A stretch of DNA of 64,000 nucleotides. It comes from Heliocidaris erythrogramma (taxonomy: Eukaryota; Echinodermata; Echinoidea; Camarodonta; Echinometridae). The stretch spans positions 57,128,258 through 57,192,257 of the forward strand of contig CM046854.1 in the NCBI GenBank assembly GCA_025617745.1, read 5' to 3'. The position numbers were made by a program, and so were the translations under genes. The notes beneath the pieces were generated by a model. The model searched no databases and was not told where the DNA came from. It saw only the letters and a list, made by a program, of their open reading frames with translations. This document shows, piece by piece, positions 1 to 64,000 of the stretch. Each line of letters begins with the position of its first letter. The first letter of the stretch is position 1.

Positions 1-1149
1 ACACTGTTTTTACTTCTCAGTACATTATATGCATGTCTTATCTTCTACGCACGTCAATAGTGTAGGATTTTTTTTTGGTTATATGCCAGCTTGACTTTGC
101 AGTAAGTATTCTCATGCATTTTTGCGGTTGTTCTTACCAGTAAAATGTCAGGAAAAAGTATTGTGTTACTAGTTTATCATGGCACCAACATGGATGTGGA
201 GAACTGTGTGCAATATAACTACCTCCATTAGTGAAGGTTTGTTCTAACAAGTAATATGAATTACATTTTGATCTTGCCAGTTAGAGTAATAAACATTTCC
301 CTCATCCCTGCATTTCATATATATATATGTACTAGATATTATTTTTCCCAGAGCTCTCTTGAAATTCTGGACCTAATCAGTTTTGATTCCAGTGTTGTTT
401 TTTCAGTGATATTGTTTATTCTCATAACATGTTTAGTTTAACAGTGATTTTTAACAAATAAATATAACTCATGATCATTTAGAAAATAATAATCTAACTC
501 TATAATCAGAGCATTCTTTTAGGAATGTTATTCAAAGAAATATAAAGCATATTCCAGATAAATTTGAAATCCTATATACAGTGTGGAAACCTATGTCTGA
601 TATGGGTTTTGTTGAGTTATTTATGATCAAAAATGTCAATTTTTTTGAACACCTAGTATTAACAGTGATTGGTAACATGTTCCAAATTATGTCTTTCAAA
701 ATGTAATGATTCTCAACAGTTTGTTTCATGGACCGCAACAGAGAATGTTAGTCAAAACTGGAGGGAAAGGGGAGTAAAGCTTTGGTGAAGAATCGAGGCT
801 GAAAGAATGATTGATTGAAAGGAGGAAAAGGTCTGGGCTAATACCAAGAGGTAAAGGGAAGTACAAGAAGTGCAGAAAAGGGATAAAAAGCAGAAAAAGA
901 GGAAGGAGAAGGAAAAGATGATGGTAAAGAAAGATGAGGAAGAAGCGAAGACAAACGCTAAGAAGGAGAAGAAACAAAAAGATGAAAGTTAAGAAGACAA
1001 AGGTTAAGAAGAAGAAGAAGATGAAGAAGGAGGAAAAGAAGAAGAAGGAAAATAAAGAACGAGAAAAATAAAGAAGGAGAAAAATAAATTTCTGACTGCA
1101 AGTTTGTGTACCCGTGTCCTCACTTAAGGTCATCGGATTCAATACTTGA
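1..1149. other. Upstream flank, no gene seen
   Basis: AT-rich DNA 5' of the TTC3-like gene. I see no convincing exon on either strand. From about 744 to 1092 the plus strand is an almost pure purine tract (AAG/GAAGA runs). That makes long but meaningless Phe/Leu/Ser-rich reading frames on the minus strand. Confidence 0.6.
744..1092. repeat. Polypurine tract
   Basis: About 350 bases of GA/AAG-rich sequence with few pyrimidines, ending about 270 bp before the TTC3 start codon. It is low complexity and could form triplex DNA. No role is shown. Confidence 0.75.
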
Positions 1150-1358
1150 AATTCGTATGCTTTGCATGACATAATGGCCCGGGGATTCCCCTTTCGATCG
1201 TCGTCCATTTTGCCATTTTGCGATCAATCGAATACGTACACACGTGTACGTACCATAGTACGCACGCGCGCGAGCGCTCACACGCGCGACAGCCACAAGT
1301 ACAATTAACAAGGGAAAAATATGTCTCCGTATTTTTGACGAGAAATCGTATAAGAAAT
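1150..1358 (+). promoter_or_regulatory. Candidate CpG-rich promoter and 5' leader of TTC3
   Basis: A local CpG-rich island (CGCACGCGCGCGAGCGCTC) lies in otherwise AT-rich DNA just before the start codon. An E-box CACGTG sits at 1241-1246. There is no clear TATA box. The transcription start cannot be fixed from sequence alone, and the 5' UTR could also contain upstream exons outside the window. Confidence 0.45.
1321..1338 (+). other. Short upstream ORF in the TTC3 leader
   Basis: ATG TCT CCG TAT TTT TGA encodes five residues and stops 20 bases before the main ATG at 1359. It is in a different frame. If transcription starts upstream of 1321 this would be a typical short uORF that could lower translation of the main frame. 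Confidence 0.4.
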
Positions 1359-1497
1359 ATGGCACATTTATACCAAGGGGAGAAGATTCTTACCCCAGAA
1401 GAGGTTAGAGCTGGAGGAGGGACTCCTCCTGCGGGAATTTATAGAAGGTGCCCGGATGGAACTCTAATTCGGTGTTCGGGAGCGTTTATCCAGCAAG
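1359..1497 (+). CDS. TTC3 exon 1 (start codon)
   Basis: Encodes residues 1-46, beginning [11 protein letters not shown]. The ATG has A at -3 and G at +4, and no in-frame ATG lies upstream before a stop. Donor is AAG|GTATTT, phase 1. It contains a GGGTPPAG turn and a CPDGTLIRC pair of cysteines. I know no domain for this piece. Its frame joins cleanly to exon 2 across a 9.7-kb intron. Confidence 0.8.
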
Positions 1498-4400
1498 GTA
1501 TTTTTTTTGTTGCGTATATTGTCGTCTCCTGTGCATGTAGGTTTGTGGCAGCGTCCCGAGTGAAACGACTATTCCGTTGGTCTCACAATTTACATGGGCA
1601 ATGACCATGCATAGACATAGTTCTATCGTAGGTAGGCTACATATTTTTTAAATTAAAGTATCATATATGCAATGCCACTTACCTAAAAATAGACCTTCCG
1701 CAGATCAGCTTTTCTTCATAAATGTATAGAGTCGATCAAATGTCACATTTTCTTCACTCAATTGTAATCGGCCTCCCTCTCGTCTCGCGAGCGAGAATTC
1801 GAACGCACGTAAAAACATACTGACGCGCATGCGTATTGCAAACTACACACCGGCCTACAAAAGTTTTTAGTACAGGAGCCGGGAAATAAATGGGCTTTTT
1901 TTATATCATCCTCATCGAAAAGAAAGACGACAGTTATCCGGAAAGTATTGTAAGTACCTAAAGTAGCCTTAAATGAAGTTATGTCATATTTCATGGTATA
2001 ATTTTGACATAAGAGCTTGGATTTAAAAGGCACCCAACCTCTCAAAGGACTGCTGATCGCAGCCCGAACGCTACACGTTCGGCTGCCGCAGTAACTGTGC
2101 ATGGTGCTGTATCAAGTATGGTCAGCAGGCAGGCTAGGCACGCCGCCGGGTGCGCCGGCGGTCAGGTGTATACTTATAATATTTATTGACTCCCTAGGCC
2201 TAGACCAAAAATTCTGTCTCTCGTTCGTTAGCCTCTTTATTTTGCCTAAGCGTCAGCTCTTCAGTTAGAGACAGAAACGGTCCTATTAGTATTACTCTGC
2301 TGTGCAAACCGACTACACGCTGACGTCAGACGTGTAACTTGTTAGTAGATTTTTCTCATATAAATGGACCTTCCGCAGATCAGCTCTTCCTCATAAATGT
2401 ATAGAATCGATCAATTGTCACTTTTTTCACTCAATTGTAATCCTCCCCCTACAAAAGTTTTTAGTACAGGAGCCGGGAAATTAAAATAAACCTTTTTTCA
2501 TATCATCCTCATAAAAAGAAAAGACGACAGTATAATGCGGAAAGTAGGCTAATATTGTAAGTACCTAAAGTAGATTACTCAAGACTTCTACACTACAGTT
2601 TTTGGTAATGCTGCCCCCAGTGTTCCGTCTTTTATAGGGTCAAAGGTCATATTTTAGTGGATATCTTGTGTACGCTCTGCCGGTCACATTTCTTGACTGA
2701 TTTCTTTCGAAATTTCTATAGAGATGCATTATACTCTGATCTACACACATTGTTTTGGTGATGCTGCTAGTGTTGACAATAGTTCGGGCCACTGGTGGCA
2801 ATCATTCAACAACCTTACCAAACACGGCAGTAGAACTAGTTTTGTTTAAACCACACTGAACTTTACGGTTCAGTGCGTTTAACCAATCGAATAAAAGGAA
2901 ACGTAACGGAAAAGACTGAGCTTGTCCATTATTTGATGGGGACCAACATGGGTTAGATAACGGGAGAAAACAGAGTATAAGAATTTTCGGTTTTTTTATT
3001 TAAGAAAAGTCCACACACAAATATTGTTTTTTCTCATTTTTTAAAAAGAAATTGGTCAGCAATCATATTTTTGTTACATACGTGGAAAATATGTTATCAT
3101 ATTTTAGAAATTGGTCAGCAGTCGTATTTTTGTTACATATACAGTCAAACCTGTCTTAGCGGCCACCTGTCTATAGCGGCCACCAAAAAATCCCCCGCAG
3201 GAAATTACTGTGTTGTAGACCCTGCATATAGCGGTCACCTGCCTAACGCGGCCAGCGGCCACCCATTATGTATCCCTCGGACAATATCTGACCGCGTATA
3301 GCGGCCACTAATGTCGAGCCGTAGCTTCATGCACAAAAAAGTAGTTTTTGCCATAGGCGCGATGTGTTTACCGAGTCCTAGCTCAGTCACACTCTCACAC
3401 AAACGTCGTGAATAGATTCTACAATGGCCATGAAGATCTAATAGTTTCACCACATTGCCGACTAATTAGAGATTAAATGTCTTTTTAGTAAGAATTAAGC
3501 ACTAGTTAGGCACGCTCACATATTTTTTAATGCTCAGGAAAATCTAGTGAAACTTACCTTAAATTGAAGAGATTTTGTCACAGAACATGAAAATGTATTG
3601 ATCTAGACGTAAAATTTAATATAACTATAGTTATGATTTTTTATATGCGACAACCTGGCCAATGGGCAGTCAGGGCAAATTCGTCGGCATTTTTTGATGT
3701 CCGAGAGATCAGCTGATCAGTGCGCATGCGCGTGTTGCATTCGGTTCAAATTCGTCAATATACGGGACTACATGTTGGAAAATTCAGTGCGAAACTGGCT
3801 GACAAGGGTTTTTTCGAGCCGTCTTGGCAGTTAGTGGCAGAAAGAACCGTCACGAATTTGGTATCAAATCAATCCTTACAATTTCAATTTTATAGTAGAA
3901 TATGTACTTTTGATGTAATATGTCTGATACTTAAATTATATTCACGAATCGGACAAATTGAAGCAAAAGTGGTACTTATAGACATATTCAAACGCAATTT
4001 GCGTATGGATTATGATGTCGTCGTCGGCGAAAAATACTTGCATTGTAAAGCTGAAGTCGCAAGGAAAATGATGTCATATTTCTTTTAACCATTGATTTAT
4101 ATAAAAGCCCCTAGAATGGGAACTTTGAAGGGGGTGTGCATGATAGCGAATGGACAGGTGACGGATCTAGCGTGTCGCAACTTTTGTACAGCAGAAATGA
4201 ACACGGAGAATGGGCCCTCTCGTGTTGGATGAGCGTGCCTACACTAGTATTGTTCGTTTACGTAATCTTCGCACCATCCAGCTGCAATCCCCTGCACTTT
4301 AGTTGTATTGTTCTCCTAAGCTATAGCGGGCGGCATTGCATTGTAGAGGTCGGTGATTGATATTGATCGCCATTGCGCAATAGCGCAGGCTCGTACACTT

Positions 4401-7400
4401 CAATATAATTTTTTATTTTTAAAAGATTTATAAAAAAAAAGAATTTAAAGCGTTAAAACTTTTGAAAAAAATAAAGGAGTGATTTTTTTTTGGAAGTGAA
4501 AATAATAAAATACTACCCAAGTATTATTTTTTTTAAAGATCAATAATAACGATTTCATGTACGAGAGATTGTCCTGCTGAAAAACGGCGTGAAAACTCGA
4601 CTCGGATCGTCCCACCGGCGCGATCCAGGCCATTGTCGACGTTCGCACTTTCGATGAATGCAAGCGAGCACCTTCTATCGCCTGTTCTCAAAAACAGTTA
4701 AAACTTCTTTTAAACCATTCAAAAGGCAAATATTTATTGAATGAAAATTGATTGCACGATTTTATTCAAAAGATAAACTTATTATTGTAATTTTTTGACA
4801 GGAAGCAAAAGCATGATTAGACATCGTTTTTAGACTATAAAAATCAAGAAAAGCAGTCTACCGTGGGTGGTACGTACGTGGTAATTTGAGGGAAAATTCA
4901 TTTTACAGAGATTGCTCGTATATCTATTGTTTTTCTCATTTATTGACAACAAAGCATTATTTTAGCATTTATATATCATATGACATGTTATACGTCAAAT
5001 CTGTTGATTTATAGCTTGTTTTCCTAAGTGATATATGCCTATATGGACATGATGGATGCATGTAGGGCCTACACTAACTTTGTTGCGTGTAACAGTGTAT
5101 ATGCAAAAAAATAAAAATGGCCGCCGACCTGTCTATAGCGGCCACCTGTCTATAGCGGCCACTTTTTCCGTTTCCCTTCGGTGGCCGCTATAGACAGGTT
5201 TGACTGTATGTGGAAAATATGTTATCATATTTTAGAAATTGGTCAGCAGTCATATTTTTGTTACATACTGTATGTGGAAAATGTTGTATTTTGTTTTTTC
5301 TCATTTTTAAACAAAATTGGTCAGCAGTCGTATTTTTGTTACATATGTGGAAAATATGTTATCATATTTTAGAAAACAACAAGTAACGGCAGGTGAGTAA
5401 AGGCGGCCTGCACGTGTGTGTCACCTTCTCGTAATCAGAGGACTGTTCGTGCTTTTCGAGGATCAACAGAGCTACATGTACATGTACGTACATGTACATA
5501 GAGCAGCAGAGATAAGACCTAGCATGCTGCCACGATTAAAGGCTATCCTTTTTTTGAGGGAGGGGAGGGGGGAAGTTCTTTGTTCCTCCGAAGAACAAAA
5601 GGACGCAAAAATCGCTGCCAGTGCGGGGGATACATTCGCATTGCGCGGCAATGGACATTTATAGTTAATAAAAGGAAATTAAGAATTGTATACATTGTTA
5701 AATATAAAGTTAAAATGAGTAATGACTACATGTACTCCTACCATGTTTAATTTTTTGACTATTTCAGTAGTATTGCACCGGTACATTTTGATACACACAT
5801 GGTTATGGAATAAATTAGATTCAAATAAACAATGAGCATTATAATACACATTTTAAAGTTATTCACTATTGAGCAAGTCTGTTATATATGGCAAAGGGCT
5901 CTTTTTAAACCTTGTTTTGATCATCCTATAATGTAAAAGGAAGTATATTCTCAGAATTTGGCCCATTATACTGGTGAACCTCGTTTCAATGAATCAAAGG
6001 ACTGTTTTTTTTTGTTGACACAATATATATCTACATGTACATGTATACATGTACATGTAGTCAAATTGCATACTATACACAGTATTATGTTAAGTAAATC
6101 ATGCATGCAAAGCGGATAGCCAGGTGCCGCCTGTGTGATCAACTTCTAGCAGATAGATTCTCCTAGAAGGTTCTACATGAACATGTTAAATATGGATGGT
6201 CACCCATGCATGGAAGATGAATGTATTTTTGAAAGCATTTGGATCAACTGTACGTGTTTAATACCAAGTTTAGACCTCAGTCACACTGCCAGACCAGGGT
6301 CCTGTTTCAAAAACCTGTCATCAATGAGAAGTTGCAATAATTGTTATAAGCTACTAAAATCCTTGCATCTGATTGGCTGAGAGCAAATTTGTCTGTAAAA
6401 ATCACTGACAAGACACTTTATGAAATGCCCCCAAACTCCAAACCAGCCAATATACATGTAAGCTGGCGTTGTGGGAAGTGTAGTTTTTGTTTGTGTGTTT
6501 TGTTTGACTCATCTGTGTGGTGTATGAAGGTCACCATAATTGTGGAGCAACTCTGCTCCCAAACAATGGAAAGGAATGCTGATTGAAGATGGGGTGCACA
6601 TTTTGCTGAATGATGATGCAAATATGACGGTAATGGTATACATGGATGTAATTTACATTACATGTATATGAACATGTACGTGGATGTCCATGACTGCTAC
6701 ATACTGTATAATAATATGTAATTTTGCGTGTTTTTAATTTCGACGACACGCTAGGCTCATTGGGCAAAAGAATACACAAAAATATTTGCATGTTTTTATT
6801 TCCGCGAAATGCTTGAAAATTTCCACACCGCGAAATATTCTACGTTTACAGTACAGTATTTTTTTCACAAAAGCTTGTATTCAATTGCGATTGTTAGGGC
6901 TCCAGACTAACATTTTCGCCTACATTTCTTGTTTACAGTTCTCAACAATGTACATTTACATGTAGATGTGGAGTAGATCCTGGGCTAAATAAAATTGGCT
7001 GGGTGCATTGACTGGTTCCTAAAATGCTGTTTGGTAATCTTAAAGTCCTGTCTTTGTTACTCTATGGCAACTACAATGAGAAATTGTTATTCTTTTGATT
7101 ATGATTTTGTGACTTAATGTCAGGGGTGCCACTTTTCAGACAAAAGTAGGAATTCCTACTTTTTCAACATATTTTTAGCCATAGAACCCACTTTTTTATG
7201 TACACAAGGGCCCATTCTAGATTATTTTTCCTACTTTTTAACCAATTCTAAGTGGCATCCCTGTAATGTACGTTGTAAATAATCACCAAAAGTAGACTTT
7301 GTCAACCTAACCGATCTTCTACATGTAGGTTGCGGGACAGGTAACCCAAAAAGAAAAAAAAGAGCCATATCCAATTCGTGAGTTGAGAACTGAAATACAT

Positions 7401-10400
7401 GTAAACATGTTTTTTCAGTTTCTGAATTAGTTAAGCTTTCTACCCGTATCTTAACTTGAAACATCCGCCGTTGAAGACTACAGGCAATAAGAAATCGGCT
7501 GCTTAATTCCTTAGAAGTACACTTGAAATCGAAACCAAAACTGAGAGATGTGTTTCAATGGGTACCCGCATTTTCACACCGAAACTGAAACTAAATTTGA
7601 GTCAAGTATACAGTGCTTAGATTCTTTGCAAAATGTCAAAATTTACTGTTACTGCTCTATTTTATAATCCAATTTACTTTTTGTACTGTACACTCTACTG
7701 GGCATTGTTTTGTCCATGGATGGAAATGACTTTGTCCAAATCAGTTGATAAGTGGGATTTTACATGTACATTTGTTTTTACAATTTTTGAATGGTGAAAT
7801 TTCTACTGGTCAGTAGCTAGAAATGCCCACACTAGAGGACTGTACATCCTGTAAAACTGGCCGTTGAATTCCGTAGAAGTAAGCTTGAAATCGAAACCGA
7901 AACTGAGTCTAGATGTTTCTCATTCAAAAAAATGTGGCATTGATTCTGCATTTAACTGCATTATAGAGAGTCACCCTGTTGCCGTATTCATCCAAAACGA
8001 AACCAAATTTCAGTTAGGATTAAACATAGTGTGCGATTCTTTTAATACTAACTCTTGAAATTTTACTCTTGTTGCACTATAAACTCCAAATTACTTTTGT
8101 ATTGTGCACTCCACTGAGGAATGTTTTTGAATACGGTAATACTATACATGTACTTTATTTTTAACCGAGTGTTATCTCAAAAAATATTTCTGACTTGATT
8201 GCTGTACTGTCAAGTCATTAACTTTACAGTAGACCACTTTTTCTTTCTCAAAACTGTTAAATATTTTTGTGGAACACATGGGAATCAAATTCTGTTGTGG
8301 GACGAACAGATCAATAGATAAAAATTCTTTGTTTAAAAGCCAACTGTGATTCTGAATGAACAATGTTATATTTAATTTTTCCCCAGGCTCTGTAGGTTCC
8401 TACATTATACTTCTGAATGTTTATTTTTCAATCTCTTGAATTCATATGCTCCTTCCAGATCGTAAGAATAGCACAAGAACAAATACATGTACATGTACAT
8501 ATACATGTACATCACAATTTTGTCCTCAAACTCATGCATATTTTTAAAAAATGCTTGTTATATCTCATGTACATGTAGGTCTGAATTGAAACTCATTGAA
8601 AATTTGCTCATCATTTTCATTATTCCAATTTACAACTGTTAATATTTGTACTTCCTACGTGTACATCCATTACTCTTCATGAAGCCACTTTCATAGTCCA
8701 AAGTCCCCATTATTTTAATAGTAAATGTGATAAATGTTGAACCAACGCCATATGGTTTAAAGTACACATGTACATAAGTATCTTTATATTTTTTTTAAAG
8801 CTGAATCATGGTGTTGCTCGAAGATACTGGCATGTTCTGTGTAATATTGTGTGTACCTACTACATGCATGTTCTGTGGAATATATATTGTATCGAAAACA
8901 AGCTGCTGAAAACTGCTTATCCAATAATAGCAAGCCAATGGAGTCAAAAGGGGCCTGAGCTTTCGATCCTAGCAGAATCTTCGTCAGAGGCAAAAAGACT
9001 ATATATTGTGTGTACCTACTATATGTACATGAACATGTATGTAACAGTAACATTAGGAGTATGTGAATGTGTCCATGTAGGAGCATACCATAGTGTGTCG
9101 GTTAATGTAAAACTGCCATTAAAGGTTTCTGTGGTGTGTATACCAGTAATGTATGTTTAAAGAAATGGTTGAGTTCTGGTAGTGGTAGAGGTGAAAAAAA
9201 TTTCATGTGCTTTTTTTTTCCTTTTTATGTGCTTTTTTTTCCTTTTTATGTGCTTTTTTTCCTTTTTATGTGCTTTTTTTTTCCTTTTTATGTGCTGTTT
9301 TTTCCTTTTATGTGTTTTTTTTTTCCTTTTTATGTCACTTTGGAAAAACATAGAAGAAATCCCCTGAAAAAGATTGCCCTTCAAATGCCCTCATATTTAA
9401 GATAAGATGAAAAATACTTGTACATGTTGGTGAAAAGATGGATTAAAATTTTATTCCACATTACACATTTCCGTGTACAGTGCGTGTGACTTTCTGCAAG
9501 ATGGAGTCAATTTCCCATCATTTTGATGATTCCCAAACCTTCAGAATGTAAACCAAAATTCTACATAATCAAACATTCTACATAATCAAACATTCCTACA
9601 AATGTAGTTGCTCCTCTACAGTTTCTTACACAATGCAATCACATGACCAGAAGTCGGCTTTATCTGTAAACCTTTAATGATGCACGCTTGGCATGGAGGA
9701 AGCTCTTTTGAAAGTCCATAGTCCATAAAGCTATCTGATACATGTTGACCTTTTATGATATTAACTTGATCTGTAGAGGATGTTGATATGTATGCCTGCA
9801 AGAGCTTTGATACATGTAGGGACTAGGGAAGATGAATCTTACAAACACAATCTATAGTGTGTATAGTATGTACATTGTAGGATGGTATATTAAATGGGTT
9901 GTTTGCGATAAAGACACCTGGTTTATGTAAACAACAGGTGTCATGGTGTCATGGCTTTGGGGGGGGGGGGTGATGGTGAGGGCAGAAAAAAATATTAGAT
10001 GAGGGCTGATACATATTTTGTACATGTATATTTTTCACACACTAAAAGTTTTGATTAGGAAGATAGCCTATTTACAAATAATGATGAATGAGCCAGTTCA
10101 TTTACAATTGGCACATGCACAGAGCACAGAGTAGAAATGATGTCTACACGGTTTTATAGTTTACGCAGCAAAATGTGCGCGCCAGTATGATTTTAATTGT
10201 TAAAACAAGTAACGTATTCACTAAGAAAGATGTGCGTGCACATACAAATTGGGGTACTTTTCTACCATCTACTGATTACGAGATGGCTTATATTGTATAG
10301 TATGAAAGTGAAACCTTGTTATAAACATGTCCATTTGTCTGGTACATGTAGCTCTTGATTTGAACATTAACTTGTATCCTGATGTGCAGGCCTGAAAGTA

Positions 10401-13400
10401 GGCCTTCATCAGTCATCCACTTCACATAGCATACCTCGAGGAGGTCTGAGACTGGTAATTCCATGTAAGGCTCTCTCTTCATGGATTTTATGATCTTGTA
10501 CTGTACATGTATGTTTTATATTTTTCAGGTCTCTGTTAGACCCCTGTTTGGGGCTAGCCTCAAGGGTGCCACAAAACAACCTTGGGGCACCACTCCTTTT
10601 CTGTTTTCACAGGGATTCTGGTCCCCCTTCATGTACATATGTGCATGTACTTGTAACAGTACTGTACTTGTACATGTACCTGTGTGTAATAGAAATTATT
10701 CGTTTTTGTTATTCCTAGACAGTTTACCATGTGTAAATTCTTGTAGACTGGGTTCCACAAGAATTTTTTTGACCTGAGGGTCTGGAAAAACATAGTTTGG
10801 GTCCAATTGCATCACTTGTTTATATTTTACATTTACATGTACATATACATGTACATGTACACATACATGTAAGATGTCCGGACGTAATTTTTGAGGACCC
10901 ATACATGTATGTACTGGAACTTTGTATCGAACTGTGTATGGAGTTTTTTACTCCCTCACCACAACACGTCAATGTGTTTATGTACAGCCATGGAAAAATT
11001 ATTAGACCAAGAATGATTACTGATAGTGTTATTTTTGTGGTAAGAAGGAAATAAAATATCGTAGCAATGTATAATTGCTGGAATTGGTATTCATTCAATG
11101 AAATACAAAGACAAATCAATTTTATAATTTTGTTTGCTTATTATAGTACCCTTATTAGAGAAGCTTGGTCTAATAATTTTTTCCAGGGCTGTACATGTAA
11201 AGACGTACTGTGACTAATTCTTTTCTGTTGTTGCTCTACACAGCCCTGAAAGAAGACAAAGAGAAGAAAGACAGAGAGAAGGAGTTCGAGAGGGAACGAG
11301 AAAGGAGGAAGAAAGAGAAAGAGCTAGCCATTTATTCACATCCAGATATCAAGCCTAGGCTCAGTCCCTGTAAATGTGGAAGATACCATGCAGAGTGTGA
11401 GGTTAGTATCTGAGAGTAATTGTTGTCATGTCTCGATTATGATGAATTGTGCCACATTGGTTTAATTAAATACAGTGTTTCTTAAAAAAGGAAACCCAAC
11501 TTTCTCCAGCAACATCTCATCAAAATAAACAACTACCGGTATATTCATTTCTCCCATCAAGCTGCTTCGTTTACTAACTATATTCATTATAATACAACAT
11601 AAAGAAGGAAATTTTATCCTCTTTTTATATGATATTACATTTGTGATAGAGCCTGGGATCATCGAACTAAACAATTTTAAACCAGCTATGTAAAAATTGA
11701 TTTGCACGTGAGAGTGGGATCTATTCATCAACACAATGAATGGCCATTAATTGAACCTTGAGCACTCCGTTTTCATTTCCTTTCTGTCTTGACTCGAGCA
11801 CACACTTGTGTGGAAGGACTAATTTTGGTCAAATATCTCATTTAAAGTTGCATACCCTGATGAATAAGGAAATGTCATGGAATATCATTTGAATCTTTTT
11901 TTTGTGTCTTTATCACTAAAATCTTGACATTTTACCGTTTTATTGTCCCGTTGTCCTATCGCCCACAGACCAAAGATGTGGTGGAAGTATGGAACAAGCA
12001 CCTGCGAGATGCTCGCAAGATGCACGAGACCAACATGCGCATTGTTCTCTTCGCTCCGCTGCTCTACAACCGAAGCACACTGGCACCAAAATGGCAGCAA
12101 TGGATGAGGAAACTAGATCTTATCATAGATGAGTAAGTCTGGTTTGGTTTGATTTGATATATGGAATGTACAGACATATGATAACAAGGAAACATAACAT
12201 TGGAAGGATCCCCCCTGCTCAGCTATTCTATCGAGGGTTCCAGTTCATAAAAAAAAAAAAGGAGAGGAAATGACATCACAAACTAAATCCTTAACATATT
12301 ACTTGCAACATACCAAACATTATTTACTCCAGGAATATGCACCCACCGATCCAAAAGCAAACCCCTCACCCTCACGCTTGTCAAGTTATGCCGATATTTA
12401 TGATTTTAGGGTTATTCATACTATGGTACCAATAGAATTATTGGAAAAGAAAAATCCACTTTTTTCTCTAATTATGATTATTTCTTAAAGTTTTCAGTGA
12501 TACATTTCCATACATTTGGATATATCATTAAACTATTCTACTACTTTTACGGTCATGTTAAGATGTTAAATATTACTTTTAGCCTGGAATTTACTTGTTC
12601 ATTCAATGAATAAATAGCTTTACAGTCAACATTTAGGTCCTATTAGGTCACCAGTAATGAATTGAAAACGACAATGAAATAAATGGAATGTGACATAAAC
12701 TTAAAAAAGATGGAACGTGACATAAACCTGTTTGTCAAGAGTGATTTTTTTTTATCTCTGTTTCTTCTTAATTCTTACTTCCCTTTTTTTACAGTATGGC
12801 GCCACTTGAGAGGAAGAAAGAAGTATTCTTCCGGTTAGATGAACTTGACAAAGTATTGGAATATATACACAGCAAGCTTTCAACTGTAAGTATGAATTAT
12901 GGCCAAATTCACTAAAGTGTTTGAAACCTAATCCACCAGTTTCTTTTGGAATGCAAAACATTTGAGGAACAAAATGATTTGTTCCTTTTCTTTTTTTCTT
13001 GATCTAAACCATCGAATACTATAGTGCAGCCCAAGGAACTAAATGATTTGCTCCCTGTTTTTTTTTTTTCTAAGAAAAGGCATACTTAAAGGGATACGCC
13101 ACCAGGCAGCCGTGGGGAAAGTCAGGATTGCGTAAGCCCCATTCACTCATACACAAAACTTGTGCCTCGGAACGCGTCCATCAGACTACTGCAATTACAT
13201 TTCGGACTACATGAAGCCGACAGAATGTCGCACGAGAGCTCGAGCGTGCATGTTTTGCGGCGACCAGTCTGTCCGAAGTTTGCGCCTTGCGGTCAACGGC
13301 ATAAAAACGTTGCCCCGCATAAAATTGTCCACAATCTGCGGTTGAGTATTCCTTTGATTTTGATGATTAGAAAACATGGACCCCCATTCTTATGTAGACG

Positions 13401-16400
13401 TGATCAACCTTTCCCATTGCTTTGAAATGGTTTCTTTCACAATGTAATCGCATGACCAGGGCCCCGTTTCATAAAATTTGTTATCAATAACAACTGCCCA
13501 ATTTCTATATCAAATTTTCTGTCAGCCAATCAGAATCAAGGATTTCAGTAGCTTATAACGATTATTGTAACTTGTGATTGATACCAAGAACTCAACTTTA
13601 TCTTTAATGATTTGTTTCCGACCTGTGCAGATGAAAGCAGAAGATTACAATGCTATGACATGGCTCTTACAGGATGTAGAGAAGGTAAGTATTTTTAAAC
13701 TGACACATGCAAGCTTTTCTTGGTGTATCACTTTGCATTTTAAATAGTGAAGATGAAGCATGGCTTTTAAGGATCCATAATATTCAGTCTTGTTAAAGTA
13801 AAATCTGCCCAAAAGGAGATAAATGAAACATACTTTTTTAAAACTCACTTAATCATAACAATTCAAAAGAAGTTATTAATTTAATTGAACTTGTCTTTAC
13901 TACAATTTTTGTTTAAATCAATGGCAAGTGAAATGTATTTTTGGAAGGTTTCTGTAAGTGAAACTAATGTAGATTCTTTTGCAATGTCGAATTTCATTTT
14001 CTCATATTATATGTACATGTAAGCTTGTTTCAATGAGAAAATTACTCAAACACCCATGAATTTATATCAACTTTGTTATTTTTGTCCAGGTTGGAGAACT
14101 TCAAGTGGCTATGGAAATAGCAAAAAACAATTCATATTTCGTCGCATTTTAGTGAGTATATATATTCCAGTAGTCCTCTTTTGTCTTTGAATTCAATTGT
14201 AGTCTGTGGCCCAAATTCCTGAAGGTTTAACTTAACCTAAGGTCTACACCATGGTTTAAAGCTCCACCCAGGACTAAAGTAAGCGTAGATAAGCATATGC
14301 TTGAAATGTTTGAACTGTGGGTTGAAATAAACCTGTTTTCTGAATTCAGGCCTATATTACTTCATTTGTAGAGATTGATGCATGTACTCAGTCCTGGAAG
14401 AAACTCCAAGAAAACAATGTTTTGTTCATTAGGGTGGAGTGGATTTTTGCTGAACGGAAGAATACAAGTGCGTGGTTGAGTATGACCTGGGCCCCTCTTG
14501 TGTAAACGTTGCACATTTTAAACGCAAGTGAAAGAATTAAAGGCAAGTCCTGAATACGCTATCCTGATTGGCTGAAAATCAAGTGTGTAATTTTTATGCC
14601 TCCGCCCACCGAAGGTGGGTGCCAGAGGCATTATGTTTTCGGGTTGTCCGTCCGTGCGTGCGTGCGTCCGTGCGTGCGTCCGTGCGTGCGTGCGTGCGTC
14701 CGTCCGTCCCACTTCTCGTTACCGCGATATCTGAAGAATCATTTGAGGTAGGAACCTCAAACTTGGTACTAGTATGTATCCCCATACGAAGATGAACTGA
14801 TTAGATTTTGGGGTAAGTAGGTCAAAGGTCAGAGGTCACAGAGGTCAATTTACATGAAATTACATGAAATTCTTGGTTTTTAGCACCGTTACCGCGATAT
14901 CTCAAGAACTGTTTGAGGTAAGAACTTCAAACTTGGTACTAGTATGTATCCCCATACGAAGATGAACTGATTAGATTTTGGGGTAAGTAGGTCAAAGGTC
15001 AGAGGTCACAGAGGTCAATTTACATGAAATTACATGAAATTACTGGTTTTTAGCCTCGTTATCAAATATTTCTAGAACAGTTTGAGCCATCAACTGAATT
15101 TAGGCGGAGGCATATAGGAGACGCAGTCGCATTCATCTTGTTTTGAATTGCATTTAAACACAACACTTTATACATAGTGGATTTTTGCTGAACTGAAGAA
15201 TAAAGGTGTTTGGTTGAGTTTGACCTGGGCCCTCTTGCATAAGCTTTGCATTTAAATGCAACTCAGAAAATTAAAGGCAAGTCCCAAATAAACTATCCTG
15301 TTTGGCTGATAATTGAGTTGCTTTCATTTTTTGGGGTAGCGTTTAAACGCAACTCTTTATACTATCGCTGTTACAGATTTTTGTCGAGCCATAATGTGAT
15401 GATGATAGTCTTATAAATTTTACGTGCATTGGTTAGTACTGTACTAGGTCTCTTTTCAGATGAATAAGTGCTGAAGCAACAAATTGTTTTATCTTTGATT
15501 TTTTTTCTTTGCAGTGAAACCTTGAAGACGAGAAAGAAGATGAAAGACAGTAGCGTAGGTCGTCTCATGGCCCTAGTCACCATCAAGCAATGTGAGTCAG
15601 CCCCTGTGTGTCTATGGTCTTCCATAATGTAAAACCAGAATCTGTTGCACTCATCTAAAGGGAGAGTCCCCCCCCCAAAAAAATATATAGTTAACTTGAA
15701 TTAAAGCAGAAAGGAACGGGTCGTTTATGAAAACGATGTTGTCATAACAGATCAAAATCAGGACAAGTCATTGGTTAATGATCGCGCAAAGATGGTATGT
15801 GCTCGTGTAAAGTTAACAGAGACCTCTGCGCAAGCACCAATGATTAGTGTTTATTGCGCGCAATTTCAATTTGTTTTGACAATTAACATAGTTTTCCTTA
15901 ACATTAAAGATAACATAGTTTTTAGAATACCGCCCCATATTACTGATCCACCTGTCGAAGTTTGAGCAAAATCTGACCAGACGGAGTTGCCAATTTGTGT
16001 TTGATTAATCACCACTTCAAAAAATCATTACTTGGTTATTTTATATCCGATTTTTTTCTTTAATTTTTCCTCTTTTAGAACCATCTTTGATAAATTTCAA
16101 GTCGGGGTGGACATTTCCTTTAATGTTTGGGAATATCGCAAGTGCTTCGCGAAAGTTTCATGCTGCGAGATCATTGAATCATAATTTACATAACACTAAC
16201 ATTTTGCAAATCAAAGTTGCTTGCTGTGAAAATGGCTGTCGTTTACAATTCACAAACGTTTCTTGTTTTATAGTAGTATGATAATTAGAATACGGATTAC
16301 GTTGATTTTAATATGGAGATAGCAGTTTTCCAGACTTCATAGATAATTAAGTACCTTAGATTAAATTCAACATTCATGCATAACTTATCACCCAGCACTG

Positions 16401-19400
16401 ATCGAACACCTTCAATTACACAACGTTCTGTCATTTATGCGTATCGAGGTGCTTAATGCACTCTTGTGGAAGTGTCGTGGTATAGTGGTTCCTTCACTTG
16501 ACATTCAATGAAAAGGTTGAGGGTTTGAATCCCTGCCCAATTTTTATGTGCTTTGGCAAGATTAATCCACATTTGTCACTCCTCCCCAATGTGTAAATGG
16601 GTAACCTGGGGAGCGTTTCATCAAGCATTTTGTCAGTGATTTTTACCGACAACTGTTATAAGCTACTGAAATCCTTGCATCTGATTGGCTGAGAGCAAAT
16701 TTGTCAGTCAAAATCACTGACAAAATGCTTGATGAAACGCTCCCCTGGTACATACTTGAAGGGAAAGTTGAGTTCTGGGAAAGGTAACAAATAATTTGTG
16801 GGATTTCCCATTCTTATGTATGTTGGCAGATTATCATAGTAAATATGTCCCCTGAAAATGATTGCTCTTCAAATGCCCTCACATTCAAAATATGACAAGA
16901 AACAGAATGTTTGGGCCAAACATTTGTGCGTAGTCCCCTATACATTTCTGTGTGCAGTGCATGTGACTCTCAGCGGGATTGAGTCAATTTCTTCTCATTT
17001 TGGTGATTCCCAAACCTTACAGCATACACCAATTCTTATGTGATGTGTATAATCAACCTTTCTTTTTTTCAGTTTAATCTCCTGACCAGAACTCAACTTT
17101 ATCTTTAAGCTCTACATACAATTATTTGGTCTGCTGAGATATATTGGGTAATACACTGTATTGCGCTTTGAGCAGTTGAAGCTGGAAGGTGCTATATGAA
17201 TAAGTTATTATTTTATTATAAGCATGCATTTTCACTGAATTTGTTTTTCCCTAATCACAGATTGGCAGTATGTTCATCACACAGTGATCCATAAAAAAGA
17301 AATATTAGCTTCTCTCATGAAATTGAGTGAAAAGGACGAAAGGGTAAGTTTATGAGTTAATGAGTAGATATATTATTTGTGCGTAGGGTTGGCAAGCAAG
17401 CGATGCTGATTTAAATTGTTAAAAAAAAGAAAACCTGTTTAAATCCATTGTTTGATTAATTGAAATGAACGTGTAATTTTAAAGAACACTACCAATAACA
17501 AAAAAAAAAAATCGTCGTAAAGATTTCAAAATTCTTTACAAAGCTATATTTTCACAGTTTCTGAAAAGTTAGTTTCATTATCAGAATAGATTTTGACTTA
17601 TTAAGATTTTAAATTTTCAGTGTTGTTTTTAACAACAAAAAAAATATGATTTTTAAGGTTTAATTATTTTTTTGTAATTTCTGTGACATAGATTTTCTTT
17701 TTTCTCCAACAGGACATGAACAGTTTAAAGGACAAAGGCAACAATCTCTTCAAAAACAGCAAATTCCGCAATGCACACGAGATGTACACCAAAGCTCTTG
17801 CTATAGGGTAGGATATGTTTGACATGTGATATAACTATTCAACATTTGAACTGTAATATGCTGATAAACAAGTCCAAAGTGTTCGGCCATGTTCATGAAA
17901 CAATAAACTGCCTAAAAGAATAAAAAAAGAAAAAAACAATGCTGTGGCAAAGTGACATCTTTATAAATATCTTGTCAACAGTGTTGACATTAGGAGGATT
18001 TTATATTGAAGGTACGTCATTAGTAGATATTGTGTAGATACTACTGCCTATAACATTTCAAGGTCAGAAGTTTTATAACTCCTTTGTAAGAAATGAAAAT
18101 CTTGCCTTTTGTCACAGAGGGAGCTAGTCAGAAATCAACGCTAGTACTAATGATGGTCATAAATGATTTTAAAAATTACTTTGTTTTTAGTCGGAAAAAA
18201 AAAGTGTTACCAAACTGTTAGTACTTAAAAGCAAATTATAATCCTTTTCACATACACACAAGTTTTCCAATTAAAATTCTTTTGTAATTTATTGTATACC
18301 GGTACTCACACAACTTCAAAATCTAGGAATGCAAAAGGGATGAAGTACCTTTAAAGGGTAAAAAGCTGCTTTTAAAGAAAAAAGAAAAATCAGCGAAGCA
18401 GGTTGGTGAAAGTTTGAACGAAATCGGACAAGCAATAAGAAAATTATGAATTTTCGAAAGTTGTAATCCTATACATATGGGAACTTCAAATTGGCCGAAT
18501 AGGTAATGTCCACAAGTGGACATTCGCTCCAAAACACAAAATGACTAAAATGTTACTTTTTTCAAAATGTATTGCTCAGTAGGATCTTTTTCTTTCATGA
18601 GGACTTATAACAATATGCTATCTCCTATATATTTGAGTACTGCCCCGAGGGTAAAAGCGCCTCGAAGAAAACCGCAAATAATGATATTTTTGTGTACAAC
18701 AAATGGGAGAGTTGTCCACAAAAATGTCAAAAATCGACTCACCAAATTGCCAATTTGAGATTCGCATAGATGTAGTGATCTCATTTTTCAAACATCCATA
18801 ACTTCCTTAGTCCTTTTCCGATTTCTTTTCAAATTTTCATCATGTTTTTCTTATTTTTCTGCTTTCACACAAATCATCTTATTACCAAGGTTGGATTGCC
18901 CTTTAAGATATTTACAGAGTTAGTCAATACAGAGGACAGCATTAGTTTGGCATGGATAATATACAAAATGGATGAATCTCTTGTTTTCATAGTGTAACCA
19001 AATATACCAAGAGTCCAGGATAAATTGTTAGTTCAATGTCCTGTATCCCTTTGCAGTGTCTTCAACCACATCCTGTACAGCAACCGTTGTCAGACGTCGC
19101 TTCACATGGAGGATTTCTGGGATGCCTTGTGGGATGCTCGTCGGGCTGTCACTATCAAGCCTGATTGGCAGAAGGTACTATATCATTCCTGTAAATCATT
19201 CCTATAAATCACACAAAGAATTAACTCTATATTGTTAGCAGATATCAAATCACCCGCCCCCCTAAAGAAAATACAAAAACAAAACAAAAAACCAATAATG
19301 AATACTAGACGTTCAAATTGTAAAGGACTCAAGATCATAGAGAGAAAATTATTTCATATCTGGACTTGGACATAAGTTACATGTAGCTCTGATACCCTTT

Positions 19401-22400
19401 TCAAACCAAGCACTTCCCCAGGGAAGTTCCCCGCTTAAGTTCAAAGCTACACTGGGAAAGGTCAGGTCTGAAAGGAACAAGAGAAAAGTCCCCATCGAAA
19501 AGCTGAAGAACTTCCCCAGGTAACTTCTCCACCTACCGAGGTGGAGAACTTATCCAGGGAAATACGTCAGAGATCAGGGGAGCGTTTCATCAAATGTTTT
19601 GTCAGTGACTTTTACCAACAAATTGGCTCTTAGCCAATCAGATGCAAGGATTTCAGTAGCTTATAACAGTTGTCGGTAAAAATCACTGACAAAATGCTTG
19701 ATGAAATGCTCCCCAATTGTCACTTCCGGCCGGTCACACTATGATCCCACGTCGTCGCATCAACTTTTATTTGAAAGCCCAGCACAAGCACTCGTGCCCT
19801 GAATCTGACCAGGGGGTTGTTTCATAAAGCTGTTCGTAAAGTTACGAATGACTTTACGAACGACTGGAACATGTTCTTGGGTGCTATACTAATCAGATTC
19901 TCAATCATTTAGCACAAGAACTGATCACCAGTCGTGCGTAAAGTCGTGCGTAACTTACGAACAGCTTTATGAAACACCCCCCAGGGGAGCATTTCATCAA
20001 GCGTTTTGTCAGTGATTTTTTTACCGACAACTGTTATAAGCTACTGAAATCCTTACATCTGGGGAGCATTTCATCAAGTGTTTTTGTCAGTGATTTTGAC
20101 CGACAAATTTGTTTCAGCCAATCAGATGCAAGGATTTCAGTAACTTATAAACAGTAGTCTGTAAAAATCACTGACAAAACACTTGATGAAATGCTCCCCT
20201 GATTGGCTGAGAGCAAATTTGTCAGTAAAAACCACTGACAAAACGCTAGATGAAACGTTCCCCTGACCAAGTGAACGTGGAATTTGTCAGCAATGGAACT
20301 TCACTGGGAAAGTTGGCTGGGAAACTGATTTGAAAGGAGTATAAGTTTGCTTTGAGTTTTCCATGTATGAATGCATTTACTAATATGTCGACGAGTGTAT
20401 GCACTTGTATCTTATACTTTAGAGTGAAATTTTTGGTATTTAAACATTTGAGATCTTTGATAAATGTAATATTCAAAGCTGATTTTTATGCCTCCGCCCA
20501 CCGAAGTTGGGTGGTTGGAGGCATTATTTTAATATAGTATATCATTATTTAACCCAAACATACAGAGCAAAAAATTATAAAGTGATGTGTCCTTTTTAAA
20601 AGCTATGATTACCATTGATATTGCATCTCTTCCAACCATTTCTTTTTCTTCTTCTGTATGACAGGGTCATTACCGTTATGCCCAAGCCTTCTTTGAGCTG
20701 AAGGATATTGACCGTGCGCTGCGTGAGAACAAGCGAGGGCAGAAGCTATGCGATGATGGCGGGTCACAGACCGGCGACCTGCAGAGACAGGCAACCATGT
20801 TCAATGATGAGAAGAAAAGACAGGTCAGTCTCAACAGCAAGAAGAACGAGGTCCCGGATCTTGTGAGCGAATCGGAGTCGGACAGTGATAGCGATTTAGT
20901 AAGTCTCTTAAATCACTGAAGAGATTCATCTTGGTGATGTAATGTTGAGAAATAATTTTTACCCGTTTTCGTAAGCTTTCACTTGCTGTTCTGTAAGCTC
21001 CTTTTGATGCTTGTTGTAGCTGCTGATGGTACTGTTGTTGATACAATACTTATTACAGAAATCAGGGCCCTGTTTCACAAAACTTGTTATCAATAACACC
21101 TTGCTCATTTCTATGACAAATTCGCTCTCAGCCAATCAGATTCAAGGATTTCAGTGTCTCATGACAATTATTGTAACTTGTTATAAGTTTTTATGAAAAT
21201 GGGCCCTGAAGAAGCTTGCAGACCAGCAAGTGAAAGCTTATCAAAATGGGAAAGTTTTACTGATGCCTAAAATAAAAAAGTAACCAACTCAACATCAAAT
21301 CAGTAACTGCTTGCCATGAGCCATAGTAGAGTTAATTTTGATCTACGCATGCATTCATTTATGCAAGGAGAAGGAAAGGGAATGAGAAGCTGACCAAACA
21401 TTAGATTGTATCAATGACACTGGATGATTGGTTAATCAGAGTTGGTTTCAGATAGAGTTGAATGGAGAATGGTATTGAGAAGACTGAGGATGCAACAGTC
21501 ATGGGTTGGAGTCTATCACAGCCCTTATGTCTTTGAGCGAGGCACTTTAGGTAGCTCAGTGAAATGTGGTGGCGCGTAAAAACACGGGAAAGACGCATTA
21601 GTCAAGATAAAGATTCTATTGTCGCGCCCACAGGAGGTGAAGGCGAGACTAAGGGATCCAAATGGCGTCCGTCCGTCGTCCGTCCGTCACAAACGTTAAA
21701 GTTTACCTGCAAGACTCTCTTATGATGCATTACTTGGCAACTGTTACTGCATTGGCAGCCACACTTGGGTGATAGAAGCCATAGGGGCATCTCCATGTTA
21801 TTGTGTTGTCGGAGGTCACATGATGTCAAAGGTCATTTGAGGTCATATGTTAAAGTTTACCTGCAAGACTCTCTTTTGTGAAATAACTTCACATCAGTTG
21901 CTTGGATTACAACCTAACTTGGGTCATATTTGCACTGAGGCTACCTTCACGTTATGTTGCCTTTGAATGTCACATGATATGGTCAAAGGTCATTTGAGGC
22001 TATACATTAAAGTTTACCTGCAAGACTCTCTTGTGACAAATAGTATTTTGTGAATAGTCCTTCTCATTAATGGGATATTACATTCTGTGGCAGATACCCA
22101 GAGATACAATTCTTCTGCGTGGTAACGGAAATCACGATATTTCCAGTTTTCGCAAGTGGGCGAGACACAATCTTGCTAATGCCTTGTTTTATAGAGGCTG
22201 AACGAAAATATTAGGATGTAGAATTAGTATTTACCTCTTTGAACACAAACAAAATAATATGAAAACTTTTATCGAGGTACGTCTGATGCTAATTTTAGAA
22301 GCCAAACAAAACTAGTAATTTTGCTCTTTGCGTCTTTGCTGCGTCTTTATGCGCCATTGCGTTTCACTACGCTACCTTACTTATTTCTTCTCTCCACCCT

Positions 22401-25400
22401 GGTGTGCAGTGGGTGCCTGGTAGGAAGCCCACGTCATTCATTTGATCCGCAAGATTGTGACAAGGTGGAATGCTCCAGTGAAGTGGTGATTGTGCAATGT
22501 AATGTGCAGAATTTGTAATTGAATCTTCCGACTGGGGTAATAATACTCTGTAAGTGCTTTACTCAGTTGTTTATCTCTGGTAAGACGTGAAAAGGCAGTT
22601 ATTATTGTCATTATTGACATTATTGATGGGTTAAAATTTTCATGAATTATACTTTCCTTTATTCTAGGATCGCAGGAAGTCCAAAAAGCCGAGCAAGCTC
22701 CCAGATATCACCCGTGATCTTCAGAAGAGCAAACAGGACTGGGAGAAGAAGAAACACGAAGGGTTAAGGAAGAAGAAAGAAGAGGAAGAGAGGAAGATTA
22801 GAGAAGCATTGGAGAAAAAGCGGAAGGAACAGGAGGAGAAGGAGCGGAGACGCCTAGAAGAGAAGGAGAGGAAACGTAGGGAACAAGAACTCCGTGAATT
22901 TGAGATGATCAGAAAATTTTCGGAGGAAGAGCATAGGAGGCAAGAAGAGAAGATCAAACGGAAAGCTGAGAGGGCGGCGGAGAAGAAACTTAAAGAGGCA
23001 GAAAAGCAAGCTCAAGACCGAACGAGGAGAGAAGAGAAGGAAAGACTTGCCAAGGAGAAGGAGAAGCGGGCAAAGAGGGAAACTGAGATAGCAAGACAAC
23101 AGAGAGAACAGATGAGGAGGGAAACTGAGATAGCAATGCAACAGAAAGCGCAGATGAGGAGGGAAAATGTAAGTTCAAAGGATGGTTTTTGTAGTCAGTC
23201 CTATTAGTTTGTATGCAACATAGAACTATATATTAGTTACTATTGTATTCAGGAGCATTTTACCCAGGAGAGGAATGCTAAAGCGAAGAGATGATTATGT
23301 ATGTTACATAAATATAGTAGTTGCTAAATTATATTCAGGAGTGTTGGCCAAGGAGAATGCTATAGAGAAGAGTATTGCAGATGGTTTCCTCAAGTTATCT
23401 TGTATGAATATATTATTTACTATTGTATTCAGGAACATTTCACCAAGAAGAGGAATGCCATAGAGAAGTGTCTTGCAGACATTTCCCTTGATTTAATATA
23501 TATTATCTCAAAGGAATATATTATTTACTATTGTATCCAGGACAATTTGACCAAGAATGGGAATGCCATAGAGAAGTGTCTAGCAGACATTTCCCTTGAG
23601 TTATATCTCATATGAATATATTATTTACTATTATATCCAGGAACGTTTGACCAAAGAGAGGAATGCTATAGAGAAATGTCTTGCAGACGGCTCCCTCGCC
23701 CTAGTCAGCGGTCAATGTCGCCAGGCTATCATTCAGTATGACAAGGCAGCAGAACTCATGAAGGCTACCAATAACGAGGTGGGTAAACTTCAGAAGCTTA
23801 ACTTGGATTGTTAATCCATCGTTAAGCCTCTACTGCTGTGGTGCTGGAGGCACTATACGAGTTGTGCATCTTTCCGTCTGTCTGTGCAAGTTAGATCCAT
23901 GTCATCGTTTTGAGCAAAAACAAGTAGCTATTTATTTGAAATTTTATTTTGAATTTGCCAGAATTTGTACCTTGTAGATCGCTAATTGGTGATTGAAATA
24001 ATGGGAATGCAAGTGTAATGGGTTCGAGACTGCACAGCTTTTGACGGTGTTTCATCAAGTGTCTTGTCAGTGATTTTTACTGACAAATTTGCTCTCAGCC
24101 AATCAGATGCAAGGATTTCAGGAGCTTATAATAGTTGGCGGTAAAAATCACTGGCAAAACGCTTGATGTAATGCCCCCATTATGTCCTTAAAGGAAGGAT
24201 TGTATCTACATTTTTCCTCTACTCCCATGTGCTACATGAATATTTCTTATAACAGGGGAGCGTTTCATCAAGCGTTTTGTTAGTGATTTTTACCGAGAAC
24301 TGTTATAGGCTACTGAAATCCTTGCACCTGATTGGCTGAGCGCTAATTTGTCAGTAAAAATCACCAACAAGACACTTGATGAAATGCCCCCCAGGAGTTA
24401 CCTAACTTCAACCCTGGACCCCACACTACACCCAACTTTTTTGTAGAATCACACAATATTCTGCCAAATGTAGCACAGGTTTTGTACACATCCTTTAGAT
24501 GCTGCCTATGAAATTTTGAGGTTACAAGCTTTTTAACTCCTTTGTAAGAAATGAATATCATGCACCTACATGTATGATCTGGGCCCCGCTTCATAAAACT
24601 TGCACCTGCCACATTTCTATGACAAATTTGCTCTCGGCCAATCAGACTCAAGGATTTCAGTAGCTTATAACAGTTATTGCAACTTGTTAATGTTAACAAG
24701 TTTTATGAAACAGTGCCCTGAACTTCCATTTTCTTTCTCTCTTTTCTGTATTGCCTTCTATGTTCAGTACGGTGGAATTCGTGAGGCAGACTACATTGTG
24801 TTCTTGTATGCTCAAGCTACAGCTTACCTCAAGTCTGGGATACCTTCGGTAAGGACAACATTATTTTCAGAATCCTGATTCTTGCATGCAGTTGTAAATA
24901 TGGCACTGCCACTAAGGGTGGCTTAGCAAAACCTAGTGGCATGAAAAGACGCGCTCGGAACACAAAATGCATATTGTTGAAAATCATGATTTATTGCATT
25001 TAGACTGTGGAAACGGGTCACTAATCCATAGACCAGGGTGGTGTTTCATAAAGCTGTTCGTAAAGTTACAAATTAATTTAGAAACGACTGGAATATGTAC
25101 TTTGGTGCTATACTAATCAGATTCTCAATCATTTAGCACAAGAACATATCACCAGTTGTAACTTATGAACAGCTTTACAGGTAAAAATACCTGTACTACC
25201 TTCATTAGGCTTAATAATTACTCAAAACTGTCATAAGATATGTCAAAATTAATTCACTACTGTCGTTAACAATTTTGTTGGTGGTTTGTGTTCCAGATGC
25301 GTCTTTTTGTGCCACTTCGTTTCCCTAGCTACCTCAATTTCTTCAACAGCTCATTCGTGCATACCAACCTACTAGAAAGCCTCGGTCCGCATTCAAAAAT

Positions 25401-28400
25401 CTCTTCGTCGCTGGAAAATTTTCTATGGAAGGATGTAGTCAGACCAAAAATTGCTCAAAAACATGATTTTATGTACAATTTCAATACAAGATGTGTTTTC
25501 AGCCAAAATTTAGAAATCTATGAATATGTTTGCTTTTACTGATTTAAATTAATTTATTTTATGCCGTTTATGATCACCAAAGTTCATACAAAAAACAATG
25601 AAAAGCAAAATGTAAACAAAAAAAAATACATAAGAAATGTAAAGTACAATGACGTACATAAGAAATCAAGTTTGATATCAAATTTTCTTTCAAGTAAATT
25701 TGCTAAGATTAATGGAAAGAGTGTCTAGACCGAAAATCAGCATTTCTTGAGCTTTATATAATGATTTAGAGCAAAATTCTCCTTTCATGCTAGTCCACCT
25801 ACTGGACTGTATTGAATAATCGATCCACGCAGCAAGCAGACCAAGCGGACGTTGAGGGCGAGTGACTTACAGAAATTTGTCGATCCTCAATACAGTCCAG
25901 CCAAACCTGCCATCTCCCCCGAATTTCAGGGGGAACTCTCACCGTTGGGCTCCGCCTTTACGATTGTCAAAGCTCCGCTGATTAGCTTATTGCAAATGTC
26001 AATCAAGCTGAATGCAAATCGTGGCCGATTAAGTTATAGTCTAAATTCAAGGCTTTACAATTTATTATAAGTTTAATCCAAAATAGATTTTGACATTATT
26101 TCTTTAAATTAGTTTAAAAACCGCAGTGAATATTGAATATATATTTGAATGAATCAAATCCATGTTGAATTTAAGTTTGTAGCTCCATTGTAGACATTTT
26201 GAATACAAAACAAATAAAATCTCGCATGTACGTAAGACTATAAATGTTACGCAACCTTAACCGCTAGCGTACCACTGACATACGCGTACGGCCACTGCAC
26301 ACATGCACACACGTGCATTGTTTTCTTTCGCTAACATCGCGATCCCGGGCGCATGTGATCAGCTGTTTCTCGCAATGCATATTCATTACGGAGCGGTTAC
26401 GTATGAATATCAATTAGATGATGTCATACTACATTATCTCACTCGTTCTGGCAGGGGTACTCTGGACGATTTTTTTCGGGGAGTACAGATTAGTGGAGTC
26501 GCACGATCAGCGGCTTTGCGCGGTGAGTGGAGTATGTGAATCAATGGCGTGTGAGTGTGTGGGGGAAGCGGACGATTAAGAATTAAAATCGGCCAGTATC
26601 TGGACTACTTTCATGCATAAATTAGCATAATTCATGTGAAATTATTTCGGAGCATATAACTACTAAACTATACAGTTTTGTACATTGTGGACAACATGCA
26701 TATTTTCGGCGCGATCACACGTTTGACGGTCAAGATCTCAGGGGGGGGGGCAGAATCCCGAATCCCGAATCCCCCCGGCTGTTGGCATAGCCCAAATTTT
26801 AGGGTTAAGGGCATCTTGAAAACTTGTTTATTTTCAAACTGAAATCATCATTATTGTCAATTTTTTTTCTCACTTTTCTGGTTACTTTGTGTTATTATCA
26901 GCCATTTAAAAATTGTTGCTAGTTATTTCACACCTATTGTTCTACAACATCTGTTTTCTTGGCCTTAAAATATTTTCTTTTTTTTTCATATTCACTGAAA
27001 AAGTCAAGGGAAAATTTATGTTGTATTATTGTTTATACAGTACCGCCCTGAAGAGATGCTCAACACGCAACATGCAAAACACGCAAACCTGTTTCACAAA
27101 AAAAAAATACCGTGTTCGTCTACCGCAGACACGGACCCGATAACATCGTGTTTCGTGTAAGGGTCTACACCATGTTATGCTGCCTTTCCGGGCCCCCTCC
27201 TTAATCCGTAAACCGTGTTCTACTACCTCCCCCCGTTCTTAATCTCTATTCCGTGTTCTCCGACCTTTCTCCGTCCTTAGCTTGACGGCCGGGCAGCGGC
27301 GCGCTACGAACCAGTTTCGAATTCTGTGGCCGATACACAGAGTGCAGTGACTAATACAAATATATACTGTGTGAATTAATACGGGCGTAAACTTTACAAA
27401 CTCGTGCATACAGTATTCAACATTAACAGTCGCTCCATACTCGCACGTGGCATCTCATAACTGGTAACTCAGAGCATGATGTGACACTGTCACAATTTCC
27501 TGAAAAGTTGAGCAAAGAAGTAACATATTACTGAAATCCGATTAAGAGTACATGAGCGATATATCCACAATGATATCCTTCGGTATATTCATGCGAAAGT
27601 GAAAAGCAAGGCAGTGCGTGGGAAACATTAACAAAATATTTAGTGCAGTGCGCGCGATCAACATTAATTCCATTCATAAAATTGGGCTTGTGACCTCATT
27701 TTGTTAATCACAAGTCATGATACGCGCAAAAATATGCCAGCCAGACCATGAAGGTTTGCCGGTTTTTTTTTTAACTTTCACACCGCGGCGACATTGGGCG
27801 AAAGGCGCTTAGTATGTAAACAAGGAGTTGTCTGATAACTCCTTGGCATAAACAGATCGAATTTCAAAAGGGAAACCATGGTGTTAAAGGGTGAAATTAC
27901 GGTCGGGCAGAGAGAAAATGTTGGCTTGATATTTTTTTATGAAGATGATATTGATGATAATTTTTTTGACGACATGATTATCAAGATAATGATAATTATA
28001 ATGATTATTATATGAGTTAATGACGATAATGATGATGATCATGTTCGTAAAAGGATGAAGTTACGGACGGACAGGGAAGAAAATGGCTTGATATTTTTTG
28101 ACGAATGATGAGTTTGATGATGATATTGATGATAATGGTATGATTATCAAGATAATGAGGATAAGATGATGATGATGATGATTATGATAAAGATACGATA
28201 ACGATGCTATGATGATGTCATGATGATATAATCATGTGCGTTAAAGGATGAAGTTACGGTCGGACAGGGAAGAAAAATGTGGCTTGATATTTGATGAATG
28301 GTGAGTTTGATTAAGATGATATTGATAATGATAATTGTTTTGACGATATGATTATCAAGATAATGATAAATAAGATGACGATTATGATACTACATGTATA

Positions 28401-30226
28401 ATGATGCTTTATAATCATGATAATCATGATGAATTGATAATTATATGAGTTAATGACCGTAATGATCATGATCATGTGCGTTAAAGGATTAGTTACGGTC
28501 GGACTGGGAAGAAAATGGCTTTGATATTTTTTGATGAATGATGAGTTTGATGAAAAATGATATTGATGGCGATAACTGTTTTGACGATATGGTTATCAAG
28601 ATAATGATATGATGATGATGATCTGATGATATGATAATGATGATATAATTATGATCTTGATAAATTGATATGATTATATGAGTTAATGACGATATGATAT
28701 GATTATGATGTGATTAGATGTGATGATGTGATAGTTCATTTTCATATCATCATGATACATTAATAGTTATTGAAAGATAATTTTTATAATAGCAATTCTA
28801 ATATTGACTATCGTCTAAATGCTAGTACGCTACGCATTTTGAAACGCATTTCACAAGGGGGTTCAAGAACCTTTTCTTTAAAATAAAACTAGTGACATTT
28901 ATTGATTTGATTTGATTTGAATTTATTCAGACATTATAAAAACATGTCTCGGGAAAACCAAAATAGGTTTCAACCCATACAAGTATGTTTCCCGGATATA
29001 TAAACAACAAGTAGATTCAATATATCATTAACATTATTGCACAAAGTATTATTTAAAAGATACGAATGACTACAATGATGATTGCAAGTAAAATCAATGT
29101 AGTATTGCAAGAGTAAAAATACTTTGTTGAGGTATCGAATCTGTGAAATTAACTATGTGGGTTGAGATGGTTATTTAACGCTTTTTTTTTAATGCTAAGT
29201 TTTCATATTGACTACATACTTCGGAAGTTTGTTCCAATCATTCATGGTTTTAGGATCAAATGAGTTCATAAAATGAGTTCATATAATAATCTGTTCTTGC
29301 GAAGGGTATATCCATCTTTAAGTTATGATCGTTTCTTCCAATTCGGTTCGCAGGTGTGAACCTGTCTTTATGTCCTATATCTATTAAATCATTAACAAGC
29401 TTATAATAAAACAAGTCGGAGGTATACTTTCGTCTATTGTCTAATGTATTCATACTTCACTTTTAAAAATCAAGAAAAGCAATATGAACACTTGAACCCG
29501 TTTCCAAAATACATGTATATGAGCAATCATCGATAACCTCTATACTAATTGAGTTTTGCATGATCTTTTTTCACGAAAACCATGTTGGCTATCACATAAA
29601 ATGTTATTATTGTTAAAATGTTGAAATAGGCGTTTACAGACCATTCTTTCTAAAATCTTACATGTAACTGACATTAATGATATTGGCCGGTAATTACTAG
29701 CGTCTTATTTGTTGCCTTTTTCATATATAGGACAAACATTTGCTCTGAGCCAGTCTTCTGGTAAAATGCCGGATGACAAAGACATGTTAAAAAGTTTACA
29801 AAACAGAAGGCGTAATTGGTCTGCTCCTTCTTTTAACAAACGTAGAGATATTTCATCAGGTGCCTGTGCTTTTGAAACGTCTACACAGTATACTTTTCAA
29901 CAATTTTAAAACCTCAGTCTCTGCACATTGAATATCCTTCATAATAGGTGCTTTACTGCATGCTGTATTCAGGTATTGAGAGGCTTACATGTACGTGATC
30001 GTTAAAAGCTTGATTAAATTGTACATTGAAAGCATCAGCCTTTTATCGATCTTCTGTTATATAAGCATACCATTGGCCTTTAAGCATTCAACCGTACTAC
30101 GATCACATTTTGTAGACTTGATAAAACTCCAAAACAATTTCGGGTTATGTTTTAAGCTTTTATACAAATAATTCTTTAAAAAAGACACGTATATAGTTAG
30201 ATTTAGTTTTCTTCTTCCCAGTAAGT

Positions 30227-30263
<37 letters not shown>

Positions 30264-33200
30264 GAGAATGAAAAATTCCCACACCCCCCCCCCCCAAAAA
30301 AAGATCTTGTTTTCAGTTTCGGTTATATCAACTTGCATTTTTTTTAATTCTAAATGATCTAATAATATGAGCGTGTATGCGTGTGTATGTGTGTACTGGC
30401 AATGTGTAACAGTAGACTGTAGACTCTGTGTGTGTGTGTGTGTGTGTGTGACTTTGACTGGGGGTGAAGACTCGCACGTGCTTTTAACTGAAAGAGGTGT
30501 GTAGAGCTCGCCATTTTCGCCAGAAATACTACGTGTGGAGATTGTCGACAAAGTGCCTCTGTACGATCGCGCTGTCAAAATTTCCAAGGGCTACTCGTGC
30601 AGAATTACTTTGACCATGGATATACGTGTACTCGTTATCCATGCTTCGACGAAACTTTTCTAGAAGAAACTAATACTAGTGATCCAAACCTATAATCCCC
30701 TCTAATCCCTGTTACACTCGGCGATGTATCACGCCTCCCCTTCCCCTGGACAGGAAGTTCTTTCAAATCGGGACACTTTGATGGATTATAGACAATAGCT
30801 GCAACACTACCCTAGCCTCATGATATCACCACCCTGCTCTTCCTCGACAGAAAGGTTCTTACAAGTCTGAAATTACTGATGGATTAATGGACCATAATAG
30901 CCAGACATATGCTATAAACACAGTCCGCATATCATATTCAAAGGAACAAATATCATCTCTCTTCTCATCGTCTCATACTTTGCATTTCTGAGTACTTTTG
31001 TTTGTAAAGAAACATTTCAATAAATAATTTCATTTTCTTATCCCCGCTTTTCAGACAAAAATCTGTGTTCGCACTCCCAAATGAACAAAGTTAGATTGTT
31101 ATTAGAAGACAATGGTTCTGCTGAAAAGGAAAATTTTGAGGTTAACCAAATCATTATATGAGTACTTTTTTATGCACTCAAATATTCAAAGTTAGAATTA
31201 ACAAGAAAATATTGTGACGTATAGTTTCGACATTGACATTGACGGAATGTCGGTCACATTTGAAATGTCTTAAAAAATAAATAAATATTAGGTCGGAATA
31301 ATGATTGCGTTCCGACATCAATTTTCTAACATTTTCTCAACACCCTACATTGGCAGTGCACAATGGTGACCCGATATCAGTTTCGAGATGTTTTGGTCTG
31401 AATTGTGACATCCGCCCATCATCAAATTTCTTACCATGCACCCTCGCAATTTTCTCTCTCCCCTGCAGGCGCGGATCCAGGATTTCTTAGGGGGCCCCAA
31501 ATTTTAAATCATGTGAGCTACATATTTCTACAGCAATGGCGACAAATTGCGTATCTGACGCTCGATCTCGGGGGGGGGGGGGGGGGGGGGGCGGGGGTGC
31601 AAAAGCATATAAAGGGCTTTCACTTCATTTAAAGTCCATACAGTTCATATTATAATGACTAAAGTTTCTAAATTCCGAAAGAAAATATTTACAATTTGAC
31701 ACCTATGATTTCGAGGGGCTACTTATTCATCTCTTGTTCGGTAATAACTAACGTCTGTTTCTGATGGTGTCATTATGGTCATGTACGCTATAACTTCCTC
31801 GAAATCCGCCCTAAACACTGAGTTTCGTGAATTCTTATTAGCATACGTCGGCTCTTGCAGGAAGCCAGAAGCCTTACTAAGGGCTCATTACTGTGGCAAA
31901 TCATTACTCCTCGGCGACAGTCGGCGAAGATATCAAACAGTAATGTATCTGAAAAGACTGAAATGGCATATACTGTAAATCAAATTTCAAAAGGAACAGC
32001 ACTGATATTTTTTGTGCAAACCAGTCATTAATTGTCGCACGAGATAATAAAGACAATATCGGACACAGTATGGTATTATTAAAAAAATAGACTTTATTGA
32101 TATTATAGTCCTAATTGATATGCTCTATATGCATGATATCTATTAAGGAAATCGCACCTGAAATTGCATCATGTGCACTATAAGTTCCAAACACTTTCTT
32201 TCATATAAGTACAAAAAAGTTCCACTGGCTAGTATGCTGTATGCATACTATTTCATAAGAGATATGACGCTCTCACTTGATTTGATACGCCTTTATTGAA
32301 CGATGTTCCAGATGACAGCTAATAGCTGATACATGATGAATTATAAAAGCTTAATATACATAGGACAAGAATGATAAAAGATACACAGCAAAAGCAATAT
32401 GCCTTGTAATCCAGCCAAAAGTGGGAGTTATAAGGCTGAGGGAGACTCAGAGAACCCTAGATCGAGTGTGAGGCACGTCTTTTAGATGGTGATATTAAAG
32501 GTCGGTCCCAGACGTAAATAATCATATCTGATTGATACACGTGACACGTCTGTAAAAAAAACAATTCAACATTTCAAAATAGATAAATAAACAATGTGAG
32601 GTCATTCAACTGCATCAAACGACTAGGAAGATAATGTGATTAAATTTTGAAGTAGGTAAAAACTGAAGGGTCACAGAGGCCAAGTTATTATGAAATTATA
32701 TCGCGATATCTTCAAAAGAAAAAAAAAGGGCGGAGGCATAATTTAATAGGCAGTCGCATTTATCTTGTTGATATATACTATACAAAGAACTAGGCGTTGT
32801 GGCGTGCGCCTGTAATCCAGCAAATAGTGAAGGTTATAAACCGATTCGACTCGGAGGACATTGTACCAGGGAAAAAATTACACGAGGGCTAAAGGCAATT
32901 CCCCCCCCCCCCAAAAAAAAAAAAAAAAATGTAAACAAAGAAATAGCCCTTGCAAGTTGCAAAAGAGCCCCCATAAATTGCTATTAGGTTCAATACAATA
33001 TGTTTGTTTAGTGCGGTCTTACAAAGTTACATTTTATAACATACCATTTTCTTAACACACAATCAAAATGAAAGACATACCGATATTACCGGTATAGGCA
33101 TTTCATCAGAAATATAAGATTATACGTACCGTTTCGTCTGAAACCCGTTCCTGGATGGATTAAATGCTTGAAATTTCTTTTTCAACGCCTGTCACTTGAT

Positions 33201-36200
33201 GAAGCGCCCACGTGACGTAAACCGACCGTCGTCTACAGAGTCACCCCAGCCCGATAATGAAGTGAAAAGTATGGAAGTGTATCCTACTATACCGGACACT
33301 TTTCAGTAATTCAGTCATATCAAACAAAATATTTATCAAACTCACCCAATGAATAGACAACATCCTACAGAAAATAAAGAATTAGATGTAAAGTTGCAAA
33401 TCCAAACCAATGTTCGATACGATAAACATTCGATTGCACCCCTGTCCCCCTTTTTTTGTTCTTTCTCTGTTTTATCACTTTTCTCTCAGACTCCTTTTCT
33501 TTTTCATTTCCCTTTCCTTTCTCTCTCTCTCTCCCATCTGAACCAGCGTACCTTGTTCGAGGGAAAACCCGATCTTCCATTCTTCTCCCCTTTTCTTTCC
33601 TTCTTTTTATTTTATTTCCTTCTTTCTCTTTTCTTTCCACCCCTTTCCCGTCTCTCTCTCTCTCTCTCTCTCTCTATCGTTTTGGTGGTGGGGGGATTTT
33701 TCCCCTTATAGAAATATCTTTATTAAAAATTGCTTTTGACTTTGCAATACTTTATAAACACATTAATAACAACAAAAAAATGCACATAATAGAATTGACA
33801 CACAAACCATTTTAGTTATACAGCACATATAGCAAAACTAGTTTACAGCAAAATTATGTTCACCCATCTGTTATCAAATGAGATGAAATTGTTATTCTTA
33901 AATTTTAACATATAGATATTCAGAATGATATTGCCTTTGATAAGCATTTAAATTACTGTATTGATAGTAAGCTTCTTCTTTTTTTCATTTCCAGGAAACT
34001 TACATCCCTTCTGTTCTTTTCTTATTCCTCCGCGTTTTCCTTCCCTTTTTCTTTTTCTACTCCCTCTTTTTTCCCCTTTCTCTCATCTATCCCTTTTTCT
34101 TCCTTTTCCCTTTTTATTGGGGGGGGGGGGGGGGGGGGTGGAACCATGGAAGGCCCTTTCGGCGCCCGGCATCCTTCCCATTTTCATTTTATCTTTCTAT
34201 TTTATTCCTTTTCTCTCCTCTCCCCCTTTCCCTTCTTTTCCTTCTCTCTTTCCCTCTTTGTTCTTTCTAATTTCCTTCCTGCTCGCTCTCTTCCTCTCTC
34301 TCTCTCTTTGCGAGGGGGGGGGGGGGGGGGGAGGGGAAGCAACAGACCCCCTTTGCAAGGGGGCCTGGGAGGCAAGGCCCTTTCAGTCCCTGGACTCTCC
34401 CCCTTTTTCTTCCTCTTTCATTTCATTTTTTTCTTTTCCCATTCTCTCCTCTTTCCCTTCCCCTTCCTTCCCTCTTTTTGGCCGGGAGGGGGAGGGGGAG
34501 GGGGAGGTCCTTTCGGTCCCCCGGCCTCCGCGATTCTTCCTCTTTTAATTTTTTTCTTCCTTTTTCACTTCCCTCTCCTCCCTCCCTTTCTCTTCTTTTC
34601 CTTCTCTCCCTCTTTTTTCTTCTTTCTACTTTCCTTCCTGCTCTCTCTCTCTTTTTATGGGGGGGGGGGGGGGGGAGGCAACAGGCAACACTACACCCTG
34701 GGAGGTAAGGCCCTTTCGGCCCGGACTTTTTTGCCTTCTTTTTTCTTCCCCCCCCCCCCCTTCCTTCACTCTTTTTGGGCGCGGGGGGAGGCAAGACCCT
34801 TTCGGCCCCGGCCTCTTTCTTCCCCTTTCCAAATATTCTTCTTCTTTTCCTTTTCTCTCTTCTCTCCCTTTCCCTTATTTTCCTTCTCTCTTTATCTATT
34901 TCCCTCTTTTTTGGGGCGGGGGGGGGGGGGGGGGGGGGACCCGGGCCCGCTGCTCCCCTTATATTTCAATGTTCACTGATAACAAAATCATAAAGTGGTA
35001 CACAAGGGGGAGGGGAACATTATTACCCACGCCCTCCCCCGACAGACATGACAAGTGAAATAATAATTGACTGATTGTCTGCGTCAATCATGAATCGTTC
35101 AGTTAAAAGAAACTGTAACCATATTTTTTGATTTTGAATAAATTTGCATAATTAATGAATTTCAAAATTGCATATGTTTGTTGACATCAGTGTAACCCAT
35201 TTTCCTATTGATTCTGTTTTTAAGAGATTGTGCTTATAAAACCCAATCAATTTTGGTTATTTTGTGGAATGAAATATAATCTGGTAAAATGCGACATCAG
35301 AAATACATGCATCCAAAAATTGTTCTGACAGAATCATATAAAGAAATACAATTAAGAGTAGAATTGACCTTAAAATGGTCTTGTGGTTGTCATTATCAAC
35401 ATAAACAATACTTGAATGATTCTACGAAATGATTTCACAACTAAAGCTAAAGCAGAGTAGGCCTAAAGGCAAAAAAACTATTCCACGCACTGTTTGTTTT
35501 CTTTAATTATTTTTGTTTGCACACATGTCACCTATAATTAGTCACCTGTGGACAATACAGTCCTTAATGGAGTTGTTATAGCTCATAAGGCCGGGATAAA
35601 ATATTTGAAAGACTTTCATTATTGGACTTAGCTCAGTTTCTACATTTATACAGTTACATTGTGCATGTAGAGGGACTCGGGCAATGAGAGAGAGAGAGAG
35701 AGCTGGGCGCGATGCGAGCGCGATGACGTAATGCCTGCATGGTAACAGTAAATTAACCAGGTTGGCCAATCTTTGACATACCGCCATATTGGATTCGTGC
35801 TCCGCGCCGATTTCCGTTACCTCGTATTTTTTATTTCATTCGTATTTTCACTATTAGTCTACGATTACCTTGCTCAACTTTTGATTTTGTTTTGATGGCT
35901 TCCTTACTGTCTTCTGACAAAATTAGTGTGAAGAATTTACAAGATTTTCTTCGAGAAAGAGATTATTATACCGTAGGATACAACAAGCAGAGACTTGTTA
36001 TCTATCAGAATCAATCAATGGGAAAGTTATTTTGAATATACTTTTTTCTCGTGATCTTATAGGGTTCATAACAAAAGAAATAAGAGATTTAAAAGTTAGT
36101 TACAATATTCTCCAAACGCATTTTGTGGTACTTCGCTTTCGTCAATATTGGCTTCATTTTAGCGGGTGTCGCTGTTACACGTCCCTTAACAGCAGTGTTT

Positions 36201-39200
36201 TCCCATTTTCCGACCTTTGTTTGAACCGTAAGTATGCTCGAAATATTGAAGTATATAAATAGATATCCAAACTTTATTTTAATAATCTGTTCAAATATTA
36301 ATGCAATAAACAGTTCAATAGCGAACAAAGGGTAGTAGTTGCACAGTGAAACACGGTGTACAATAGCAGATTCGCACCACCGGTCACCGTTGTTTGTCCA
36401 ACCCTCCGATTACGTAATCGGGTTTAATTGTCTGTGCATACATTAGTCAGTACGAAACTGGCCTATTGACGTATGAAAGCGCAATAGCCAAATTTAGCTC
36501 TCAGGCCAGCGACACACTGGGTCTCAGACCGTCAACAACGCAACGCTTATATAATGTAGACATGGTTTATTGGATATCTGACGGAATTTCCAAGTACAGC
36601 ACATTTTTATTTCCCAAAGAATCGCAAAATAGATCAACACAAGAACCCCTCTACATGATGAAAATCGAAGCTTCTCGTTCCCATTGCAGTTGTAAAATTA
36701 GGCCTACTGTACTATACTACTAGTAGTATGTAGGCCTAAAGAACTTCAGGCTAGTATTACCGCATAAACAAAATATACGGAGGAAAACTTTCTATTGATG
36801 GCATTAAGAATCTATTTCCAATATATTTTGTAATTTGTTGCTACTTCATTTTAATTAAGGAAGTTTAGAACTCTGTTGAAGAGAAACTTCTCCAAGTCCA
36901 AGTACTAGTTTTTAGGGGAAAAATATAGATCTATACAGAACACCCCTCAACATGAAAATCGACGCTTCTCGACGAAAGTTGATTGCATACTAGTACTGGC
37001 CCAAGTCATGCAGTGTACAATTACTGTGTCATGTTCAGACTGACGATCACCACATAAACAAAATAAATGAAGAAAAGCTTTTTCATGATATGGCAGTAAG
37101 AATCTATTTCGGTCCCGCCCGATAACAAAAATGGACAAGACCTTCCCGCAAAAAGACGAAAATCTGACGCGTCCGGTACCCTCAAAGATCAGTCGTATAA
37201 ACATTTCCAAATCAACCCCCCCCCCCCCCCCCCCCCCCCGACAGTGGTTTTGAAAATCAAGATTTTGTATGCATGTTCATCCGTCTCGTAATGTACATTA
37301 TCACATTCAGGTGACGAGAAACAAAATTCATAAATTACTTGTACTTGTGTTTTATTTCGCTCCGCAAAGCCACCGCCCTTTGATGGTGAAACCGACATTT
37401 TGCGCTATTGTAAACATGTCGATCATTCTGGTCGTGTGAATGGTATATGGTGACCTCTTTTCGTCAGCGCAAGGAGTTATTGGTCAGCGTGCCTCTTCCT
37501 TTCACATCTATGATCTACCGCACACGAATAAAAATGTAATGTCTTATTACTCCACACACGATTATCGATTTTTCTCTCTCTCCTAAATCACGCACTTGTA
37601 AGTTGTATGATATAATCTCGGCTGAGTTCACTTTCTCTCTGCTATAGGAAAACAGTCTGTGTTTCCGCTCTATTTACTGCAGTTTTAAAATAAAAATCAT
37701 AACTGGCAAACTGCCTCTTGTAAAATTAACGCCCTGACAATTCTTTCTCTCCTTCTAAATCACGTACATGTATCAAAATGTCGAAAGTTCTTCTTAATTC
37801 TGTTTTGAAAGCTAAATTTCATTTCTGTATACTCTTTCCTTTTTACTGGATTAAAAGCGATGGGAACAAAAAAGGCTAATGAGGGTATTATTTACCCTGC
37901 TCTAATTTTTTTTAATGTGTATCTATGGATTTCTGAAAGCTAAATTTCTTTTCTTTTCCCCATGTCTGCATGTTACGGAGGTATAGAATCCGCCCCTAAT
38001 GCTATGGTCAGACGGACAGATACGCGCGATACGCATGTCTGCGGATGTGCATCCGTAAAAATCCGTAGAAATCCGCAGCAATCCGTATCATGCGTATCAT
38101 CCGTAAGTGCATCCGTAAAAATCCGTGGGAGTGCGCAGGAATCGAGGTCTTCCGCGAAAAAGTTTTGAAAATCTCAAAATTATTTTAAATTTCCCGCGCA
38201 AGGTCTTTTGCGCAGAATTTAGGTAGAATTTGCGTATTGTTCCGTATCATGCGTATTGATCCGTATCTTTGCGTATTTTTGCGTAAAACGTCCGTATCCA
38301 TCCGTAACCTAATCCGCAGGATCCGCAGACATACGCAGATCCGCAGCGTGAATTTTGAAAATCTCAAAATTCTGAAAATTTTCATTTTGAAAATCTCAAA
38401 ATTCTGCTGCGGATGAAATATACGTAAGCATCCGCAAAATATACGTTATCCATACATAAACTACGTAACTCATACGTATCGTCCGTAAGTCATCCGTAAG
38501 TCGTCCGTGACATGTGTCAGCGGTTGGCAGCGGATGGGCTCATCAACAGGTTTTACCCGTAACATCCGTAATTCATACGTAACATCCGTAACTAATCCGT
38601 ATCGTCCGCAGAATATAGGTAACTTTTGCTCAAATTTGCGTTATTTGGGGGTAAAAATTACGCATTTTCATTATCCAAATATACGCAGGCATCCGCAGGT
38701 CCGTAACATGGCCGTGTGACTGTAGCATTAACGAAGCACCTCCTCAGGCCCCTGCACGAGACGATTATTGATTTTTTTCCCCCCTCTCTCTCCCTATGTC
38801 CTTCTAAATCACGCGTTTGTTTTATAATCTCGACACATGTCCATTTGTTTCTGGTAATAAAGCTAACTTTCTTTTCTTTTCGGCTGTAATAAGAGTTACA
38901 TAATTGAAACGTATCATCTTGAGTTAAACGGCGGGACGAAGATAAACTGAGCTCGAATGTCAACGCTTCTCTCCGCTCTATAGTTTACTCGAGGTTAGAA
39001 AAAAAAAATCATGCACTTGTTTCATAATCTCGAAAAAGATCCTTTTCTTTCTGGTAAAAATGCTGACTTCCTTTCTTTTCGGTTGTTTACAGAATTGGAC
39101 TCTTATCATCATCATGCTAAACAGCGGGATGAAGATAAACTGTGTCTCAGCTTGAAAGTCATCGTCTCTCTCCGATTTATTAAATGGAGCTTTAAAAAAC

Positions 39201-42200
39201 AATTCTCTCTCCAAAATCACACACCTATATCATAATTTCGAACGTTCTTCATAATTTTGTTTTGAAAGCTTACATTTACTCTCTGTGAGGACATTTGAAG
39301 AGCAATCCTTTTTAGGGGACATATCTAGTAAACGAACGTATCAAGAGTAAGAAAGTTCAGAAATTATTTTTGTTTACCCTTTCCCATTCAGAATTCCAGC
39401 TCCCCTTTACACAATAGACGTGTGTCACCTTTTCATGCCATGGTCATTAATCTATCAATGGGTTCCGATTTCTAAGAACTTCTTGTCATAAATTGGAAGG
39501 CAGGGGTTTGACCAAGGAGTTACTCCTTGGTTTGACACGTCAAGGAGGGGAGTGTAGATACTGAAAAGAAAAGATCGTTTTTGTTGTAAATAATGATCAA
39601 TAAACCATCAATGGACCTCCCGCTTTAAGAACCTCCTGTCTTTTTGAGGCGCGGGGGAGGTGGTACATAGTGAAAAGTTGTACTTTCTATAGCGCCTTTC
39701 ACCAAAATGCATTCCCTATGAGGGATATTTTTTAAATTATTTTTAATTAGGCTTTTTTCTCTCACTTCCCCCGCTCTCGCTCTCGCTTTTTTTTAGTTGG
39801 CGTTGGCGACCACCCCCACCGCACCCCCTGGCTGCGCGCCTGGTGATGATCTAAAACAACAGAGATGTCGCTCGTTTTTATCATATTAGTTAGTTACATA
39901 GTGAAATTGAAATGACAAGAAGTTTTCTCTTACTTTTATCTCCAAATATTTCTTAAGCAACATAGTGGTCGCGGCTTGAATTTTATAGTAGGTGTAATAG
40001 TATTTCAGAAAATTCGTTTTATAACTCATCAGGTTTGTAATTCCGAAATACAAATTTTCCATAGCGAGGGGGTTCACAATTCCAAATATGTGACGTATTT
40101 CTGTGAAGATCCGTTATTTAGAAGGTTTTTTAGGTATATTTCGAAAATGATGTAGGCTACATGTAGGATTCGTAATTACGAAAATGTAATGGAGCCCTAT
40201 GACTATGTGAATTTTAGGAATAATTTAAGAACCTTCAGAAATATAAATTTTTCATTCCCGGAATTAGAACTAAGACGCAAAATACATTTATCGAATCGAA
40301 AATTGATTTGGCGCGTAACTAATGGATAATATTCAACCCAAACAAAACATGAAGTGGATGAAGTATACAACGCAAAATATTTATATCGAATAGAAAATTG
40401 GTTCGGCGCATAAATTACAAAGAATCTACTGACCAAATGAAACAACAAATAAATTAGAACTAAGACGCAAAATACATTTATCGAATCGAAAATTGATTTG
40501 GCGCGTAACTAATGGATAATATTCAACCCAAACAAAACATGAAGTGGATGAAGTATACAACGCAAAATATTTATATCGAATAGAAAATTGGTTCGGCGCA
40601 TAAATTACAAAGAATCTACTGACCAAATGAAACAACAAATAAATTAGAACTAAGACGCAAAATACATTTATCGAATCGAAAATTGATTTGGCGCGTAACT
40701 AATGGATAATATTCAATCCAAACAAAACATGAAGTGGATGAAGTATACAACGCAAAATATTTATATCGAATAGAAAATTGGTTCGGCGCATAAATTACAA
40801 AGAATCTACTGACCAAATGAAACAACAAATACATTAGAACCAAGACGCAAAATACATTTATCGACTTGAAAATTCGTTTGGCGCATAAATTACAAAGAAT
40901 CTACTGACCAAATGAAACAACAAATAAATTAGAACTAAAACGCAAAATACATTTATCGAATCGAAAATTGATTTGGCGCGTAACTAATGGATAATATCCA
41001 ACCCAAACAAAAAATGAAGTGGATGAAGTATACAACGCAAAATATTTATATCGAATAGAAAATTGGTTCGGCGCATAAATTACAAAGAATCTACTGACCA
41101 AATGAAACAACAAATAAATTAGAACTAAGACGCAAAATACATTTATCGAATCGAAAATTGATTTGGCGCGTAACTAATGGATAATATTCAACCCAAACAA
41201 AACATGAAGTGGATGAAGTATACAACGCAAAATATTTATATCGAATAGAAAATTGGTTCGGCGCATAAATTACAAAGAATCTACTGACCAAATGAAACAA
41301 CAAATAAATTAGAACTAAGACGCAAAATACATTTATCGAATCGAAAATTGATTTGGCGCGTAACTAATGGATAATATTCAACCCAAACAAAACATGAAGT
41401 GGATGAAGTATACAACGCAAAATATTTATATCGAATAGAAAATTGGTTCGGCGCATAAATTACAAAGAATCTACTGACCAAATGAAACAACAAATACATT
41501 AGAACCAAGACGCAAAATACATTTATCGACTTGAAAATTCGTTTGGCGCATAAATTACAAAGAATCTACTGACCAAATGAAACAACAAATAAATTAGAAC
41601 TAAAACGCAAAATACATTTATCGAATCGAAAATTGATTTGGCGCGTAACTAATGGATAATATTCAACCCAAACAAAAAATGAAGTGGATGAAGTATACAA
41701 CGCAAAATATTTATATCGAATAGAAAATTGGTTTGGCGCATAAATTACAAAGAATCTACTGACCAAATGAAACAACAAATAAATTAGAACTAAGACGCAA
41801 AATACATTTATCGACTTGAAAATTGGTTCGGCGCATAAATTACAAAGATTCTACCGACCATTATGAAACAACAAATAAATTAGAACTAAGACGCAAAATA
41901 CATTTATCGAATCGAAAATTGATTTGGCGCTTAGTTCAGGGATAATATACAACCCAAATAAAACATCAAATGGATGAAGTATACAACGCAAAATATTTAT
42001 ATCGAATAGAAAATTAGTTCGGCGCACACGACGTACATGTACACTTTACACGATCACGGCAGATAATCCCTCGCTTACTCTGAGCATGGAGCTACAACGC
42101 TCTGAGGTTCGGACGCACACGATTACCCCAGATAATCCTAGTTTATTGCTTACACGAAGACACGCTGGGTACATCAACCTCAGACACGGTTTTGAAATTG

Positions 42201-45200
42201 CGTGTAAGCCTCTGAAATTTGCGTGTCTGCCGTAAGCATGTCCTCAGGGCGGTACTGTAGATTCATTGAAATGAACTTAGTATTTCTTGTGTGTACGTAA
42301 TAAAGGGAAATGGACATATGTCCTCACATTGATGTCTGGACCCATTTCTTGAAACTTATTTTCACTTACACGAGCCACAGGTCCATTACAAATTTGCTTG
42401 TAGCCAAACAATTGCAACAGTTTCAGGAGCTGATATCAGTTATTGGAACTTGTTATCGATTACAACGTTTCATGTTCATTCCATGGTTTTGTTTTGCTTT
42501 TTTTAAATTTCAGGAAATCAATGAAGCATTATCCAGGTTTGAATCTATCGCAAAGGACTTTCCCAGCATGCGTAATGGACTACCTTTCTACGGCCTGGCA
42601 ACATCGCTCTTCAAATTAAACAGGTTGGGATTCTTTTGGGGGTCTTTCCTCAATTATAGAATCTTTTTAAGGTCTTGTGCACTTACGTTGTCATATAAAA
42701 AAATATCAGGAAGGGAATTTGACCTTGTTCAGCATTTAGACAAAGGTACGTTATTAACCTTAATGTGTGTTGGGTGGTTGTGACAGCCCAAATCACATAT
42801 AATACCTTTTGTTGAATGAAAAACATGTTTCATTCTGTGAAACGCTGCTTTCTTCTTGATGAACAATGACTAAATGAACATTAATAGACACTTGTCTCAT
42901 GAAATATTATCAGTCATACAGTTTTGTCACGTTAGACACAGAATAAAGACCCATTCACATACATGTATACCATGGTAAACTGCTGGTTTTTTTTGTTGTA
43001 TTAAATGAATGGCTAGTGGGGATGCATGACGCAACAAAGATCGTACAAGTATTCACTTACTGGTTTTTTATAAGATACTGAAATGTGAAACACAGTGGCC
43101 CGTATTCTGAACTCCGGTTTAACTTAAACCATGGTCTAAATGTGTGGTTTAACTATGGGCAGCCAAATTTGACACAGATCTCTAACAGTAGATATTCAAT
43201 TTATTAGCATTTTTGGTACTTACAACTTTTAACAAATTTCTGGGAATGATAGTAGAATAGTTTTCTTGATCGTTAAAACATGAGACCAGAAACCAGTAAA
43301 CATAAGGAAAATACAGTGTGAACAAATGTTTGTCATTTTGGGCTACCCATAGTTAAACCACACATTTAGACCATGGTTTAAGTTAAACCGGAGTTCAGTA
43401 TACGGGCCATTATGTTTAAAAAAAAAAAACTTTTGTTTTAAGGTGGTTTACTGCAGCATATTCGAAAGAGCCTGAAGAGCCAAAGTCATTTATTTGAAAT
43501 CCATTGACCTGTATTCTGAACTCTGGTTTAACTTAAACCATGGTTTAAATATGTGGTTTAAAGGGATACGCCACCGGGCGGCCGTGGGCAAAGTCAGGAT
43601 TGCGTAAGCCCCATTCACTCGTACACAAAGTTTGTGCGTCGAACGTGCCCGTTGGACTAAGTGGGATTATATTTCGGCTGCACGAAGCCTGAGGTTTGCG
43701 CCCCGCGGGGCAACGGCATGATTAGGTAACGATCACGGTGCCCTCTCGCGGCATTAAAACGTCCACAATCTGCGGTTGAGTATCCCTTTAACTATGAGTA
43801 GCCAAGAATGTTAAAACTTTGTTTACACTATATGTTCCTTATGTTTACTGGATTCTGGTCTCATGCTTTAATGGTCAAGAAAACTATTGTACTTACCATT
43901 CCCAGACAGTTTTTAAAAATGCTGATAACTTGAATATCTACTGTTAAGGTTTGTGTCACATTTGGCTGCCCATAGTTAAACCACACATTTAGACCAGGTT
44001 TTAAGTTACACTGGAGTTCAGAATATGGGCCATTGTGTTCAGATTTTAAGGGTGTTACAAGAACCTGGAAAATCAAATATCTTAGAAAAATGTTAGAAAT
44101 ATATGTGGCCATGCCGTCTCTGACAAAAATAATCCAAGTAGTTTTAACTGAACTATATAAAGTTAACTTTGCATGAATTTAAGTCAAATCCGTTGGAACT
44201 GCAAAAAAATTGTTCAAGTTCTGCAAAATTTGACTTAAAAAATGGAAATGACACATGTTTTGCATAGCTTGGTTTAAAAAATTGATTTGACTTAGAGAAA
44301 GTTCGATTTATGCGACTTTGAGTTATGCAGAGTTAACTGTACACTGTATGTATACAATGTATATTTTCTACAGGTTTAGTGAAGCTCTAGATCCTATTGA
44401 AAAGAGCTTGTTCATCACAACCCACTTTGATCACACCATTCACACATGGCCTGGTACATCAACCAGTATCGAAGAAACAGAGAAAGGCAAACTGGAGGTA
44501 AGAGCAACAATTTTTCTATTTGTTTTCAATGTACGGGGGCCATGTTTTTTGTTAATAAAACTAGTCAGTTTATTCACATATTTTATGTATTACCTGATCT
44601 ACTTTTACTTCCAAGAGTAAACTTTTGAAAGGTATGTCTCTATTCATGACTTTGCTTGAAGGCAGGTTTCTGTGAAATTGTGAAAATATCATGCAATTGT
44701 ACAATTTTAATGTTACTGTAATAGGTAAAATTAAAGGGGATTATCTTCAAAAGTATTGTCATCTCCCTTTACCTTTAACTAGGGGTCACTGAAAGACCAG
44801 CACCGTTGCATTCATGAGGTGTGTGCATTAAGTTCTGTGGCTTGTTTTCCTGTACTAAGGACAAAGACCACCTGTCTATAAAGACCACAATTTCTGTTTA
44901 CCCTTGAAAACTGAAACATGTATTAAAGGAAACTGTACATAAAGACCACCTGCTCATAAAGACCGCTTTTCTTGTCTCCCTTGAGCGGTCTTTGTAGACA
45001 GGTTTCACCGCAGTAAGAAATGAAAGTTATGAACTTCTTCGTATCTTTTGAACTAGGCTGCACTGAAAGAGCTTCAGCGGTGGTGTAAGAACCCGCCCAG
45101 TCCTGACGCAATCTGCAGGTACACAGAGTGCACTTCCAAGAGAGAGATGTACCTCTCTGATCTAGACTTCAAGGGTTATATCAAGGTACAGTGCAGCGAG

Positions 45201-48200
45201 CGTTGTTACATAGACTACCATATCACATGCTGGAAGGCCATCAAGAATGAGAGTAACATTACAGGAGAGAGGGTAAGTTGCAGGAGGAGTAACATCCTAT
45301 TTGGGCATCATTGATTGATTGTTGATATAGAAGAGGAGGAAGAGAATGAGAGGGATACGTCTATCCAGAGTTTCACAATGCTGATTTATAAGAAGGGGGA
45401 GGGGGATGGGACTATGCCACGCTGAGTTTGAGAAGAGCGTCAATGCCGACTTGTGAGAAACTCTGCGTAACCTCTCCAGCGTGGGTGAACTGCATGACTG
45501 TATGCGGTCTATCACATCCTCAACTGACACGACCAATCACACAAGACTTTGAAAATCAATAGTGATTAAACAAACAATTCCTTGATCAAAGTTTTGATGG
45601 CTCCCATCCTGACTAGCTGCTTTACAAAAGAAAAAGAAAAAGGTATGAATATGCAAAGATGCATTTGCATGTTTGTAACAATCTCAAATACTGGAGAATA
45701 AATATTATTGTAATGTACTATTTACAAAGTTCAAGACTTTAGAATTTGTTCTTTACTGAAAATATATATCTCAAATTACAACTTTAATACTTAAAAAAAC
45801 GTCATTGAGGATATGGTGCAAGTATACCAGTGAATAACATAGAGAGTTATTACCTCTTGTATTAATCAGGAAAAAATAAGAATCTTGAGCTTGGTTTGAG
45901 TGAAATTCAAAGAATACTAAATCAACGTGCTAAGTCATAATTCAAGATATATTGTATCTTTCAACTTGGGAAATCAATTCTGTTTTGTAGGAGGCTTTGA
46001 AGACTAAGTGCTCCACACCTGACTGTTTAGGAACGCTGAGTATCATCAAGGTGATCGGAGCCAATGGACTTGTCAAGACAGAAGCTAAGGTTGAGAAACC
46101 TCCAAAGCCGCCCAAAGATGAAACCAAGAAGAAATCTGCCCCGTAAGAAAATAGTTAATTTTGGAATTATCGGATGATTTCTGTAGTTTAGAATTTAGAA
46201 AGAATAGGAGCTATTGCATCATGTAATGACAACTGTTTCTGTGAAAGAAATTGTGCTGTTTGGCAGTCATGTTTGACTCTTTATTAATCTACATTTGCCA
46301 CTTTCAAGTCAGGAGTAGTATGTAGGAAACCTGGTATGGATGTTATTCTTTTTGTTTCTGGCAGGAAACCTAACAAAGACCAGAAGAAAGGGAAGAAGTA
46401 CCGCAAGCCACACCACAGTGAGAGCTCCAAGGCAGAGAAGGGACAAGGGGATGCTGAAGGTCAGGCTGGACATGGTCAAACAGCAGAGGGCGCTCATGCA
46501 GCCAAGGAAGGTGGGTAAACTCATTGTGGAGCTGCCTGTGGACCTCCTAACCTCAGTACATAGAAGTCATACATGTAGCTACCAATGCTTCCTGTTTTTG
46601 AAGATTGATTCCTACTTTGAACTTTCAAACTGAAAACTTTTGTGTAAAAGCAAATAAAATACACCATTCCATATTTTTCCATTGGAGTTTTCGGATTCTT
46701 GCTGTGAAAGGTGTCGTCCACATCAAGCTGTGTATAATCAACAGATTCCAGTATGTGCACTTTTATTTCATATGTAAAATGATGTCAGAATTATTCACTC
46801 TACATTTTTTAATAATCCAAAGACCTTAAAATGACCACATTGTATCAATTTAGAGGGTACAGATGTTACATGGACACCATGAGGTTATCAGCACCTCACT
46901 TGTTTGTAATCTATAATCAAAGATCTGACAAAAAGTAATGTCGGCTTAACAAAGTTGTCTAGTGTGTTGAACTAGACACAGATATCCAGTAAACTAAACA
47001 CTTGTTCAACCATTGCCATTTTACCTATTTTGTTGCAGATGCATCTCATAAACCAGCTCATGGGGCAACCAAAGCGAGGAGTGGATCGGATGCGGGTATT
47101 GCTGCGGCCATGGACTCGACTCTGAATGATGCCTCTGGAAGCCAGAAGGTTGAGGGAGCAGAAGGAGCTGATGTGGAGGAGATTAAACCAGAGGCTACAT
47201 ACGTCCTGAAGAGGGATGAGTTTGAGGATGTTGACCAGGTAAGACGACCAATCACCAACATAAATAATCTGTGTATTGTGAAAAGGTGTGACATTATCTC
47301 CTAAAAGTACTTAAGACATTCATATGATGATGCACTGTGGTATATTGGTGAAGGCTCTTGACTCTCATACGAGAGGTCCTGGGTTTGATCCTCGCTGGGT
47401 GCTTACGTTCTTGGACATGTTTTACCCACATTTATCTTTCTCCATCTCGGTGTAAATGGGTACCTGGCAATTGCTGGGGTAATAATAATTGCAGGGCCCT
47501 CAGGAAGAACAACACTGTGAGGCTTCCCTGGGTAAACAAAACTATTTATTATTAATGACAGCCAATTTTACAAAAAGAAACTATCGAGATTTGCAGTAAT
47601 TCTACGTTGTTTCAATTACGATTTGATTTTTTTTGCGACGTGAAACTTTCGCAAGTCTCGACCACTCGCGAAATCCGCACAATTTTCTTCCATGCGAAAA
47701 TTTCTGGATTTACAGTATGAGTAAAAATGATGGGATAAGAATGATTTCCTGGTAAGAAAAGTAAAATGAAAGAGATATGATGATGTTGAATTGAATGGCT
47801 GCATCTCTCACTTAGTGAAACAGTTTTACCTTCACACTCCTGAACATTCAGTTTTTGTATATTCTTTCCTTCTCTCTCTTCCATATCCATGTACCCTCAT
47901 CCAGAAGAAGGTCAACAAAATCAAGCCTAAGAAGAGCAGAAAACCTGTGGTGGTAAGATAATGTTAGATTTTATTTATTTCGTTCATGGGAGAAGGAATT
48001 ATTCAGGATACAGATGACTTTCATGAAAAGAGAGGCTCTTTGTTCATTCTCTTGCAAATGGCGCGCTCAGTTTACATTCTAACATTTTCTTTGTTACCAG
48101 AGCTCTTTTTCAGTTTTCTAGAGCTCTGTTGGAGCTCTCCACAGCTAAATTGCTCTCTGCTGACGTGTATCTTTGCACTGGTGTGAAGAGTATTGTCCTC

Positions 48201-51200
48201 TGATCTTTTCTTCTGCTATTACATTACAGTTGGATGAGGAAGCCACCAATATTGTACAGTTTGATTTTGGACCTGATCATAGACAGCTCTACGGAGCTGA
48301 TGATGCTGAAGAACTTCAAGAAAGGATGAACAGGTAAAACTACAGTTCTGAAAAATTATTGAGATTTTATCCTCTGGACCGCTAATTTTGAACTTGTGTT
48401 GAAAGGGTGCTTTGACAATGCTCCAGCAACAATTGCTAAAGGCTTTATTTTGTCAAAGGTATAAGATTGAAAGAGCATGCAGAGAAAATGCAGATACTGC
48501 CCCCTCCCCTTGAAATACCTTAATGTAACAAGGGTCTATTTAGTCTATCTGTTATCTTTTGCAAACGTGGAGGCTGGGCAGTCAATGCTGAGGATCTTCC
48601 CTTTGCCCTTTGCCTTTGGGTTAGGAGAAAAGAAAGTACAATTAGGTTAGGTGCCAGACTCTCGCCTCTTTCCTTTAACTCAATTTTCAATGAAAAAAAG
48701 GATAAGGCCAAAAAAAAAAAATTGTTGTATTGGCGTAACGGGTCACTGAAAAATAGGGTAGGTAGGTCTGGATTTTTTTTTTTTTTTTTTTTTTTACGAC
48801 AGTATAGTACATAATACACGCAGCTAGTTCTGTCCGCAACACTTCCGGGTTTTTCGATCGCGATCGCAAAGGCAGCACGATACGCGATATCGATAGCAAA
48901 AAAAACCAAAAAAAACCTAGGGTCGGCGACATTTTTAGGGTCGAGCGGGTTACGCCAATACAACAATTTTTTTTTTTTGGCCTAACTTTGATACATACCT
49001 GTTTTCTTTTTCCCCCAAACTAAAAAAAGATGGCAGTAAACATGGACTGTGTCTGAGGATCAGCCCTTGTCCTTTTTTTAACCGAGGAAAAGAATGTTTT
49101 GAGGGTTCATGCAGACATGCCCTCCCCCTCCCATCCCTCGAGTTTCAATGAACAAAGAAAGCTTTGACAGTTACACGTACAGTGTACACATATGCTCTCT
49201 TTCCCACACTCTGAGAATGGCAGTCAGGTCAGTGTCGATGGTGTCTGAGGATCACCCTTCCTTATATTCCCTATGCCTTTATCTGGGGAGTAAAGAAAAT
49301 AGCTCTGTCCTTCTCTCAGTTTTCAAGAAACAAAGAAGAACTTTGACATCTTTGTTCTTTTCCATCTGTCAGAGGTTGGCAGTCAACGCCGACAGTGTCT
49401 TAGGATTGCCCCTTTGCCATATGCCTTTGTGGAAGGGGGTATGGACATTATTTTGAGGGGTGATTCAGCCTACCCAGCCCCTCCTTCCCGCCCCACCTTC
49501 TCCTTCAATATTCAATGAATGGACAATGAAGAAACTTTGACATGTGTTCTCTTTCCTTCCTTTAGAGGTTGGCAGTCAACGCCGACAGTGTCTTAGGATT
49601 GCCCCTTTGCCATTTGCCTTTGTCGAGGGGGGTATGGACAATATTTTGAGGGTGGTTCAGCCAACCCAAACCCCATCAATTTCCCTCAATTTCATACTGA
49701 TACCCCCCCCCCCCCCCGCCTTCCTTCAATATTGAATGAATGAATGAGCAATGATTATAGCACATTTGTGTTCTTTCCCACTCTCAGAGGTTGGCAGTCG
49801 ACGCTGACGTTGTCTGAGAATCGCCCCTTCGCTATACCTCCACACCTGCAAGACGCTGCTAGGGAGATTGATGCATCGTTCCAGCAGGCGCCATCGATCA
49901 TTCTGCCAGAGACAGACGAAGAGAAAAGCCAGAAAATGGTCCTTTTCATGTAAGTTGATTTTAGTGATTTTTATAAAGAAGAAGTTGGATTGACGGAATC
50001 GACAAATTGATTGATGTATATATGTGTATATACAGTGTGTTTCTTAAAAAGAAACCCAAATTTTCACATAAATTACTTTAATAACAGTTATTATGTCCTG
50101 AATAGTTTTAATTATTCATGAAAAATATTTCATCCTCTCATAAGATTCCAGTTATGTTATGATAGTGTCATGCATGAATGAATTTGAAAGTGAGTGAGCG
50201 AGCACAAAAGCAATGCTTGGCGTTATTCAGTTAAGTACAATGCAAAGAAACAAAACAAAGACGCAAAGACACAAAGCAAAGTTATGTGATATTTTATGAT
50301 GTTCCTTAGTCATCTCTCAACATGTATGCAACCTTGAATGAGATATGACTAAAAAAATAGCCCCAATGTCCTTCCAGTTGATTGCACCGTCTGCCCGTGC
50401 AAGTATGTGCGGGAGTCGAAGACAAACGGGAAATGAAAGCAGAATGTTCAATCGTGTTCATGAAAAGATCCCCATCATCCCACTCTTGTGCGCAAATATT
50501 GTATTTTATATTCCACGTACTAAGAATCTTGCTGTTAGATTGGTCAAGAGGTAATCATGTGAAAAAATGTAGTTTTCCCCATATCAATCGACCCGAGAAG
50601 AAAAGTTCGTGACCTCGACGGAATAGTACTTATTTGTTTCGCTGATCTCTTCAGTCCATTACAGAGTCACAATGCCTTATCAATATTTGGGTACGCGCGA
50701 AATGAAAGTGCGTGACCTCTACAAATATTCAATTGAAAAGTGCGTGACCTCTACGAATAGTCAAAATGAAAAGTGTGTGAACTTTACGAATAGCTCCATA
50801 GGTGTACTAAAATAAGCGCGCATTGCCCAATCGCGCGCTTAAAATGACAAAAGGGATACGGTTTATGGGGGTTAATGGTGGTTTTAACATCTTTTGTGAA
50901 TTTATTCGGGCCTAAATCATAAATGTCTTTTTCCAGAAGTAGAGAATAATTGTCTTTCTCGTACCAGTTAAATGTTTCAGATGCGGAATATAAAGCAAAT
51001 AATCACCTTTTGATTTCAGGCGATGAGACGTACTATCACTTCCTCTGCGATCTGAATGTATACGCTATCTAGATAGCTACATCCAAATCGCCTCGGAAGT
51101 GATAGTTTGTCCCATCACCTTCACCAACGGTAATTATTTGCTTATTAGTGTAGGAAATATATGATGATAATGATATTCAAAATGTAGAGTGCCATGAGCG

Positions 51201-54200
51201 CAAACCATGGCAGATTTAGAGCTGTGTAAACATCCATATTTTTATTATTCTTGTGCATCATTCTGTTGGAATGCAAAGATTTTGCTCTCATCAGAAAATG
51301 TTATCACCATGCTACCTCTATGAGGCAGCTTTTTACCTCTGTCAATATACCAAACATTTTAGAATTCTTGATAAGATCTGGTATCTTTTATAGCATATAG
51401 TCTATCATGTTGTAGATCTTTTACTTTTTACTGTGGTATAGTGTATTATTATCCATATTGCAATGTAACCCCACAATATTTAAGCACAAAGTATCACTCT
51501 CATAATCATATATACGTACTGTGCCCCAATATAGCCCAATAAGGTGCTGACAGGGCGTTAAACAAACCCAAAAAAAAATATTCTTGTGCATAAATATTGA
51601 AAGCTGAAATAGAGTGACCTGCAAACTACAATTACTTTTTTTGTTATTGAAAATAAACAGTTTTGTCATGCTATTACTCGTATGTCAAAATTTGGGTTTG
51701 AGGAGTCTACGCAAACGTACATAAAAGCTGTTGACAGTGTTATCTTGTTTTCATCTTGTTTTCATCTTCTTTCATCTTCTTTCAGTAAAGGATTTATATC
51801 CTTGTATGAAATTACTTTTATTCTCTCTCTCTCTCTCTCCTGCAGCCATTTCAACGATATCTTCACAAGCAATGGCCCTCTACATCTCCAGGATCCGATT
51901 TTAACTGCATCTATGGATCGACTGACATTTGAACACCAGGAACTCATAGTTAAAAGGGGTGGTCTCAAATCGTTCCTTTGTGAATCTCGAGATATGGTTG
52001 TTATTGGTGAGTGTGCTAGTATGAAGATTGACTCTGAGAAGTGCAGAGAGCTAGCCATCTCTAATGGGTATCAGGAAAGAGAAACAGTGAGTGATATAGC
52101 CGGTTACACGCTGAATCCTGACTCTGCTCCCTTCTATCCAATGGCGGGATTTAACTTGGGTCTGAGTGTGGGGAACAACTTGGTTGATCGAGATCAGTAT
52201 GCTGAAGGACTCGTCTCAGGTTTGGACTCGTTTGGCGGCTCTGACTATAGCGATGAAGAGGAGGAGGACGAAGAAGAGGATGAAAGTAAAACAGGTGAAA
52301 GTGAAGAGACAAAGAATGAATCGGACATTGATGACACCTTAACTTCTTCAAGTGATGATGACGATGATGATGATGAGGATGAGGATGAAAGCGACAATGA
52401 CCATGACGAAGCCGATGATTCTTTCAACGATGCAACGTTGGAGATGCATGCATCTAAGTACGAAGGTGTAGAATCAGAGCTGGATCCATCCACACTGGCA
52501 AGCAACATCACATGTCCGTCCAATTCCAAGGTCGATGGCATTGACGTTGAGGACTACCATTGGGAAGATCATTATAGCTCCAAGGAACTCACTGTCGAGG
52601 AGGTAGAGGATGTTGTCCTTGATGAGGAGAAAGACATGAATAGAGAACAATCAAGCTTAGAGCTGGGAGAAGTAGGGACAATGGGAAATGCAGGGAACAA
52701 TGAACCTATAGCAGATAGTAATAATAGGGACCTTGAGGGTACTAATGACTCTACAGAAGGGCTTGAGAGGCAAGAGGGTGTAGACCTTGCTGATCTAGAA
52801 CTTGGTAGTGATGGTGTCAGTATGAGTAGTCATCAGTCTGAACATGGAGGGAGTATTCAAAGTGATAGACCTGAATCTGTAGTAAGTGAAGTTAGTGATA
52901 TAACTGATAACTCTGAAAGTACCAATGCGATTGGCGCGGGTGCTACTAGTTTAGAACCACCAACAATGGGACAATCTTCAAGTGAATCTCATGAAAAGAC
53001 TTCTGAATTGAACCTAGTTACTGTGAATCAATCTATCAAACTAGATGAAGCAAGCAGTGATGATGGTACGCCTGTCGATGGGGATTTGAACCCACTACCT
53101 TATGTAGTGAATAATAGCGACATCCCCAGTGTAGTTCAACCTATCCTAATACCAGCAGCAACCCCTCTATCTATTGGTGCCCATGTGGGTAACACCGAGA
53201 TGAACGAGCCAGTAGAGAAGGGAGATGACAGTTGGAAAGAATCGCAGGAGACTCGTTTATCTGAAAACGACTATGAGAAGATGTTTGAAAAGCGACTGCA
53301 GCAGTGGAAGGAGCATCACCCGCCCTCGCTTGTCCACGAGCAGAGAAGCTTCGGGACGAACACGGACGAGTACTTGGAGGACGAGGAGTATTTGAATCAG
53401 AAGACTGATGCTCTCCATGTGAGTAAACGCCTCTCTTCTTCGCGAGATTTCCAGCTTTTATACCTGTCATTTTGACAACCTTTTTTTCCCCCACTCTCCT
53501 CTCTAGCCCCTAGCCCCCCCCCCCCCCAGTCTGAAGTTATGTCCTCCTTCCCTTTTTACCCATTCTTCTTTCCCCTTTTGTCACCTCTATTCTTCCCCAA
53601 TCTCTTATACCATGCTCCTGTCATCCTTTTACCCTTGGTTTTCTTCAGAACTGGTCTGTCAAGAATTACTACTATTCTGCATTGCTTGGATCGTAAGAAC
53701 CATAAGAAATTTTCTGGTGCACAATCATAAGATAAAATATTTCAATTAAAAAAAAAAAAATCCCAGGTGGCTTTGGAAAAGGCGGAAATTGGCAGGCAAC
53801 TTGCAGATGAGAGGATGGTGCAGTATCGCGAGGCCGTCAACAAAAGTGTGGATGAAAAAATCAACAGCTTGCAGCAGAAATATGAGGTAAGTTGTGGGTA
53901 TAAAAAAAGAAAATTGTCTGTTGAATGCCAGAGCCCAGAAGGGCATTAATTACATTCAAAATGGATTTGAATTTTACATGCAGCTCTTCTTTCACCCAGC
54001 ACATGATTCAATGGTAATTCTTCTTTTGGTCTTGGAGCTATTATTTGAGAGTAATTTTGAAAGTTATTCTGAATCATGAATCATGTAATGAAAATGAATC
54101 CTTGTAGTAGTTTGGACCAGTATTTCTTTTTCTTTTTCTTTTTTTTTCTTTCTTGAAAAAAATATGAATTAAATGAATAAAAATCTTGCTTTAAAGAGAA

Positions 54201-57200
54201 GGTTGAGATATAATAAAGGTCAAAAATAATATCGTCTGTTTGGAGTTGACTCTTTGTTGAAGTATACGTTAATGCCTTCTGGCTCTCAACAGACGATATG
54301 TGAAAAATGGAGAGAGGGAAGGGAACGTGAAAAGAAGACGATAAGACCCCCTCCTTACTCCCTCTCTTTTTAGTGGCCCTGTAGTTTTCATTTCATGCCC
54401 CACCCCCTTTAAGCATAGTGCCAGTGCCCCCTCAATGCTTGGACCTATGCTATGCCACTGAGCAAGAAATTGTCATTCTTCTTTTTCTTCTTAGTCATGT
54501 TCTCGTTTCGGGTCTCGTCGTCCTCCTTCTTCCTGTCTCATTCTTACTGTTATCATCATTATTTCTATTAGTTTGCAGGAAAACATAGATTCATATTTGA
54601 GGAAAGGAAATTAAAGGCATACCTGCCAAATTCTTATTTTGGGGAAAAGCAAAACCCATTTTAACCCGTGTGTTCCTATTTCTGTACAAATTTGCCTGTA
54701 GTATTGTATAGGAAATTCAGGAATGTTCCTATTTTTGCAAATTTCTTAATAATAATTTGTTCCTATTTCTTGGCTTTCAGGGTTGGCAGGTATGTACAGA
54801 GGAGAAGTTCTTCTGAAGACCTACCCAAGCTTTAAACCAAATACCAGTTACAGGCTTATGACACACCTTTTTTCATCTTATTCTTCTCATTCTCACTATT
54901 ACTCCCACTCTTATCACCATTATTTCCATTATATTTATATATGTGCATACAGGAAAACAAAAATTTGTACGAGAGGAAAGGAATTGAGGAGAAGAGGTTA
55001 CTGCTAGAGAGGTATCGCAAGCTGGAAACTGAATACCAATTAATAGCTGTGAAATATCAAGAGCTGGAAGTGTAAGTCCATTTTTGATCTTTCCAAAAGT
55101 TGTATGTATGATGGTGTTTATTAGTGGTAAGAGATAACACGTCACCATTTTCCAAAGAGGGCGCTATTCGCTATAATACCTATTGATGGCGATTCGTTGT
55201 GAAGTTTAGAGGATCGGTCCCCCTTTGAGCCATGAATTGTGTAAGTGATTTAAACTAAATTCCAGCACATTTTCAAATTTATGGTATTTATTGCATCTTT
55301 AACATATGGTGAAATGAAGTGTACGCACACTGTACTGATATTTTTTGCGGAGCCAAGTAGCGGCGCTGATATGACTGGAAGTTTCACTCATTAAACTACT
55401 TCCTCGGTTTTTGACCGAAAGTCATGAAATTCGGTACACACATTGGTCTTGGTGGGAAGATGTGCAAGACATATTTTTCGGATCGATTCTCGGGGACGAT
55501 TCCGAGGCTCTTGTGTATTACCACACAACAGAATCGACTCTCGGGGCCGATTCCGAGGCTCTTATGTATTATCACACAACGGAATCGACTCTCGGAACCG
55601 CCGGGCACGAGTACGAGTACTCGACTCTGGACATCACGGAGTCGATTCCTTGGTTCTCGGAACAGGAGTCGAGTACTCGACTCTCGCTCCCAAGCCTATT
55701 CTGTACTGTATTTTATGATACATCTATTATATATGTTGTGATTTCTACTTTCAGTATACATAAATCATGTGAGTCAACATACAAGAATTTTACCCAGCTC
55801 AAGGAGAGGTACGACAAGATGGTGCTCGCCAGAGCTGAAGAAACAGAGTCTCTGAAGAGTGAGATTAGTATACTGAAGGTAAGTACTAGTTTCTTTATTA
55901 TTCTGTCGGGGTACCTTTAAACCTATAACTACATTAGCAGGGCACTGTGGCATGCGCCTGCAATCCAGATAACAGTGGAAGACTTTATAAACTGATTAAG
56001 CGGACCCAGGTTCGAGACTGAGTCACGTCTTTCGGATGGTGACTTTAAAGACCGGTCCCCAGACGTAAATAATCATATCTTATTGATAGACGTCTGTACA
56101 AACCCAATTGCGCACACACACACACACATGCACGCAGTTCATTTCTTTTTGTGTTCTGATATGTTCTTCCAGTATAAATCAGAACATACACTGTAGAGTG
56201 CTGTAAATGCAGAAATATTTACGGTACATTAATTTTCACGGATTTTGCATTATTTTTCGGCGGGCTCGAATTCTAGAACAAGCGAAAATATTGCCACGAT
56301 TTCTTATGCTTGTTTTGAATGGACGCTGCATTGGCGCTTCATCTGATTAATGCTTTCAGTTGGTCAGTACCATGGAAGAGTTGCCCTTTCTCTCTATAAT
56401 CACAGTTTGTGTCACAGGTAGTTGTCTGAAGGTGAATTGTCCCAGGAGAAAGTTGACCTAGGGGATAGTTGTCTGCGGTAATTCCCCCTACAGGGTACAC
56501 GTCCTTTGAGTAGTTGTCCATGTGTGGATAGTGTTCTGGGGAAGGGGATGGAGGGGAGTCTTTGGGTTAAAGGTGATGTTTAGTTTTGGTAAGCCCTCAA
56601 AATCTTTTCGTCAGATTTATTGGATTTTTGTTGATCAACAGCAAGATACCTCCGATACAAATGATGCTGTGAAGATTTTGCGTCCTAGAATGGCATATTA
56701 AATGAATGAGAGGCAAAAAATAATTTTAGGTGCCGGGTCAGGGATATAAACTCCCAACAACTTCAGCGTGCACTATACACCTCACGCGCGTTCAAAACCT
56801 ACACACAGTGACACACATGCTATCTCCCTGCAAAGCCTCGAGATTGTTGTGCGGGGAGCTCTCAGGATGGTCTTAGCGTGGGGCAGTATATTGCCGTGAT
56901 CTAGCGTTCCTTACATGATATTTACGATAAAATTCACCGGAAATCATTGATGGAATAACAAATGATCTCTTACAAACATCTTTTGATACATGGAAAACAA
57001 CATGAGATTATATCTAACATATTCTTTCTAATTTCCTTTTGCTGTACATGAGCTGTACATGAGCTCTAAGTTGTCTGCTGTAATAGTCTAGGGGTAGCTG
57101 TCCTGATTCCTATATTTTAGGAGTTGATGGTCTCTAATAACCACTCCCTTCTTTTTCGTTAGAATTCTGTGAAGGACAAGGAGAAGGTCAACAAGATGCT

Positions 57201-60200
57201 TGAGAAGAATACCAAGAAGCTGATGACGGAAAAGGAGGAACTCCACAACAGCATGTCCAAACTTCAGAGCGAGATGGCAGTGATGAATGAGGAGCGCCTC
57301 ACAGCGGAGGCCAGGCGGGCCCAGATGGAGGTAGCCGTGGAGGAGTCGCAGAAGGTCCCTAAGGAACTGAAGGAGGCCAAACATGCCTTGGAGATGCGCC
57401 TGAAGAGCAAGGAAGGCAAGGCTGCCATACTCTTGGAAAGGGCATGCAAAGCTGAGGTATTTTACACCATCTTCGCTACTTAACTGATAAAAAATTTTAG
57501 TATATTTTCTTCTCTATGTTATGTTGAGAACTGGGCATCTTTCTAGAAGATATTCTGACCATAGAAGAAGAGGCTGTCAAACTCTTGAAAAGAGCGTGCT
57601 AAGCTCTATTATTTGCCCCCATCTTTGTCACTGAACTGATAAACAATTATAAGTATATATTTCCAGGGGACCAATACTTCACCCCCCCCCCCCCAAAAAA
57701 AAAAAATGAAAGAAAGAGAAAAATACTGTATATCCTGAAAACTTTTAAGTACTTCACATTAGGCCTAAATGAATTGTATGTAATGGGAGCAGTAATGCAT
57801 GTTATTGTGCTCTGCTATCACTTTCTTCATCTCATTCCTGAACTGAATACATGACTATTCTCTTTGTTTTGTAGTGCCAATTCCTGCATTTGTTCATGGC
57901 TAAGGAGTTAAAACCATTGGATGAAGCTTGCAAAGAAGCTGAATACCATATCAAAACCATTGCTAACATTATCCTGAAGTAAGTATTTTGTTCCTGTATG
58001 TTTGTTTCTTGTTTTTGTTTGTGTGGTTTTGTTTTGTTTTGCTTTGTGGTATGTTTTGCTTTTTATGTTGTGGAGGGTTTTACTGTACAGTTAACGAGGT
58101 TGATGCACTTTGATATCAGGATTGTTATGTGTATTGACAAGATCCATACCCACTACTACACTGCATATTGCAAAAGAAATAACTATAATTTCACCCTAAA
58201 GGATCAGTTGCTCAAGAAACGGAGGCACGCTAGAATCTTCAAATGCCATTGTGTCACGATAACAACGTTAGAATTTGTCCACGTTTTGTTTACGAAGTTT
58301 CAGCAGTGACGCTCATTGGAATGACATTGATATCTTGTTTCCACTGGTATGTAGAACACTTCAGAGCTGAAAATGTTACTTTCCATACTTGCGATGAGGT
58401 TTCCTTGTAACCACACTCACTGACATTGATGTTTATTTCTCGTATCTTGTTGTCATAGTAACCCAATGATGGAGGAACACGTGCAAAGTATCAGAAGCAT
58501 GTGGCAAGATTGTCTCGCGACCAACCAACGGGCTGTATCTAAAGCACAGGTAACATACCATGTTCATTTGCATGTAGATTGATTGGTTGATTGATTGCAT
58601 TTATTAACAACACATCACATACTGTATAAGCTGAAATTTTCACGAGGGTTTTTTTTCCGCGAATTTCATGAGTAACCTGCCGATCGCGAATTTAACACCA
58701 CGCGAGTATAATGCCACATCGACACTGACCGGGGAATTCTCCTGCATGGACTGCGTTGCGCAAAGCAAAAGTGTGTATCCCTAGGTCGTGTGCAGCGACA
58801 GCATGGGTGTGTGTGATTCACTGGTACACATGTATAGTAGCAGTGTGAAGTACAGTTCGCATGCAGCGCTGTGTGACTGACTAGAGTGGCAGTGCCGATG
58901 TGTATTGTTTATCGCTAGATAGACAGATCGCATGCCTGGGCATGGGTCGGTCATTCGCGAAAGCAACAATGCGTCTTGGAATATGTCTTGGAATATCTCC
59001 TTCGCAGAATTATTTGTACGCAAAAATATTAGCTTATACAGTAAATGACAGTAAACATGAACGATCATAAAATGTACTAAAGAGTAGTAATGTTACATGA
59101 ATACAATATACATAAACAAGCAAAAATTAATATATACATGAATGAACAAAAATTGATTTACAGTGATATGTAGTCACTGATCTACATCAAGTTGATTGTA
59201 CATGATATACACTGAACTAAATGTAATGTAGATGTACTTATATGGAGGAGGTGAAGTTATTATTGGAACTAGAAGTACTAGTCGAGCCTTGATCCATTCT
59301 TTTGGTATGTATGGCATGAAGTCATAAAAGTGAGTCCATGAATAGATGTATGTTTTGATGAACTTTAGCAAATGCAGAAATCTTACTCAAAAATAAAAAA
59401 ACTTGCTTATCGGCAGATGTTCAAGTGCTATGGGCCTCTGTTGAAAAGTTGAAACTTGGGGAGTCTGAAGTGAATTTTAGTGGGCTCAAGTAAGTGTTGA
59501 ACCCTTTGTTTAGGCATGTCTTACGTAATTTCCCATCAATACCAAACCGTATTCACCAATTGGCAAAATTGTTAGAGACTGTACTTTGTAAAAGCTTACA
59601 CCCTGGTTAATCATGCAAAACTGTTACAGCTTTGGTTATAATGGGGGAGCGTTTCATCAAACGTTTTATCAGTTATATAGCTGCTGAAATCCTTGCATCT
59701 GATTGGCTGAGAGCAAATTTGTCAGTAAAATCACTGACAAAACACTTGATGAAACGCTCCCCAGGTCTACGTTAAGTTGGTATTCGCTGTAGGATGAATG
59801 TGTGTCTTCCCACATACTGAAGCTTATGTTGTAATATCTTTTGTTTGCAGAACGAGTTCCAGGCACAGATCGAGTCAATCCAGAATGGGGCTAACTTGGA
59901 TTCCCTGAAGCCTGTGGAAGTCCCTGCCCCTTACAAGCCTGAAGGTCTTGCTAAAGTAAGTTGCACAAACCACATTCATTCCTCCCTCCTCTTGTTCTCA
60001 CCACACTGTGTGTAAGTAATGAGTACCATCTTCTACAGGCTAGTCGTGTATATTAATGTCATCAGGAGACACTGTGTACCACCGTAGTTTTCTTGTTTTG
60101 TGGTAAGCTGAAAAGAAAAGAATATTGGAAAGGGTGAAAATTCGTGGTCCATGTTCATTGGACCCATTTTTATGCCTCCGCCTACCGAAGGTGGGTGCCG

Positions 60201-63200
60201 GAGGCATTATGTTGTCGGGTTGTCCGTCCGTGCGTCCGTCCCACTTCTCGTTACCGCAATATCTGAAGAATCATTTGAGGTAGGAACCTCAAACTTGGTA
60301 CTAGTATGTATCCCCATACGAAGATGAGCTGATTAGATTTTGGGGTAAGTAGGTCAAAGGTCAGAGGTCACAGAGGTCAATTTACATGAAATTACATGAA
60401 ATTCTTGGTTTTTAGCACCGTTACCGCGATATCTCAAGAACTGTTTGAGGTACTTCAAACTTCAAACTTGGTACCAGTATGTATCCCCATAGGAAAATTT
60501 GGGGGTAAGTAGGTTAAAGGTCAGAGATTGCAGGTCTCAGCAGCCAATTTACATGATATTAATACAGTTTTTGGCTACATTTCCACGATATCTCAAGAAC
60601 AACTGATTATATTGCTTTATAGTCAGAGGTCAATTAGTAATATAGGATTTTAGTGTTTTAAATCACAATTTCGCAATAACCATTTGATGAATGCGCATCA
60701 TCTATATTATACTTGTAGGTGATCAGGAATTATCTGAATACAAGCGGAGGCATATTGAAGACTCAGTCGTATCTTTTGCTTGTTACATTTAAAAGGGGGG
60801 TGAGGGGATGCATGGCGCCACCCTGTTAATGTTGAGCCTTGCTTGAAATGATCTCTTACTGTAAGACCAGATTCTTTGGACAATTTTGCGAGTGATGGAG
60901 ACTCCAGAAAGTTTCATATCGTGAAATAATCTATTAACAAGGTGACCAAGCTCAAGCTATGCAGTTCACCAAAGATTCTTACTACCTGAAAGGTGGTCCT
61001 GGGGAGCGTTTCATTAAGCGTTTTGTCAGTGATTTGTACTGACAAATTTGCTCTCAGCCAATCAGATGCAAGGATTTCAGTAGCTTATAACACTTGTCGG
61101 TAAAATTCACTGACGAAACGCTTGATGAAATGCTCCCCAGAACAAATTACACAAGATTCTTATCCCTGGAGTTGCTAGTTTTACCGTCATTGGTCCCAGT
61201 TTGAGTGATTCACTTGATGTTCTCATTTTATCAGCAGGGTGGTGGCTTAGGACATGGTGACTCCCCCACACCCCAGGCAGCTCTGACCCCTCCATCTAGC
61301 ATGAACCAGCCTGGTATGACTACATCAGGCTCATGGTTGATGGCACACTCCATGCAGGGCGGGGCAGCACCAGCGAGGATGCATCCTATGACACCTCAGG
61401 GATTAGACACACTGGAAGGGATGATGTCGCCGATGGCAGAGGGGACTCCTCAGAATGGTAGTGAGTTTTGTATTCTGGCTTGTAGAAGATGTAGAGTCAA
61501 ACCACTCAAAGGCCACCTTTATAAAGGCTACCTGTTATACAAGTCATTTCCTATTTCTTCCTAGAATGACCATAGATGGATTCGATTTACACCCCACATC
61601 CTTCAGTCTTACTTCTGTCTGTCATTGCACAACAATTTATCGAGCCCCTACTTTTCTGACCACTTGTGTAGGTGCTTAGTAAATTGGTTTCAAATGTATT
61701 TTTGTTAATAAGAATGTATCATGAATAATGACATCGGGGCTACAGGTGAGTAACTTTACAAATCTACATGTATTTAAAAGAATGCTGTTCTTATCTGTTA
61801 CTGATTACAGCTGTTCATTGGTGTATCAACATGTACCAGTTAAACAATGCTTTTATTTTCTGGTCAACAGGAGCTGTGGAGAACCAACTCGCTTCCCAAC
61901 TTAACCTAACTGAAGCCGAACACAAAGCCATGGCTATGGCCCAGGCAGATGCTATGGCAGAGGCTATGGCAGAGGCCCAGGCTCAAGCCCAAGCTCAGGC
62001 CCAGGCCCAGGCCCAAGCCCAAGCCCAAGCTCAAGCTCAAGCTCTGGCCCAAGCTCAGGCCCAGGCCCAGCAGTTACAGCAAGCCCAAGCCATGAGCCGT
62101 GCCCAAACCCCACCTGTGGTCTCTCAAGCGGAGGCAGTTTTCCAGCAAGCTTCTTTGTCGGGCAATGGTTTCAGCCATCATCAGGCGTCCAATGGTCAGG
62201 GTGGACAGGAGAACGGCCAACAGTGGAAAGCTTTCAGTAAGTCAGGGCTATGCATTTGGCTAACATTGTCATTCAATAGATGCAACAAGAAGAGGTTCAC
62301 AAAGACTTTCACAATATGTACTCGTACCATAATGCCCATAGAAATTATGATCAGATCATGTAACGTGTCATAGTAAAGTTTGCATATTTCACATATTTCA
62401 CTAGGCTATTGCAGTTGCCCTTATGTTGATTTCCTGAAAGTCTCTACGATTGTGTGTCACCATGTTTGATGTATTTTAATATAAATCCAAATTCACTGAT
62501 GATTTCTATGTCAGAAAAGTTAGCGCCCATTAAAGGAGAATGAAACCCCAAATGAAACCCCAAATGAAACCCCAAACTTGTATGCTCTTTAACAGAAGCA
62601 GAAAAATCTAAGTAGCATATCACTGAAAGTTTGAGGAAAAATGGATAAGAATAAAAAAGCTATGAAGATTTTAAATACCTAAAATCACTAAATACTCATG
62701 ATGCTAATGAGATGCTATGACGTTTTTGTGCTCTTTTTAAAGGTAATAAATAAGAAAATTATCAGATTTCAGCTTTTAAACAAAGAAAATTGAATTATCA
62801 ACATTGTGCTTGAAATATATTGTGAGGAATATATTCATGAACACCATCTATAATACAGATATCAAATATATTCAAGGAAAGTTTTTTTTTTTTAAACATT
62901 ATTTGTATAAGGCAATCGGAAAGTATAGCACATTTACATCACAGCACATTTACATCACAGCATCTCATTAGCAGAATGAGGAAATTTCCAATTTCAGATC
63001 TCCATTCATTTAGCGATTTAAGGTTTCAAATATTCATAACTTTTTTATTAGTTGTCCGTTTTTCCTCAACCTTTCACTGATATGCTTGTTTGATTTTTCT
63101 ACTTCTATTAAAATGCTTATATTTTGGGGCTTTCATTCTCCTGTAAAATTGGTTATGATCATTTGATACATCTTTTTTTCCAATTTGATGTGTTTTATCT

Positions 63201-63707: not shown

Positions 63708-63782
63708 GTACGTGCAAGTAGAGATTAATGTTACTTGGAAACTTATTTTTTGTTGGGCGTTCCTTCTATCGTATTCTTGTTA

Positions 63783-64000
63783 AAGAGAAGGTTGAGTTCT
63801 GGGAAAGGTGTAAAATAATTTCGAAAGCTTTCTTATTCCTCTTATGTTAGTTTGGAAGAACGTCATAGTAGAAATTTCCCTGAAAAGGATTGCTCGTCAA
63901 ATTCCCTCTTATCGAAATATGACGAGAAATAGCTGAAGTGTTCGAGCCAAACACTCATGCCACATGTGTGTACAGTCCCATATACCCATTTCTGTGTGCA
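63783..64000. mobile_element. MITE family I left part, cut by the window edge
   Basis: AAGAGAAGGTTGAGTTCTGG and later CCCATTTCTGTGTGCA match the left half of 16757-17107. Confidence 0.7.

Follow-up and report, generated by a model that had tools for sequence, protein, structure and literature searches.

A 15.2-kb insert with inverted ends in an intron of TTC3 of Heliocidaris erythrogramma is probably one non-autonomous DNA transposon

A segment of 15,220 bp bounded by inverted ends (27038-42257) lies within what appears to be an intron of TTC3 in Heliocidaris erythrogramma, and raises the question of whether so long an insert is one mobile element or something assembled from unrelated parts. 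The window, the whole stretch of DNA that we analysed, comprises 64,000 nt of the forward strand of assembly GCA_025617745.1 (contig CM046854.1, 57,128,258-57,192,257), and positions are counted from its first letter. The host gene, read on the + strand, is TTC3 as judged from protein-domain matches, which agrees with the preliminary description. This assignment follows from Pfam matches on the + strand of 42300-52200, downstream of the insert: the TTC3/DZIP3 domain PF19179 at about 45057-45254 and the TTC3 winged helix PF24812 at about 51844-52080 (both with converted coordinates), with a second PF19179 match at 45991-46083 that falls below its cut-off. A coding-looking segment begins at 42514, directly after ...TTTCAG, and is separated from the right TA by 254 bases. 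No exons upstream of the insert were identified by the + strand Pfam scans, which recovered no family at E 0.01 in 5000-14900, 17000-26500 or 54100-64000. Pfam coverage of the window consisted of these three stretches together with 27038-42024 and 42300-52200.

The two borders of the insert are composed as follows.

27036..27037, no strand: left TA, putative target-site duplication (same two bases as on the right)
27038..27060, + strand: left terminal inverted repeat (sequence comparison)
27061..27256, + strand: left subterminal region with eight ACACG/CGTGT words (word count)
42026..42234, - strand: right subterminal region with eight ACACG/CGTGT words (word count)
42235..42257, - strand: right terminal inverted repeat (sequence comparison)
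42258..42259, no strand: right TA, putative target-site duplication (identical dinucleotide at the left end)

The sequence CAGTACCGCCCTGA is found exactly at 27038-27051 (+) and 42244-42257 (-), pointing inward, and an exact inverted match also holds for TACAGTACCGCCCTGA, at 27036 and 42259. When the left TACAGTACCGCCCTGAAGAGATGCT, from 27036, is set against the inverted TACAGTACCGCCCTGAGGACATGCT, ending at 42259, 23 of the 25 bases are identical (92%), TA included; the terminal inverted repeat (TIR) is about 23 bp long, with 21/23 positions matching. The exactly shared, inward-pointing ends with TA at each side that had been described previously are thus all present, and the good match claimed for about 25 bases is borne out. 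The surrounding sequence reads ...TTGTTTA on the left and GATTCATTG... on the right. TA stands on both sides of the insert and might also belong to the inverted repeat itself; any two random dinucleotides from the window would agree with a probability of 0.071. Taken alone, the TIR match exceeds chance only moderately: 2 of 60 Markov-simulated windows contained an inverted pair of equal quality, and dispersed and simple repeats supply the real window with many longer inverted pairs (165 of at least 25 nt; 755 exact 14-mer seeds).

It is the subterminal words that make the inverted-end pair convincing. With both strands counted, the 64-kb window contains ACACG 78 times, and 16 of these occurrences fall in the two end regions (8 + 8). 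The densest 235-bp stretches of the window are the two insert ends, with eight words each; the next best has four, and four was also the maximum reached in 200 simulated windows. On the left, the words are found at 27063, 27079, 27111, 27129, 27147, 27154, 27214 and 27252 (25, 41, 73, 91, 109, 116, 176 and 214 inward from the tip), and on the right at 42026, 42048, 42117, 42152, 42160, 42184, 42201 and 42222 (31, 52, 69, 93, 101, 136, 205 and 227 inward from the tip, counted from the right). From the tip inward, the left words are oriented in, in, out, in, out, out, out, out, and the right words in, in, followed by six out, so that 7/8 orientations agree and the order is nearly alike. In an open competition among 5-mers, ACACG was the top word, and only one of 2982 random place pairs, a poly-C pair, scored as high. 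The 6-mer version of this test was weaker (45/2982), because the letters adjoining the ACACG word vary. Inward of the TIR, the alignment of the two ends has a score of 39, a value reached by 1/2288 and 0/2288 window segments and by 1/2000 dinucleotide shuffles. Over roughly 120-230 bp, each end appears to be a homologous mirror image of the other. Two other words had been singled out in these regions: ACACGCAA is indeed concentrated at the ends (4 of its 6 occurrences in the window, both strands counted), but GTGTAAG is not specific to them (3 of 10). Folding of single strands of the two end regions indicated no special structure (z -0.34 and -0.38).

Our preferred reading, to which we assign a probability of about 0.7, is that 27038-42257 represents a single copy of a large DNA transposon, non-autonomous and of the cut-and-paste (DDE) type, inserted at a TA in the TTC3 intron. 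Such an element would have duplicated the TA on insertion. Its terminal repeat would be bound by a transposase that another locus of the genome supplies, and the ACACG arrays at both ends may be bound by this protein as well, either directly or via a partner protein. The two ends would then be paired, cut and re-inserted. Although unusually long, the element would belong to a general kind already known, within which it probably stands for a new family.

The interior of the insert is a mosaic, in which the following features were recognised.

27874..28707, no strand: degenerate AT-rich tandem repeats (self-comparison, e.g. 27883-28476 against 28047-28707, 73%)
29531..29710, - strand: nested RVT_1 reverse transcriptase fragment (Pfam E 7.2e-9, from residues 4105-4164)
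34043..34893, no strand: degenerate polypyrimidine/poly-G tandem repeats (self-comparison)
37997..38730, no strand: putative nested small element of 734 bp, with inverted ends TAATGCTAYRGTCASACGG (16/19 by eye)
40262..42026, no strand: satellite array of about 95-bp monomers with a 665-bp higher-order unit, its last part degenerate

A six-frame Pfam search of 27038-42024, with stops as X and a cut-off of E 0.01 or 0.1 depending on the scan, found no transposase domain; RVT_1 was the sole match, and from the sequence around it we read this fragment as being of the LINE type. The earlier remark that no transposase is visible accordingly holds for Pfam models in these six frames. Further degenerate repeats are scattered over 37745-39286 in the self-comparison, and many ATCCGTA/TGCGTA words are scattered inside the putative element at 37997-38730. 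The satellite array adjoins the right subterminal region and is identical at 790 of 795 positions at lag 665, implying that it was amplified recently or is undergoing homogenisation. Searches of the whole window returned no Rfam family at the gathering threshold and no tRNA, so the small elements inside the insert could not be named in that way. A dispersed repeat is shared at 83% between 32454-32542, in the insert, and 56004-56093, in the downstream gene region; at a guess, it is perhaps a SINE. The insert has 214 bp in common with the rest of the window, the median for 196 sliding segments being 934 bp. A value of 220 bp or less is seen in 4/196 segments; the insert accounts for two of these, and the other two start at 44001 and 44251. 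The interior is therefore not clearly foreign to the window, since segments near 44000 are equally low in common sequence.

The length of the insert may have arisen in either of two ways, and the order of events given here is what we infer. A long cargo may have been carried from the start. Alternatively, the element may have swollen after insertion through the arrival of the LINE, the small nested element, simple repeats and the satellite, in which case the satellite would have been amplified recently beside the right end. The preliminary description held that the element collects satellites; a satellite and a LINE do lie inside the insert, and they may either have been carried along or have arrived later. 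Had all 15.2 kb moved together, the insert would be a long cut-and-paste element that itself lacks any coding capacity, and might offer a route for satellite arrays into introns. If it swelled after insertion, it would be ordinary.

Two complete small elements are unlikely, because no inner partner end was found within the insert, where clusters of ACACG contain at most three words. It is also conceivable that two members of one small transposon family inserted separately, were truncated on their inner sides, and now happen to point towards one another across 15 kb of a single intron. In favour of such a history, short non-autonomous elements greatly outnumber those of 15 kb, and the window contains many copies of other dispersed repeat families. 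However, the best other site in the window for the 25-mer end has 8 mismatches, with no additional end within 7, no ACACG cluster inside the insert exceeds three words, and both copies must have lost exactly the inner end yet kept the outer TA; we consider this history unlikely. The single giant non-autonomous element of the preliminary description is partly sustained by the same observations, namely ends mirrored over 120-230 bp and an interior with neither a further end nor an ACACG cluster of more than three words.

A related proposal is a composite macrotransposon, in which two related copies surround ordinary sequence and the outer ends move the whole block. Paired elements in plants and bacteria are known to move in this way, and such an origin would explain the mosaic interior, but it predicts inner ends and none was found in the insert. 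A literature search on macrotransposons gave no paper with at least 4/5 of the terms. We hold this origin to be very improbable. Finally, the ends could be a chance inverted pair in a repeat-rich intron, as the 2 of 60 simulated windows with a pair at least as good would allow. Against this, the insert ends coincide precisely with the two densest ACACG clusters of the window, whose words resemble each other in order and orientation, and the alignment of the ends extends past the TIR, leaving coincidence with only a very slight chance of being correct.

The end sequence itself gave few leads outside the window. The 23-base end pattern had no match in viral_contigs; the 16-base end matched nine records there, each with one unpaired match, which we take as probably due to chance. 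Judged by title, none of the 16 papers containing 'CAGTACCGCC' concerned transposons; 'CAGTACCG' together with 'terminal inverted repeat' had no literature match; and 'TCAGGGCGGTAC' was found in a Cas9 paper alone. By letters or by subject, the literature searched offered no description of the insert ends, Repbase-type libraries lying outside this comparison.

We place the insert in no superfamily, because its TA and short TIR, its size and words, and its terminal core point in different ways; it would work like a non-autonomous cut-and-paste element. TIRs that start with CAGT are common in the IS630-Tc1-mariner group. The insert is like Tc1/mariner-pogo elements in its short TIR of about 23 bp, and its TA flanks, a putative duplication, would fit this group as well; pogo type 1 TIRs are given as at most 40 bp in the sections of PMC7386202 consulted. 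It is unlike them in length, 15.2 kb being about three times the upper limit of the 1.20-5.20 kb stated for pogo elements in those sections (PMC7386202), and in its subterminal word arrays, which have no counterpart in the same portion of that pogo description. It also differs in the lack of a DDE/D transposase in the six-frame Pfam search of 27038-42024.

Large size, and eight ACACG words per end in both orientations, instead liken the insert to the CACTA/TRC (CMC) elements. According to the excerpts available from PMC2613891, the soybean CACTA element Tgmt* is 20.5 kb long, lies in intron 1 of F3'H, has a 13-bp TIR and a 3-bp target duplication, and carries repeated motifs, direct and inverted, beside both TIRs. 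The animal TRC elements, as presented in parts of PMC1636069, include one of 9.2 kb in Aedes, and SmTRC1 has a 3' tandem-repeat region. The insert has TA on both sides, as compared with the 2-bp direct repeats noted there for 7/14 SmTRC1 copies and for Tribolium and Aedes elements (PMC1636069) and the 2-4 bp listed for CMC target duplications in a portion of PMC4482050. In contrast to the terminal cores CACTA (plants) and CCC (animal TRC) named in those parts of PMC1636069, the two ends of the insert begin with CAGTA, which shares 4/5 letters with CACTA, and no Transposase_21-type domain was found in it by six-frame Pfam over 27038-42024. An apparently non-autonomous element linked with satellite arrays is also known from Drosophila virilis, where the internal tandem repeats of the foldback element Tetris have given rise to satellite arrays (PMC4079207). 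The tandem repeats of Tetris lie within its TIRs, whereas the insert has a TIR of about 23 bp and its satellite is beside one end only.

Polinton/Maverick elements, which have several large ORFs including PolB and an integrase, do not agree with the insert, where RVT_1 was the sole six-frame Pfam match over 27038-42024. The target duplication of hAT elements is 8 bp, and hAT is ruled out because the 8-bp flanks of the insert, TGTTTATA and TAGATTCA, are no duplication; passages of PMC4482050 give a range of 5-8 bp for hAT. ISL2EU elements of the PHIS group share a 2-bp target duplication, putative in the insert, and are ruled out by TA and CAG in the insert as opposed to the AT duplication and the TIRs usually beginning with GG that the same passages describe (PMC4482050). 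It is tempting to speculate that the insert represents an undescribed giant family of about 15 kb, non-autonomous and TA-inserting, which would combine a pogo/Tc1-like preference for TA with CACTA-like subterminal arrays and spread satellites between introns. We regard this as distinctly doubtful.

The window also contains other repeats. A dispersed repeat with the core CTGATTGGCTGAGAGCAAATTTGTCAGT occupies about ten places or more outside the insert, in both orientations, among the matches listed (6311-6432, 13457-13578, 16606-16748, 19575-19715, 20058-20266, 21061-21209, 24039-24401, 24574-24731, 59636-59772 and 60990-61140). It is absent from the five inside-outside matches of the insert in the self-comparison; a 66% match to one of its members, again among the matches listed, lies just past the right end at 42335-42456. 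A 170-bp unit repeat with AGGTCAAAGGTCAGAGGTCACAGAGGTCA is found at 14690-15090 and 60222-60452, up to 98% alike, and a diverged copy (76%) lies inside the insert at 32624-32701. At 43052-44076, roughly 430 bp beyond the coding-looking segment that follows the insert, inverted repeats of about 60-130 bp are nested in one another, with 80-90% complementarity.
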